The position numbers and the translations under genes were made by a program. Source: Isoetes taiwanensis (lineage: Eukaryota > Streptophyta > Lycopodiopsida > Isoetales > Isoetaceae). From it: a stretch of DNA of 64,000 bases. Numbering within the stretch: the first letter of the stretch is position 1; each line of letters begins with the position of its first letter. The stretch is taken from NCBI GenBank assembly GCA_021234155.1, contig JAJEKV010000010.1, positions 9,962,406-10,026,405 of the forward strand, written 5' to 3'. Under the pieces are notes generated by a model. That model made no database searches. It was not told where the DNA came from and saw nothing but the letters and a program-made list of their open reading frames with translations. This document shows, piece by piece, positions 1 through 64,000 of this stretch.

Positions 1-400
1 ATGGACTCTTGGATGAAATTTTATGACTAAAATTGTAATAGTGCTATCTTCTGACGTATTCTCTGACGATTTTCCTGACGATAAACTTGACACAAGTTCT
101 GACGAAAATCCTGACGCTTCTTCTGACGTTTTTTCTGACGCTTTTCTTGACACTTGTTCTGACGCTTTTTCTGACGAAAAGTCTGACGCTTTTTCTGACG
201 CTTTTTCTGACGTTACATTTCTGACGATTTATGTGACGCATAGCCTGACGTATATTTCTGACGAATAATCTGACGAAATGTCTGACGTAAATTTGTCAAA
301 AAAATCGTCAGAAAAACAATCGTCAGAAAATTCGTCAGAGTATTCGTCAGCCAAAAATCTCTTTAGTCAGTCTGACGATTTTTCTGACAAATTTCTCTTG
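1..400. repeat. TCTGACG satellite with internal inversion
   Basis: About two dozen copies of CTGACG occur every 10-14 bases, usually followed by a T- or A-rich spacer. From about 305 to 352 the orientation flips to CGTCAG, and one forward unit returns at 370-390. Each unit holds TGACG, the core bound by plant TGA-type bZIP factors. Short repeats in both orientations resemble subterminal repeats of CACTA/Mutator-like transposons, but no terminal inverted repeat is visible. The array ends where LINE-A reverse transcriptase is cut off. Acidic or basic reading frames through it are repeat artefacts. Confidence 0.8.
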
Positions 401-2257
401 TAGTGAAGCCTCGTCATCCAATTTTCTAGTTCGTCTATAAACAATCCAAAAAGAGTTGGAGAACAGAGACAACCTTGCTTGACCCCGATCGTATTCTGTA
501 CCTTTTCTGGCCCTGTAAATGGGAAAGATAGTTCTACTAGCACCCTGTCATATAAGCATGCAACTGCATGACGAAGTTCCTCTGGAACTTGTAGCATTTC
601 CAATCTACATGCAAGATCCTTCCTCTTAACTGTATCAAAGGCCTTGGTGAGATCTATAAAAGCAAGATATCTTCTATTACCGGCACCCTTACCACTTTCA
701 GATAACACTCTCAGTGTAACTAGATGGTCCAAAGTGGAATGATCAGTTCTAAAACCTGCTTGGCTAAAGGCCCGAATATCATTTTCATCTGCCCATAAGG
801 ACAATTTCCGTTCTAGCATAGAAGCAAATAATTTAGCAAATACATTGCTTACCAAAATGGTCCGATAGTTCCGCACATCATCTCTACTACCAGTTTTATG
901 AATAGGTACAATCCTATTCAAGCACCACGTATAATCCATTTTTCAAAGCATCATTACATAAATCAGCAAGAATTTCATGTAACTTGGATCCTCCCCATTT
1001 CAAAAGCTCAATTGTGTATGACCCCCATTTGAATCACATGTGCGGCCATTTGCCATGTTTTTAAGCGCGTCTGAGACATCAGTGTGCGTAAAAAGCAGTG
1101 ACGGCTCTCCACTATATGCAAAACCCTCTACATGAGGAGTCTGATATAAGGCTTTTACCAAATTAAAGAGATCATCTCTTTGTATATTGCCTATGCTCGT
1201 ATGCTTTTTGCATCTGTTAAAAAACTTTTTTGGATCTATCTCTTGTTCCTTCATTACAATCTCTTGATGCTGCCGTAACCATTCTCTTTTCTTTCTTTTT
1301 ACTATATTCTTATAATGTTTCAGATCTCGCATCCCTTTACTCTGTTTAAATGCCCTCTTTGCGTCAAAGCATTCTGTATCAAACCATTTACTATCTCTTT
1401 TCTTTTTTCCCTGTGGGTTTGTATATCCGAAAACAGAGGATGCAACATCCTGTATCAAATGCTGCACTTGCAGATTTCTTTCTTTGCTATCATCCCATTT
1501 TATGTTTCCAAGTTTTTCCGCCAGTCTATCTTCATACCTGGATGCTAATTTATAGCTCACCCTTAATTTCGGTTGAGGCAAAACCGATGACCTACTTTTA
1601 CTGCATTTCATATCCAAACATACGTGCAACGGTGCATGGTCTGAGTCTGGATTCCTGTCCATAACACTAAATTCTGATATGAGCTGTATATTGCCTGGTT
1701 CGCCAATTAACAAATCAACGGTACTGCAACCATTGGGCTGAAAGCATGTAAGTTCTCCAGAACCAGGATATTTTTTAAGGCCATTGTAAATTATCATATT
1801 AAATGATTCGCATAATGCAAGAACATGTTTTCCCATCTTATTTTGCATATAATCATGGATGTTCTTGGCCAAGCATCATGTTTGGCGCTTAACTCTTCTA
1901 ACCACAATTCATTGCCTTCTCCCGACAAATAAATATGGCTTGCATGTTGCCGATTCTCCATTTAGGTCACCCATTATGAAAACCGGTCCTTTTTGTTGAA
2001 ATTTCAAGAACATCTCGAGGCTAAGTGAAGAAAAGGATCATCGAACTCAAACCTTTTTTGAATAGACAAAGCAAAGTCAGAGGATCTAATCTACAAAAAT
2101 AAGCAATTGCAATATATACATCTGTCTTATTTGTGTGAATTTTCAGCCAGGCATACTGTGCATGTTCATCTTTCTTCTCCATTGTGACAGATTTTACAAT
2201 GCTTTTCTTTGCATAGCAAGCTATCCCACCCCATCCCCTTTTGCTGTTTCCAATGGG

Positions 2258-2618
2258 ATTAAAATCCCCCTTAAATCCCCTTTGGTTTGGGTGCATATTC
2301 ACACGGGGGGTGACTCCGGGCAACGAGAGCTGTTGGATAGGCATATTCACCCCTTATTCCTTAATCTACACCGTACGTATTCACCCCTTATTCCTTAATC
2401 TACACCGTACGTAAAGTTCCTCGTTTGTGGGGTATGCAAGTACAAAATTTGCTATACTGTATAACAAGATTCGCAAAATACTATAAGATTTCAAGTGGAA
2501 TACTATATGATGTTGATTTCGTACGTGCAAAATACAATTATGAGGGCTCTCGCTGCCCTATGTCACCCCCCGTGTGAATATGCACCCAAACCAAAGGGGA
2601 TTTAAGGGGGATTTTAAT
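2258..2618. repeat. 57-bp perfect inverted repeat (MITE-like)
   Basis: Bases 2,258-2,314 are the exact reverse complement of 2,562-2,618, with 247 bases between. Similarity continues inward imperfectly (GGCAACGAGAGC against GGCAGCGAGAGC). The outermost bases are palindromic ATTAA, so TA or TTAA target duplications cannot be separated from the arms. This could be a 360-bp foldback/MITE or the folded end of the larger insertion. Confidence 0.85.
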
Positions 2619-3742
2619 TTAAATGTGTTGGACCCAATGGTTGTGTTAATTAATGTCAATGGTAGTTATGTGTTGGTTGTTAATGTCAATGGTTGTTATG
2701 TGTTGGTTGTTATGTGTTGGGGGATTTAATTTTATATATTGGATGTTAATGGTTTGTGCTGCAAAAATTTTTTTTTGGCCCCTTCGGGGCCTTAGGGACC
2801 ACCCCCCCCTCCCGGTGTGACAAAAATTTTAGAATTCAAACAAGAAAAAGACTAGAATTCATTTGGGGCTTTCATCACCTGTAGCTTTTGAATTTGATCA
2901 CAATAAAACAAATAGAACATAAGTAAAAGTTACCATAAAGATAGAGTAGATTGATCCCATTATTCTGAAAGTCATAAAGTTTGCAACACCCATACACAAA
3001 CATTTTTCAACTGGATTTTAACAGCAGCCTTTGGCCTCCATGGATTCTTGTGGTGAGAAACCAAAGTGGGAAACTTTTCTGCTTGTTAGCACAAGGATCT
3101 AGAAGCCTTGGAATTTGCTTAATAACTGCCTCAAAATCTAAAAATGCATGATAATTTTTTGCAAGCTTCATTCGGAATGAGCCATAAAATAATATCCAAT
3201 AGCGCAATCCTGTATTAATCAGCTGGTAGGATGTGAAAGCCTACCAAACCCGGCCGAAAAATTATTGTTTTAGCATAGATAACTAAACCAAACATATCCA
3301 TATTATACACTATCAAAAAGATCTCGAAGAGAGCTTTCCAACGCAATAAAAATCATCTCAAACAGAGCTCTGGATCAAAAGTTATTATAAGAAATATGTT
3401 GCCGGCAGGGAAACTGCACTACATGCACCCTTCAAGCCCTTCATGTGCCCATTATGCACCACACACAAAAAAAAGGGCTTTTGTTGTGAGCCATTGGTTG
3501 TTGGGCTAAAATCAATGGCCTTCATGTGCCCATTATGCACCACGCGCACAAAAAATGGGCTTTTGTTGTGAGCCATTGGTTGTTGACCATTGAAAAAAAA
3601 AGGCTAAAATCAATGGCTCAGAAATGGTGCACTCTAGATGTACGCATTAGTACATCCATTTGAATACATCACGAAATCATAGGAAAACCTTAGTGAAAAG
3701 TGTACAAAAACACAAAGAAACCCCCCTGTTATTATGCTACAT
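2261..3742. mobile_element. 1.48-kb insertion of unknown class inside LINE-A
   Basis: LINE-A endonuclease reads SVWN to 3,743 and continues PIGNSKRGWGG from 2,257, matching SVWNNKGWNLKGFGG of LINE-D without gap if 1,482 bases are removed. ATT is present at both edges (2,258-2,260 and 3,743-3,745), giving a possible 3-bp target duplication. The left edge starts AAAATCCCCCTTAAATCCCC; the right edge does not mirror it. No long coding sequence is inside. It contains a 57-bp inverted repeat, TGTTGGTTGTTA-type simple repeats (2,630-2,750), a UUCG-type hairpin (2,777-2,791) and an 81-bp duplication. Confidence 0.7.
3438..3617. repeat. 81-bp tandem duplication
   Basis: CCTTCATGTGCCCATTATGC recurs at 3,438 and 3,519 and is followed both times by CACCAC, an A-run, GGGCTTTTGTTGTGAGCC and CTAAAATCAATGGC. 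The second unit is slightly longer because of an added TTGACCATTG plus A-run. Confidence 0.85.
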
Positions 3743-3922
3743 ATTCCAGACTGAATCGATGATATCAAACCCAAAGGTTGTCAATAACCTGCTAGTCTCT
3801 GATTCCCATGTCTCTACAAAAGCCAGTATATCATATTTTTGAAACAGAGCATCATTGCTGATGATGGTATTCTCATTTAAACCATGAACATTCCAAATTA
3901 GAAGCCTGGAGGCCTCGTTTCC

Positions 3923-4676
3923 CTATGCTCGTTTGCGTACAACCAATCTGTTATTAACAATATATGCATTTTTCCCTCATCTATCTAAGAGTTGTCTCCG
4001 TTCTTTTTGCTGTTGCATTGTTTAAATCATCATTTAACCATAGTTTCTGCCCTTTGAGATGGTTTCTGTGCTGCATCACCCTTGTTCGTGCTTCAATTGA
4101 TCCAAATTTCAGCAAAATCAGCCTATTCCTACCCTCTATCTTTTTGCCAAGTCTCCGACAATACAAGACTCCTGGGTCTGCTAAATGCATGCATTCTTTA
4201 AAAAACATATCAACAGTATCGTTAATGTTCTCACCTTCTTCTTCTTTTAAACCAGCCACAATGATATTCTTCGCCCTTACGGTCCTTTCTTCGTGCTCCG
4301 AAAGCCTCTCTTGCCCTTGTGCAAACAGAGATGTGACCTTGTTCTCTAAATTAGAAGTGATCTGTGCGATTATGTGATCATGGTTTTCAGGTTCAGAATC
4401 GGATTGAGAGGAATCTTCATCCAATGTCTCCTTTACTTCATCTAATCTTGATTGCACCTCTTTTATGCTGCTTTTGATCATCTGTAACTCATCCTTCACT
4501 GTCTTAATCTCACCCTGGACATTTCGTATCTCTTCTCTGGCAGCTTTCAGTTCATTTGTAACAAGCTTTATCTCTTCTCTTGCTGTCTTCAATTCAGTTG
4601 TGAGGCTGCGGACTAACTGGATCATGTCGTCTTCCTCCTCCAACGTCTCCTTACGGGATGCCCTTTTCAGGGACAT
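3923..4676 (-). pseudogene. LINE-A ORF1, coiled-coil RNA-binding protein
   Basis: ORF1-like protein that probably coats LINE RNA. After MSLKRASRKE there is a heptad-rich coiled coil (about residues 15-90: repeated ELKTAREEIK-type units), an acidic hinge and an RRM-like domain (RAKNIIVAGLKEEEGE ... CRRLGKK ... RNRLILLKF). It is the coiled-coil/RRM type rather than the zinc-knuckle ORF1 of many angiosperm LINEs. A TAG at 3,981-3,983 (LR-stop-MREK) sits where CAG would keep the frame. A one-base slip in the following A-run is needed to reach the RKRA-TAG ending at 3,923-3,925, which matches the LINE-D ORF1 end. Confidence 0.75.
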
Positions 4677-4689
4677 CGTTTAACTCCGA

Positions 4690-5440
4690 CAGGTTAATCC
4701 AGCAAATCGACCGATTACAGTTGCCCAATTTGCCCTATTACTGTTCCGCCTGGTTTAAGCGCCAAAGTCTCCTATTATTCATATCAGATATAATAATCAT
4801 ATCGAGCATAAACACTTTATATCTCTTCTCAATATCATGGACCCCATTTTATTTGTAATTGATTGAGATAGAAAATTTCTTTAATCACAATATAATAATC
4901 ATATTGCAAACGATCACACGTTATCTTCTTCTCAATACCATGGATCCCATTGTAATTATAATGGATAGAGATCAGCAAATTTCCATTACCACAATATAAT
5001 AATCACACATTAGCTTTTCTCTATATTTAGCATAGTAACAAGTGGCTTCTATAGTATAATTACACTCATAAGGTTGCTCGAAGGGCATATCTTAGGCACG
5101 GTGATGAGGATTGCAAAATATGCTTGGAATGTCCTTGATATGGCGGCATGGAATGGGGCGCTGATTCCAGGGATCTTGCGACCGGCGAGAGCCGGAGCGG
5201 GTTTGGAATTGGCGACCCACTTCCAAGCTGCCACAACATGGCAACTGGGAGGATGACCTGATGCTTACTTGCACCTGACTGCTTGACCAGAATCCTTGAG
5301 CCATTTTCCATTCCAGAGGCAAAAGCAACAACCTAGTTGCATGTTGTAAGGCAGAGATTAGTGTCGAGGAGGGAATATGAAGTGAATATGCCATTTGAAG
5401 GGCTAGAAGGTCGTATTTAATTAAAGTGGGACTCATTCCA
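4690..5440. other. No gene seen; degenerate 115-bp duplication
   Basis: At 4,787-5,020 a block with ATATAATAATCAT, CTTCTCAATA(T/C)CATGGA(C/T)CCCAT and GATAGA is present twice, diverged. At 5,066-5,436 the two strands are open in several frames, but I recognise no protein and the frames overlap, so I call no gene. Confidence 0.5.
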
Positions 5441-6144
5441 TTCCCACTTTTTTTGGGAACCCTGTTAATTTACACAAAAAGAAGCATCCCGACCCGAAAA
5501 CTGGCCATAATTGGAATTTTTGTCTATTAGTGTGCATCCAAGCTTTTCTTCCAGTTTTCTTGGATAGCATGTCGAGAACAAGAACAATGCAACGCAAACA
5601 TAGGAATTTCATTACAGCTTGAGACCAAAGTTCTAATTGAAAAAAATTCTTAGTTGAACATTTTGGCTCTATTTTCTTAGGTGGGTAGACAATAGATCAC
5701 AAATTCCAACAAAAATTAAGCAAATTGTTTACTTAATCACCCAAAAATACTAGTTTTGAGATACCTTATATTTATAAATGGGCTCATTACAATATATATT
5801 ACAGTGGGTGAAGAGACCATAGTGGTGGTATGGGCACAATGATTACACCCTCTTCACACATGAACCACCTAGTGCAAAGGGCGCGTGGAGCTCTCTCCTA
5901 GTCACGGAGCAACTTACAGACGATAGAAATTTGTATGAGGAGTTCCTTTATGGGCCACGCGCTTGTATGTCCAACTGATGTCACCACCCTCTTGTCGGCA
6001 CCTTTCTTCAATGAACTAATCTTTTCATTGCTCCGAAGCATGTACTATCTGGTCGAGATAAGGACTGCAAGAGATAAAATCAAATTAGTCAAGTGATGCT
6101 ACATGCAAAAAAAATAAAATAAAACACAGTTCTTAGGGCCATTT
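5441..6144. other. Anonymous stretch, no gene seen
   Basis: AT-rich sequence without a recognisable coding segment, splice pattern or terminal repeat. It could be decayed LTR-element DNA, but I have no direct support. Confidence 0.4.
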
Positions 6145-6147
6145 TTG

Positions 6148-6735
6148 GAAAATACAGGCATGAGAAAGGCAGCTCAGAGGGAAAAACACAGGTCAGAAGG
6201 CCTTTCTCGACTCGCGAGTCGAGAAAGGCAGCTCAAAGCAAAAAACGCAAGTTTTAGGGGTCAGAAGGCCTTTCCCGACTCGCGAGTCGAGAAAGGCAGC
6301 TCAAAGCGAAAAACACAGGTTTTAGGGATCAGAAGGCCTTTCTCGACTCGCGAGTCAAGAAAGGCAGTTCAAGGCCAGAAACGCAGTTTTTTTAGGAATG
6401 AAGGCCTTTCTCGACTCGCGAAATGAGAAAGGCGTACAAAGCAAAAAAAAACTAAGTTTTAGGGGTCGAGGCCTTTCTTCGACTCGCGAGTCGAAAAGGC
6501 GTACAAAGCCGGTAAAAACGCAGTTTTTAGGAATCAGAAGGCCTCTCGACTCGCGAAATCGAGAAAGGCGCTCAAAGCCGGGTTGTGTTTTAGGGTTTGG
6601 AAGGCCTTTCGACTCGCGAAGTCGAAAATGCAACCAAAAGCGAAAAATGCAAGTTTAAGGGCCTTTCTCGACTCGCGAGTCGAAAAAGGCAGCTCCGAGT
6701 AAAAAAAAGGCAGTTTCAAAGCTCAGAGTCCGAGA
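6148..6735. repeat. 67-bp minisatellite with a palindrome in each unit
   Basis: Eight to nine units of about 67 bp run across the region. Each contains GGCCTTTCTCGACTCG followed by CGAGTCGAGAAAGGC, then an A-rich linker with CAGTTTTAGG. In the first unit (6,200-6,229) the dyad is a perfect 30-bp palindrome centred on CTCGCGAG. Later units carry one-sided changes, for example CGCGAAATGAGAAAGG at 6,418. Reading frames across it are repeat artefacts. Confidence 0.9.
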
Positions 6736-7415
6736 AGGTCGAAAATGAATAACCTTCAAACATTCTATGTATTTTCTATGAAAAAATACCCTCCCCATAA
6801 ATTTCCTATTTATCGCCTCGACTCAAGAAGTCGAAAAGCAAAATAAGAGCAAAAATGCAGTTCTAAGAGAGAAAACATTACATTAACATTTTAATCCTAT
6901 ATAATAAATGTCTGTCTTCAATCTCGCCCTAAAATTGACGGTCAAGATTAATTGTGCCCTAAGTTAGACGATTGAGATCGACCCTTTTTTTCATACGAAA
7001 GTTTTGTGAAAAAACCCTAGAACCCGAGACAGATGCCCTGTTGCCTGCTCTGGAGATGGATCCTGCCTTACAACGGGCTATGACGGCTAGGGTAGAGCTC
7101 ATTCTACCCATTCTACTCTGTTATGACGTCCTTTGCTTGCACTCAAGCCCGTTTCTTTTATACCACGAATTGGTTGGCTATGTTGTTTCTCTCTTTTTAC
7201 CGACCTGCAACAGAAGAAATGTTCGAGATGCAATTACCCAAGAGATGCCTTGGCTATGGAGCATTTAGGCAATCTACTTCTGCCAATAAGGTATAGCAGT
7301 CTTCCTAAGCAAAATAGTAAGGGATAAGCGGAACTCTGTTTGCTCTGATGGGATGGCTTTACACCATCACCAGAATAGGATATTCTACATCGCTTACGCA
7401 TCGTACCATCACCGA

Positions 7416-9240
7416 GCGTAGAACTCGCACTAGGGTTCTACAAATGCAGGAGCATGTAGAGCAGTTATGCATACACACCTTTGAACGATTTTAGCTTCCT
7501 TCATAATCTGAGATCTTTTTAATTTTGGATCGGCTTGGAGCAGATCAAATTATTTGCCATGAAGAATTCAAGAAAGGTACTTCTCCTTTTTGTCTCATAT
7601 TTAATGTAATGGAAGCCATGAATATGATATTGAAGTCGTTGAATGTCAAGTCAGAATATCTAGGTATGTTTGCACCTTGCTTGCTACCAAGTCCTGTAAG
7701 CGTATATTGTGTATGTAAGCATAGAAGAAATTGGCAAAATCTATTAACATTAGGATTAATTGGCCGCTGGCATTAAGTTGTATGCTTCTTTCACAGGTTT
7801 TTCATGCATTAGATTGTATGCTTCTTCAACAGGAGAACCAAATATCAACAGCCAATGGAATATATGGAGATTCTTTGCTTATGAATATCTGAAAAGCCTG
7901 TCTTTACATGGTTGGCATGGCTGTTGTCCTATTTAAAACATGTCATTCACGTGTGATGGCGTATCGGTTTATCCATGGACCTCATCTGCAGAGAACTGCG
8001 CTAGGGTCCTGTTTTTTTTTTATCTGTGTATCGGTTCACCGGAGCAGAGAACTGCACTAGGGTTCTACAAATGCAGGAACATGTAGAGCAGTTGTGCATA
8101 CACACCTTTGAATGATTTTAGCTTCCTTCATAATCTGAGATCTTTTTAATTTTGGATCGGCTTGGAGCAGATCAAATTATTTGCCATGAAGAATTCAAGA
8201 AAGGTACTTCTCCTTTTTGTCTCATATTTAATGTAATGGAAGCCATGAATATGATATTGAAGCTGTTGAATGTCAAGCTGTAGAATATCTAGGTATGCTG
8301 CCTGCTTGCTACCAAGTCCTGTAAGCGTATATTGTGTATGTAAGCATAGAAGAAATTGGCAAAATCTATTAACATTAGGATTAATTGGCCGCTGGCATTA
8401 AGTTGTATGCTTCTTTCACAGGTTTTTCATGCATTAGATTGTATGCTTCTTCAACAGGAGAACCAAATATCAACAGCCAATGGAATATATGGAGATTCTT
8501 TGCTTATGAATATCTGAAAAGCCCGCCTTTACATGGTTGGCATGGTCATTGTCCTATTTAAAACATGTCATTCACGCGTGTGATGGCGTGATTTGTTTAT
8601 CCACGGACCTCATCTCGGCAGAGAACCGCGCTTAGGGTCCTGTTTTTTTTTTTATCCGTATCGGTTCACCGAGAGCAGAACCGCACTAGGGTTCTACAAA
8701 TGCAGGAACATGTAGAGCAGTTGTGCATACACACCTTTGAACGATTTTAGCTTCCTTCATAATCTGAGATCTTTTTAATTTTGGATCGGCTTGGAGCAGA
8801 TCAAATTATTTGCCATGAAGAATTCAAGAAAGGTACTTCTCCTTTTTGTCTCATATTTAATGTAATGGAAGCCATGAATATGATATTGAAGTTGTTGAAT
8901 GTCAAGTCAGAAATATCTAGGTATGTCACCGCTTGCTACCAAGTCCCCGTAGCGTATATTGTGTATGTAAGCATAGAAGAAATTGGCAGAATCTATTAAC
9001 ATTAGGATTAATTGGCGCTGGCATTAAGTTGTGTGCGTCTTTCACAGGTTTTTCATGCATTAGGTTGTATGCTTCTTCAACAGGAGAACCAAATATCAAC
9101 AGCCAATGGAATATATGGAGATTCTTTGCTTATGAATATCTGAAAAGCATGTCTTTACATGGTTTGCATGGCTGTTGTCCTATTTAAAACATGTCATTCA
9201 CGTGTGATGGCGTATCGGTTTATCCACGGACCTCATCTGT
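7416..9240 (+). repeat. Three tandem 628-bp units inside HEL-A
   Basis: TAGGGTTCTACAAATGCAGG anchors the units at 7,431, 8,058 and 8,687 (spacings 627 and 629). Each unit contains GGATCGGCTTGGAGCAGATC, a CAGGTTTTTCATGCATTAG block and ends near GGACCTCATCT; the last is slightly short. Each encodes DRLGADQIICHEEFKK followed by a GT, which faintly resembles the cofactor-domain segment of quinone-oxidoreductase-like MDR proteins (LGAD..I....E.F). That resemblance is weak, and no other part of such a protein is present. Confidence 0.85.
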
Positions 9241-9552
9241 CTAAATGCTCACGGGCATGTGCTGGCATATCATGTCTATCCAACTTATAACTAAGTAGAG
9301 TGCTGGCTTAGTGCAATATTCAAGGTATTGCAATCTACAAATGTAATCACTAAGATTATGCTAATATATCCATTGTTGTTAACTGCTTTGCCCGATCTCT
9401 TGCATTCTTTTGTAGTTATGGATAAGGATTGTATCTGTTTTTTTTGCTTCTTTTTTTTTTTAAGATTATCCATCTTTCATAAACATAACTATTTGGATAT
9501 AAATCTCAAGTACATGAATGTCTCTTTTAAAAAATTTGATTGTTTATTTTTA

Positions 9553-9678
9553 GGTGGGTTATACCTTAGGCCTCTAAGACTTGCTATTTGTAGGACTCCA
9601 TATTTTGAAACTTTGGCAAATGGCGTCAATTTTATTGTGCAAATAATCCCACCTGATGCAGAGTCTTCTAATGAATAA
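9553..9678 (+). other. Exon-like open segment, unidentified
   Basis: After a polypyrimidine stretch and TTTTTAG at 9,541-9,552 comes an open segment encoding GGLYLRPLRLAICRTPYF.. and ending IIPPDAESSNE-stop. It has the shape of a terminal exon. I do not recognise the protein. Being inside HEL-A, it may be a captured host exon. Confidence 0.3.
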
Positions 9679-10045
9679 ATTATTGATGAATAAAATTAGA
9701 ACCTGATTACATGCTTCTCCTGCAAAAAAAATTCTTCAAGATCAAAGAAGCAGAAGCAAATAATCCAAGAAAAAAAAGCAAATAGCCCAAGAAAAAAGGG
9801 TTTGGATCCTAATACAAGAAGGATTTAGATTATTCAAGATGAGAAAGAGAAGAACCAAAATAAGTTTCTTGTGCATTTTTTGTGGCAAAAAAAGCAGACA
9901 TTTAGCATAACTCTGTTTCCTTCATACTCTGTACCCATAAGAGCTAATTCTGGCACCATTCTGCTGCTTTACTCTGCAAGTTCAAGGGCAAGGGAAAACA
10001 GAAATCCATGCAGCTAAGGGATAATCGCATGGTAGCAAATCAAAC

Positions 10046-10720
10046 TTAGGCATTAATCGGGATAACTAGATTCAGATCCAACAGCAGAATGAAGAGATTG
10101 GAGTGGATAATACCTGAGTATGGGCCATGCAGCTCAGACGATGCAGCAAGATGGCGAAATTCTAATCGCCTCCTCCCTTCTGCAACAGGACCTGCCAATT
10201 TACTAGCATGGGATCTGTCGCTTGTTGGAAGACCTATTCTAATAAAAACCGTGGCAAAGAGCTTCTGCAATGCATCCGGAAAAAATCTGAGAGGCAGCGT
10301 AAGTTTTTTACCTCAAAAGCTGGCCAATCCCATCGCCGGAGAGCTGGAATGAAGAAGATCAGAGCAAAACGGATGCCATCTTATTTCGAAGTAAGAGTTT
10401 ATGCAGCTTCAGGAAAAAAAAAAAGGGGACAGAAAAGTAAAGCTTCGGCCCTTTGGTTGCCGGATTTGTCCAACGAAGATCTGGCCACCATAGATGAAGC
10501 AGTAGATGGCTTCTGATCTGGCTTACTTCCATAGATGAAGAAACAAAGGTATCGCCATAGCTGGACTGGAGCAGAGCAAAGCGGTCGAGACTCGAGACAG
10601 GCAAATGAACCAAGGCGGGAACAGGCCCGTTAATTCGATCCACCAATAGAATGAGAGGACCTGGATCACAATCCAGGCCGTCCATTTTGGCCTAATCTCG
10701 GCCGTCAATACATGGGTTTT
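10046..10720. other. Unassigned, locally open sequence in HEL-A
   Basis: Higher-GC block with short open frames on both strands (10,089-10,516 plus; 10,359-10,685 minus). None shows a domain I know. It may be first-exon material of a captured gene, but the coding strand is not decided. Confidence 0.25.
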
Positions 10721-10764
10721 TATATCTTCTTTTTTATTTTTGGATTGTGTTGGGTATTGTGCCC

Positions 10765-10797
10765 GGAACGCCGCATGTACGCTGCATGCGGCGTTCC
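10765..10797. repeat. Perfect 13-bp hairpin in HEL-A
   Basis: GGAACGCCGCATG (10,765-10,777) and its exact complement CATGCGGCGTTCC (10,785-10,797) are separated by TACGCTG. Just downstream, CCCCTGCGGGAT is repeated directly at about 10,815 and 10,837. Confidence 0.8.
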
Positions 10798-10859
10798 CTT
10801 CATCTTGCATCTCCCCCCTGCGGGATCAAAGTTTCCCCTGCGGGATTTTAGCTGACGAA

Positions 10860-13800
10860 ATTAAATGGGGAATTTGAATCGGCTGTCCAGCATTCAATGA
10901 AAAAATTTAGAGCAAAGGAAAAATATGATCGGTGGTTCTCTTTGAAATTTTTTTGCTGAGATTTCTCATCCGTCTCACTTGGCGCCCATTTCATTCAGGA
11001 TAGCTGGGTCGGATTGGTAGAAACGGGAGTAGACAATATCGAATCTGCAGGTAAACCAAAATTTGGACATCGAATTTGGAGACTTTGATGATGGCATCGT
11101 GCTAAAACATATTTTTTTCTCAGGATTTTCTATTCTCTCTTGCTTCTGGAACCGATCCTGGAAGGTTTGTCATTGCTCTCCCTTTGTTCATTTGTGTTTG
11201 AGCTGGGTAGGATCGTCCTAAAAAACTAATGATGACATTTCTTTACGACCTTCTTTAGGATTCAAAGCTTCCGGAATCCTCTTCTCTTGCTTATGGAGCC
11301 GATCCTGGAAGGTTTGTCATTACTCTCCTTTGCTCATTTATGCTTGAATGAAAGACATATTTGTTTAGAATAAGAATGTGACCTCTGAATCAAACCCAAT
11401 CCATCCATCGGTTGGTAAGCAACTGGGTTTGCAAGCAGGTTATCAAGGCATAACAGACTGTTTGAACTTACTATGGACTGCTAGCAGATTATCAACACAT
11501 ACCAGAATGTCTAAACTGCAGACCATTTTATCTTACAGGTACTTACGTTTAAAGTTTGTGCATCATCTTGGACTCCTTCAGTGCTTGAAATCTAAACAGC
11601 TCCTGGCGTTCTACATGTGCTTTTTCTTAAGCCATATCTGTAAGTTTGTCTTTGTTCTTTGTTTTCTAAATTATGCATGCAGCTTGACAAGGTATACGGA
11701 GCATCTTAAACTACTTTGATCAATTCGTTTGCGATGTGCCTAGCCTAACCTTTGCATCTTATTTTGTAGCCTAACCTGGAATTCCATGTCAGACATGCAC
11801 TGATTATCAAGCAATTATATGCACCAATTGTCAGGTATGTTAAATTTCTCTGGAAATTTCAGTTACATGCATTCTCTGGAAACTCAGAAATTATCTGAGA
11901 TATTTCTTCTTTCACTTGCCTCTTTGTCTTCCTTTTTTTGCTGGTCCTTGTGTGTACGGATGGGTTTTATGGTTACAGTGAATTTATTAAATTGAGTACC
12001 CTCATTGTGGGGATTGAGATCTGACCCCATCCAAACAACTTAAAGTCTTTATAGGATATCTAATCAATGCCTCCTTTCTTTTCGCTTTGATTTATTATTG
12101 TTATCAATGCAAAAAAAAATTCTCTCTAAATATTGGCAGAACTATTTAGGTCACCCGTACTTGACCAAAGCCAGCATTGGAAGTCAGTATTAGACCTTCT
12201 GGAATTCCCCGTCCGACATGCACTGATTTTTGTGTAACATAAAATTCTGTTGAAACAATAGCATTCTCTTTTGAAAACATGTTATGGTTGTAAAAGAACA
12301 AAGAGACCTATCTTTGTTTGGAAGCTAGAGCCAGACTGGCATGTTGATGCTTTTGCAAATTTCTAGAACAATTAGCAATAAAAAAAAGACAGATTGTTCA
12401 TCTCCGACACGAGTAGCTGGTAAGCCGTAAATATGGTAAGCAGAATTGTGTGCATTGAAAAGGCAACATTGTTGGCTGCAAAAAAAAAAAAATCATCTGT
12501 CACAATTAAGCTAACGTTAATGCTTCCTACATGGGATGAGCAAATCTTTCTTATTGAATGGAAAGAGATGAATATCAGTTCTAGAAACACATTATTTTAG
12601 CCTACATCTGTGGAGACAGAATTGGATATCTTGATTGATATCCTATATTCTAATTAGATATCTTAATTGGATATGCTTTATTGTGTTCTGTTTTTTGCTT
12701 TTCTTAACGTGATGTTTGTGTGGTCTTGCAGGAGATAATAAAGTTGTAATTGCGATTTGACTGTTCAAGATTGGGTGGTCATTTGATTGTTCTTGCAACG
12801 TCATTTGATTGTTCTTTGCACTCTTAGCATATATTGCAGGTTTGTGTATTCTCATTGAGACATATTTTTTCGTTTGATGTAGTTGCGAATTTGAGATACG
12901 CTGATCTATTGATGCTTGCCTTCTTTGTGCAAACTAGGCTTTTGTTTTGGTTTTAAAAGCTGGATTGAAGAGGTCTCAATTAGATACATTATAATCCATC
13001 CTTTTATACATCCGTGAGTAGTTTATGCAAGTTGCATTTGAGTTCTAAGGGATAACATTGATGTTGATGCATAAAGCATCTGAGATCAGATTTTAGATAA
13101 ATGAATTGATTGTGGGCATTGTTCTTGAAGCTGCCATAATTTAAAAAAAACATTACGTAAAGAGCGCAGTTCTATGGAGGGGGCAACAAAGAGATTTTTG
13201 TTTTTGTTTGTAACAGGAGGATCTGAATGGCAAATAATTTACTGAGGTCCCTCATAGCTTCAAAACCAAGCTTCTTTAACTCTTTATCCTGATTTTGAGT
13301 GCATATGAGGTATGCTTTTAACACGTTTAGTATTGGATTGGCATTGCAGGAATGAGAAATTCATAAGTTGAGCTCATTTACAAGTGTTTTTTAAGTTTAG
13401 AGCAGAATGGTTGGGCATTTTTCTGTGATTACGTTCCGAGCACATAGGCTCCTTAAGAAACTATTACTTAGGTAGGTATTCTTCTCTTATTCTGCCATTT
13501 TTGAAGATATGTAAATAGACTCTAATTGCCCTTTTTTTTGTTGATTTTGTAGACTATGGAAGATGGCCAATAGCTACTGATGTGCAACAATTGCGCAAGT
13601 TTTTATAAAGAGTACGTTAAGATTTTACAAAGAAGAGAACTCTTTAAAACATGATTGCGAGGTTTTGAGAATTTTAGCTTCTTCTCAATAGTTGTACGTT
13701 CTTGAGTAGATCAGACATCTCATTGTCTTTTATTCTCTAAACTCAAGATGTTCATTTCATGTTTTTACGGCATTGCAACCATTTAAAGGTGATTATAATA

Positions 13801-14400
13801 TCAGGTCGTTGATACTTGGCTCCATAGGTATCTCATTAATAATGCACTTTGAATCTATCTCTAAGGGGCTATGTTATAACATAACACTTTTGAACTATTT
13901 GATGTGAAGATTGGGTCCTCGGATGTGTTTGAGTTGCACACTGTTATGTTTTGCCATGGGCAATGTTGCATGATGTTGCAAAATTTGTCTTTGAAATTGA
14001 AAGCGATTATGTTGGTGAACGACGTGTAGAATTGTTTAGACAAATATTACCATGTGTACATAAAATAGTGTGTTACTATATTAAACTATTCTCTCAGTGT
14101 TTGAGCATGTTTGATCTATCAGCTTCGCAATTAAGCTTCACATCGAGCGGACGACGTTCCTAGAGTTCTTTTTGAGAAATGTTCTTCATGATGTGGATCC
14201 ATTGAGATTGATGGACATAACCTCTTTTTGCACAAAAAAAAATTGTATTTGCGTGTAGACCCAGTATATTTGTTTCATACTTTGTTTGAAGTTCATATTA
14301 CATGTACACTTTAAAAGGTAAATTTTGTTCAATATCTATGTGTCTATTTCCATTGCACACATTCACGACATAACCACAACTAACGCACATAAATGCCTTC
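10860..14400. other. HEL-A interior, no convincing gene
   Basis: T-rich, intron-like DNA with many possible splice signals but no open segment longer than about 110 codons with recognisable content. At 11,133 and 11,282 a segment (CCGATCCTGGAAGGTTTGTC with flanks) is duplicated about 149 bp apart. Confidence 0.45.
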
Positions 14401-14446
14401 ACACATCTACGACTAATGCCCGGCATCGCCGGGCATACGTGTCTAG

Positions 14447-15640
14447 TATTTGTTAGTATTGTAGCTCCCACACAATCACCAAATTGGCCTAACTTCAATC
14501 TTGATATTTCTAGTCTTACTGTGATCCCAACAATGACTATCAATTCTAGTTAACCATTGACATATTAACGAGAATGTTACTGTAGCATCGAGTTTTGACC
14601 AAATTACTGTATAACCATTGACCACATATTAGATGCAACAAATTTGACTCTTAACACTTCTTTAAGTCATCATTCCTCCTTTATTGAATTGATCCGAAAT
14701 CTATTCATTATGTGAATTCTATGTACATTTATACAGGTGATTCCTCGGCGGTTTTGCTGTCGGTTTTGGTTGTTATACAAATGGAGCCATTTAAATGGTG
14801 TTGCCTTCATGTTTTGTGCCTTAACCGGCTCGTTCAGAATAGCAACTATATCCCACACTCGCATTGGGACAAACTGGACCATTAAACTGTTAACCCGTAA
14901 TTTAATAGCTTAATACTTTGTCAGGGTAACCTCACTGAGCTTGAATTTCCCTTAGACACTCAACTGTAACCTCATGGATTAAATTTGCTTGTGCACTTGG
15001 GATATCTTGTAGCAATATCTTTAACTCAGATAATATGTGATGAACCTATGATTCTAACAATAGTACACCTTCAGACAATATTGGAAATTTAAAATCTCCA
15101 ACAAACATTGTGAAGGTATTTGTCGTCAATGACATCAACTAAGGCCTAGATTCCACTACGCCATCAGTTGCTACAGGGACAAATCAGGGAGCCACAAGTA
15201 ACTAACTAACACCATTACTGGTATTCCATTGCAGTCTGAAGCATGGGTGGAAGTATCCGACATGACGTGAGATATCACAATAATTACAGCCGAGGGATCT
15301 TGTCCGGGAGTTTCACGGAAATTTGCTAGCTTGAATAAACAAAGCCTAGATTTACAAACTACCGGAGGTGCAATGGAATGTAGACCACGGTAGAGAAGCC
15401 CTAATTTATTGCCAACACCTGCTAGTTCTTGCCAACAGGTCTAGAAATGGATTTGAGCCTAACTCTAATCAATTTGGATTGTATATTTACCCTATGATGT
15501 GTCATTAACCATGAACAATACCATAGAAGGTTCTTTATGACACAACCATGACCAACATCTTTAAAGTTTTTATAAACTTATCTGGCAATTATAGGCACCC
15601 ATAGATTTTAGTAACATTTACCCCAGCTTACCTGGTTCTC
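14447..15640. other. Anonymous stretch, no gene seen
   Basis: Unique-looking AT-rich sequence between the HEL-A 3' end and the large minisatellite. No coding segment, terminal repeat or RNA gene is apparent. Confidence 0.45.
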
Positions 15641-18112
15641 AAGGCGGCTCAAACATGCAATCTAGGCTCCAACATGCCAAGGTGGCTCAAACATGCTACC
15701 TAGGCTTTAACATGCCAAGGTGGCTTAAACATGCCGCATAGGGTCCAACATACCAAGGTGGCTCAACAATGCCACATGGGCTCCAACATGCCACCTTGGT
15801 GCCTATGTGGCAGGTTTGAGCCACCTTGGCATGTTGGAGCCTAGGTGGCATGTTGGAGCACACGTGGCATGTTTGAGCCACCTTGGCATGTTTGAGCCTA
15901 GGTGGCATGTTGGAACCTAGATGGCATGTTTGAGCTACCTTGGCATGTTGGAGCCTAGGTGGCATGTTGGAGCCTAGGTGGCATGCTAGAGCCTAGGTGG
16001 CATGTTGGAGCCCGCATGGCATGTTTGAGCCACCTTGGCATTTTGGAGCCTAGGTGGCATGTTGGAGAACACGTGGCATGTTTGAGACACCTTGTCCTAT
16101 TGGAGCCTAGGTGGCATGTTGGAGCCCACGTGGCATGTTTGAGCCACCTTGGCATGTTGGAGCCTAGGTGGCATGTTGGAGCCTGCATGGCATGTTTGAG
16201 CCTAGGTAGCATGTTGGATCCCACGTGGCATGTTTGAGTCACCTTGGCATGTTGTAGCCTAGGTGGCATGTTGGAGCCACCTTGGCATGTTGGAGCATCG
16301 GTGGTATGTTGGAGCCTAGGTGGCATGTTTGAGCCACGTTGGCATGTTGGAACCTAGGTGGCATGTTTGAGACACCTTGTCATGTTGGAGCCTAGGTGGC
16401 ATGTTGGAGCCCACGTGGCATCTTTAAGCCACCTTGGCATGTTGGAGCCTAGGTGGCATGTTGGAGCCACCTTGGCATATTTGAGCCACCATAGCATGTT
16501 GGAGCCTACGTGGCATGTTTGAGCCCACGTGGCATGTTTGAGCCACCTTGGCATGTTTGAGCCTAGGTGGCATGTTGGAGCCTAGGTGGCATGTTTGAAC
16601 CAACCTTGGCATGTTAATTGGAGTCAAGGTGGCATGCTGGAGCCCACATGGCATGTTTGAGCCACCTTAGCATGTTGAAGCCTAGGTGGCCTACGTGGCA
16701 TGTTGGCGCACACGTGGCATGTTTGAGCCACCTTGGCATGTTTGAGCCTAGGTGGCATATTGGAGCCTAGGTGGCATGTCTGAGCCACCTTGGCATGTTG
16801 GAGCCTAGGTGACATGTTGGAGCCCACGTGCCATGTTTGAGCCACCTTGGCATGTTTGAGCCACCTTGGCATGTTTAAGCCTAGGTGGCATGTTTAAGCC
16901 TAGGTGGCATGTTGGAGCCTAGGTGGCATGTTTGAGCCACCTTGGCATGTTTGAGTCCAGGTGGCATGTTTGACCCACCTGGGGGTATTGGAGCCTAGGT
17001 GGCATGTTCGAGCCCACGTGGCATGTTTGAGCCACCTTGGCATGTTGGAGCCTAGGTGGCATGTTGGAGCCCGCGTGGCATGTTTGAGCCACCTTGGCAT
17101 GTTTGAGTCTAGGTGACATGTTGGAGCCTAGATGGCCCGCATGGCATGTTTGAGCCACTTTGGCATATTTGAACCACCTTGGCATGTTTGAGCCTAGGTG
17201 GCATGTTGGAGCCTACGTGACACGTTTGAGCCACCTTGGCATGTTGGAACCTAGGTGGCATGTTGTGAGCCAGCTTGGCATGTTGGAGCCTAGGTGGCAT
17301 GTTGGAGCCCGCGTGACATGTTTGAGCTACCTTAGCATGTTTGAGCCTAGGTGGCATGTTGGAGGCTAGGTGACATGTTTGAGCCACCTCGGCATGTTGG
17401 AGCCTAGGTGGCATGTTGGAGCCCACGTGGCATGTTTGAGCCAGCTAGGCATGTTGGAGCCCACGTTGCATGTTTGAGCTTAGGTGGCATGTTAGAGCCT
17501 AGGTGGCATGTTGGAGCCACCTTGGTGTATTGGAGCCTTAGTGGCATGTTGGTGCCCACATGGCATGTTTGAGCTACCTTGGCATGTTGGAGCCTAGGTG
17601 GCATGTTGGAGCCTGCGTGGCATTTTTGAGCTACCTTGGTATGTTTGAGTCTAGGTGGCATGTTGGAGCCCGCGTGGCATGTTTGAGCCACCTTGACATG
17701 TTTGAACCACCTTGGCATGTTTGAGCCTAGGTGGCATGTTGGATCCTAGTTGGCACATTTGAGCCACCTTGGCATGTTGGAGCCTAGGTGGCATGTTGTG
17801 AGCCACCTTGGTTTGTTGGAGCCTAGGTGGCATATTGGAGCCTGCGTAGCATGTTTAAGCTACCTTGGCATGTTGGAGCCTAGGTGACATGTTTGAGCCA
17901 CCCTGGCATGTTGGAGCCTGGGTGGCATGTTGGAGCCCACATGGCATGTTGGATCGCCACCTTGGCATGTTGGAGTTTAGGTGGCATGTTGGAGCCCACG
18001 TGGCATGTTTGAGCCACCTTGGCATGTTGGAGACCACATGGCATGTTGGAGCCCACATGGCATGTTTGAGCCACCTTGGCACGTTGAGTCCACGTGGCAT
18101 GTTAGAGTGGGT
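15641..18112. repeat. 19-bp minisatellite with 57-bp higher-order unit
   Basis: About 130 monomers of the form TTKGAGCC-NNNN-TGGCATG. Three main variants alternate: TTGGAGCCTAGGTGGCATG, TTGGAGCCCACGTGGCATG and TTTGAGCCACCTTGGCATG, giving a 57-bp order in many places. The first 160 bp (15,641-15,800) run in the opposite orientation, flipping near 15,800. The second variant contains the G-box CACGTG. Because 57 is divisible by three, several frames stay open and give MPPRLQHAKVAQTC-like peptides; these are not genes. Confidence 0.95.
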
Positions 18113-18630
18113 GCGGCATGTTTGTGTGCCAAACCAATGTCTATCTTTGGTTCTTCATATCAATGTGTCTTCTACAAGTTGCCAAGTGATGGATGTCTTC
18201 AAGTTCCACGCTCTACACGCTCACACACACATTAGTGAGTGTGTCAAGCATGCATACAGCTCTTTTATGCCGCCATTTTGTGGCGGTAATGGCATGTGGA
18301 CAACTTGGTCATACATGGATTTTTAGAAAACCATAAAAAACCACACCTCAAAAAAACACTACCTTAAAAAACACCACCATAAAAAAAACATCACTTCAAA
18401 AAACCATACCGCCTGAGAAAACAACACATCCTTAAAAAAGAAACTACATCTCCTTAAGAAACCACACATTCTTAAGGAAAAAAGCTACGGCTCCCTAAGA
18501 AAAACTACATCATATCCTTGAAAACCCACACCTCCATAATACTACGTGTAGGTTTTTTTCAAATCTTCAAAAAAACAATATGTATTTTGTTTTTACCATT
18601 GTTTTCAGCCGTGGACCAAATGTTGGGGTT
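18113..18630. other. Array flank and A-rich degenerate repeat
   Basis: 18,113-18,320 is unique-looking. 18,320-18,545 has irregular 20-30-bp units mixing A-runs with CCACACCTCC or CTCCTTAAGAAACCACA. I see no gene. Confidence 0.55.
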
Positions 18631-18639
18631 GTAGTGGAC

Positions 18640-19200
18640 AAGCTGAGTCTACAAACAAAATTTTGAAAGCCATCTTGGCTAGAACAGTGAAGGAGAATCA
18701 AAGAAATTGGCATAAAGGCTTGACAGGTGCCTTTATGGAGTTTCAGGTGTACTTACAAGTTGGCCATAGGATCTACACCATTTGAATTGGTTTATCGAGT
18801 GCAAGTTCTAATGCCTATTCATTTAGACGTCCTTTTGTGTTCATTTGTAGAGCTATCTTATTATGAGAATTTAGGAGAAGTTCCAACTCTAAAACAGGTG
18901 CATAATAGGATGGATGATTTGCTCCAATTGCAAGAGATGAGACAAGAAGCAACATGGTTCAAGATGAGGCATAAAAAAAAAGTAAAGCTTATCAAAGATA
19001 TTAAAGGTTGTCAATCTATTATAGGAAGGGCAATTGGTATTGTGCAGAACCACTAAGAAACATCTATCCAAATTTCAAAGCCCATGGGAAGGCCCATTTC
19101 TAATTGATAAAGAGGTACTAGGTGGGGCTTTCTACTTGATGACTCCAAAAGGAGAAATATTGCCTAATCCCAGAAATGGCAAGATATTTGGGTTATAGCA
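18640..19200 (+). pseudogene. Ty3/gypsy integrase C-terminal fragment
   Basis: Frames read STNKILKAILARTVKENQR, NWHKG, then ALWSFRCTYK-like and STPFELVYR, which is the end of the gypsy integrase core (..LWAYRT..TPF.LVYG). A coiled stretch follows (QVHNRMDDLLQLQEMRQEA), then SPWEGPFLID.., the post-core SPWEGPF box, and a stop near 19,197. At least two frameshifts (near 18,727 and 19,055) and the absence of the rest of pol show it is a remnant. Confidence 0.8.
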
Positions 19201-19620
19201 GGTCCTTTTTCTGTAAAAAAAGAGGGTGACAGTTCTAGAATACAGGATCATACATCAAAATATGTATTTCGGCGATATGACTCCAAAGAGCTATAGTGCA
19301 GGTCAAACAGAGGTCTAGAACTCAAGATACTAGCTTTCAAACTTTTCCATAATTACAGAGGCTGTGTTTCGTCAGTGTCATTTTGGACCAGTTTGCTTTG
19401 TATCTGTTTTTTGGGGGTTTCTTTAAGGAGGTTATATTTCTTTTCTAAACATACATATAAAGGTGGCACATTTTCCCAATATGGTCGCCACTGTTGAGGT
19501 GGTATAGGAGACTGTATACATTGTTGGCAGGTATATACACATGTATGTACACGCATGCACACATGGAAGAGATATGCAAGTATGCATTGTGATGTGTGCT
19601 TCATCACGGTGCTATCAAAG
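19200..19620. other. No gene seen
   Basis: Short unassigned stretch between the gypsy remnant and LINE-B. It includes a TATATACACATGTATGTACAC-like alternating purine-pyrimidine patch near 19,531-19,565. Confidence 0.45.
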
Positions 19621-19672
19621 CAGAGAGAGAGAGAAAGAAAGAAGAAAGAAAGAAAGTTTATTATGTCTATGG

Positions 19673-19690
19673 GAGGCCTCAAAGGCCTAT
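19673..19690 (-). other. LINE-B 3' hairpin
   Basis: GAGGCC and GGCCT (plus strand) form a short stem close to the LINE 3' end. LINE-C and LINE-D have GAGACC/GGTCT at the same place, so the pair has changed on both sides. Confidence 0.6.
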
Positions 19691-19703
19691 TAGACAAAAC
19701 CAC

Positions 19704-22700
19704 TTAAACATCTTCATAAAATAATAGATGAGTTTCCAAATCCTCATCTAGCTCATCACTCTCACTCAAACTATCTGAATTATCAACATTAACAGCAGTG
19801 TGAGAACTTAAACAAGTATCCCTATGTTGGAGAAGTTCAATCAAATATTTTCCCAACATATCACTATTAAGTGTAAAAAGGGTGGGCAGATCGTTGTAAT
19901 GAATACCGTGTTTATCTCGAATTGCTTCATAGGCCCTACATCGAAGCAATGTATGATCTTCATCCTCAATCTAGTTTGAGTCACATACCTTGCAGTATCT
20001 TTGATCTCGTGGTATGATATGCCCCCATCTCCCCACTTCTACTCCCAAATGGTGGGAGCTAAGACGGATCCTGCAGATAGAATGTCTCTTTTGTATTGAA
20101 ATATTTTCCTGTAAGTGTGTAGATGGCGTCAAATTCGGATTTATGCTTTGCTTGTATAAGATCATCTTAGTTTTGGGCTGCCTCTACATCTTCATAAGTA
20201 TCTTCTTAGAGATCCATTGTCTTAGATCCGAGTCAACCAAGATCACTTCATCCCATTGGATATCCCATTTTTGGAGCGATTTTGTTACATCATGTAATAA
20301 TCCTTTCTCTTTACTTGATATCAAAGCTTTGTGAGCAAGCCGAGATTCATCCAATGCCAACACCTTCTTAAGGTACATAATACACCTCAAAATAGCTTCT
20401 CCCTCAAGTGGCATTAGCCCACTTTCCGTCAACATCATAGGGTAGGGTGTTTGAGCTTTCACTCCCAACTCAAGCCTTAAGAACTTCTTCAAGACTTGTT
20501 CTATATTATCCCATAGACATTGCGGAATGCTTGGCCCCCAAATTTCAGATCCATATAGGATTACACTTTGCACAAGTGACTGATACAGCTTTACTTTAAG
20601 GTTCCAAGACCATAAATGAGACCTCCTACACATGCTATGCAACGCATATAAGGCTCTTTGCCCTCCATCAACTCGTTGTGAAATACACATATTCCATCTC
20701 CTGCTGAAAATAAGGCCCAAGTATTTATAAGAATCACATATACTCACAAGACTCCCTTTATATCTGAAAATAGGTTCATGTTTGAGAGCACCAACTGTCA
20801 TAACACTTGTCTTGTATAAGTTCACTTGCATGCCTGTTTGATCACAAAATGCAGCCAATCCATCTAGGTGTTTTTGCATGTGTTCTTTTGATCTTGCAAA
20901 TATAACAACATCATCGGCATACATCAATAACTGTACAATGTAGCCATGTACTTCAGTACCTCCTGGGCAATTATTATGTAGCCAAGCCTCTAGACCATCA
21001 ATGAACAAGCCAAATAAGGTGGGAGACATCGGGCAACCCTGTTTCACTCCAATGTCACTTTCTACATGGGCTGAAACATCTAATGAAAAAGGTTGTGATA
21101 ATTCTACAAGCACCTTCTCATAGTCATAGAGCACCTGTACTGCAGTTCTAAGCTCAAGTGGCACATTAAGCATTTCTAGTCTTTCCCATAATTGCACACG
21201 TGGAACCTTATCAAAGGCTTTCTTAAAGTCAACGAATGCCACATACATTGGTTTTTTTGTTCCTTTAACATTATCAAAGACCGTTTTCAACACCAACAAG
21301 TGGTCCAATGTGGATCTGCCCGACCTAAAACCAGCTTGCGTTACTGCCCTTTTTTGATTGACTTCTGCCCATAAGCTCAATTTTTTCTCCAAAATAGATG
21401 CAAAAAGTTTTGAGAACAAATTACTTACCAGAATTGTTCTATAGTTACTTGCATCTTGTCTAGATCCCCCTTTGAATATCGGCATCACTGCTTCTCGCAC
21501 CAATCAAACGGGAAGCCTTGTGCCAATGCAAGGTTAAACATGCAGTAATGATAGGAACAACACTTGGACCTGCCCATTTTAGATGTTCAAAGACTAAGAG
21601 AATTCAGATATGGTGCTTTACCATTTGATAACGATGTAATGCCATCCTTTACCTCCTCCTCTTTAATTACCAATGTCGATCTCACAATGTTTGTGTTGGG
21701 TGGCTGTTGATTATGGTAGAGAGCCATTACATATTGCCATAGCTCCTCCGCTTCAAGTGGAATATCATTGCTTTTAGTCTTCTTAAGGCCATTCCAAAAA
21801 GTTTAGGCTCGTCTAGATATCTTTGACACAAAATCTGGCTGCCTTTGCTTGATATATTGCCTTTTCTTACACCTTATAACACGCTTTTATAGCGGCCATA
21901 GTGCATTTTAAGATGCTGATCACATGTTTGCCAATCGACGCTTAGCATTTCGGCATTCTCGGTCGAACCATGCTCTACATGGTAGGCCTCCTCTGGTTCT
22001 TTGAGAGATAAAAGATCTCCCTGTTTTGCATCCTCTAAAAGCTTTACTAGTTGGCTGTTCATGGCATTCAGATCCCCTTCCCATTGTAAATTGGCTGCCT
22101 TGTCTTCAACACAAGAGCGGTACTGATTATGGAGATGAGGCTTCAAAAAATATTACTTTTGCTTATATTGATCTTTGATAACAGGTCGGTCAACCTTTAG
22201 AGAGAAATGCAATGGGTTATGGTCTGATTCAAGCTCTTCATTCCCTACTGTAAAATTGATGACGTCACACAATGATTCTTCTGCCATAACTAAATAATCT
22301 ACAGTACTCCTTGCTCGACAAGTGTTATTCATGGAATGAGAAAATCTGTCCAGCCCATTACATATTATCAAATTTGCGCTGCCACATAAGCTGAGAAACT
22401 GCCGCCCACTTTTAGTTACAGTTAGATCCTTTGACCGTCTTCTCCTTCCCGAGATTTGCATATCATGATCGTCCATCTCTTCCAGCCACAATGGGTCCTT
22501 ATCCCCTGTGAGTGAAGCAGTCTGTAGAGTGCCAATCCTACTATTAAAATCACCCGCCAATATTACCTTGCCTCGTGCTTGGAAATCCATAATGTCCTGT
22601 TCCAAAGCAAAGAACAAGTCATCCTGAGATGCATCAGTTACTACTGAATATGTTTTTGTGTGCTTGGGAGCAAAATAACATACCGCCATGAAATACGGGA

Positions 22701-22900
22701 TATGTGATCCTTTTATTTCCAGCCAAATGTACTGTTGGTTCTTATCCTTTCTAATACCTGTGATTAAATCTTTGCATGTTGGTCTAACAAAGCAAGCTAG
22801 GCCACCATTGCCAGTATCTGTGTCTCTGAATCTTATATTTTTTACTGAATATATCATCTCGAATCCCTCAATATCCGGAAGAGCATATATATCATGTTCC
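19704..22900 (-). pseudogene. LINE-B ORF2, endonuclease-RT
   Basis: Endonuclease begins inside the domain (EHDIYALPDIEGF), then GNGGLACFVR, LAGDFNSRIGT (22,560-22,530), STVDYLVMAEES and SDHNPLHFSL (22,230-22,200). A stop at 22,153 lies in frame with the following linker. RT block at 21,503-20,184: ASNYRTILVSN, SGRSTLDHL, VAFVDFKKAFDKV, GVKQGCPMSPTLFGLFIDGL, LLMYADDVVIF (catalytic ADD). The C-terminus has SSHHLGVEVGRWG, CKVCDSN, then H..L.RCRAYEAIRDKHG, a CCHC-type finger split by a frameshift near 19,960. Multiple frameshifts make it inactive. Confidence 0.9.
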
Positions 22901-22901
22901 T

Positions 22902-22902
<1 letters not shown>

Positions 22903-22940
<38 letters not shown>
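22903..22940. repeat. (GA)n tract between LINE-B and LINE-C
   Basis: About 19 GA units form the junction between the LINE-B 5' truncation point and the LINE-C 3' end. Confidence 0.95.
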
Positions 22941-22942
<2 letters not shown>

Positions 22943-23013
22943 GTGTGTTTATTGTCCGTGAGACCATCAGGTCTATAAGACATCAAAATTGCTTATCATC
23001 CATCTGATCAAAT

Positions 23014-23645
23014 TGTTGGAAATGTGAGTCATGTCATATTATAAGGAATTTAGAAAATTGTCATCTTATATTTATGAGAAGCAGTGGTAGTGAATATATT
23101 GTAGCTACAAAAACAACCTATATTGAGAAGCAGTGGCAGTAGGTTGTAAAGTCAAGAACAATTGAAGATGCAAACGAATGCATATAAGTGCTTTAAGTGC
23201 TTTATACATATAAGTGCTTTATGTGCTTTCCTAAAACAGGTATGTGGGATAAATCGAAAGTAGCAGATTTCCTTAGCCAAGCCTGTGGGATATAGTTCAA
23301 TAGACAACAGCCTCAGATTGGAAAGCATGAATGATGCCTTAACCGCCGGACAGTTCTATTATAAGGTGAAGCAGAGCCTTAAAGAATTATTCGGGTCCAA
23401 GGATGGTTTGATCCGTCTCATATATGATTGAATACTAGTGCTTACTTGCTGGTTTTTTGGAAGATTGATTTGAGCAAGGAATTATTGACTATAATGTGGC
23501 TTTCTTGCTGGTGTAAAGGATTTGATTGAAATGCTAATGGTGTTGTGAATGATAAATAAGATTTGATAAGTCTGAATTATCATAAGAGACAAGTTGAATG
23601 ACATCTTTGCTAGGATAAGATTGAACGTGTTATCTAGTTTTAACA
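23014..23645 (+). repeat. copia 5' LTR
   Basis: 632 bp, TG...CA ends. It differs from the 3' LTR mainly in a short block at 23,080-23,155 (GAGAAGCAGTGG-type against GAGAAGCAAAG-type) and at a few CAG positions; the rest is nearly identical. Confidence 0.92.
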
Positions 23646-23646
23646 G

Positions 23647-23659
23647 TGGTATCAGAGCC
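23647..23659 (+). other. copia primer binding site, initiator tRNA-Met type
   Basis: TGGTATCAGAGCC begins two bases after the 5' LTR. This is the usual plant copia site complementary to the 3' end of initiator tRNA-Met. Confidence 0.92.
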
Positions 23660-23679
23660 AATAAATCCAGGAAAGCAAG

Positions 23680-24777
23680 ATGTCTACGAGATTTGGAGCT
23701 AATCTCTTAAACTCCATAGAGGTTTTCAAAGGGGAAACAGGTTTCCAGATTTGGAAGCAAGGCATTCAGGAGGTGTTAGAATTTGAAAAATTATGGTACT
23801 TGATTGATCCTAATGTGGTTAATACAGCAGTCGTGGTAACTGGAGGAGAAGAATCAAGTACTTCAACCTCTGTTGCAGGTGGTGGAGCTAGAACAGCTGC
23901 AAGTGGTGAAGGTGGAACTAATGCAGCAAGAAGAGTCACTTCAGTGGCTAGCGTGGATGAGAAGGCAAGAATAATGGAAGCTCAATCCATAATATGCCAA
24001 AAGGTGGGGACAGCTATCAAGCTAAAACTCAGAGGTAAATCCCCTGCAGAAATGTGGAAATTTATGTTAGATAATTATGAGCAAAAGTCTTCCTCTCAAA
24101 TAGATGTATTGGAAAAACAGTTGAGAAAATTAAAATTGTATGAGAAAGACAATATTACTGAATTTCTGGAAAAATTTGAATCAATAATTGCTGACTTAGA
24201 AGGAGCAGGAGTTGTGTTAAATGAGGACTATCAACTTCTAGCTATTTCTAGAGCAGTCTCTCATAATGCACAGTTAGCTACTTTGTTAAGAAATGTGGCT
24301 AAATCAAAAGAACATGCAATTAGAATGATCGTGACAGAATTTGGAGCGCACCAAAGGAGATGATGATGATGATTCGTGAGGCCATGTTTGTCAAACAGAA
24401 AAAAGGCAAGAAGGTGTTTAGTAAAAAACAATTGGCCCATGCTTTAACCGGTGGATGCTTATGGTCACCTTAAAATAAATTGTCCTAAACTTGGAAAGGA
24501 AGTTATTTGTTATAATTGTGAGGGTAAAGGTCACATAGCAACCAACTGCTCAAGTCCAAAAAGAGGGAAAGGGAAGAAATTTGAAGGTAAAGGATCCAAG
24601 GCTAAGCCTAGCCTAAATATTGCTCGAGAAATAAGCCAAGAGGAAGATGAGCAAAATGAAGACATTGAGGTAAATATGTCTAAGGCTTGTTCTAAGATTA
24701 ATACAAAATTTGACACTCCATGCTTTATCTTAGATTCAGAGCCGAGAGATCCGCGGACAGAAGCTCGTAAATGCTAA
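23680..24777 (+). pseudogene. copia gag with zinc knuckle
   Basis: Capsid-like protein of the retrotransposon particle. It starts ATG at 23,680 (MSTRFGANLLNSIEVFKGE), with a glycine/serine/alanine-rich loop at about residues 52-95 and the conserved helical part (SAEMWKFMLDNYEQ-like, LEKQLRKLKLYEK, ITEFLEKFESIIADLE). The frame stops at 24,363 and resumes by 24,451 with CYNCEGKGHIATNC, a CCHC knuckle, and a basic tail. The protease region (DTPCFILDS..) loses its active-site Gly by a frameshift near 24,740. Confidence 0.88.
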
Positions 24778-26240
24778 AAAAATGCCAGAGAAAAGACGGA
24801 GGACATGTACAGTTTGGAAATGGGGAATTAAGAAGAATTGAGAGTGCTGGAGTTCTGGAGTTGTTTGACCTAGAAGGCAAAGCTGTAAAGCTAAAAAATG
24901 TGTTGTGCATACCAGGATTGATAAGAAATCTTATTTCAATATGCCAGTTAGTTGATCTTGGCTATAAAGTGGTGTTCGAAAAACTTCATTGTAATATTTT
25001 TCTTGGTAATAAAAAAATGTTTGTGGGAAAAAGAGTTGGAAATTTATATGGATTAAACAGACAACATTTGATGTCCAGTATCAACTTGCTGACTTATCCA
25101 TCTCTGAAAAATTGGCATGAAAGATTATGTCACGTTAATTGAGGTATTAAACAAGGAAGGATTCCTTAATATGAGCACATCTCAATCTGAAAAACAAGTA
25201 TGCATGGGATGTATGCTTGGCAAACACAACAGATTACCTTTTAAGAAAAAAGGTGCAAGAGCAAAGGGTATTTTGGATTTGGTACATACGGATTTGTGTG
25301 GACCACTTAATGTTGTTAGTCTGAGTGGGAAGAGATACTTTATGACTCTAATAGATGATTTCAGTAGAAAAACGAAAGTGTATTGCATTAAAACTAAAGA
25401 TGCAGCTTTTGAAAAGTTTAAACAATTTGTTAATGAGATGGAAACTGAAACAGGAAGAAGGATCAAATGTTTGAGGTCTGATAGAGGAGGTGAGTTCCTA
25501 TCAGGAGAATTTAAGAGGTTTTGCAAGAATAAAGGCATTAAAAGGCAACTAACTTGTAGTCATTCCCCACAAATGTAATGGTGTAGCTGAAAGGAAGAAT
25601 GTAACAATTTTAAATGTCAAGTAGGAGCATGTTAAAATCAGCAGGATTACCAAATTTCTTATGGGAAGAGGCAGCAAACTTCGTGACTATTCAAAACATG
25701 TTGCCATCTGCTAGTACACATGGTGGAATTCCTGATATGCTTTGGTCAGGAAGGAAACCAAATTATGAAAATTTGAGAGTGTATGGATGCTTGGCATTTG
25801 TTCATATACCAAAGGAAAACAGGAAAAAATTAGATGATCGGGCTCTAATTACATATCTAGTAGGATATGATAATCAATCCAAGGCTTATAGGTTATATGG
25901 TAATTATTAGTCGAGATGTTTCCTTTGATGAAGGACAAGTTTACAAAGTATTATCTAGACCTATAAAGCTGCCTGAAAATGTTAAGTTGACTGAACAGAA
26001 TGCTAAGGTCAGATCTACTAACAAAGTAAATGAGATTGATACAGATGATGATGCTGAGACTGAGGCTGAAACACAAACAGAAATTCAGGAAGAAATTGAA
26101 GACTCTTTAGGGGAAGGTGAAGAAGAATCAATAGATACAAGTCAGGTTGAAAGATCTCAGACTGTGAGTTCAACAACAACCTCAAGTAAAAAAAAAAAGA
26201 ATGACAGTGGCAAAAACTTCAAGCAGGCTTGAAATTTGAG
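24771..26240 (+). pseudogene. copia pre-integrase and integrase
   Basis: Pre-integrase zinc region (NWHERLCHVN ... CMGCMLGKHNRLPF) spans a frameshift at 25,140. The integrase core follows: VHTDLCGPL (first Asp), TLIDDFSRK, LRSDRGGEF (second Asp), and NGVAERKN (catalytic Glu, near 25,575) in another frame. Then SMLKSAGLPNFLWEEAANF and YGCLAFVHIP, ending in an acidic linker (25,990-26,200). Frameshifts at 25,578, 25,610 and 25,905 break it. Confidence 0.88.
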
Positions 26241-26303
26241 ACCCAGATGCATGGTCGTGATGAAGCCGGGAAGGAGTAAGAGATTGCAAGTTGAACAGAG
26301 CAT

Positions 26304-26910
26304 GAGGTAAACAATATTTTTGAAATTTTAATGCATCTAAACCCGTATGCCAAAACCTTAGATGATGTTCTAGTTTCAAATGACAAAGAGCAAAGTGGCT
26401 AAATGCTATGAAAGAGGAAATGGATTCTTTTGTCGACTGATACCTTTGAAACAAAGGAACACTCCAGAGGGTAAGAATATAGTAGGCAATAAATGGATTT
26501 TTAGAATCAAAACTGGAGCAGATGGTAAATCACCTAAATACAAAGCCAGGCTGGTTGCACAGGGGTTCTCACAGAAAAAAGGTCAGGATTTTGATGAAAC
26601 ATTTTCTCCTTTAGTAAAAATGAACAGTGTCAGAATGCTACTGGCTTTGGCAAATGCATGGAATCTAGAAGTGCATCACATGGATGTAAAAACTTCTTTC
26701 TTAAATGCAAAATTAGATGAGGAAATTTTCATGAAACAAGCACCAGGATTTGAGCAAGGGGAAGATAAGGTTTGGAAATTGAAAAGGGCAGTTTATGGGC
26801 TAAGACAATCTCCTAGAGAATGGTACAAATGCATGGATTCTTATCTTATTGAACAAGGATTTGTTAAGTTTTTGAATGATGGGAATTTGTATAAATTTGA
26901 GCCTAGATGA
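26304..26910 (+). pseudogene. copia reverse transcriptase, first (truncated) copy
   Basis: N-terminal RT half: NKWIFRIKTGADGKSPKYKA, RLVAQGFSQKKGQDFDETF, MDVKTSFLNAKLDEEIFM and YGLRQSPREWYKCMDSYL, ending at NDGNLYKFE. It is cut before YVDD by minisatellite sequence. The same segment is repeated at 27,545-28,138. Confidence 0.9.
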
Positions 26911-26928
26911 CTAGAATGATGGGATTTG

Positions 26929-27547
26929 TTTGAGTCTAGGTGACATGTTGGAGCCTAGATGGCCCGCATGGCATGTTTGAGCCACTTTGGCATATTTGAA
27001 CCACCTTGGCATGTTTGAGCCTAGGTGGCATGTTGGAGCCTACGTGACACGTTTGAGCCACCTTGGCATGTTGGAACCTAGGTGGCATGTTGTGAGCCAG
27101 CTTGGCATGTTGGAGCCTAGGTGGCATGTTGGAGGCTAGGTGACATGTTTGAGCCACCTTGGCATGTTGGAGCCTAGGTGGCATGTTGGAGCCCACGTGG
27201 CATGTTTGAGCCAGCTAGGCATGTTGGAGCCCACGTTGCATGTTTGAGCTTAGGTGGCATGTTAGAGCCTAGGTGGCATGTTGGAGCCACCTTGGTGTAT
27301 TGGAGCCTTAGTGGCATGTTGGTGCCAACATGGAATGTTTGATCAACCTTGGCATGTTGGAGCCTAGGTGGCATGTTGGAGCCCCAAGGGGGCATTTTGA
27401 GCTACCTTGGTATGTTTGAGTCTAGGTGGCATGTTGGAGCCCGCGTGGCATGTTTGAGCCACCTTGACATGTTTGATCCACCTTGGCATGTTTGAGCCTA
27501 GGTGGCATGTTGGATCCTAGTTGGCACATTTGAGCCACCTTGGCATG
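26929..27547 (+). repeat. 19-bp minisatellite patch inside copia
   Basis: Bases 26,929-27,547 match 17,102-17,776 of the large array unit by unit, including rare variants such as GTTGTGAGCCAGCTTGGC and GATGGCCCGCATGG. One deletion of about 56 bp corresponds to 17,308-17,362. It lies between the two copies of the RT segment. Confidence 0.93.
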
Positions 27548-28840
27548 AGGTAAACAATATTTTTGAAATTTTAATGCATCTAAACCCAGAAGTGCCAAAA
27601 ACCTTAGATGATGTTCTAGTTTCAAATGACAAAGAGCAGTGGCTAAATGCTATGAAAGAGGAAATGGATTCTTTTGTCGACCGATACCTTTGAAACAAAG
27701 GAACACCCGTGAGGGGTAAGAATATAGTAGGCAATAAATGGATTTTTAGAATCAAAACTGAGTAGATGGTAAATCACCTAAATACAAAGCCGCTAGTTGC
27801 ACAGGGGTTCTCACGGAAAAAAGGTCAGGATTTTGATGAAACATTTTCTCCTTTAGTAAAAATGAACAAAGGTCGAATGCTACCGGCTTTGGCAAATGCA
27901 TGGAATCTAGAAGTGCATCACATGGATGTAAAACTGCTTTTAAATGCAAAATTAGATGAGGAAATTTTCATGAAACAAGCACCGTGATTTGAGCAAGGGA
28001 AGATAAGGTTTGGAAATTGAAAAGGGCGCTTTATGGGCTAAGACAATCTCCTAGAGAATGGTACAAATGCATGGATTCTTATCTTATTGAACAAGGATTT
28101 GTTAAGTTTTTGAATGATGGGAATTTGTATAAATTTGAATGTCAAGACGGTTGGTGCATTATTGCTTTATATGTTGATGACAACATTATGGTGACAAAAG
28201 GGAAAAAAATGTTTATTGATGTGCAAAAGCTTGTTGAAAAGCGATTTGAAATGTCGAACCTTGGAGAACTTACAAAGTTTTTAGGGATTGAGGTGTCAAG
28301 AAATAGAGATGAAGGTACCATCATTTTAACTCAAAAAGAGCAGATCAGAGGTATGCTTGAAAATTTTAAAATGAAAGAATGCAATATTAGTAAAACTCCT
28401 GTTGCACCAGGATGTAAGCTTTCTCTTGACATGTGTCCTAAGAATGATGAAGAAAGGAAAATCATGGAGAAAATTCCATATAGATCTTTAACAGGATGCC
28501 TAGCCTATGTTGCTAATTGCACAAGGCCAGATATTGCTCATAGTGTAAACATGCTCAGTAGATACAACAATGATCCAGGGAAGGAACATTGGATTGCTGC
28601 AAAACATGTTCTGAGATATTTAAAAGGCACTATTGATATGGGAATTGCATACAATTCAAAAAACTTAATATTGACCGATTTTGTGATGCCGATCAAGGTG
28701 AGATTTAGATGCAAGAAAATCAACATCGATACCTTATGATGCTTGGAGGAGTTTTTGTAGCTTGGAAGTGCAAAAACAATCATCTATAGCATTGTTCATC
28801 GCAGAAGTTTAGTATGCCTCACCCACATTATATGCAAAAA
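27545..28840 (+). pseudogene. copia RT second copy plus RNase H
   Basis: Repeats the 597-bp RT segment (27,545-28,138) with many small differences, then continues with CIIALYVDDNIMVTKG (catalytic YVDD near 28,165), LGELTKFLGIEV, TPVAPGCKLS and PYRSLTGCLAYVANCTRPDI. RNase H follows: HVLRYLKGTIDMGI, LTDFVMPIKVRF (DADW-type box damaged). Past 28,739 it is shifted and degraded (GGVFVAWKCKNN). Confidence 0.9.
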
Positions 28841-29156
28841 GAACTAATATGGGAAAGGAGGTTAATTTTGGAACTTGGAATTGAGCGTACCAAACTCTAG
28901 TGAGATGCTATGTGACAAAGATAAGCCGCATAGCCATGACCGTAAATCCAAGAATGCATGAAAGGTCGAAGCATATAGAATTAGAAATGCATTTCATTAG
29001 GGATGCAAAAGATGCAAAGGATTGATCCAAGTTAATTATATTAGTACAGATAAACAGTAGCGATATTTTGACAAAGGTTCCGCAGAGAAAAGGTTCATTG
29101 AGCTCGAAAAGCAAATCATGCATACAGATTCGATATGACATAAGGAGATATGACAT

Positions 29157-29166
29157 GAAGGGGAAG
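29157..29166 (+). other. copia polypurine tract
   Basis: GAAGGGGAAG sits directly before the 3' LTR TGTTGG. Confidence 0.75.
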
Positions 29167-29802
29167 TGTTGGAAATGTGAGTCATGTCATATTATAAGGA
29201 ATTTAGAAAATTGTCATCTTATATTTATGAGAAGCAAAGTAAGGCAAAAGAATATATTGAAGCTACAAAAACAACCTATGAGAAGCAAAGGGCGAGGGGT
29301 TGTAAAGTCAAGAACAGCTTGAAGATGCAAACGAATGCATATAAGTGCTTTAAGTGCTTTATACATATAAGTGCTTTATGTGCTTTCCTAAAACCAGTAT
29401 GTGGGATAAATCGAAAGTTAGCGATTTCCTTAGCCAAGCCTGTGGGATATAGTTCAATAGACAACAGCCTCAGATTGGAAAGCATGAATGATGCCTTAAC
29501 CGCCGGACAGTTCTATTATAAGGTGAAGCAGAGCCTTAAAGAATTATTCGGGTCCAAGGATGGTTTGATCCGTCTCATATATGATTGAATACTAGTGCTT
29601 ACTTGCTGGTTTTTTGGAAGATTGATTTGAGCAAGGAATTATTGACCATAATGTGGCTTTCTTGCTGGTGTAAAGGATTTGATTGAAATGCTAATGGTGT
29701 TGTGAATGATAAATAAGATTTGATAAGTCTGAATTATCATAAGAGACAAGTTGAATGACATCTTTGCTAGGATAAGATTGAACGTGTTATCTAGTTTTAA
29801 CA
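29167..29802 (+). repeat. copia 3' LTR
   Basis: 636 bp, partner of the 5' LTR and immediately followed by the target duplication CAAAT. Confidence 0.92.
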
Positions 29803-31140
29803 CAAATGAGCTCTCCATTAGAGCATCATTGTCCTCTCTCTCCTCATCTTCATATAACTCTAACAATTGTTTGTAGTTTTTAACAGCTAACTCTCTCACT
29901 TTCCAGCTATCTATCAAATAGTTACATATATTTTCCAATGGTAGCATAAAGAAGGTATGTAATGAAATCCCCTGAGGTATATTATTCTTACGCCTCAAGT
30001 TTTGATATGCAGGACACTTCAGTACAAAGTGTTCTTCATCCTCTATTTCATCATCACCACAAACCTTACAAGTGCGTCATGCCATAGAGTAGTATAGATT
30101 TTTCCTGCCATCCATTCTCTCAACTGTTTACTATCATCAGGAATTTCATTTAATGACATCCCCCATTTCCTGAGCCATTTATCGATATCTGCATACCAAC
30201 CCTTCATAGTACTCTGTATCAATGCAAGCTTAGGCAACCTTTGTGCATCCATTTCCTGTACCTTAATCAGATATTTTAGAGTGCAATAAAGTGCTTCTGC
30301 TTCTAATGGCCACATACTAGTTTCTGCCAACATCATAGGATACGGAGTCTGCACCTTAACACCCAACTCTGCCAAAATAAACTTTTTTTGTATTTTCTCT
30401 ACCCTCTTCCACATATCAAGTGACAATCCCGGTCCCCATGCTTCACATCCATATAGGATTACACTGCGTACAAGCATATCATAGAGCATCTTTTTTAATT
30501 TCCAATCTGTGATATTTGCCTTCCAACACTTCCTCTGCATTGCATAAAGGGCTTTAAGCCCATCATTTATCCTATGCTCCACAGATTTATTCCAGCCATA
30601 ATTATGATCAACTATCAAACCAAGATACCTATAGGTATCACAAATCTCAATTTGTTGCTCATTATAGTAAAACTGAAATTTGGGTGATCTCACACCAAAA
30701 ACTAATATCTTACTCTTATTCAAATTTACCTGCATACCTGTATTTTTGCAGAAAAGCGCAAGCGCATTGATATGTTGTTGCATGTCTTTCACCGTTCTAG
30801 CAAATATCACAATATCATCTGCATAAAGCAATAATGAGAGTATATACCCAGCAATCGTGGTCCCTCTTCCACCTTGTTGTTGTAACCATCCCTCCAATTG
30901 ATCAACATATATTCCAAAAAGTGTTGGAGAAAGTGGATACCTCTGCTTGACTCCAATGTTACTAATGACCTCTTCAGAACATTCATTATATAATGGGAAA
31001 GAAAGCCTCACCACAACCTTCTCGTACAAAGTGGCCACTGCATTTCTTAGTTCTATAGGTACCCCAATGAACTCCATGTACTCCCAAATATTTCTCCTTC
31101 TAAGCATGTCAAATGCTTTAATCAAATCTACGAACAGAGC
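29640..31140 (-). pseudogene. LINE-C ORF2, partial reverse transcriptase
   Basis: Starts at FVDLIKAFDML, followed by ISNIGVKQRYPLSPTLFGIY (the usual KQGCPL is KQRYPL here), LLLYADDIVIF with the ADD catalytic pair, the thumb region and YGCEAWGPGLS. A frameshift near 30,043 precedes CGDDEIEDEEHFVLKC-type finger residues read on the minus strand at about 30,070-30,020. The acidic tail is at 29,880-29,820. The last codons lie beyond the copia, at 23,008-22,984. Endonuclease and ORF1 are absent. Confidence 0.85.
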
Positions 31141-31143
31141 AGA

Positions 31144-31318
<175 letters not shown>

Positions 31319-32090
31319 AGATTACGAGAGATAGGGGGAGAGACAAAATTTTGACTCTCCCCGTGAGAGACAAATTGCCCCTAACTATTGTTAGGGGCGT
31401 TTTCATTGTTTATTAGTTGTTAAGGAAAAGCCTCCCGAAAAAAAAATTACGTCCCGTCAAAAGGAACAGCCGCTGCTTTTGAACTCTTGGCCCTGACTGT
31501 CCACGCTTCAAGCTTGGAGCTTTGAGCTTTACCGCTTAATTCTCGCACCGGGTGGGATCTTGGCGGGATTGTTAAATGGTAAGAAAATATTAAATCGTTT
31601 CATTATTTTGTTTCAGAATTTAACCTATATGTTTAAGAAGCAGAAGATGCTCTTTCAGAGAAGGGGAAAGGCGAATTTAACTGATTATTCTAAAGCTATG
31701 AAACATTGGATGAATTGGGTCAATTTTACAGCTTAAATCCGACAAAATCAAAGTTTCTCTTAAAGGTTTTGCACTTGTCCATTTCCAGTAAGTGCCCCAG
31801 TTACAGAATGGTAAAATATAATTCAAAATCTGATGCGATAGCTGTGAAAGGCCCCGATTTGGCTATAACTGTGAAAAACCTCTCCATTTGGCTATGGCTG
31901 CTGTGAAAAGCCTCATTTGGGGCTTTCATATGACAATTTATATGGCTGTAAACCTCCCGATTGAAGCGTTGGCCAAGAGCTATTTCTTGCTTTGAAGCTT
32001 GATCACTTTCGAAACACTCTGTAATATGAATAGGGTTTCTACAAACAGGGGTTCTTCAAACAATAAGGCTTCTGCAAACATGAAAAATCG
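31319..32090. other. No gene seen
   Basis: Includes a GCCCCTAAC-TATT-GTTAGGGGC hairpin at 31,377-31,398 and a loosely repeated GGC..TGTGAAA(A)GCC..ATTTGG motif at 31,840-31,930. Confidence 0.5.
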
Positions 32091-32330
32091 CTAAAGAATA
32101 TTGAAAACAACAGTAGAAATGGAAATATTTGAGCATGTCTGCCATAGCCGCCGCTTTTGAGAATCGCGCTCACCGCCCCCATTCATATGGCTATGGTCGG
32201 AACCTCCTGATTTGTGGAAAGCCTGTTCTAAGAGTGCAACTCCGCCATAGTCCTTGCGAATAGAATCCTTTACAACTTTGCTACCTCTTCCGGGAGATGG
32301 AGCAGACTTAGAACTAGTACCCCGCTTCAT
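32091..32330 (-). CDS. Possible small ORF, unidentified
   Basis: A 79-codon frame from ATG at 32,330 (MKRGTSSKSAPSPGRGSKVV..) to a stop at 32,091, with a basic serine-rich start and a HSHMNGGGERDSQKRR stretch. The frame stays open upstream without another ATG. I recognise no family. It could be a first exon or chance. Confidence 0.25.
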   Translation of the reverse strand: MKRGTSSKSAPSPGRGSKVVKDSIRKDYGGVALLEQAFHKSGGSDHSHMNGGGERDSQKRRLWQTCSNISISTVVFNIL

Positions 32331-32582
32331 AGACGCAACGGAAACAAATGCAAATGTAAAATCGCCTTTAACTCGACAACAAAGAAAACCGCCATAACCA
32401 GGAAGCAGGGGATCCGGAAGCAGGGGATCTGGAAGCGGCCGCCATAACCAGGAAGCAACAGCCATAATCAGGGATCCGGGAAAAAAAAGGATCCCAGAAA
32501 ATTTTTAGGAAGGAAAAGTTTGGCCAGTTTTTTTTTTCGCTTAACGAGCCTTGTTAGGCAACGAGAGATTATTATCTCTCGT

Positions 32583-32637
32583 TATCTCTTGTGCTATACG
32601 GTATAAAAATTATCTCTCGCCGTATAGCATGAGAGAT
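32583..32637. repeat. Imperfect 20-bp inverted repeat
   Basis: TTATCTCTTGTGCTATACGG and CCGTATAGCATGAGAGATAA are complementary except for two bases, with a short TATAAAAATTATCTCTCG spacer. It lies just left of the (GA)n tract at the LINE-D 3' end. Confidence 0.7.
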
Positions 32638-32663
32638 AAAAAAATTTGGAGCATGTGGCCGGC

Positions 32664-32835
<172 letters not shown>

Positions 32836-32890
32836 GAAATGAAATGAAATTTAGTATTACGTCTTCGAGACCGCCAGGTCTATGAGACGA

Positions 32891-35800
32891 TTACATATTG
32901 CTTTCAAAATTATAAAATAAATCATCTAGTGCATCCTCTGAAAATAATACACTGGGCTCCTCTACATCTACCTCCTCTACCTTTTCTTGCTTCAGTCTCT
33001 CCTCTCTATATTCAAGGATGTCAACAATACACCCGCCAATGCACGAACTGGGATACAGAAAGAACCTATCAAGTGAAGTAGCACTGATCCCATACCTAGC
33101 CCTTATATCCGAGTATGCGCGACAGAAGAGCAAGACGTGAGCCTCATCTTCCACCACTCCCGCATCACATATCTTACAATGCCTAAGCTCATGTGCAATA
33201 TCTGCCCATCTTCCAACCTCCACACCAAGCCGATGTGAACTCAACCTTATTCTAGCAATTGCTTGCCTGAGTTTCACTGATATAGGCTCTCTAAGATACT
33301 GCGCTTCCTGCAAGGAGGGATTCAGCTGAGACCTGTAGTACTCCTTCTTCACAGCTGGCACGTTCCACGACTTATTTAGAAAACTCTCTCGCACCCAGCC
33401 ATCAATATCTTCTTTGTGCATCTCCAACTCCTGGATATTCATCCCCCATTTAATAAGCCATCTGTTAACATCAGCATACCCGCCTTTATTCCTGGTTTCT
33501 TCTAGAGCAAGTCTTGGCAGGCTATTGATCGGCATATCATATAAGACCTTACACATGTAGCGTAAAAGTCTGCAAAGAGCTTCAGCTTCCAATGGCATCA
33601 TCCCGCACTCCACCAGCATCATGTCATAGGGTGTTTGCATCTTAGTACCCAGCTCAGTGTGAAAAAATTTCTTTTGTATTTTCTCTACTTTTTTCCATCT
33701 GTCATTAGCAAGGCCTGGCCCCCAAACTTCGCAACCATATAGCACCACAGTCTGTACAAGCACCTTATAAAGCATACGCTTCATTTCAAAATTCCAAATC
33801 TCAGCATTTACGCACTTTCTTTGCATAGCATACAAAGCCTTTAGACCAGCATTCACTCTATGTTCAACCGCTTGGTTCCAATTAGGACTCTTGTCTACAT
33901 TCAAACCCAAATATTTATAACTCTCTACAACCTCCACTTGTGTACCTTTATAATGTAGGTGTATATGATCTGTCCTATTCGCCCCAAAAACCACAGCTTT
34001 GGTCTTATCCAAATTCACCTGCATGCCCTTAGCATCACAAAATGATGCAACCACATCTAAATGCCTTTGCATCCCTTGTATGCTCCGAGATAGCAGTACA
34101 ACATCATCAGCATATAGCAAAAGCATAATTACATACCCATACAGAGGTGTGCCATCTCCTCCATGTGCATGTATCCACCCTTCAAGCTGGTCAATGGATA
34201 GGTCGAACAGGGTAGGTGACAGGGGACAACCTTGTTTCACTCCCATGTTGCTTTCTACCACTTCATCGCATAATTCTACAAAAGGAGATGATAATTGCAC
34301 CAGTACCTTAGCATAAAGTACACTTACAGCATGCATAAGCTCAGTTGGGATGTTCAAGTCCACCATGCCTATTCACCATGTCAAAAGCCTTACTAAAGTC
34401 TACAAAAGTAGCATACATGGGTTTCTTTTTTCCCTACCACTGAATCCATCATAGCACGGAGAGTGACTAAGTGATCGACTTTGGACTTTTTGGGTCTAAA
34501 ACTCGCCTGCCCCATAGCTCTAGCATTGTGATCTTCCGTCCACATGTTTATTTTGCGCTCAAGTATAGAGGCAAACAGCTTTGCATACAGGCTGCCAACC
34601 ATTATGGTACGATAATTACCCGGATCAGATACATCCCCTGATTTATATAGCGGCACTACCCTATTGACCTGCCAAGATACTGGAAATCCTTCTTTTAGAG
34701 CCATATTAAACATACTCACCAGTTTATTTGCAATTTAGTTCCCCGGCCCATTTAAGCATCTCAGACATAAGGCCACTAGCATCCGCGGCTTTACCGTTTG
34801 CAAGTCTCTTGAGTCCATCTTGCACATCATCTATCGTGAAAGTAAGCATATCAACAATAGTGTATGCGTCTTCCGCCATCTTAGCCTCTGCTCCAGGCAC
34901 ATTATATAGCTTTCTCACCTGCGCCTCAACATGCAGCCCATTAGCACCATATTTCAGGGGTTTAAGTCTATTCCAAAATTTTTTTGGGTCAACCAGCAGT
35001 TCTTCCACCATTTTCTTATGTTTATTGTATAAGTATGCTTTCTTTTTGTTCTTGATCAGCTTAATGTACATTTTCCTCTCGTGTACCTTATCCCCCCCTG
35101 TGCTGCTTTGAATTTTGCCCTCTGCTGCTTACACTGCATGTCAAACCACCCATTACAAGGCAATCCCATCCGTTGACGATAAGAGACAAAGCAACTATCT
35201 GCTGATTGAAGCAAAATTTGGGTCAATGTATCACTCATTTTCTATACTGAGTTAGGCCATACCAAAGATGCCACTTTCTGCTCACATATCTCTCTATAGT
35301 CACCTGCTTTGTTATATTTCAAATGTACCCGCTTACTTTTATTTGGAGCATCCCGCTGCATATATTGCCACTGCACCCCGACTTCAATGAATACCGGTAC
35401 ATGATCCGAATTTTCGTTTTCATCTCCAATCGTCAAACTAACAACATGTTCTGCAAAAGAGGGTTTAGCAATGATGTAATCTACCACACTTGCATTTTTA
35501 CACGTGCGTTTACCCGAGCCTGGGTATCTAGTTGTACCATTATAAATCACCATTTCAAAACCACTACACAAATGCAGGACATGACGTCCTTGCAGTGTTG
35601 GCCATTTCACACAGTCGTCTGATATCCTGTTCCATCCAGTCATCTCTAACTCACCAATGTCCAACATCTCTAACCATTCTGCCTCTCCATCTGGACTGAC
35701 CAGAGCTGCTTGTTGATTCCGAGTACGCCCGTTAAAGTCTCCTAACAGTAGGACTTCTCCTGTCATACTCAAAGCCAAAATATCCTGCTCTAAATGAAAA

Positions 35801-36194
35801 AATGGGTCATCTTTATCCAAATCCCCTTTATTGTACATAGGTGAGTCCCTTGGCGGAAAATAACATCCAGCTACAAATATTTTGCTATTTCTACCAGGTA
35901 ACTCAATCCAAATGTATTGTGCTGTTGCTTTATTTTTCAACACACATACTGCATGCGCAATTTCATTCCTAGCATAACAAGCAATACCTCCAAACCCTTT
36001 TAGATTCCACCCTTTATTATTCCATACAGAGTACAATAGTGTAAAACCAGAAATATCCAGGAGACCTTTTTCCTCATGTTCACATGTTTCCAGAAAAGTA
36101 CATCAACATCATCTAATAAATCTGTCATAGTGCACATCTTGCTATGTTTTAGAGTATTTATATTCCAACATGCTAACCTGGCGGTCGCTATTTC
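32891..36194 (-). pseudogene. LINE-D ORF2, endonuclease-RT
   Basis: Read in the ORF1 frame directly after its TAG: ARLACWNINTL (catalytic Asn), a one-base gap in a T-run near 36,098, then FGGIACYAR, LLGDFNGRT (35,750), SVVDYIIAKPS and NSDHVPVFIEV (35,385). A TAG at 35,242 lies in frame (CAG expected). Slips near 35,092, 34,735 and 34,370 follow. RT has PGNYRTIMVGS, FSKAFDMV, GVKQGCPLSPTLFDLSIDQL, LLLYADDVVLL (34,110). The C-terminus has SSHRLGVEVGRWA and a CxxC...H...C finger (CKICDAG ... EDEAHVLLFCRAY). It ends at 32,891. Few lesions in 3.3 kb suggest a young copy. Confidence 0.92.
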
Positions 36195-37351
36195 CTATGC
36201 GTCCTCTACCACTACTTTTCCACCTCTCCAGTATGTCCGCTTTCCTGCTGCTCGAGCCTCCTTCATTCTCAAGATCTCGTATTTTCTCTGCTGAAATTGT
36301 ATTTTGGTTAAATCATCGTTGATACAAATGTATTGGCCTTTAAGCAATGATCTTTTCTGCATAACCTTCGCTTTAGCTTCCTTGCTTGCACACTTCACTA
36401 ATACATTACGTGTCCCCTCACCCTTCTTCCCAATCCGGTATGCATCCAAGATGCCCACCTGAACCTGCATGTTTTCCTCAAGGAATTTTTGAACAGTAGC
36501 AATGGTGTTCTCATTCTCTTCTTCTGGTAGCCCGGAAAATCTGAAATTATTTGCCTTAGTTTCCCTTTCATGCATATCTGTTAATTGCTCCATCTTCTCA
36601 TTCAATGTGTCTATTGCTTCTTGAAATCCTTCCTTGCCCTTTGCCAGATCCCCGAGGTCACTATTCAAATTCTCAGATATCGGAGTTGCATTTGCGATGC
36701 TTGCAATCTGTTGCTTCAATTCAGCATTCTCATTCTTTAATGAATACAAGGACTCATTCATACCTTGAAGCAACTTCAACATTTGAATCTGGTGTGCTGC
36801 TGCTTCTTTTCTCGCTTGCTCTGCATCCTTCCTGGATTGCTCCATTGAATCTAATATCTTCATCATCACTGCCAGTAATTGCCCCATAATCATATCCCCT
36901 GTAAAACCCCCCAAGCAAGATGATGAATTCCCTGCTCCTGCAGAAATTGAACCAAAACCCGATACCCCTGCACCAAAACCCGATACCCCTGCAAAACCTG
37001 GAACCTCTGCTTGTAGAGAAACTCCTGCTGCCGAAAACTGCTCCAGGGCTGCCGCAGGTGCTGCCGCTGCTCCCAGAACCCCTGCTACTGACTCAGAGCT
37101 CAACGTGGGCTTAGAGCCCACCACATCTGCAGAATGCGCATCGGAAATGGCAGAAGTAAAAAAGGGATCGACATCGACCTGTTAGGGCCCGATGCCAAAA
37201 CGGTCGTTTTTGGGCCCGTTGCCACAGAGGTCTGTGTCAAGACTACTTCTGTTGGACTAAGCTCTTCGGGATCGACAGAGGCATGGTCGGCATCAACGGA
37301 GACAGGGCTTCTGGATACATTTTTTGCCTTCTGGTCTTTTCCCGCCGCCAT
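36195..37351 (-). pseudogene. LINE-D ORF1, coiled-coil RNA-binding protein
   Basis: ATG at 37,351 gives MAAGKDQKAKNVSRSPVSVD. A one-base slip in a T-run near 37,160 is needed to join it to the main frame (DVVGSKPTLSSES). An Ala/Gly-rich region follows, then a coiled coil with heptads (about 36,890-36,580: SMEQSRKDAEQARKEAAA), and an RRM-like core (TKANNFRFSGLPEEENENT, DAYRIGKKGEGTRNVLVK, KRSLLKGQYICINDD) with a basic tail ending KVVVEDA-TAG. The domain order matches LINE-A ORF1. The probable role is binding LINE RNA. Confidence 0.85.
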
Positions 37352-37362
37352 CGCCACACACA

Positions 37363-37765
<403 letters not shown>

Positions 37766-37799
37766 AACAAGGTGACCTAGCAAATGCACTAATGACCTG
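37766..37799 (+). repeat. Left terminal inverted repeat
   Basis: 34 bp starting AACAAGGTGACCTAGCAAAT, complementary to 47,571-47,604 except one base. It is preceded by TGCT. Confidence 0.9.
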
Positions 37800-38089
37800 C
37801 GTTTGCACCACAAAAAGGAATCTTTCAAAGATTCCCTAAAAAAACCTAAAAATTGCCACTTTTGGGGGGTCAATTGAAAAAACAGCCCTCAATTTGGATT
37901 TGTGACACCCCTTTTTTGATCCAAAATTAGAAAACTTTTGCTGTTTTGTGAATTGTAGACACCCAAACAAGCTGTAAAATTGGAGTCACCTTTTAAGAAA
38001 ATGTAGGAAATACAAGAAAACTAGCAAAATTAAAGAACCATTAAAATCTTCACAAGAAATGAAAGCAAGATTGGCAAATCTAGGCGTAT

Positions 38090-38319
38090 CTATTTGTTAT
38101 TACTCAAGAAGAACCACAAGGTGCTATGCGCAAAGATAGGCAAATGTAAAACATACAAGACATAACTAACATGTCCGATAGCATTTGGCGCTTTATACAA
38201 GACATGAAAAACATGGATGAACTTGGAAGAAGCTATGCGAAAGCATGTACAAAACATGTACAACATGTACAAAAAAACTCTAGCCAAAACTAGGAGGTAA
38301 CGATGTGCCCACATTTAGA
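38090..38319. other. Short dispersed ACATG repeats
   Basis: Non-coding part between the left TIR region and the DUF7869-like gene end. It has several ACATGTACAAAACATG- and ACAAGACATG-like pieces and degenerate dyads (GGTGCTATGCGCAAAGATAG at 38,111). No gene seen. Confidence 0.45.
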
Positions 38320-41300
38320 TTATACAAGAAGTTTACTACCTTTGAGAAGAGCAGGATTAGGAATGTCGTTATACTCGTCAACTCCTTCAGACTCGTCACC
38401 ACTGTTCTCGTTGCCACTCGCCTCATTGTCACTTGAAGTGGTCGAAGAGCTAACCGCTGGAACACTGTCCTCATCCTGGGAACCTTCGTCTGAACTATCT
38501 TCGCAGAAAGACTTCAGTAAGTTAACTGTTGTCGCACGTAGCCTCGTTATCAACCTTGAGAGTAAAATCATAAGCCAAAGACTTGAGTTTCGCTCAGTCC
38601 GCATTGTCCATGTGATTCTTATTCATCGCTTTCCCGCCCTTCTTGAAAGGAATTATCACAGATCATCATACCGACCAGCAAAAGGATCTTCAGATCCTTA
38701 GTGGCGCACGTGAACTTTCACTACCGGCGGGAGATTGTCTTTGAATACAATGTCCTTAACCCGCCAAGAATCCGTAAAGGACGCCTTCATCATCATCGGG
38801 CGAAGGTACAACTATAAGCATCCCCTTAGACAAATCCACAAGTTTTTCCGAGTTTGGCCTTGGTTCTTTTTCAAGGCACGCCTACTTCCGGGGGTACATT
38901 ACACGATCGTTCCTTGTTGACTTCATCATCGCAGAACACGGAACCCTTTGCAATTCCTTTGATCTGCCTCAACAAGGGGATGAACTTGAGTACCGTGCCA
39001 ACAAAAAGCAACTTCCGTGAGAGATGTTTGTTGAGGGATTTAGTTGCATCCCCGCATTATTGAAAAGAAATTCTCCCACCAGCCTTTGTCCTCCTCAAAT
39101 CGGCACTTAAAACCCGACCTTATACTTTTCTCCATGCCGGTCGATTGAGACGGCGGGATTTTGTCCTTGTTCTTTTCTCAGTAGTCTACGGCACTTTTCG
39201 GGTCGCTGAATAGCCCTTCTCATTACCTTAGTTTCGTGAACATATTTTAAATATTGTAGGCCCGCCTCGTGCCGCCAAGTTTGGGAGGTGACAAAGTACT
39301 TCCCTTGAAGTTGTGCTTTACCGCCCTTGAGAAAAAAATTTTTACATGATGTTGAAATGTCAAATTATTCAACTTATGGATAGCAGGACCTCAGATCACC
39401 ATGACGCCGGAAAACAAACTCACGAAAATCAAAAGTCTCGCTAAGCACTTCGACAACTGGAGTCGGATTGTATGCTTGCTCAATCACACTGCACAAGGAG
39501 TGTAGACAAAATGCTTTTTTCCTTCGCAACCGCACGTAAAAATCTGGCCAACATTTGGTCTATCCGATCATGGGTGTGGCCCACAAGTAAGAAACCAACC
39601 TTGACCTTTCGAAAGATACCCAAATAACCAAAGATTGGCGCAATAAGCAAATAAAACTTGATTTTTATTTTCTCTAGTAGTATTGTCTAACTGTAAGTAC
39701 AACACTGGAGGCAGCTTCTCCTTTGCCAGCAAAATCTTATTTAGTATTGTCACCGTGAGGTTAGGATCGCTGTGTATATTTGATAGGTCAAAAATACTCG
39801 CGACCGCATAAACACCATGAAAGATCATCGCCCCAACCAAATGAAGCCTCAAAAATCTGATTCATCTAAATCCTTTGGAACATTTACAAAATGGGGAAGT
39901 GAGGTCTTCTTTTTGGTCCATGCCGCCTACCACCACGGACATATATTCGAAAGTGGCCTCTCCAAAGATTTCTTTCTATGTTTTGCTAGCTTCTTTCTCC
40001 AAGGCTTGAGCCTCTCGTGAACTTGCAACTCTTGAGTTATCCGATCCGCAATTAAGACATTAGTCAAGACCTTGAAGCAATAGTAAGGCTCCGCAAACTC
40101 CAAGCTAAGCTTTTGTAGCCGTGCTATGTGTTTGATAGGCAAAGCTTGTCGCTACCTTTGAAGCAACAAAGAAGGCTCCACTTAACCGTAGCTAAGCTTT
40201 TGTAGCCGTGCTATGCGCGCATAGGCAAAGCTCCACAGAATTGCAAAAGCTTTTGTAGACGTGCTATGCGCGCATAGGCAGAGCTACTGGGGGAAGGGGC
40301 GATCTACAAGATTGAAGAGACCTGTTGTGCGAGTACTACAAGATTAAAAAGACCTGCTATGGCCGCATAAGACAATGTCTCTAGTCGTGCTAACGAGAAG
40401 GGATTAGACGAAAGGGACGTACTTTTTTCTAGAATATCCTTTGCCATTGATCGTTTTTCCTTTAATGTGGAGCAGCTAGTACACACCGAAAATCTGTGCC
40501 TCTTCGGAATCCTAACAAGATTAAATTCTTGCTTCCACAACCTCAAGAAGTAGGAATAGGATATGAACTTCTGACTTGAACTCTGGAAAAGATCCTTGTA
40601 CATGCCGTAGACTTCCTTCTTAGTAATACTGTCTGTCAGATGATATACAGGACTGTTTGGAAGTCGCTCACAGTTAGAGTCAAAGAAACCTACCAGCCAA
40701 GCTTTTTGCTTCTAGGCAAGACATATCCGACAACTTTCTTTGGGTGTGAATAGTCATCAATGCAGTTCCTGCCTAACCTCTTTTGCACTCTTGACATGCG
40801 ACGACTTCCAATGGCATGTATTCTTTTAAAAGCAAGTTGGCACACTGTGTTGCTCGAAACATAGTATGAAAAATTGTCTCCAACTTCAGGCCTTACACTG
40901 TATGCCAAGTACAACTCTTGATCACCTTTCGACATTGACAAAAACCGTTGTCTTATGTTCTTTAAAGACGAAAATGTAAAGGCCTGTAAGCATTTTTTTC
41001 AAACAATTCGGTCTCCTCGGCTTTCTCATGTAAGACAGTCCCATCAATCGCCACAAGATAACAAATCTAAAAGCTTTTACCGATCCCTCTTAAATCTTTT
41101 TTCGCGATCTTTGCATCGGGTTTTTCACGCAGGACTTTTATTCCGAAAGCGATGTCCGTGGTAGGTCTTTTCGTGAGTGCGTAACCGCACGCTCAAACAC
41201 GGGTCATCAGCCTTTGTCGCCCTCAACGGAAGTGCCGTGTCCGGCAGACAAATAATGTTCTCGACTTTCTTCAGAACTTGAAGGTCTTCCTCCTCGAAGC

Positions 41301-41624
41301 CCTTTACGTTAAAGAAGGGCCAAAGCGACACGCGAAAGACATCTCTCCCTCCGAATCTACAATATATTGCAACGATTCGTGGTAGTTCCCGGAGAGGTGA
41401 AGGAGTATCAAAAATAGAGTGAGTACGCTTGAGTAGGGGAAGAGGAGAAGATACTTAGGATTGTGGCGGGGGAGGGTGTTTTGAAAAACCACGAATGTTT
41501 GTAAAATGTGTTTTGGAGATGGAGTTTGAAAAGAGGTAGACACACGCGGTAGATGTAAAGGGAGGGAGATGGTGTGGAGGAGGTAGCATCCGGAGAAGCG
41601 TGTATCGGTGTTCTTCATCGTCAC
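38320..41624 (-). pseudogene. DUF7869-like protein, candidate transposase (copy 1)
   Basis: Fragments in order on the minus strand: a tail of VSFALWPFFNVKGFEEED-like residues (41,340-41,130); VCQLAFKRIHAIGSRRMSRV (about 40,860-40,800); WKQEFNLVRIPKRHRF with CTSC (40,535-40,460); VVVGGMDQKED (39,930); LQLDNTTRENKNQ (39,690); FLTCGPHP-like where GHTHD is expected (39,575); an acidic C-terminus SEGVDEYNDIPNPALL (38,395-38,345). From memory this order matches uncharacterised DUF7869 proteins, whose D..LDN..GHTHxD pattern looks like an RNase H-fold active site. The gene is broken by many frameshifts. Two CTATGCGCGCATAG dyads lie between fragments (40,211; 40,264). Transposase function is inferred. 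Confidence 0.65.
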
Positions 41625-42640
41625 CTACCGGTGTGGGTGTGTTGTAACGACTAATGAGTCAATATCGCCACATTAACAGAGGACTTGAAGTAAAATCGTC
41701 TTCGGCGTCGCTCTCCATTGCCGCACAAGGAAGAGTGACTTGTTTCAAACCATTAAACCCTCTCCCTTCAAACCTGCAAGTCTACATGCCCATGCGCCAA
41801 GATAGAAAAGCAAGCACACACGTAATATACACTAGTTGCCCATGCGGCGCATATAGACGGGGATAAAATATGTCTATGTGCGATACTTCAATCTGAAAAG
41901 TAGATGCCACACAACCAAGAAACATTACAAAATATTAGACATTATCTCCACAAGCCAATGCCCGCAAACCAAAACTAGATGTGTATGCAAGAATTCATAG
42001 ACGAAAAGCAAAGTACCTAACACAATATAAATACGAAAACATATGGAGGCATTTGCACATACAGACGATACTCCAAGGCGCGACCTCCGAAAAATTTGCT
42101 CTTCCGCTTTGAACTGTAGCATCTCCATAGAGTTCTGCGATAAGCGTCGCCAAACATGATTGTGGGAAGGTAATGTAAACATCTCAACCCGAAGAGCGGT
42201 TTACGCATTACTTGTTAGAAATTTTATACCAAATGTAGCCCGTTTAGGGTCTTTTGGTTAGAGTCAAAGATAGTTGATTTTTAGCTTTTTGACATCTTGT
42301 TTGCCAATTTCTTCTTGGGCAAAGAGCATTTAGTGTTTTTTTTTTTCATAGTCTATCTTGGCGATAATGCGTTCTCGTTTTTTCTTATTATTGTTTTTGC
42401 GCCGCATCGGCATATTGGTTTTTCTTCTTGTATTGTCTATGCGCGCATAGGCACCAACATTTTTAGCAACCCTTGTCTATGCGCGCACAGGCATTTACCT
42501 TTTTTATCTGCCATTGTCTATGCGCGCATAGGCATAATGTTTTTCACTTCCGGGAGTCCATGCGCGCATAGGCCTTTCCAATGTTAGATCTGCTTGTGCA
42601 TTTTCTAGCAGTCTTTTAATATGTTTTTTCTGTCTTGTAG
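41625..42640. promoter_or_regulatory. Divergent intergenic region with dyads
   Basis: Lies between the two divergent genes, so both promoters and first exons should be here or at its edges. Four CTATGCGCGCATAG-type dyads are clustered at 42,437, 42,477, 42,518 and 42,558 (two with one mismatch), about 40 bp apart. I could not define a TATA box or the first exon of the methyltransferase gene. A T-rich stretch and TGTCTTGTAG at 42,631-42,640 look like a 3' splice site. Confidence 0.5.
42437..42571. repeat. Cluster of four CTATGCGCGCATAG dyads
   Basis: 42,437-42,450 and 42,518-42,531 are exact; 42,477-42,490 and 42,558-42,571 have one change. Other copies in the element: 40,211, 40,264, 43,076 (in an intron), 44,215 (intron, one change), 45,800, 45,840 and 45,881 (intron), 47,195 (with an extra GC) and 47,363. 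None falls in a coding segment. Confidence 0.95.
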
Positions 42641-44466
42641 AACCAAGAAAAATCCTGAAGCAGGCTCCTCCCAGAAAGCTGCCAAGAAGAGGAAGTCAAC
42701 AAAGGCTAAGAATCAACCGAAGGGTGATGCACCTACACCATTCATGATCACCGAGGACGGTTCCTATTTCTGTAAGGACCAGCAGTGGCTACTTGTTAGA
42801 GGAACTGGTGAGCCTGTGACGGCCCATTTTTTGTACCTGTACATTTGTGACAGTTTTGGTAAAGAATCCAAAGAGTTGGATAGCTTCAAGAGATGTGGCA
42901 GGTTAATAGATACCGAGCTCTTCGGTATGTATCATATTAACTGCACCACAACGACTAAGGGGGCTCAACATGTTTACTTTCGGTGGACCCCATTTCTTTA
43001 AGCTCACCATTGCCTCCCCGAGGACATGCAGGGTTACATTCAGGCCCGAATGAAAGCAAAGATTGTAAGTATTGTCTATGCGCGCATAGCCTAAGAAACT
43101 TTAATGTTCTTCTTGCGCTAAAAAAATGTTACTTTCCAGGATCTTGTCACCATTTTGAAGGACCTGCTATTGTGCAAGGATCATATTTTAACTTCTAGTG
43201 CCTCTGTTCCTAAATTATTGAAAGATGCAATGCCCTCTGTTCCAAAACTTACCCTTTCTAAAGCAACGGGGAGCGCCACTTTGCATCTGGTCGAAGATGT
43301 GGAAGAGGAGGAAGAAGTAGAGGAAATCGAAGAGGAGGATGTAGAGGAGGATGTAGAGGAGGAAGAGGAGGAGCCACCTAAAAAGAAAGGAAAGAGAAAT
43401 TATTACAAGGCTGGCCTGGTTACAACCACCGAGCCTCCACTCTCAAAAGCTGCCAGGAAGGCCCTTAAGCAAGCTTTGCCGTCAGGACCGGGCACGAAGA
43501 TAGCAACTAAGGAGAAGGACATGGCATCTAAGAAGCTCGAGGAAATCGAGCTGAGATGTCGTGTACCCGGCATCATGCATCTCTCTGTGGACTGTGTGAA
43601 GCTTGCACCTAAGGACGAGCAAGGTGTAAGACAATTGCAAGTCCGTAAAATTTACAGTGGCCACTTAACTGCACTGAAAGAAAGAATAAGAGACAGGCCG
43701 AATGCAGCCACAGCTCCACATATATGTATAGTTGATCCTGCCCAGTGCAATGATAAGGATCTGTTTGTTAAGGAAGAGGACGAGAACTACAAATACTATG
43801 TTTTAGGGGGCACCCACAGTTTCAAGGCAAGAAGACAGCTATACAAGGAAACAAAGGAGCACTGCTTCTCACAAATCTTTGCCTTTGTTTACGTGGGTGT
43901 CACGGACTCAGAGGCAAAGCTGCTTGCAATGAGCCACAACGTGGACAATGAGTATCGGATGAGTATGAGCTTCACAGATAAAATTAAATTCATGCACAAG
44001 GAATATGAACTCTTCCGTTCAGAGCACCAAGGTGAGAAAGATATTAAGGATGACCAGGCTCTGTACCTGGCCTTAAAAGAACAGTGCGCTACTGAGTGCT
44101 GCCTAACTTACTCCACCTCAGATGCCAGAGCATCTCTTGTAAAATATGATAATTATTTTTAGTTAGCTTTCCGTCATGGACGTGTAAGTATTTTCTCTCG
44201 ACCTTCGCCTTTGGCTATGCGCGCATGGCTCTTAAATATTTTTTTAACATGCTTGTTGTTTTCTATGTTAGGTCTGGGAGCTACAAGAAAAAATTTTTGA
44301 CATGTTCTCTGAAGGCACTTTAAAAACTAAAGGCAAGTCAACGGATTCCAAGAGGAAGAAAAATGAACCCGCAAAGCAAAAGGATATGGGTATAATGGCC
44401 TGGCGTGAAATGCAAGGCCTAAAAAATGTTGACAAAGTTTGTGAGGTCCTGCAAAAGGTTGTTGAT

Positions 44467-45508
44467 GTCGTCGATTCGCGTAGCGAATCGCCATTCTTGC
44501 TCAAGACGAGCATGCATGCATTGCATGCGTCGCATGCATGCATCGCATGCATTTTGGGCCGTTCATCAGGTTGGGCGTTTGCTACTTATTGTGGAATTCT
44601 TCATCGACGTTTCATCGGCGCTTCCTCTTCTCTCAGCAGTACCTATTTCTCTTTGAATTGTTTCCAGGCAGGGGAGGGGCTTCTTCCTGCCTGGTTTGGC
44701 CAATTTGGCGTTGCTTTCTTGTCGTCTTTTTCCGCCTTTAGCCTTCATCCCGGTGACCTTCGGCCCTCGATCCTAGTTTGTTAAGGAAGTCCTTTGGTAT
44801 TCGGGCGCTTTGTTGGTTTCATGCGAGTCGCAGCAGTGCAAGAATGTCGCCGATTCGCGTAAATCGCCATTCTTGTTTCAAGACGAGCATGCATGCATTG
44901 TATCGGCGCGTGCATGCATGCATCGCATGCATTTTGGGCCGCTCATCGTTTGGGCGTTTGCTACTTATTGTGGAATTCTTCATCGACGTTTCATCGGCGG
45001 CTTCCTCTTCTCTCGCCAGCACCTATTTCTCTTTGAACCCACCCTCCCCCTTCTTTGTTTATTATTTTTGTCGCGTGGCACGCTACAGAATCAGCCCCCT
45101 CCACTCACGGAGGTTTGTTTTGTTTTGTTTTTTTTGGTGTTGGTGATGTGCGTGCACGTTGGCGAAGCGGCATCTGCTTCGACTTCTCCATTCGTGGGTT
45201 TTGGGAGCGATTTCTCTGCCTTAGCGTTTGTCTAAGCCCTTGTCGGTTTATCACTAGGGTTTTTCCTCGAAACCCGAAGGGCGGGTTTTTAATCCCGTGA
45301 TAAGCTTTCGCAGTACACCAACCAAACATCCGTTAGCATTGTATTTTTGGGGTCCAAGCGATATAATTGGATTTTCCCTTTATTTTTTGTGGGTAGTTCG
45401 CATGTGTGCGGCTACCCACTATCCACCATTGTAGAAAATCTGCTGAGATGAATGAGAAGCCTATCTATGGGCGCTTTGTTGGTTTCATGCGAGTCGCAGT
45501 GCAAGAAT
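44467..45508 (+). repeat. Duplicated block within the methyltransferase gene
   Basis: GTCGTCGATTCGCG at 44,467 and GTCGCCGATTCGCG at 44,847 start two related units. They share ACGAGCATGCATGCATTG, TTTTGGGCCG, TTTGCTACTTATTGTGGAAT and the end GCGAGTCGCAG.. GTGCAAGAAT (44,846; 45,508). The second is longer and contains a GTGGGTAG/CTACCCAC hairpin (45,390-45,421). It lies between DKVCEVLQKVVD and CKNKQFTLEEMQ, either as intron or as insertion. Confidence 0.75.
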
Positions 45509-45797
45509 AAACAGTTCACTCTGGAAGAGATGCAGAGAGAATTTAAACAGTAAGCCTACATTACACACTTACGTTTTTTCCAATGTTTGTTATTAACCTC
45601 TTGGAACGCTTGCAAACAAAAAAGATTGTGCACTCGGCCGCCATGTAGCCTAATGGTTCACCTCAATCGCGACAAACCGGGAGAAGGTGCGGAATTATAC
45701 CCCACGTGGTCCTCAGACGAAAAAATAAATCAATATGCCACCAACTTTACCAACTGGGTATGTCATTTCTTTCTCCTCCTTGCTGCTTGAGTTCGTG

Positions 45798-45905
45798 TGC
45801 TATGCGCGCATAGCATGTGATTGAGGGACCTTGTGGTAGTGCTATGCGCGCATAGCACTACCACAGGTCCTCACTCCCATGCTATGCGTGCATAGCACAG
45901 GAGTG
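45798..45905. repeat. Three dyads with extended arms in one intron
   Basis: TGCTATGCGCGCATAGCA at 45,798-45,815. The dyad at 45,840 is centred in a longer near-palindrome reaching GGACCT..AGGTCC. That at 45,881 is GCTATGCGTGCATAGC flanked by CCTCACTCC and GGAGTGAGG. The arms differ between copies while the core is constant. Confidence 0.9.
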
Positions 45906-47182
45906 AGGGAGCTGTCGTTTTGTTTCTTACAATTTTTTTTGGCTTTCAGAAAAAGAAAGACCCCATGCCACCTGGCTTTTTGAACATGGTCCGGCTAGCT
46001 AAGGAGGAGCGCTCAAAGCTGAAAAAGTCTCAAGAAGCTGAGCAGAGTTTGGTGCCTTCCGAGTTTGAAAGATTTGATATGTTTGGCCAGAATTGTCTTT
46101 ATCAGGTGTATCGTGGGAATTGTGTCAAACTCGACCACACTTTGAGACCTGGCAACTATTCCTTGTGCATTGCTGACATACCTTACGGGTTTAAGTTGCC
46201 TGACAGCCGTGGTGATGACTCACCATTTACGTACGCGGAGTTTGATTCTTTTTTGGGAAGGTTTGTTAAGATAAACACCGCCCGCCCGGAGGATTGTCGC
46301 TCTTCCACTCCACTAACCAAAGCCGGTATGGTGCAAGCGGCTATGAAGACCCACCGCAAGGTCTGGTTACGGGTGCCATATGGTAAGCATCTAGTTGTTT
46401 TCCCATGCGCATAGCTAATACAAAAGTGTTTCCTTTCTTTGCGTGTTAAAGACCGAATATTAGGGGAGGTGGTGGTGCTAGACTTGTCAACGTGTGGGGA
46501 GCAGATTCACATAGGCTACCATAGCGTGATTCAAGCGTAGAAGCCAAATGCACTATAACACTACCGGCATGGATTTTCGCAATGCTTTTCAATGCCCAGC
46601 CAGCCTTACAAAAGCTTACGTACCCAGTTCACCGTGGACGCATTGTCAATCCCTACCGTAAGCCTCGAGACTAATTAACACGCTCCTGGACATGTTCTCG
46701 CAACCTGGAGATTGGGTCGTTGACGCATTTTCAGGGTCTGGCACCACGTTAGCTTGTGCATTACAGAAGGGCGAAATCACAGAGCCATTGACGCCGACGC
46801 AGATGCGAGCATACATCAAGTCACGCGGTCGGCTTCCTTACACGCCTTGCTCGGACGAAAACAGAACTTGGGATCAAGGATAAGGATGGTGTTCCGCCTT
46901 CTCCTCGTTCGAGCACGTGCCTCCTCTTACCGGGAACACTGACGATCAAGCTGACTATGTCGAATTGATTCCCGTCGAAGATCCACTTAAGGTCACACAG
47001 GTTGAAGGTTCGGCCGAGTCTGAGGAAAATCTAGAAACTACTAAGCCTAAGTCTCCTGCAGGTTCTGAATCAGATGAGGAAATACCTTCAAAGGATGTTC
47101 CTTTGGATATTTAAAATTTCTGGTCCAAAAGTTAAACATTTTATTCTATGTGCCCTATTTTAAATGTAATATATTCCATTAA

Positions 47183-47506
47183 TGACTGTCATGTCTATGC
47201 GCGCGCATAGGCTTTTTCTCTTTCAGTTGCATTTTGTTGGTCTAAAAAGTTTGTCTTTTACTTTGTTTAAAAACAAGAAAACCTGCTTGTCTTCGAAATG
47301 TGGATTTCTTTAGGCTCACTGCGTTTTTTAAATAAATTATAATTTAATAAGGACTGTCTTCTCTATGCGCGCATAGACTTTTCTCTTTTCAGTTGCATTT
47401 TGGTGCTCCAAAAAGTGTGTTTCTTACTTTGTCCAAAACCAAGAAAACCTGCTTGTCTTCGAAATGTGGACTTTTTTTAGGCTCACTGCGTTTTATGGGC
47501 TTGTTT
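47183..47506. repeat. 168-bp tandem duplication near the right end
   Basis: GACTGTC, the dyad, CTCTTTTCAGTTGCATTTTG-type sequence, AACCTGCTTGTCTTCGAAAT and GGCTCACTGCGTTTT occur in order twice, each copy carrying one dyad (47,195 and 47,363). Confidence 0.9.
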
Positions 47507-47570
47507 TTTTAAAAAATGGCTAAAATGCCAAATTTACGTGTTTTTGAAAAAGGAATCTGCAATTGCACCA

Positions 47571-47604
47571 CAGGTCATTAGTGCGTTTGCTAGGTCACCT
47601 TGTT
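47571..47604 (-). repeat. Right terminal inverted repeat
   Basis: 34 bp, complement of the left TIR except one base, followed by TGCT (47,605-47,608). Confidence 0.9.
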
Positions 47605-47608
47605 TGCT

Positions 47609-47988
47609 ATGATATGCTTCAGCGTTATGGTATTGGCTGGGACCTGTTGGGTATGTGTTTGAAGTCATTTTCCTAGTGCTTCACTGCTGATGTTCAGGTA
47701 GTCATTGAGTTCACACTCTGCTGCATCCAAATCAACTTGGTTCATCCCTGGAAATTGTAAACTCTTACCTGTTTTTGTATGTCTTAGTGTGCTAGCCCTT
47801 TCAGAGTTGTGCTTCGCAGTTGAGGGGTTCCTCTCAGAGTTGTGTTGTGCTTTACAGATGATGGGATTTGGTTCCATGTTGTTCACTTTTCCTCCTTTTG
47901 TAACCGTCCCCTTCCTAGTGCTTGTTGGTGTCACTTCATCTCGAGATTCTTTCATGTTCTTCTTGGTGCTCGCAAGCATTTTAAGCAC

Positions 47989-48026
<38 letters not shown>

Positions 48027-48550
48027 CAGGCTCATAGGGCTGCTTTTTCAATTCTTTCAATAGCATTTTGGAAGAGGAAGCTCATTGTACAATTTAAGGT
48101 GGTGTCCTTGGAGAGCAGAATTAGTGCACAACGCCCGAGAGATGCACCTATTCTATAGGGGGTATGCCACTTGCATGCAAGGGGTCGGAAAAATCCCCTT
48201 GTATGTGCCTTTGACTTTTTTCAGAAACCCCCATTCCAGCCACATAGCGTAGCTATATCTCTCTAAAAACCCAAAAAACTACCCTTAACTAAGAGTATAT
48301 GTATGATTCAAGGACAAGACAAACCCTTTTGGGTCATTCACCTGGTTCATATGGATAAAACTATGTGAACCTCCCTTTGGCACAAGGCAGGTGATACATA
48401 TATCCACAATTAAGTATAAGATGAAGATTGTAGTATTTCTGGAAGCCAAAACTACAACAGCTGCAGTAGTCTTCCAAAGATAAAAGGATGGATATTGGCA
48501 CATGGTTAACTCTTACTGCATTACCTTGTCCCCTGGTCAAGTCTACAGTG
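47609..48550. other. No clear gene; minus-strand open frame with T-tract
   Basis: A minus frame at 48,066-47,665 is open for 133 codons, including a poly-Lys run caused by the 25-base T-tract at 47,992-48,020, and ends FPGMNQVDLDAAECELNDYL. It may be an exon remnant. I do not recognise it. Confidence 0.3.
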
Positions 48551-49088
48551 GTTTATATAATTCTTTAGTGACTTGAATGACTATAATTAGGTTCTTATTA
48601 TCTCGAAGTTGAGCTTGTACATCAATCACCTTGTCTATCAAATCTTGGTTCGCTGGTATACAACCCATTTCCCTTGACCTCTGGCACATAAATCTAAGGC
48701 CAAATAGATCTTTTCAAACCTTTGCAATACTGTTTTCTTTTCTGAATCGTCTTCTGGTTTCGACTTTCTTCAATTTATTTGTAGCCTCTTCAACTGGCTT
48801 TTGAGTATCCATGTAAGTCTTTGAAGAAGTTAGGGATCCCTTAGCCCTCTCATCCGCTTTATTCAATTGCAACATTAGTCTCTCCACTGTTGTGGCCGAG
48901 TATGACCAGTCTGTTTTCCATGGATTCAATATTGCCAGAATGGACACGGGATAGGTGCAAAGATTGGGTCTGGATCTGGTGAGAGCAACCCTCTCTTTTA
49001 ACGGTGAGGATGATTCAAGAGCTGCTGCAAGCATGGATAGGTTCCATACATATGAAATCCAAATTCCCGATAAAGTTAAAAAATACAT
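48551..49088 (-). pseudogene. Unidentified coding-like remnant
   Basis: A frame open from 49,088 with one TGA (48,714) before a stop near 48,551. It contains TTVERLMLQLNKADERAKGS, KKVETRRRFRKENSIAKV and, after the stop, DLIDKVIDVQAQLRDNKNL. It is charged and helix-prone. No family recognised. Confidence 0.3.
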
Positions 49089-50245
49089 ATTTTTTTATGG
49101 AAAAAACATATTTTTCACTCGCCGGCCGGAAAAAGAAAATTCTCGTATACGGGAACTTTTCAGTTTTGTGTACGCGAACATTGATTTGCGACTAGATTTG
49201 TAAATGCAACAACCACACCAAAACAAATACAAAAAAGGTCAAGGATGGATTTTTTTTGGCATTTTTTTCGATTTCCTGGGGTTGAAGAGTCCCTTCAGCT
49301 TGGACCCATTTCGGTTTTATCTGCTTTCATTCTCTAAAATGGCTTTGGGCTAAATAAATCTCGCTATCATTTTCCTTCGTCTTTCCTTTGGGTTGATCTG
49401 CCCAATTGCCTGGTCGTATTTTATGGCTTGGAATTGCCTGACCCTATTTTGTGGCTTAGGGATTTAATTTCTGGCCACTGGGTGGTTTCCTGGTGTTTTT
49501 AAGCGCATTGGATTTGGTGGTCGTGCTTCGATCTCAGGAATATAGTTGTTTATTGCTTTTCTTTTACGAACGTGGGTGTAGTGGTCTTCATCTATTCTAT
49601 TCTACCCTTTGTTCTTTGGATAGCTTGAAGTTCTTTTGGTCTGCTATGGCTTGTCAGATCTCTGCATTGATTTTGGGCTCATGGGTTTTGGATAGAATCA
49701 ATGTAGAAATCTAAGCTGCCATACAAGACACTGTAACGTCGTTTTATGATTAATTGTCCTCAATTTTATTCTCTCCTTATATTGAAACTAGTAATGGTGC
49801 CCAGCGTTGCTGGGCATACTTTGGGAGGCTGTAAATGTTTTAGCCATAATGAGAAAAGCGTGCAGTATAATTCAACATTTGTACCTTTTTATTATAACGA
49901 AAACTTCCAAAGGTTTAAGAACATTTAAGAAGCCTATCTCCTTCATGTTAGATGGTTTTGCATCGGTATCTCTGAGAGCTTTGAGTAGAACATTGTGATG
50001 CTTGTTCTTAGAAATTTTGAGTGGAAGTAAAATGTTAATCTAAGCAGGTTTGAGGTGAGGTTATAGTCAAAGTCTCTGTGAGGTGGCGAGGAGTTCCAAG
50101 GTGCATATGTTGGTCATCACTCTCCTGGTTTTGTGCTTGTTGCTCTTCAGTCTCCAGTTGTTCGTCTTCTTCAGTGTGATAGGACAACATGACATACATT
50201 GTCCAATATCCAATCCTACGGAGCTATAGATTGTTGATAAATAAC

Positions 50246-50551
50246 TCAAGTTTTGCTATTTATTTTGTTGTATGTATTTCGTTGTTTGTGATGTATATCT
50301 TGGCTTTTCTTTTCTCGTAATTTTTGTACAAAGGATAAAAATGAATGGGTGCCAAGAATATGCATTTGGATTCGTCCATTTAGATGTTGGCAAAGTATAG
50401 CTTGAAATGCATTCAATTGTGGGAGGGTGATGTCTGGGCATTCATCTAAGTTCGCATCGAATGACGTCATTGAACCATGTAAATCATCAATTGATTGCTC
50501 CAATTGAGCAATGTGTTGGAGCACATCGTCTGTATCATTTTTTGTAGGCAT
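50246..50551 (-). other. Exon-like segment in HEL-B, unidentified
   Basis: Directly after TTTTGTTTTACAG on the minus strand, ATG starts MPTKNDTDDVLQHIAQLEQS and continues SIDDLHGSMTSFDANLDECP for about 100 codons. The acceptor-like border and protein-like composition suggest a captured exon. Its origin is unknown. Confidence 0.35.
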
Positions 50552-50927
50552 CTGTAAAACAAAAGCATGATGTTAAATTGATACATTTTCTTGGATGCAT
50601 CAGAAAATATGTCTTACCCTAGGGTTGATAATGATGCCAAGAGTTTTGGTACCTAAGTTGTGTTCATTATTGTCTTCCATCTTTAGTCTAAAATACAGCT
50701 AGGACCTAGATCCTCAGCTAGGACCTAGATCCTCTGCAAATATAAGGCTTGGAGGTCGTATATAAGGGGCAGAAAAAGCCAGTAGGTGAAAAGGTTAAAA
50801 AGGCAATGAACTTTAGAGAGAAAGTTCTTTAAGAAGAAGCCTTTTTTCCACCCTTTCTTTTCATACGATCTAACAAATTTACCTATTTCCCGATCTAACA
50901 AATTTTTCTATTTCGTTCTCTATATGA

Positions 50928-52778
50928 CTAGTAATGGTGCCCAGCGTTGCTGGGCAAATGTTGGGAACATTTGTGGATGGAAACCTATTCAACTTAGACT
51001 CATTAACCAAGTCCATCATATCTAGGCTATAAGAGGTGTGCATTTGATAACCTTCCCTTTGCTCTATCCTGCATATCATTTTTTCCTCATTTTCTTACAC
51101 ACTTTCTTTTTTCCCTTTTCTTATTTTTCCTGCACATTTACTTTTCCCCTTCTCTCTCTTTTTTTTTCTTTTCTTTTTTACCCTCTTCTCCCTCCTCTTT
51201 TCCTTCCTTTTCTCCTTCTCATTTTTCCCTTTTTCTTTCCCGTTTTTGACGACTTTTTTCCTTCCCTTTTCACCTTTCTCCACCCTTCCCATTTTTCTCA
51301 TGCTCTTTTTTCCCTTTCCTTTTCCCATTCCTTTTGCTTTTCTCTCATGCCCTTTTTGCATTCCCTTTTCCCACCTTTTTTTTTTATGTTTTTCTTCCTC
51401 TCCTCACCCTCTTCTTCTTTATCTCATGTCTCTTTTTTCCCATTTTCTTCTTCCTTTTTTCTCATGCCTTTTTTCCTTTCCTTCCCCCTTTCCGCCTCCC
51501 TTTTTCTTTTTCCCTTTCCTTCTTTTTTCATCATTTTCCCACCCTTTCCCTTTTTCCCGTGCCCTTTTCCTCTTTCCTTCCCCCCTTCCTTTTCTCTTTC
51601 CCTTTCCCTTTCCCTTTCCTTTTTCCTTTTTCCTTTTCCCTTTTTCCCATGTATTTTTCCATTCCCTTTTTTCCACTTTTTTTTACTTGCCTTTTCTTCC
51701 GCCTTTCCCTACCCTCTTCCCTTTTCCCGTCCTATTCCCCTTTTTCTTTTTTTTTTCCCTTTCCCTATGCTCTTTTTCCCTTTATTTTTACCCTTTCCTC
51801 ATCCTTTCCCTCTTCTAGTTTTTTCAAAGCCCTTTTCCTTCCTCTTTTCCATTTTCCTCTTTATTCCTTGTGTTTCTTTTTTTTCTTTCCCCTTTCCCCT
51901 TCGCCTCCCATTTCCTTTTTTTTCTTTTCCTTCTTTTTTTCATCCTTTTCTCTTTTTCCATGCCCTTTTCCTCTTTCCTTTCCACCTTTTTTTTCCTTCT
52001 CTCTTTTCTTTCCATTTTCCCACACCCTTTTCCATTCCATTTTTTCCACCTTTTTCACATGCCCTTTTTCCTCCTTTTCCCACCCTCTTCCCCTTTTCCC
52101 TTTTCCTCTTTTCCTATTCCATGTTTTCTGTTCTCTTTTTGCTTTTCGCTTTTCCCTTTTCCCTTTTTCCATCTCGTTTTCCCTTTCTTTTTTTCCTTTC
52201 CTCATCCTTTTCCTCTTCTCGTGCCACTTTCTCCTTCCTCTCTCATTTCCCTCTCCCTTTTCCTCATGCCCTTTTCCCTTTTTTTGCCTCCTTTTTCCTT
52301 TTTCCTTCCCTTTCTATTTTTCCATGCCCTTTTTTCCTTCTCTCCATCATTCTTATCTTCCCATTTTTCCCTTCCGTCACCATTTCCGTCTTCACCTTTT
52401 TCCCGTTGCCCTATTTTTCTTCCTTTTCCTCCCTTCCCCTTTTCTTTTCCCTTATTCTGTCCTCACCCTTTCCCCCTTTTCCTTTTCATAGTGTCCTTTT
52501 TTCCTTCCTTTTTCTCCCTTTCTTTTTCTTTCCCTTTTTCGTGCTCTTTTCCCTTTCCTTTTCCCTTCTCCGTCTTTCCCTTTTACCCATGCCTTTTTGC
52601 CTCTCACTTTGCCCTTTTCTCTGCCATTTTCCCTTTCCTCTTAAGAGATCAGAGCATGGCCAATCACGGTGGTGGGAAGTTGTGCGATAAATCTCGGCCG
52701 TCGAATGCAATCAGACGATCTCAACTATCTAAATTAGGGTTTGATTGAAGACATACGCTAAAACTTTATAATATAAGA
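50928..52778 (-). mobile_element. HEL-C, Helitron nested in HEL-B
   Basis: Starts TCTTATATTATAAAGT at 52,778 and ends hairpin GCCCAGC-AAC-GCTGGGC (50,939-50,955), seven bases, CTAG (50,928). Flanks CTCTATATGA and TGATCTAACAAA join to a sequence present intact at 52,848-52,869, so the empty site is visible next door and insertion between A and T is exact. Most of the 1,851 bp is a polypyrimidine tract. Confidence 0.9.
51080..52645. repeat. 1.5-kb polypyrimidine tract
   Basis: Almost only C and T on the plus strand, with recurring CATGCCCTTTT, CCACCCTTTTCC and TTCCCTTTTCCC phrases, so it looks like a decayed tandem array. The long Phe/Pro/Leu/Ser-rich frames across it, up to 550 codons, are composition artefacts. 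Long pyrimidine tracts can form triplex DNA. Confidence 0.92.
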
Positions 52779-54683
52779 TGATCTAACAAATTTATCTATT
52801 TCCTTCTCTATATGATGATATATTTTGCAACACTGCTAATAGCTGTTCTCTATATGATGATCTAACAAATTTATCTATTTCCTTCTCTATACGATGATAT
52901 ATTTTGCAACACTGCTAATAGCTGCTAAATTAATCAACGGTAGTTGTAGTCGTTGGAAAAGAACATGACAATATAATTATTCAAGTATAAAGTAGTTGTT
53001 GGAAAAGAACATGGCATTGGAAAAGAACATGGCATTGGAAAAGGACATTGAAATACAATTAAATATTTAAATGTAAAATTGTAATTGTTGGAAAAGAACA
53101 TGGCAATGCAGTTGAATATGTAGATCAACTGCAATCATTTGTTTGCCACCTTGCATAATTCTTGTAGTTCTACGCATTCTATAAATCAAACCAAAGCCAG
53201 CCAATATAGCATTCCCTCCATGCAAAGAGATCTTTGCACTAATTAAATTTACCCAAAGCCTGCCAATATAACAAATTGAGGAACGGTCAATTTCCAAGGA
53301 GAAGTTTTTAAATTCTCATTACCATTGTGCAACCTAGATTTGCTAGAGAAGGGCCATGGTTTTTAGAAAATAATGCAAGCTTGAGTACCTGATGTATAAG
53401 GAATGGCAGAAACCATGCATATATGGGCCTTCATATTCCACTTTCATGTTATGTTGATAACCTAGACACATACAGATTCACTCTATATTACATCACATTT
53501 TGCCACCAAAGATAACAAAAGCAATTATGCCACGGCACACTGCATCAAATTATTCTATATGGTTCTAGACTTAAATACCAGCTGCTCATAAATAGGGTCA
53601 AGCCGAGAGTGGGGTGGTTAATTCGTCTGCAGGATAATGTTCTCCAACTCAAACCAACCTTTTATCAAACTTTTTAATATTTTACATATTCCAGTTGTTC
53701 AATTCAAGATAATGTATAAGCATTAGGAGTTCCTCCCCAATTTTACCTATACAGAAGTAGAAAGGACTATAAAAACTGTAAACTCAAGGAAACTTATTGA
53801 GAATAACTTCTCAAGATAAATATCCACAGTTGGAGTGAAACCTCGTATTCTTCAAAGATATCGATTTATTTGGGTTTTTCAAAGAATCATTACATGCCTT
53901 TAATAATGCCTCTTCATGTCTCTCAATAAAATGTTGTAACTACTTCTGGGCAATAAGTCCTTTTTGTATCAAGAAGAGGACAACTTTTATACCTGATAAA
54001 AGGAGACTATAAAAATTGAACCAAGCCATAGCACTACAACATGTAACAACACCAAGACTGGGAGCGTAACTCCAAAGGCGGGATCGCCCAAAGATATACG
54101 CAAAGAGGGGCAAATTCCTAAATAAAAGAAAACAAATATTTTGAACAAATGAGCAAGATCCCAATGCTAGACTCATGGGCATGATTTCCTGATCATACCT
54201 TTAAAGTTGAGTGTTATCAAATCTTCTTTTACCGTCAGAAAAGCAGGCTCTTACTAATTTCTGTCTTGGCAATCCTGGAAGGAGTAAAAGGTGTATTAGA
54301 GCTAAGGAACAAACAGTAGAAAAATTACAAAATATGATATCCTTCCTCATACAGAGCTTAAGAGCTTAATTTACAGGTAAGTACTTACATCAAATTGCCC
54401 ATGCAAAGGTTTGGAAATTCGATGCCCTTAGTGAGTAAACTTCAAGTTATCTTTGAAGCTTTCAAACCGTTTTGATGTCTCCATGTTTGATTGTTTCTAA
54501 CCCTAGAAATAAAAAGGAGATACCACACTTAGAAATGATTAGAACTGGGATTGATAGATATAAACAGGGCCATTTTGTTCTAGAAAATCAAGCCACAATG
54601 AAACAAATACCTCTGCGATTTTGCCTGGTATGTCCAGGCAAAAGAATATCATTATAATAAAGCTGAAAGCCGAATCAATCAGG
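52779..54683. other. HEL-B interior, no gene seen
   Basis: 52,779-52,930 holds two to three copies of a GATCTAACAAATTTATCTAT.. unit of about 80 bp. 52,945-53,105 has repeated TTGGAAAAGAACATGGCA. The rest is AT-rich without a recognisable exon. Confidence 0.5.
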
Positions 54684-54861
54684 TCAAAACTTCAGCTTCA
54701 AGCAACCGCCACAACTCGCCAGAAACTCCAAGCAGACAAACATGCCGAAATTTTGAGCAAACTCCCCGATCCCGCCAAGACCACGTGCATAAATCGAATT
54801 TGTCAAATCGAGCATTGGAAAGACAGAGTTTGTTGAAACCGACTTTGTTGCCAAACATGCA

Positions 54862-55466
54862 CACCGGAGGTCATTCAAGCGGTGTGCGCTTATCATTAAC
54901 CGGTGCCTCGCATTTTGTGCAATCAATCTTAAGTGCTTTGTTCTTAAGCTGTTTCTATCCTTCAAAACATGTGCCTCATCCATAACCACACAGCTCCAAT
55001 TCCATTTCCTCAACATACTACGGTCCTCTTTTGAGGATGCACTGGGCATACCTTTCAAACGTTTGAGAAATACTTATAAAATCAACTGAATATATGATGC
55101 ATAAAATACCTGCGTCTCTTAAATAGTGAATAACTGGTGAGCAATGGTGCTGGTTGGTGAGTCTTGGCAGCATATTGCAAATCTTCTTTTGCTGACATCC
55201 GATTAGCGCCATGGAATAGTACCACATCAAAAGAAGGACACCATTTCTGTAGTTTCCTTTGCCGCCAAGCAAATGATGTCAAGCGCATACAATTAAATGA
55301 GGACCAGATCTCCTTCCAGATGTTGGAGGAGGGCTAGACATGCAAGAGCCTAACAAAAGAACTTGACTTAAGTTATACAATGCTAACAGTGTAACTTCTA
55401 GATGAACTAGCAAAGTGACTTCACCTGGACTGTCTTTCCAAGGCCCATCTCATCCGCAAGAATGGC
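54862..55466 (-). pseudogene. Captured exons of a CHR19/SMARCAD1-like SNF2 remodeler
   Basis: Three SNF2 pieces in order. Exon 55,466-55,426 encodes ILADEMGLGKTVQ (motif I, ATP binding) and is bounded by TTACAG and GTGAAG. About 55,300-55,160 encodes GPHLIV, then after a slip LQKWCPSFDVVLFHGANR (motif Ia region) and TSYSLFKRR. 55,030-54,900 encodes KWNWSCVVMDEAHVLKDRNS (motif II DEAH) and ARHRLMIS, where TGTPLQNDL would be expected but reads AHRLNDL. The wording is closest in my memory to plant CHR19 (SMARCAD1/Fun30/ETL1 group). The rest of the ATPase is absent, as expected for a Helitron-captured fragment. Confidence 0.78.
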
Positions 55467-56002
55467 TGTAAGAAAAAGAAAAATCCCATGTCAGAACGTT
55501 CTAAGGCAAAGACCAATTCGGAACAACACAAAAACATAGAGAGTGAGGTGCAGGAGAGCTTCATAAGATGACCATACCTCCTCCAACATTCTTCCAGAGC
55601 TCTACAATTCCCGTGTCTGCACAAACATCTCTGAACCAAAGCGCTTCAAATTTCTGGCCGTCTTGGACCCTAAATATTACAATCGCTTTTTATCTCTTCA
55701 ACCTGGCGAGAAGATTGATTCGAAGCCGGTAAGAACATTGGCAAAGCCGTGCGGAGCGACCTAATCAATAAGAAGATTTCTACAACACGGCCGCCATCTG
55801 CCATGATCTCGGAGATACGGTGCCCATAACTTTTACTCGAGATAGTTAAGTTGGAAGAACAGGCCAGATGATGCCCTAAATCCCTAAATCGCATAGAGCG
55901 AGAAGAGAAAGGATATTTCGACCGTCCAAATTTTTAATCAAATATCGGCCGTCGGATCTAGGGCTGGGTCCAACACTTACAGAATAACTTTATAATATAG
56001 GA

Positions 56003-56515
56003 TGACGGAATGCATATGTAGGTTATGATAAAATATCTCTTAACCTGTGACGTCCTGTCTAGGTTTGGAATAGAAGAAAGATGCAGTGCTTGACTGAAAA
56101 CTACGGATGGAGAATGCATTTCTCAAATGAAAGTCATGAAGTCTCAGATGGAGCTTGCACTGGTATCGGAAACAGAGCATTCAACAATTTTTAAAATTAA
56201 ATACGGCTTAAACAACTGTAGCAGTTTTAAGGCAGGATGTCACAAATGTGATATACAACATTATTTTTGCTCTTCTTGCTTTGCAGAATTGGAAGAGGAT
56301 TTTGCCTCTGTGATGATGGTATAGAGAAATTACTTGCTATATTTCATTAAATTTTGGCCTCATTGGATCCGGTTTGCAGGTCAAGCCCTGCTTGCTTTTC
56401 GAGCCAGCATAACATTAGATATTAATGGGGTTCTATCTAGTTGGAAATTGGTCGATGAGACTTTATGCCAGTGATTTGGCATTGATTGCTTTAATGGTAA
56501 TCTTATTAGTATGTA
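56003..56515. other. No gene assigned
   Basis: Contains a plus-strand open stretch (56,127-56,321) with CHKCDIQHYFCSSCF, which has a CxxC..CxxC look. Nothing around it supports a gene. Confidence 0.3.
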
Positions 56516-57605
56516 AGTAGTCGAACTTATCATGCCTTTAAAGTAGAACAAGAATAGAAAAGCACGAATGTTTCTGGAAAGGCCAGTCTTCAAAATTCTT
56601 TATTCCCTTTTATATTTCATACAATACTACCGACGCCATCATTATCTCTACATTTATGCTTCTACTATAGATAGCAACAACTAAGACTATGAGAACTACA
56701 ACTTCTGCTAGATGCGTGGTGACACCTGCACCTCTAATTTGTTGCCACTTGTTTCAACAATCCTCCTCAGGTGAAACCATTCAAACTGTTCTCAATGCCA
56801 GCTCTGCCACATATTCTCTAAACCTCCTCCTCGGCAACGCTTTTGTTAGAATGTCAGCTGTCATTTTCTGAGTCTTCAGATATCTTACTTTGATCTTTCC
56901 TTCTACAACCTTCTCCCATATTGGATTTCTATGTACTTTGCTTTTGACCAATTCGTTGGTGTCTTCCCAAGTGATAGTGCAGTCTGATTGTCATTCCAGA
57001 ACTGAACTGCTCCATATTGGGTCTTACCAATTTCATTCATTAATCTTGACAACCATATGGCCTCTTTTGCTGAAGCACACAAAGCCATGTGCCCACTTTC
57101 ACAGCTGGAGACTGCTATGAAAGTGGGCACAGCTTACTGCCCCCCCATGCAACATGAAGCAAAACCTTGTTCTTGAATTCCGATCTTGTAGATCACCCTC
57201 ATAGTCAGCATTAGCATATGCTTGCAATTGAGTACCAAATAGAGGATGAGGTTTATACTGAAGGATGAGATTTCTTGTAGCTTTGAGATACTGCAATATG
57301 CGACAAACTGCTTTCCAATGCTCTAGTCTGGGATGACTAAGGAACTGGCTTGCAGACACTACTGCTGTGGCTAGACCCGGTCGAGTACATACCATATGCG
57401 CATCAGATACCGACTGCATTTTGATACAGTATATCTTGAATGTATGCTTCTTCAGGATTGCTGGGACACATATCCTTTGTCAATTGGATTGAAGGAACAA
57501 CAGGTGTAGTGAGGCTTTTGCAGTCCGTCATGTGAAACTTTTGAAGAACACCATCAATATTCTGCACCTGACTGAGACGATACATTTGGCAGACTGTCTC
57601 GGGCA
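56516..57605 (-). mobile_element. Second copia, 3' remnant with LTR start
   Basis: On the minus strand RT/RNase H parts run from about 57,605 to 56,785. The probable 3' LTR starts TGTTGAAACAAG at 56,759 after GGAGGAT. A TATAAAAGG box lies at 56,606-56,614. The LTR end near 56,516 is a guess (TTACA). gag, integrase and most of RT are missing; the left part joins the second DUF7869-type element. Confidence 0.7.
56785..57605 (-). pseudogene. copia RT end and RNase H
   Basis: Pieces: YRLSQVQNIDGVLQKFHM and TDCKSLTTPVVPS (RT C-terminal end), QNAVGI/MQSVSDAHMVCTRPGLA where YRSLVG..Y...TRPD is expected, HWKAVCRILQYLKATRNL, AYANADYEGD (RNase H DADWAGD-type), then ASAKEAIWLSRLMNEIG, NDNQTALSL and MTADILTKALPR. 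Frameshifts at 57,400 and 57,120. RNase H of the element would remove RNA from the hybrid, but this copy is dead. Confidence 0.85.
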
Positions 57606-58260
57606 ATCTAGATCCCAAGGAAATAGATCTAGCTTCTTTTTAGGCTCTTTAGCGGCAACGGTTATCCTTTGCCGCTTTGGTGGTGGTGACGGTGGCCTTT
57701 CTTCGGACTCTGATGGACTCCCAGATGGTGATGATGCACTGCTCGGGCTCTCTGGGTTATCCTCGGCCTCTTGTTCTGACTCGCTGTAGGGGAAGTCCTC
57801 GCTCGTTGTGCTTCGAACGTAGTTAATGATGGCAGAGAGCGACCTCTTGTTCAGGTAGTGAGCAACATACTTATAAAGAGGATGTGGATTTACTTTCGCA
57901 ACTCTAAGGTAGGATTCATCAACATGAATAAAACCTTGGGAAGTCTGAAAAAGACAGCCTCCCTCCCGACCGGACTCCCCAGCCTACCTCATCGACAAAC
58001 CGGATGGTGCCCATGCACAAATTCCCTTTCATCATACCTTTTGGTTCCGTGGTTCACGGCGCACATGTAGGAAAGTCAGGGTGCTGTACTTTCCAGAAGT
58101 ACCCCTTGTAAAAAACCATTGAGTTTGGAAGTTTTCGTAGATAGCAGGCGCAACTGACTCCTCAACCCTTCTCTGTGGGTGCGGTTTCTGTGAGATTTTA
58201 AGGGGCCTCTTCTGTTGTTTCTTGCTGCCTTCTTGTCTGTGCAAATTGTGTGTAAACACG
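57606..58260 (-). pseudogene. Partner gene of copy 2, N-terminal part only
   Basis: Minus-strand exon about 58,240-58,034 after TTTGCACAG encodes a basic start and IYENFQTQWFFTRGTSGKYS, ending at GTATGATG. After TTTTTCAG (57,938) a second exon reads TSQGFIHVDESYLRVAK, then an acidic/serine stretch and PPPKRQR. The first gene of copy 1 has the same plan: basic start, QQWLLVRGTGEPVTAHF, next exon with an acidic stretch and PPKKKGKR. I infer a related gene truncated before the ParB domain. The similarity is short. Confidence 0.4.
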
Positions 58261-58475
58261 ACCTTGTTAGAGAAAACAGTGGCAAATAACTATTCCAGAA
58301 TACAAAATGTCTTACAAAAAGTGAAAAAAGAGGGCAAAAAGAGGACAAAAATGCCAAAAAAACACTACAATCCTGACAAAAAAGGTGGTCTAAACAAGCT
58401 TTAAATGCAGCAAAAACGCCTAGATTAACTAAAAAACGCATGGAAAAGTTACCTCTAAAAACCTAAAAACAAGAA

Positions 58476-58596
58476 AGTGTATTCCGGAATACACTATCGC
58501 CTTCAGTCGAAGGCAAAAGTGTATTCCGGAATACACTTTCGCCTTTCCGGAATACACTTTTGCCTTCGACTGAAGGCGATAGTGTATTCGGGAATA
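58476..58596. repeat. TATTCCGGAATA dyads and 43-bp inverted repeat
   Basis: AGTGTATTCCGGAATACACT, a perfect 20-bp palindrome, occurs at 58,476-58,495 and 58,518-58,537, with half sites at 58,546 and 58,581. The segment 58,488-58,530 is the exact complement of 58,546-58,588. Related sites occur at 58,285 (TATTCCAGAATA), 58,834 (GTATTCCAGAATA) and 58,908 (GTATTCGGGAATA), all outside recognised exons. Confidence 0.92.
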
Positions 58597-59259
58597 AGAA
58601 ACAGACATGCAAATGATTGTACGTTGTACTTTCTTACTGACCTGTCCATGGTTGGTCTATGTGAATCGGAATACGCCTCTATTATAATCGGAAATACCGG
58701 CGCCGGCGACTTTGAGCTCGAGACCGAATACGCAAACCGGCGGCGCCAAAATTTCCTTTTAAAGGTATCATTTTCGCCTTGCTCTTTTTCTATGTGTCAT
58801 GGAATACGCTTAGCTTTACTATCCTACTCTTGTGTATTCCAGAATAGCTTTTACCTTGACTTTCACTTGATTAGTACTGGAACTTCTACTTGTACTACGT
58901 GGGCGTGTATTCGGGAATAAGAAAAGCTCTGCACCACAGAAAGTTTCTCAAGTCTCTTTACTATTTTGCAGTTGTTAAGATGACGAACCGCCGTGAACAA
59001 GCTTCCACCACCATTTGTTGTCTCAAGCTCGTCTAGTTCTCGAGGACACGCTTGAGAACAACGCCATTTCTAGTACGTGACCGGCATTCTCGGACTCAAC
59101 CTCTCGCTTCATCGTTGTTGCTTCTCGAAGACACACCGAGTCCAAAGACGTAATGTAAATCCACCACCCTTCCAACCGGCCACCAAGTCCTCGTAGACAA
59201 AGACACCGGCATCTCCTTCCAAAGAATCACCACCGGTTGAGCATGTTGCCACCACCCTT

Positions 59260-62222
59260 TGTTCCATCCCCGGACAACCTACATGAAGCTCCACAACAAC
59301 GGGTGTTCAAGAACAAGCTACCCCCTCCCCCCATTTGTTGCTTCTTTCATCCAAACATACAAGGAACACGTAAGTAAAGAAGACCGTGAGATTCACTACA
59401 ATTTCTCCCACCAGACTTCACTACAAATGAGGACGACGCCGAGCAAGCACTCCTCTTCACACAACAACGGTTGTGACACATGGATTTGCGTAATTCCAAA
59501 TCGCTCAAGGAGATGTTTGCAAGAACTCCTTTTCAAGATGGTACAAGAACAAATGATGCCACAACCTCTTATGGGCCATCACCACCCTTTAACACCTGCA
59601 CCCAGCCCTATTCCGGAACAACTTCACGTGGTCTTTTTCCTCTACAAGCACACCACTCGTGACGAGGAAGTCACCCCGAGTAGAAGTTTCATCCCGGAAG
59701 ATGAAGACACCAACGAGGAACAAAGAGATTACATGTTCTCCACCAATCTTCAAAGAAATTCAAGGTGGATTTTGGTTTGAGGGCTTGCTCCTCCAGAAGA
59801 AGAAGAAATCTTATGGATGAACACAAAATGAGGAGACTTTTGAGGACTAAATGCTGCTCATTGGGTTGCATCAGCAGATTTAACATGGCTAAATTACGAG
59901 CGCTTAGAGACAACTACAGCTCCATGACATTGGCACTGCAATGCTTACTTAGCTTATAATGTAAGACCAGACCGCAACACCTTCTTGCACTACATTAACC
60001 GGCCAAGAAGTTTGCCGAAATGCTTTATGGTTGTCCACCGCTTAGGGTCCACCGTAATGTCTAGAATACACAAAAGATCGACAAAAATCCAAAGAATCGA
60101 TGATCATTGCGACCAAGAAGAGTTGTAACCATGCATGCCCTTGTCAGCCGTGTCATGGATGGAGAAATATTTTAGAGAAACACGTGAGAAGCTACCTAAC
60201 AAAGAACATGTATCATTTAACCGATAACATCACCAAAAAGATGTTTTTAATGAGTACAAAGAGACTTGCACTCGCCTTCAAAGACATCTCTTACTCACAC
60301 TTCACCGACCGTGGAAAAGTGAATTCGGTTTAGTGAAAATTCGAGGAGACACAGTAATGTCCGCTTGCTCAAGGTGTGCGTAATTAAAAAAGTCAAAGAG
60401 AAACCGCAAAAGACAGAGGTCGAAAGAAGTAAGCTCATGTTCTTCAATCTCTCACTTGTTTTAAAAAAATGCTTTGACCTTATTTCTTCTACAGATATTG
60501 TGCAATGAGAACCTTGCCGCATATCGTGAACAACAAGCGCCAGAGAGAAGAAAGCTTGCCAAGCATAGAAAAAAAGCTCTTGAACGTCCCACCGCAATAC
60601 ATGTTTGTTGTGATTGATGGAATGGACCAAAAACAACTCTACCACATTTCTTGAACATTCCTAAAGATGTGCCAGAGGAATGTTTTGTTAAGGTCCACCT
60701 TTGTAGGAGCTATGGTCTTCAAAGGAAGTCTAAAGTGCAAAGTATTTTTGACGATCCAAACTTGCATGGTGACCCGAACCTCACAATTACAATTCTTAAC
60801 AAGGTCCCGTAGGCGAGCAAGAGCAATTACCACCCGCAGTGCTTTATCCGCAAACTTGACAATACTACAAGGGAGAACAAGAATCAAACACTCTTTATGC
60901 ATCGCCATGTTAGTGGAGCTAGGGATCTTTAGAAAAGTGAAGCTCGGTTTCTTACTTATAGGCCACACTCATGATCGATTGACCAAATGTTCAAAGAGAT
61001 TTTCTGGTGGTGCCTTAGAAGGAAGAAGGCTTTCTGCCTTCCTTCTTTAGTTCAATTATTGAAGATTCTTACACTCCTACTCCAAAGGGTCGATCTTCTT
61101 AAAGAGACCGCTGATTTCAGAGAGTTTATTTTCTCTCAACGCTCAAACAGAGAACAAGTCGTGAACAAGTTGAATGATCTCACCTTTCAACATCATATCA
61201 AGTTCTACTTGAAGGATGGCCAAAGCTTCTTCTGGGGAAGAAGTATACCACAACTAAGGACCTGAGTCCACCGTAGGGATTACGCTTCCTTAAATATATT
61301 CCGCATTACACTTCCATCATAGAACGTCTTTGCGACTTCCTCTCAAAAATCCTAAGGAGTCCAAGGTAATAGAAAAGTACCCCGTAGTCATCCTTAAAAG
61401 CCATTGAAAATGTAATTTCCTCAGGGCTTTAAGTACTTTTTAGAAGAAGATCTGGATGTGGTGGAGTAATTTCTTTCTCAACGTAAAATTGTTGTACAAA
61501 ATATAGCTCTAAGACAGGTTGCAAGAACCATTTCAATGGCCTAACACCTTCCATCAACCCCAAAGACCAAGCAGTGTCCAAGCAAAGGCTACATTTGCAC
61601 CCGCAGAGAAGACGAGGGAGGACCGAGCCATGTACCTCTGGACCAAGACGCAAAATGAGCCTCAAGGTAATATCACGTAAATTACCAAAGGTATGCTAAT
61701 TGCTCTTCCGACCGAGGAGGATGACAAAGGTCGACCGCTCGATAGTAAAAGTGCTTGACACACCAAGGAGGAAGGCTTAGTCACTAAACTCAAGATTCAT
61801 TGGCTTGCAACACGCCGAAAAATGCTTTTGAAGGTAGATATGAGTTAGAAATGAGAAGCCAAGGAAAAGGGAGAAAGTCCAAGAAGGTGGGTTGTAGGGA
61901 CGAAATAACCTTAATGACGGACTATATTGTGCTATGATTTTAAATTGAAATCGACAATCGCCACGCCGCATTTACTATCAATTTGCTTAAAAAAGCTTGT
62001 AATTACGAAGAAGATGATGAAGAAGGTGGTGACAATGCTTCACCGTCTGTTGATAGTGATGAGGAAGATAACTCAAGCACTTCCTCGAGTGACAGTGAAA
62101 GAAGTGAAGGTGATGACGATGGCATAAATGAATATGAGGACGTCCTGGATCCCTCTCTCATCACTCCTCACACTTTTGCACATAACCGAAGTCTTAGAAA
62201 AGATCAGAAATTTTGCATGTGA
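59260..62222 (+). pseudogene. DUF7869-like protein, candidate transposase (copy 2)
   Basis: Fragments in order: KCCSLGCISRFNMAKLRALR (59,850-59,910); SWMEKYFRETREKLPN (60,150-60,200); LAAYREQQAPERRKLAKHRK (60,500-60,570); VVIDGMDQK-like across a frameshift (60,610-60,630); VPEECFVKVHL, DDPNLHGDPNLTITILNK (60,670-60,810); KLDNTTRE (60,855); LVELGIFRKVKLGFLLIGHTHD (60,908-60,975); FQHHIKFYL (61,185); acidic tail ..RSEGDDDGINEYEDVLDPSL (62,100-62,160). It shares IDGMDQ, LDNTTRE, the GHTHD position and the INEYED/VDEYND tail with copy 1, and preserves the third motif better. The start is unclear: 58,985-59,800 is open in places but not recognised. Broken by many frameshifts. Confidence 0.68.
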
Positions 62223-62225
62223 ATA

Positions 62226-62569
62226 TGAAGATTCTATCTTCAAATTTTGAGAATACTAAAGTTTCAGTTACATACTTACTTCAATTTTTTGTTAAATATT
62301 TTATCCTCTGAAATTAGAGTTTCTCTCTTAAAACATACTTTAAGAACATTCTATTTGCTAAGAAAAGTGACACTTTAAAAAAGTCAATTCTTTCGTTGCA
62401 AAAAAAAATTAGTCATTTGGGGGGGGGGTCAAAATAGAATTTCATGCATCTTTTTTTTTTAACCTCGTTTTACCCCCTTTTTTGTAAAAAAAAAGGGAAT
62501 CTTTGAGGAATATTCCTTTTGCTCTCGTTTCAATGATTTGCTCCCGTTTAATACGCAATCTTGTTTTTT
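62226..62569. other. No gene seen
   Basis: AT-rich, with a G-run (62,419-62,428) and T-runs. No terminal repeat matching the 37,766 TIR was found. Confidence 0.5.
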
Positions 62570-63090
62570 GAGGAAAAACATTTTTGCCATGCAAGGCAAC
62601 AACCCCGATAGCAAATTGGATGTCCGCCCAGTTTGGCCTTTGGGGCAGAACTTTTTGGCATGCAAGGCAAGACCCCCCACGGCAAATTGTGCTCCCGCCC
62701 AGTTTGATTCCGAGGGGAAAACTTTTTGCCATGCAAAGCAACACTCCCGGTGCAAATTGGACGCCTGCACAGTTTGGCGTTTGGAGGAAAACATTTTGCT
62801 ATGTAAGGCAATAAACCCAGAGCAAATTGGGCGCTTGCCCAGTTTGGCCCTTGGGGGAAAACTTTTGCCATGCAAGGCAAAGACCTCCCAAGGCAAATTG
62901 GGCACCTGCCCAGTTCGGCCCTTGGGGAACATTTTTTTGCCCTGCAAGGCAATAACCCCTGGGCCATTAGGGGAAAACATTTTTCCATGCAAGGCAACAC
63001 CCTCCAGGGCAAATTGGGCACTCTCTTAGTTTGGCCCTTGGGGGAAAACTTTTTGCCATGCCCAGTTCAGTCTTGGGGCGTAACCTTTTG
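62570..63090. repeat. About 80-bp minisatellite
   Basis: Seven or so variable units of about 60-90 bp, each with TTTTGCCATGCAAGGCAA, a C-rich stretch, GCAAATTGGGCGC.. and CCAGTTTGGCCCTTGGGG. TTGCC-ATGCAA-GGCAA is an imperfect hairpin in each unit. Open frames on both strands are repeat artefacts. Confidence 0.88.
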
Positions 63091-64000
63091 TTCTAATCGA
63101 AGTTTTAATGCTGTGCAAAATCAAGGGCTACGAGAGTCTTGACAGATCGAGAAGTCAGCTCCACATGGGATAGAAGAGGAGGAAAATAAGTCACTGAGCT
63201 CTCAGAATTCATGGAGAGAATGGAAAGTTTGAAAGATGCTGCCTCAACAAGCTCAAGCACAGATTGAAGAACCCGAAAAAGGCCTGCCAAATGAAGAGCA
63301 ATCTGACTCTTGGGAATTATTTGTTATTTATTCAACTATTTCGGCATAGAAGTAACTCGAAATTGGGCGCTCGCCCAATCAGGCTACATTACGGTACATT
63401 TAGTCATTAAGTTATATGCTCCATATGTTTGTAAATGATATCTAACGAATTAATATTATATCCATTTATATTGTACAATACACCCTGTATGAAATCCATG
63501 AAGCAAGGCTTCATGCAATGCACATTTATAAACACAAGCACATGGAGACCGATGACCCCGAATTCGGGAGCCAAAAAAGACCCCGCATGGAGACTATGCA
63601 ACAACTTATGCGCGACAACACTGGGCACAAGTTTTATTGGCAAAAATGTTGTGGTGTTGTCGGAACTGGAAAAAGTGGATATGGACATAAAGACCATCTA
63701 AAAACACAAGCCAAGAGATTAGCCCGGCAACGCCGGGCACACGTTTACTAGTGATATCTAACGAATTAATTTTTGATGTTTGTCTCACTTATGTTATTAT
63801 ATCCATTTATGTTGTACAATACACCCCCTATTCTACACACTTATGAGAATTTAAGATATATATGGACTTCTTGTCTGGTATGAACTGCTCAAGCAGTTCG
63901 GGGACGACCGGCTCAGACGTCAAACCGGCCGTCTCAGATTTAGTTCATGTGAATGCCTCAAAATTTACATGTGAGGCGCCTCTTACAAAGTCGATATATA
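63091..64000. other. No gene seen; direct repeat around a Helitron end
   Basis: GATATCTAACGAATTAAT at 63,436 and 63,753, each followed by a TATATCCATTTAT(A/G)TTGTAC block, forms a direct repeat. An unrecognised open segment lies between (63,518-63,748). Confidence 0.5.
63722..63751 (+). mobile_element. HEL-D 3' end
   Basis: Hairpin GCCCGGC-AAC-GCCGGGC (63,722-63,738), nine bases, CTAG (63,748-63,751), next base T. It matches the HEL-A terminus. I could not find the corresponding 5' TC end upstream. Confidence 0.7.

Follow-up and report, generated by a model that had tools for sequence, protein, structure and literature searches.

The window (the whole 64,000-nt stretch of DNA that was analysed) holds a gene predicted to encode an N-terminal region followed by a ParB-like domain, which a linker joins to a permuted DNA amino-methyltransferase. 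The gene lies in what is most likely a decayed DNA transposon with terminal inverted repeats (TIRs), belonging to a plant family that is otherwise seen only in the liverwort Riccia sorocarpa. The occurrence of this fusion together with a palindrome, both in the window and among the liverwort relatives, suggests a jumping gene that may label its own DNA. What appears to be new here is the element-specific palindrome and the same signature in the relatives, as transposon-encoded methyltransferases and transposon-encoded anti-silencing factors were already known separately. With a phage-type ParB-methyltransferase and an element-specific palindrome array side by side, this DNA transposon, which has plant relatives, can serve as a concrete and testable example of an element that may place a mark other than 5mC on its own DNA. 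Elements of this kind are also a possible origin of the amino-methyltransferases found in bryophyte genomes.

The element and its genes

The introns and enclosing TIRs of the original prediction are both borne out. The introns of the fusion gene have GT/AG borders, and the inverted arms (37763-37799 and 47571-47607) are 37 nt long and 95% complementary, with 0 such pairs expected in 100 shuffles. A possible 4-bp target duplication, TGCT, is located at 37762-37765 and 47605-47608, although 4 bp is weak evidence. The features of the element are listed in Table 1, in which the exon borders are a model built from homology and splice sites.

Table 1. Features of the element in the window
Feature	Position	Strand	Remarks
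TIR DNA element	37766-47604	.	9,839 bp (~9.8 kb); inverted arms; holds DUF7869 gene and fusion gene
Left terminal inverted repeat	37766-37799	+	Starts AACAAGGTGACC
Decayed DUF7869 gene, presumed transposase	39374-40998	-	PF25273; extent past these pieces uncertain
Two palindromes	40211-40277	.	40211, 40264; between DUF7869 coding pieces
Palindrome array, CTATGCGCGCATAG-type	42437-42571	.	Upstream of exon A: 42437, 42477, 42518, 42558; spacing 40, 41, 40
Exon A	42641-43064	+	Basic N-terminal segment; in-frame stop at 42999
Palindrome	43076-43089	.	In intron 43065-43139
Exon B	43140-44187	+	Acidic tract and ParB-like domain; nonsense codon at 44160; 2e-17 to P0006
Palindrome	44215-44228	.	In intron 44188-44271
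Exon C	44272-44469	+	Linker (VWELQEKIF...), interrupted by nested insertion; position in A1
Nested insertion of other repeat	44465-45508	.	Approximate borders; cuts exon C
Palindrome array	45800-45895	.	Presumed intron 45551-45953: 45800, 45842, 45882; spacing 42, 40
Exon E	45953-46382	+	Methyltransferase start, motif IV DIPYG; 3e-9 to P0034
Last exon	46450-47114	+	Motif I DAFSGSGTT, then acidic tail; frame broken
166-bp tandem repeat	47180-47494		3' flank of fusion gene
3' flank palindromes	47195-47376	.	47363 and longer variant 47195, inside 166-bp tandem repeat
Right terminal inverted repeat	47571-47604	-	

The copy of the element in the window is dead, with nonsense codons, broken frames and a nested insertion that itself contains an internal duplication (44465-44657 and 44844-45037, 90%). 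Pieces of the fusion gene match Riccia proteins in collinear order. No Riccia match was detected for exon A, exon C matches P0006 weakly by BLASTP, with a single-pair E-value of 0.011, and the last exon, through which no open frame runs, shares 22 of 34 residues with P0031.

The DUF7869 gene was recognised in three of the nine minus-strand pieces scanned; the PF25273 matches in these overlapping pieces have E-values of 3.6e-20, 2.7e-10 and 2.9e-4, of which the last is below the cut-off. Its product is presumed to be the transposase. A second DUF7869 copy lies at 59946-61148, is collinear with the first by tblastn and is 27-59% identical to it over six matched pieces. No second fusion gene was found beyond the first element in the rest of the window, including beside this second DUF7869 gene.

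The two parts of the fusion protein

All motifs quoted in the original prediction are present, namely the ParB-like KYYVLGGTHSFKAR from 43791 (with GGTHS at 43806-43820), DIPYG at 46175-46189 and DAFSGSGTT at 46722-46748. The proposed fusion of a ParB-like domain to an N6_N4-type methyltransferase is upheld by a Pfam match for the latter part and by profile comparison for the former. Of the two Pfam profiles to which the prediction had pointed, N6_N4_Mtase (PF01555) matches the gene piece 46662-46883 (E=3e-8; 34.3 bits, cut-off 26.7), whereas ParBc gave nothing with either the window piece or P0001 at E-values up to 10, nor with the further Riccia models scanned at E-values up to 1.

The putative ParB kinship, missed by Pfam, is supported by comparison with phage domains. 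The best NCBIfam match of the ParB-like part is ICE_PFGI_1_parB (E=0.019, far under the model's cut-off), and searches of solved structures with this part gave nothing convincing. An hhalign comparison with 17 phage ParB domains aligned 45 columns, with box II to box III in the expected register, at a score of 29.3, an E-value of 7.7e-4 for a single comparison and an hhalign probability of 25%; none of 299 column-shuffled decoys scored as high. A smaller phage profile of nine sequences was not significant (E=0.076), and the enlargement from 9 to 17 was made after this first result was seen. The 17 domains, trimmed by the box II G-x-x-R pattern, came from 19 fetched phage loci (L001-L019), of which L008 gave two domains and three were left out, L005 as it was short, L007 as it had no annotated gene at the match, and L015 as it lacked the box-II trimming pattern. 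The arginine of box II is absent in every copy seen (the window reads GGTHS, the Riccia models GGNHS and P0007 GGNHG). This arginine is described as needed for NTP binding in the ParB-CTPase fold in PMC12704722, and its loss makes an NTP-driven clamp unlikely.

In the methyltransferase part, motif IV (46175) lies N-terminal to the AdoMet motif I (46722), which is the permuted (beta) order, and both motifs occur in this order within one Riccia protein, P0034. PF01555 is matched above the cut-off by 5 of the 19 scanned Riccia models (P0013, P0021, P0022, P0031, and P0032), and P0034 is below it. The methyltransferase profile aligns with phage methyltransferases over 192 columns (hhalign probability 95.3, E=2.2e-8, a comparison run without decoys). 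A solved-structure search with the methyltransferase alignment gave nothing convincing, and one with motif I weakly retrieved RsrI-type methylases (E=0.01).

It is improbable that the methyltransferase part has lost catalysis and survives only as a DNA-binding relic. Scored against the consensus [DNS]PP[YFW], motif IV is altered, reading DIPYG in the window and AVPYG in P0020, one of four Riccia models in which this motif is visible; motif I departs from GSGTT in four of the nine models of the profile (P0016, P0020, P0032, and P0033), and the frames of the window copy are broken, all of which would suit a relic. On the other hand, the aspartate of motif IV is kept as DVPYG in the other three Riccia models, GSGTT is kept in five of the nine, and 4 of the 11 phage enzymes checked (L020-L023) have DLPY, with DPPY in the other seven. 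The altered motifs in some Riccia models may be gene-model errors. The plant family has D[IV]PYG and each of the five phage ParB fusions examined has DPPY, so motif IV provides no tie between the plant family and these fusions.

Relatives, origin and comparable systems

The relatives found are 34 gene models (P0001-P0034) on eight contigs of Riccia sorocarpa, deposited as hypothetical proteins or, in a few cases, as 'DNA methylase N-4/N-6 domain-containing'. Fusion proteins of the window and Riccia are about 30% identical, and the Riccia genes may likewise lie within transposons. Contamination by bacterial DNA, or a single recent transfer from a close bacterial donor, was rejected and is very unlikely. 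Such an origin would suit the pairing of domains, which is usual in phages, but the gene has GT/AG introns and lies between TIRs, all 31 proteins returned by the relatives search are from Riccia, and no near-identical bacterium was found. No relative was confirmed in a scan of a prokaryote genome collection, at the sensitivity of that scan, or in three viral scans. A tblastn search of P0034 against phages gave no match, and that of P0013 gave short, weak matches in 52 records; a plasmid search matched 12 records. Among the matches listed (the best 20 of 52 and the best 10 of 12), all are short with 26-42% identity.

The phage ParB-methyltransferase fusions appear to be distant kin of the plant fusion. 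As described in PMC12704722, phage and prophage fusions likewise join a ParB-CTPase fold to a downstream PF01555 methyltransferase in which motif IV precedes motif I, and they too occur in mobile elements. They are phage genes with DPPY, in the five checked, and a box II of G-x-x-R, whereas the plant fusion has GGNHS or GGTHS, D[IV]PYG, long acidic linkers, introns and a TIR element. The main text of that survey contains neither 'plant' nor 'transpos'.

The original prediction had also held that plants are not known to carry amino-methyltransferases of this kind, a claim that is not supported: Marchantia carries a 4mC enzyme of bacterial origin (Walker et al. 2025, as cited in PMC12344493). 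This enzyme and the bdelloid N4CMT (PMC8885841) resemble the present case as bacterial amino-methyltransferases taken up by a eukaryote, a liverwort included; they differ in being host genes, as described there, rather than genes of a transposon, and N4CMT has a chromodomain. Transposon-encoded DNA methyltransferases in eukaryotes, including the charophyte Klebsormidium, are described in passages of PMC5890265, with Dam-like adenine methyltransferases in DIRS retrotransposons and DNMTs in SymbioLINE, SymbioDIRS, and KnitGypsy elements. Those elements differ in being retrotransposons with Dam-like or 5mC enzymes, and the same passages mention neither a ParB-like domain nor palindrome arrays.

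Palindromes and their possible role

The palindrome CTATGCGCGCATAG occurs 12 times in the window with up to two mismatches, and all 12 copies lie within the element, none of them in its coding pieces. With up to three mismatches, all 16 matches are in the element (0.97 expected across the whole window), of which one (45465) is in the nested insertion and two (47195 and 47197) overlap; a match to the 10-bp core with one mismatch is located in coding sequence at 46803. Half-site density is 4.98 per kb inside the element compared with 0.69 and 0.98 outside. At up to two mismatches, all five palindromes within the span of the fusion gene fall in introns (18% of the span), and a shortened form was recognised by eye in the fourth intron (46383-46449).

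The same half-site signature is found in the Riccia proteins of the family. Read from translated gene models rather than DNA, at spacings of 19 to 134 bp, 29 palindrome signatures occur in 9 of the 34 proteins compared with 0.26 in shuffles, and the top signal of the search, CATGCG-N-CGCATG, is the half-site of the window. In a first half-site control, which used 3-residue patterns and left conserved protein unmasked, ATGCG ranked only 23rd of 1024. In a second test, with 4-residue patterns and with residues in words shared by at least three proteins masked, CATGCGNCGCATG ranked first among all 6-bp half-sites (18 vs 0.06 expected; next best 1e-6); this test was designed after the first was seen, and its p-value takes copies as independent, which paralogues are not. 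A chance origin of the palindromes was rejected by the window counts together with the Riccia shuffle and half-site tests.

The palindrome arrays, on which the original prediction is silent, are the first evidence bearing on whether the element modifies its own DNA. In the reading that we prefer, at a probability of roughly 0.45, the fusion protein would recognise its own element via ATGCG/CGCAT palindromes in introns and flanks and would methylate DNA there, and the resulting mark would serve to tag the element or protect it, e.g., against host silencing. As the first residue of motif IV is D, adenine is a more probable target than cytosine. We infer that the palindromes would be bound by the fusion protein, that intact copies would be active and which base would be modified, and the mark would presumably benefit the element. 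A wider version is possible but doubtful, in which a self-identifying plant transposon combines its own sequence-specific, phage-type amino-methyltransferase with a palindrome code in introns and flanks, the pair is conserved between the host and liverworts, and copies carry a base modification different from the 5mC of the host. The main prediction can be examined with data already in hand, as 5mC and 6mA calls accompany the public nanopore genome of Riccia (PMC11735767).

The palindromes could instead be transposition sites of the transposase or another element protein, with a separate role for the ParB-methyltransferase such as marking copies newly made in replication. Binding to repeated subterminal sites is common among transposases, and palindromes also occur near the second DUF7869 gene. 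Those, however, are of a different sequence (two exact copies 42 bp apart), so that the two DUF7869 genes have different palindromes while fusion proteins of about 30% identity have one half-site in common; moreover, the palindromes of the first element are in three of the four intact introns of the gene model and far from the ends of the element. We consider transposition sites rather unlikely.

It is unlikely that the methyltransferase, instead of shielding the element, holds it in check or brings in silencing, as in the 4mC system of bdelloid rotifers. Self-restraint can favour persistence, but the enzyme here is encoded by the element rather than the host. The CpG observed/expected ratio of the element without the nested insertion (0.78) is also above that of the flanks (0.46 and 0.57, with 0.74 in one flank bin, 4001-8000), which fits low 5mC exposure, but also the youth of the element.

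VANDALs are MULEs, and VANC is not known to be a methyltransferase; neither a VANC nor a MULE transposase domain is among the Pfam matches of the scanned pieces. The best reading is that the element is laid out like VANDAL/VANC and may work like it, by analogy, without being a member. In VANDAL21 of Arabidopsis, as described in PMC5735166, an element-encoded factor is likewise paired with a short motif arrayed in the non-coding DNA of the element, introns included, often as tandem repeats and rarely elsewhere, and the arrays are bound by the element's own VANC. The VANDAL21 motif, YAGTATTAY, is non-palindromic, unlike CTATGCGCGCATAG (PMC5735166). Palindrome arrays of other sequence are also present elsewhere in the window, at 6.2 kb and 58.5 kb.

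Structure and relatives of the fusion gene

The plus strand of the TIR element encodes, in pieces with GT/AG borders, a ParB-like domain, a linker, and a permuted N6_N4 methyltransferase. The pieces match proteins of the liverwort Riccia sorocarpa in the same order, including the ParB-like region (P0006, E = 2e-17), the piece with the catalytic motif IV (P0034, E = 3e-9), and the piece with the AdoMet motif I (P0031, 22 of 34 residues identical); the linker matches weakly (0.011), and no Riccia match was detected for the N-terminal exon A. The window copy is unable to make the protein: two nonsense codons (42999 and 44160) and a nested insertion interrupt it, and the last exon lacks an open frame through it. 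The minus strand carries a decayed DUF7869 gene, for which three of nine tested pieces matched PF25273 collinearly along the profile (3.6e-20, 2.7e-10, and 2.9e-4, the last under the cut-off), and TGCT flanking the element is a possible target duplication. No paper using the name DUF7869 was found in open-access full text.

Features of the window discussed in the text
Feature	Position	Strand	Details
TIR DNA element	37766-47604		inverted arms 37 nt, 95% complementary
Odd-type palindrome copy ATGCGGCGCAT	41842		
Fusion gene	42641-47114	+	
Nested insertion in fusion gene	~44465-45508		internal duplication
Palindrome GTGTATTCCGGAATACAC near second DUF7869 gene	58477-61311		exact copies: two, 42 bp apart; with 4 mismatches: four (raw count)
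Second DUF7869 gene, decayed	~59946-61148	+	six matching pieces, 27-59% identity; Pfam 2.9e-7

Protein searches identified relatives of the fusion gene in R. sorocarpa only (34 gene models), which does not imply absence from other plants because the search reached only proteins within a suitable length range that have short words exactly in common with the query. The models are spread over contigs of eight different lengths, consistent with the eight chromosomes of the assembly (PMC11735767), and likely represent approximately 30 loci, since in four cases two models carry neighboring locus tags and may be two halves of one gene. The annotation appears unreliable in these genes, with some models seeming to contain translated introns and others to lack exons (P0001, P0003, P0005, P0009, P0017, P0020, and others). 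Scans of prokaryote genomes, viral contigs, phages, and plasmids found no close relative and no near-identical bacterium of the kind that the original prediction had named as a sign of contamination.

Methyltransferase and ParB-like domains

The proposed N6_N4 type of the methyltransferase was borne out by a PF01555 match of the METHYLTRANSFERASE part over 46662-46883 (3e-8). Five of 19 scanned Riccia models passed the PF01555 cut-off (P0013, P0021, P0022, P0031, and P0032); P0034 was under it (4.9e-4) and has motif IV (DVPYGF) and motif I (DLCAGSGTT) on a single chain in permuted order. Profile alignment of nine Riccia methyltransferase regions with nine phage sequences covered 192 columns (probability 95.3, E = 2.2e-8, hhalign's own figures). 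Motif I is GSGTT in five of the nine Riccia models of this profile; for motif IV, the window and three of four Riccia models have D[IV]PYG, whereas P0020 has AVPYG. Among 11 phage enzymes checked, motif IV is DLPY in four (L020-L023, chosen for matching P0013) and DPPY in the remaining seven, which include all five phage ParB fusions checked. As a rule of thumb, motif IV with a leading D is commoner among N6-adenine enzymes.

The claimed ParB-like domain had no Pfam match in the window piece or the Riccia models scanned, although profile comparison favors it: 13 plant sequences (the window and 12 Riccia) aligned with 17 phage ParB domains over 45 columns with a score of 29.3 (E = 7.7e-4; hhalign's own probability 25%), compared with a best score of 21.7 among 299 column-shuffled decoys. 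An earlier comparison with a smaller phage profile (9 sequences) gave E = 0.076, and the best NCBIfam match of the window piece was a ParB model (0.019). The fold is therefore probably that of ParB, as judged from these alignments. The register places GGTHS (window) and GGNHS (Riccia) opposite the phage G-H-T-R box, whose arginine is replaced by serine in the plant sequences and by glycine in P0007. ParB-fold proteins need this arginine to bind nucleotides (PMC12704722), and its replacement makes a nucleotide-gated clamp unlikely.

Palindrome arrays in the element and in Riccia

All 16 matches to CTATGCGCGCATAG at ≤3 mismatches lie within the element span (0.97 expected window-wide), including one in the nested insertion (45465) and two that overlap each other (47195 and 47197), as do all 12 at ≤2 mismatches. 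Five of these fall in the fusion gene, every one in an intron; introns account for 18% of that gene's span once the insertion is excluded. Three of four intact introns of the gene model contain palindromes, and the fourth has a shortened form, by eye. All 13 matches to the 10-bp core (≤1 mismatch) are inside the element, one (46803) in coding sequence, and half-sites number 4.98 per kb inside vs. 0.69 and 0.98 outside. Spacing is approximately four helical turns both upstream of exon A (40, 41, and 40 bp) and in the intron 45551-45953 (42 and 40 bp).

Several Riccia models contain stretches missing from paralogues and resembling translated introns, which carry HA[SPTA]H, MRRM, and PC[AVGD]AW, the translations of CCATGCGNCGCATGG in its three frames. 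A first count gave 26 such signatures in seven of 22 proteins, and the full set 29 in nine of 34 vs. 0.26 in shuffles, spaced 42, 42, and 42 bp in P0009 and 19 to 134 in other models. When residues of words common to at least three proteins were masked and all 6-bp half-sites, odd and even, were compared, CATGCGNCGCATG ranked first (18 vs. 0.06 expected, nominal p ~4e-38; runner-up 1e-6); in a cruder, prior control, ATGCG ranked 23 of 1024. The half-site common to the element and Riccia, on the Riccia side from translated gene models, is ATGCG/CGCAT. The nested insertion (44465-45508) also holds a Riccia-type palindrome, CATGCGTCGCATG, at 44524-44536.

The second DUF7869 gene, for which no TIR pair was seen among the inverted repeats of the window, is accompanied by a different palindrome, and no fusion gene was found in the window outside the first element. 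Palindrome arrays may thus be general to DUF7869 elements, while the ATGCG palindrome accompanies the ParB-methyltransferase gene in both lineages at hand.

Possible role and known systems

In VANDAL21 of Arabidopsis, the anti-silencing protein VANC binds the element's motif and causes DNA methylation to be lost; as here, an element-encoded factor is combined with arrays of a short motif that occupy introns and flanks and are seldom found in other places (PMC5735166). By analogy, the fusion protein would locate its own element via the palindromes and would then methylate DNA there, with shielding of the element as our first choice of outcome over marking of new copies or restraint. The CpG observed/expected ratio is 0.78 in the element minus the insertion vs. 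0.46 and 0.57 in the flanks (single outside 4-kb bins up to 0.74), consistent with low 5mC exposure but also with youth.

Phages frequently carry fusions of ParB with N6_N4 methyltransferases (PMC12704722), Dam-like enzymes occur in DIRS retrotransposons and DNMTs in other retrotransposons (PMC5890265), and bdelloids acquired 4mC enzymes (PMC8885841), as did Marchantia (PMC12344493). The Marchantia case does not bear out the earlier statement that plants are not known to carry N6A/N4C enzymes of this class. No report of a ParB-methyltransferase fusion in a plant transposon was found in open-access full text, mostly from listings.

Elsewhere in the window, an array of ~68-bp units at 6191-6690, most with a palindrome akin to CTCGACTCGCGAGTCGAG, lies outside the element, where no gene of the fusion kind was found. 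A degenerate 19-bp unit, TTGGAGCCAACGTGGCATG, is repeated in long arrays in CpG-low bins (15640-18107 and 26969-27547). RVT_1 LINE-type reverse transcriptase fragments and two RVT_2 Copia-type pieces are located at 370-942, 20187-21503, and 32894-34372 (minus strand) and 26374-28736 (plus strand), and an ORF at 54684-55073 (minus strand) has a DEAH motif and resembles, by eye, a fragment of a SNF2-type helicase.
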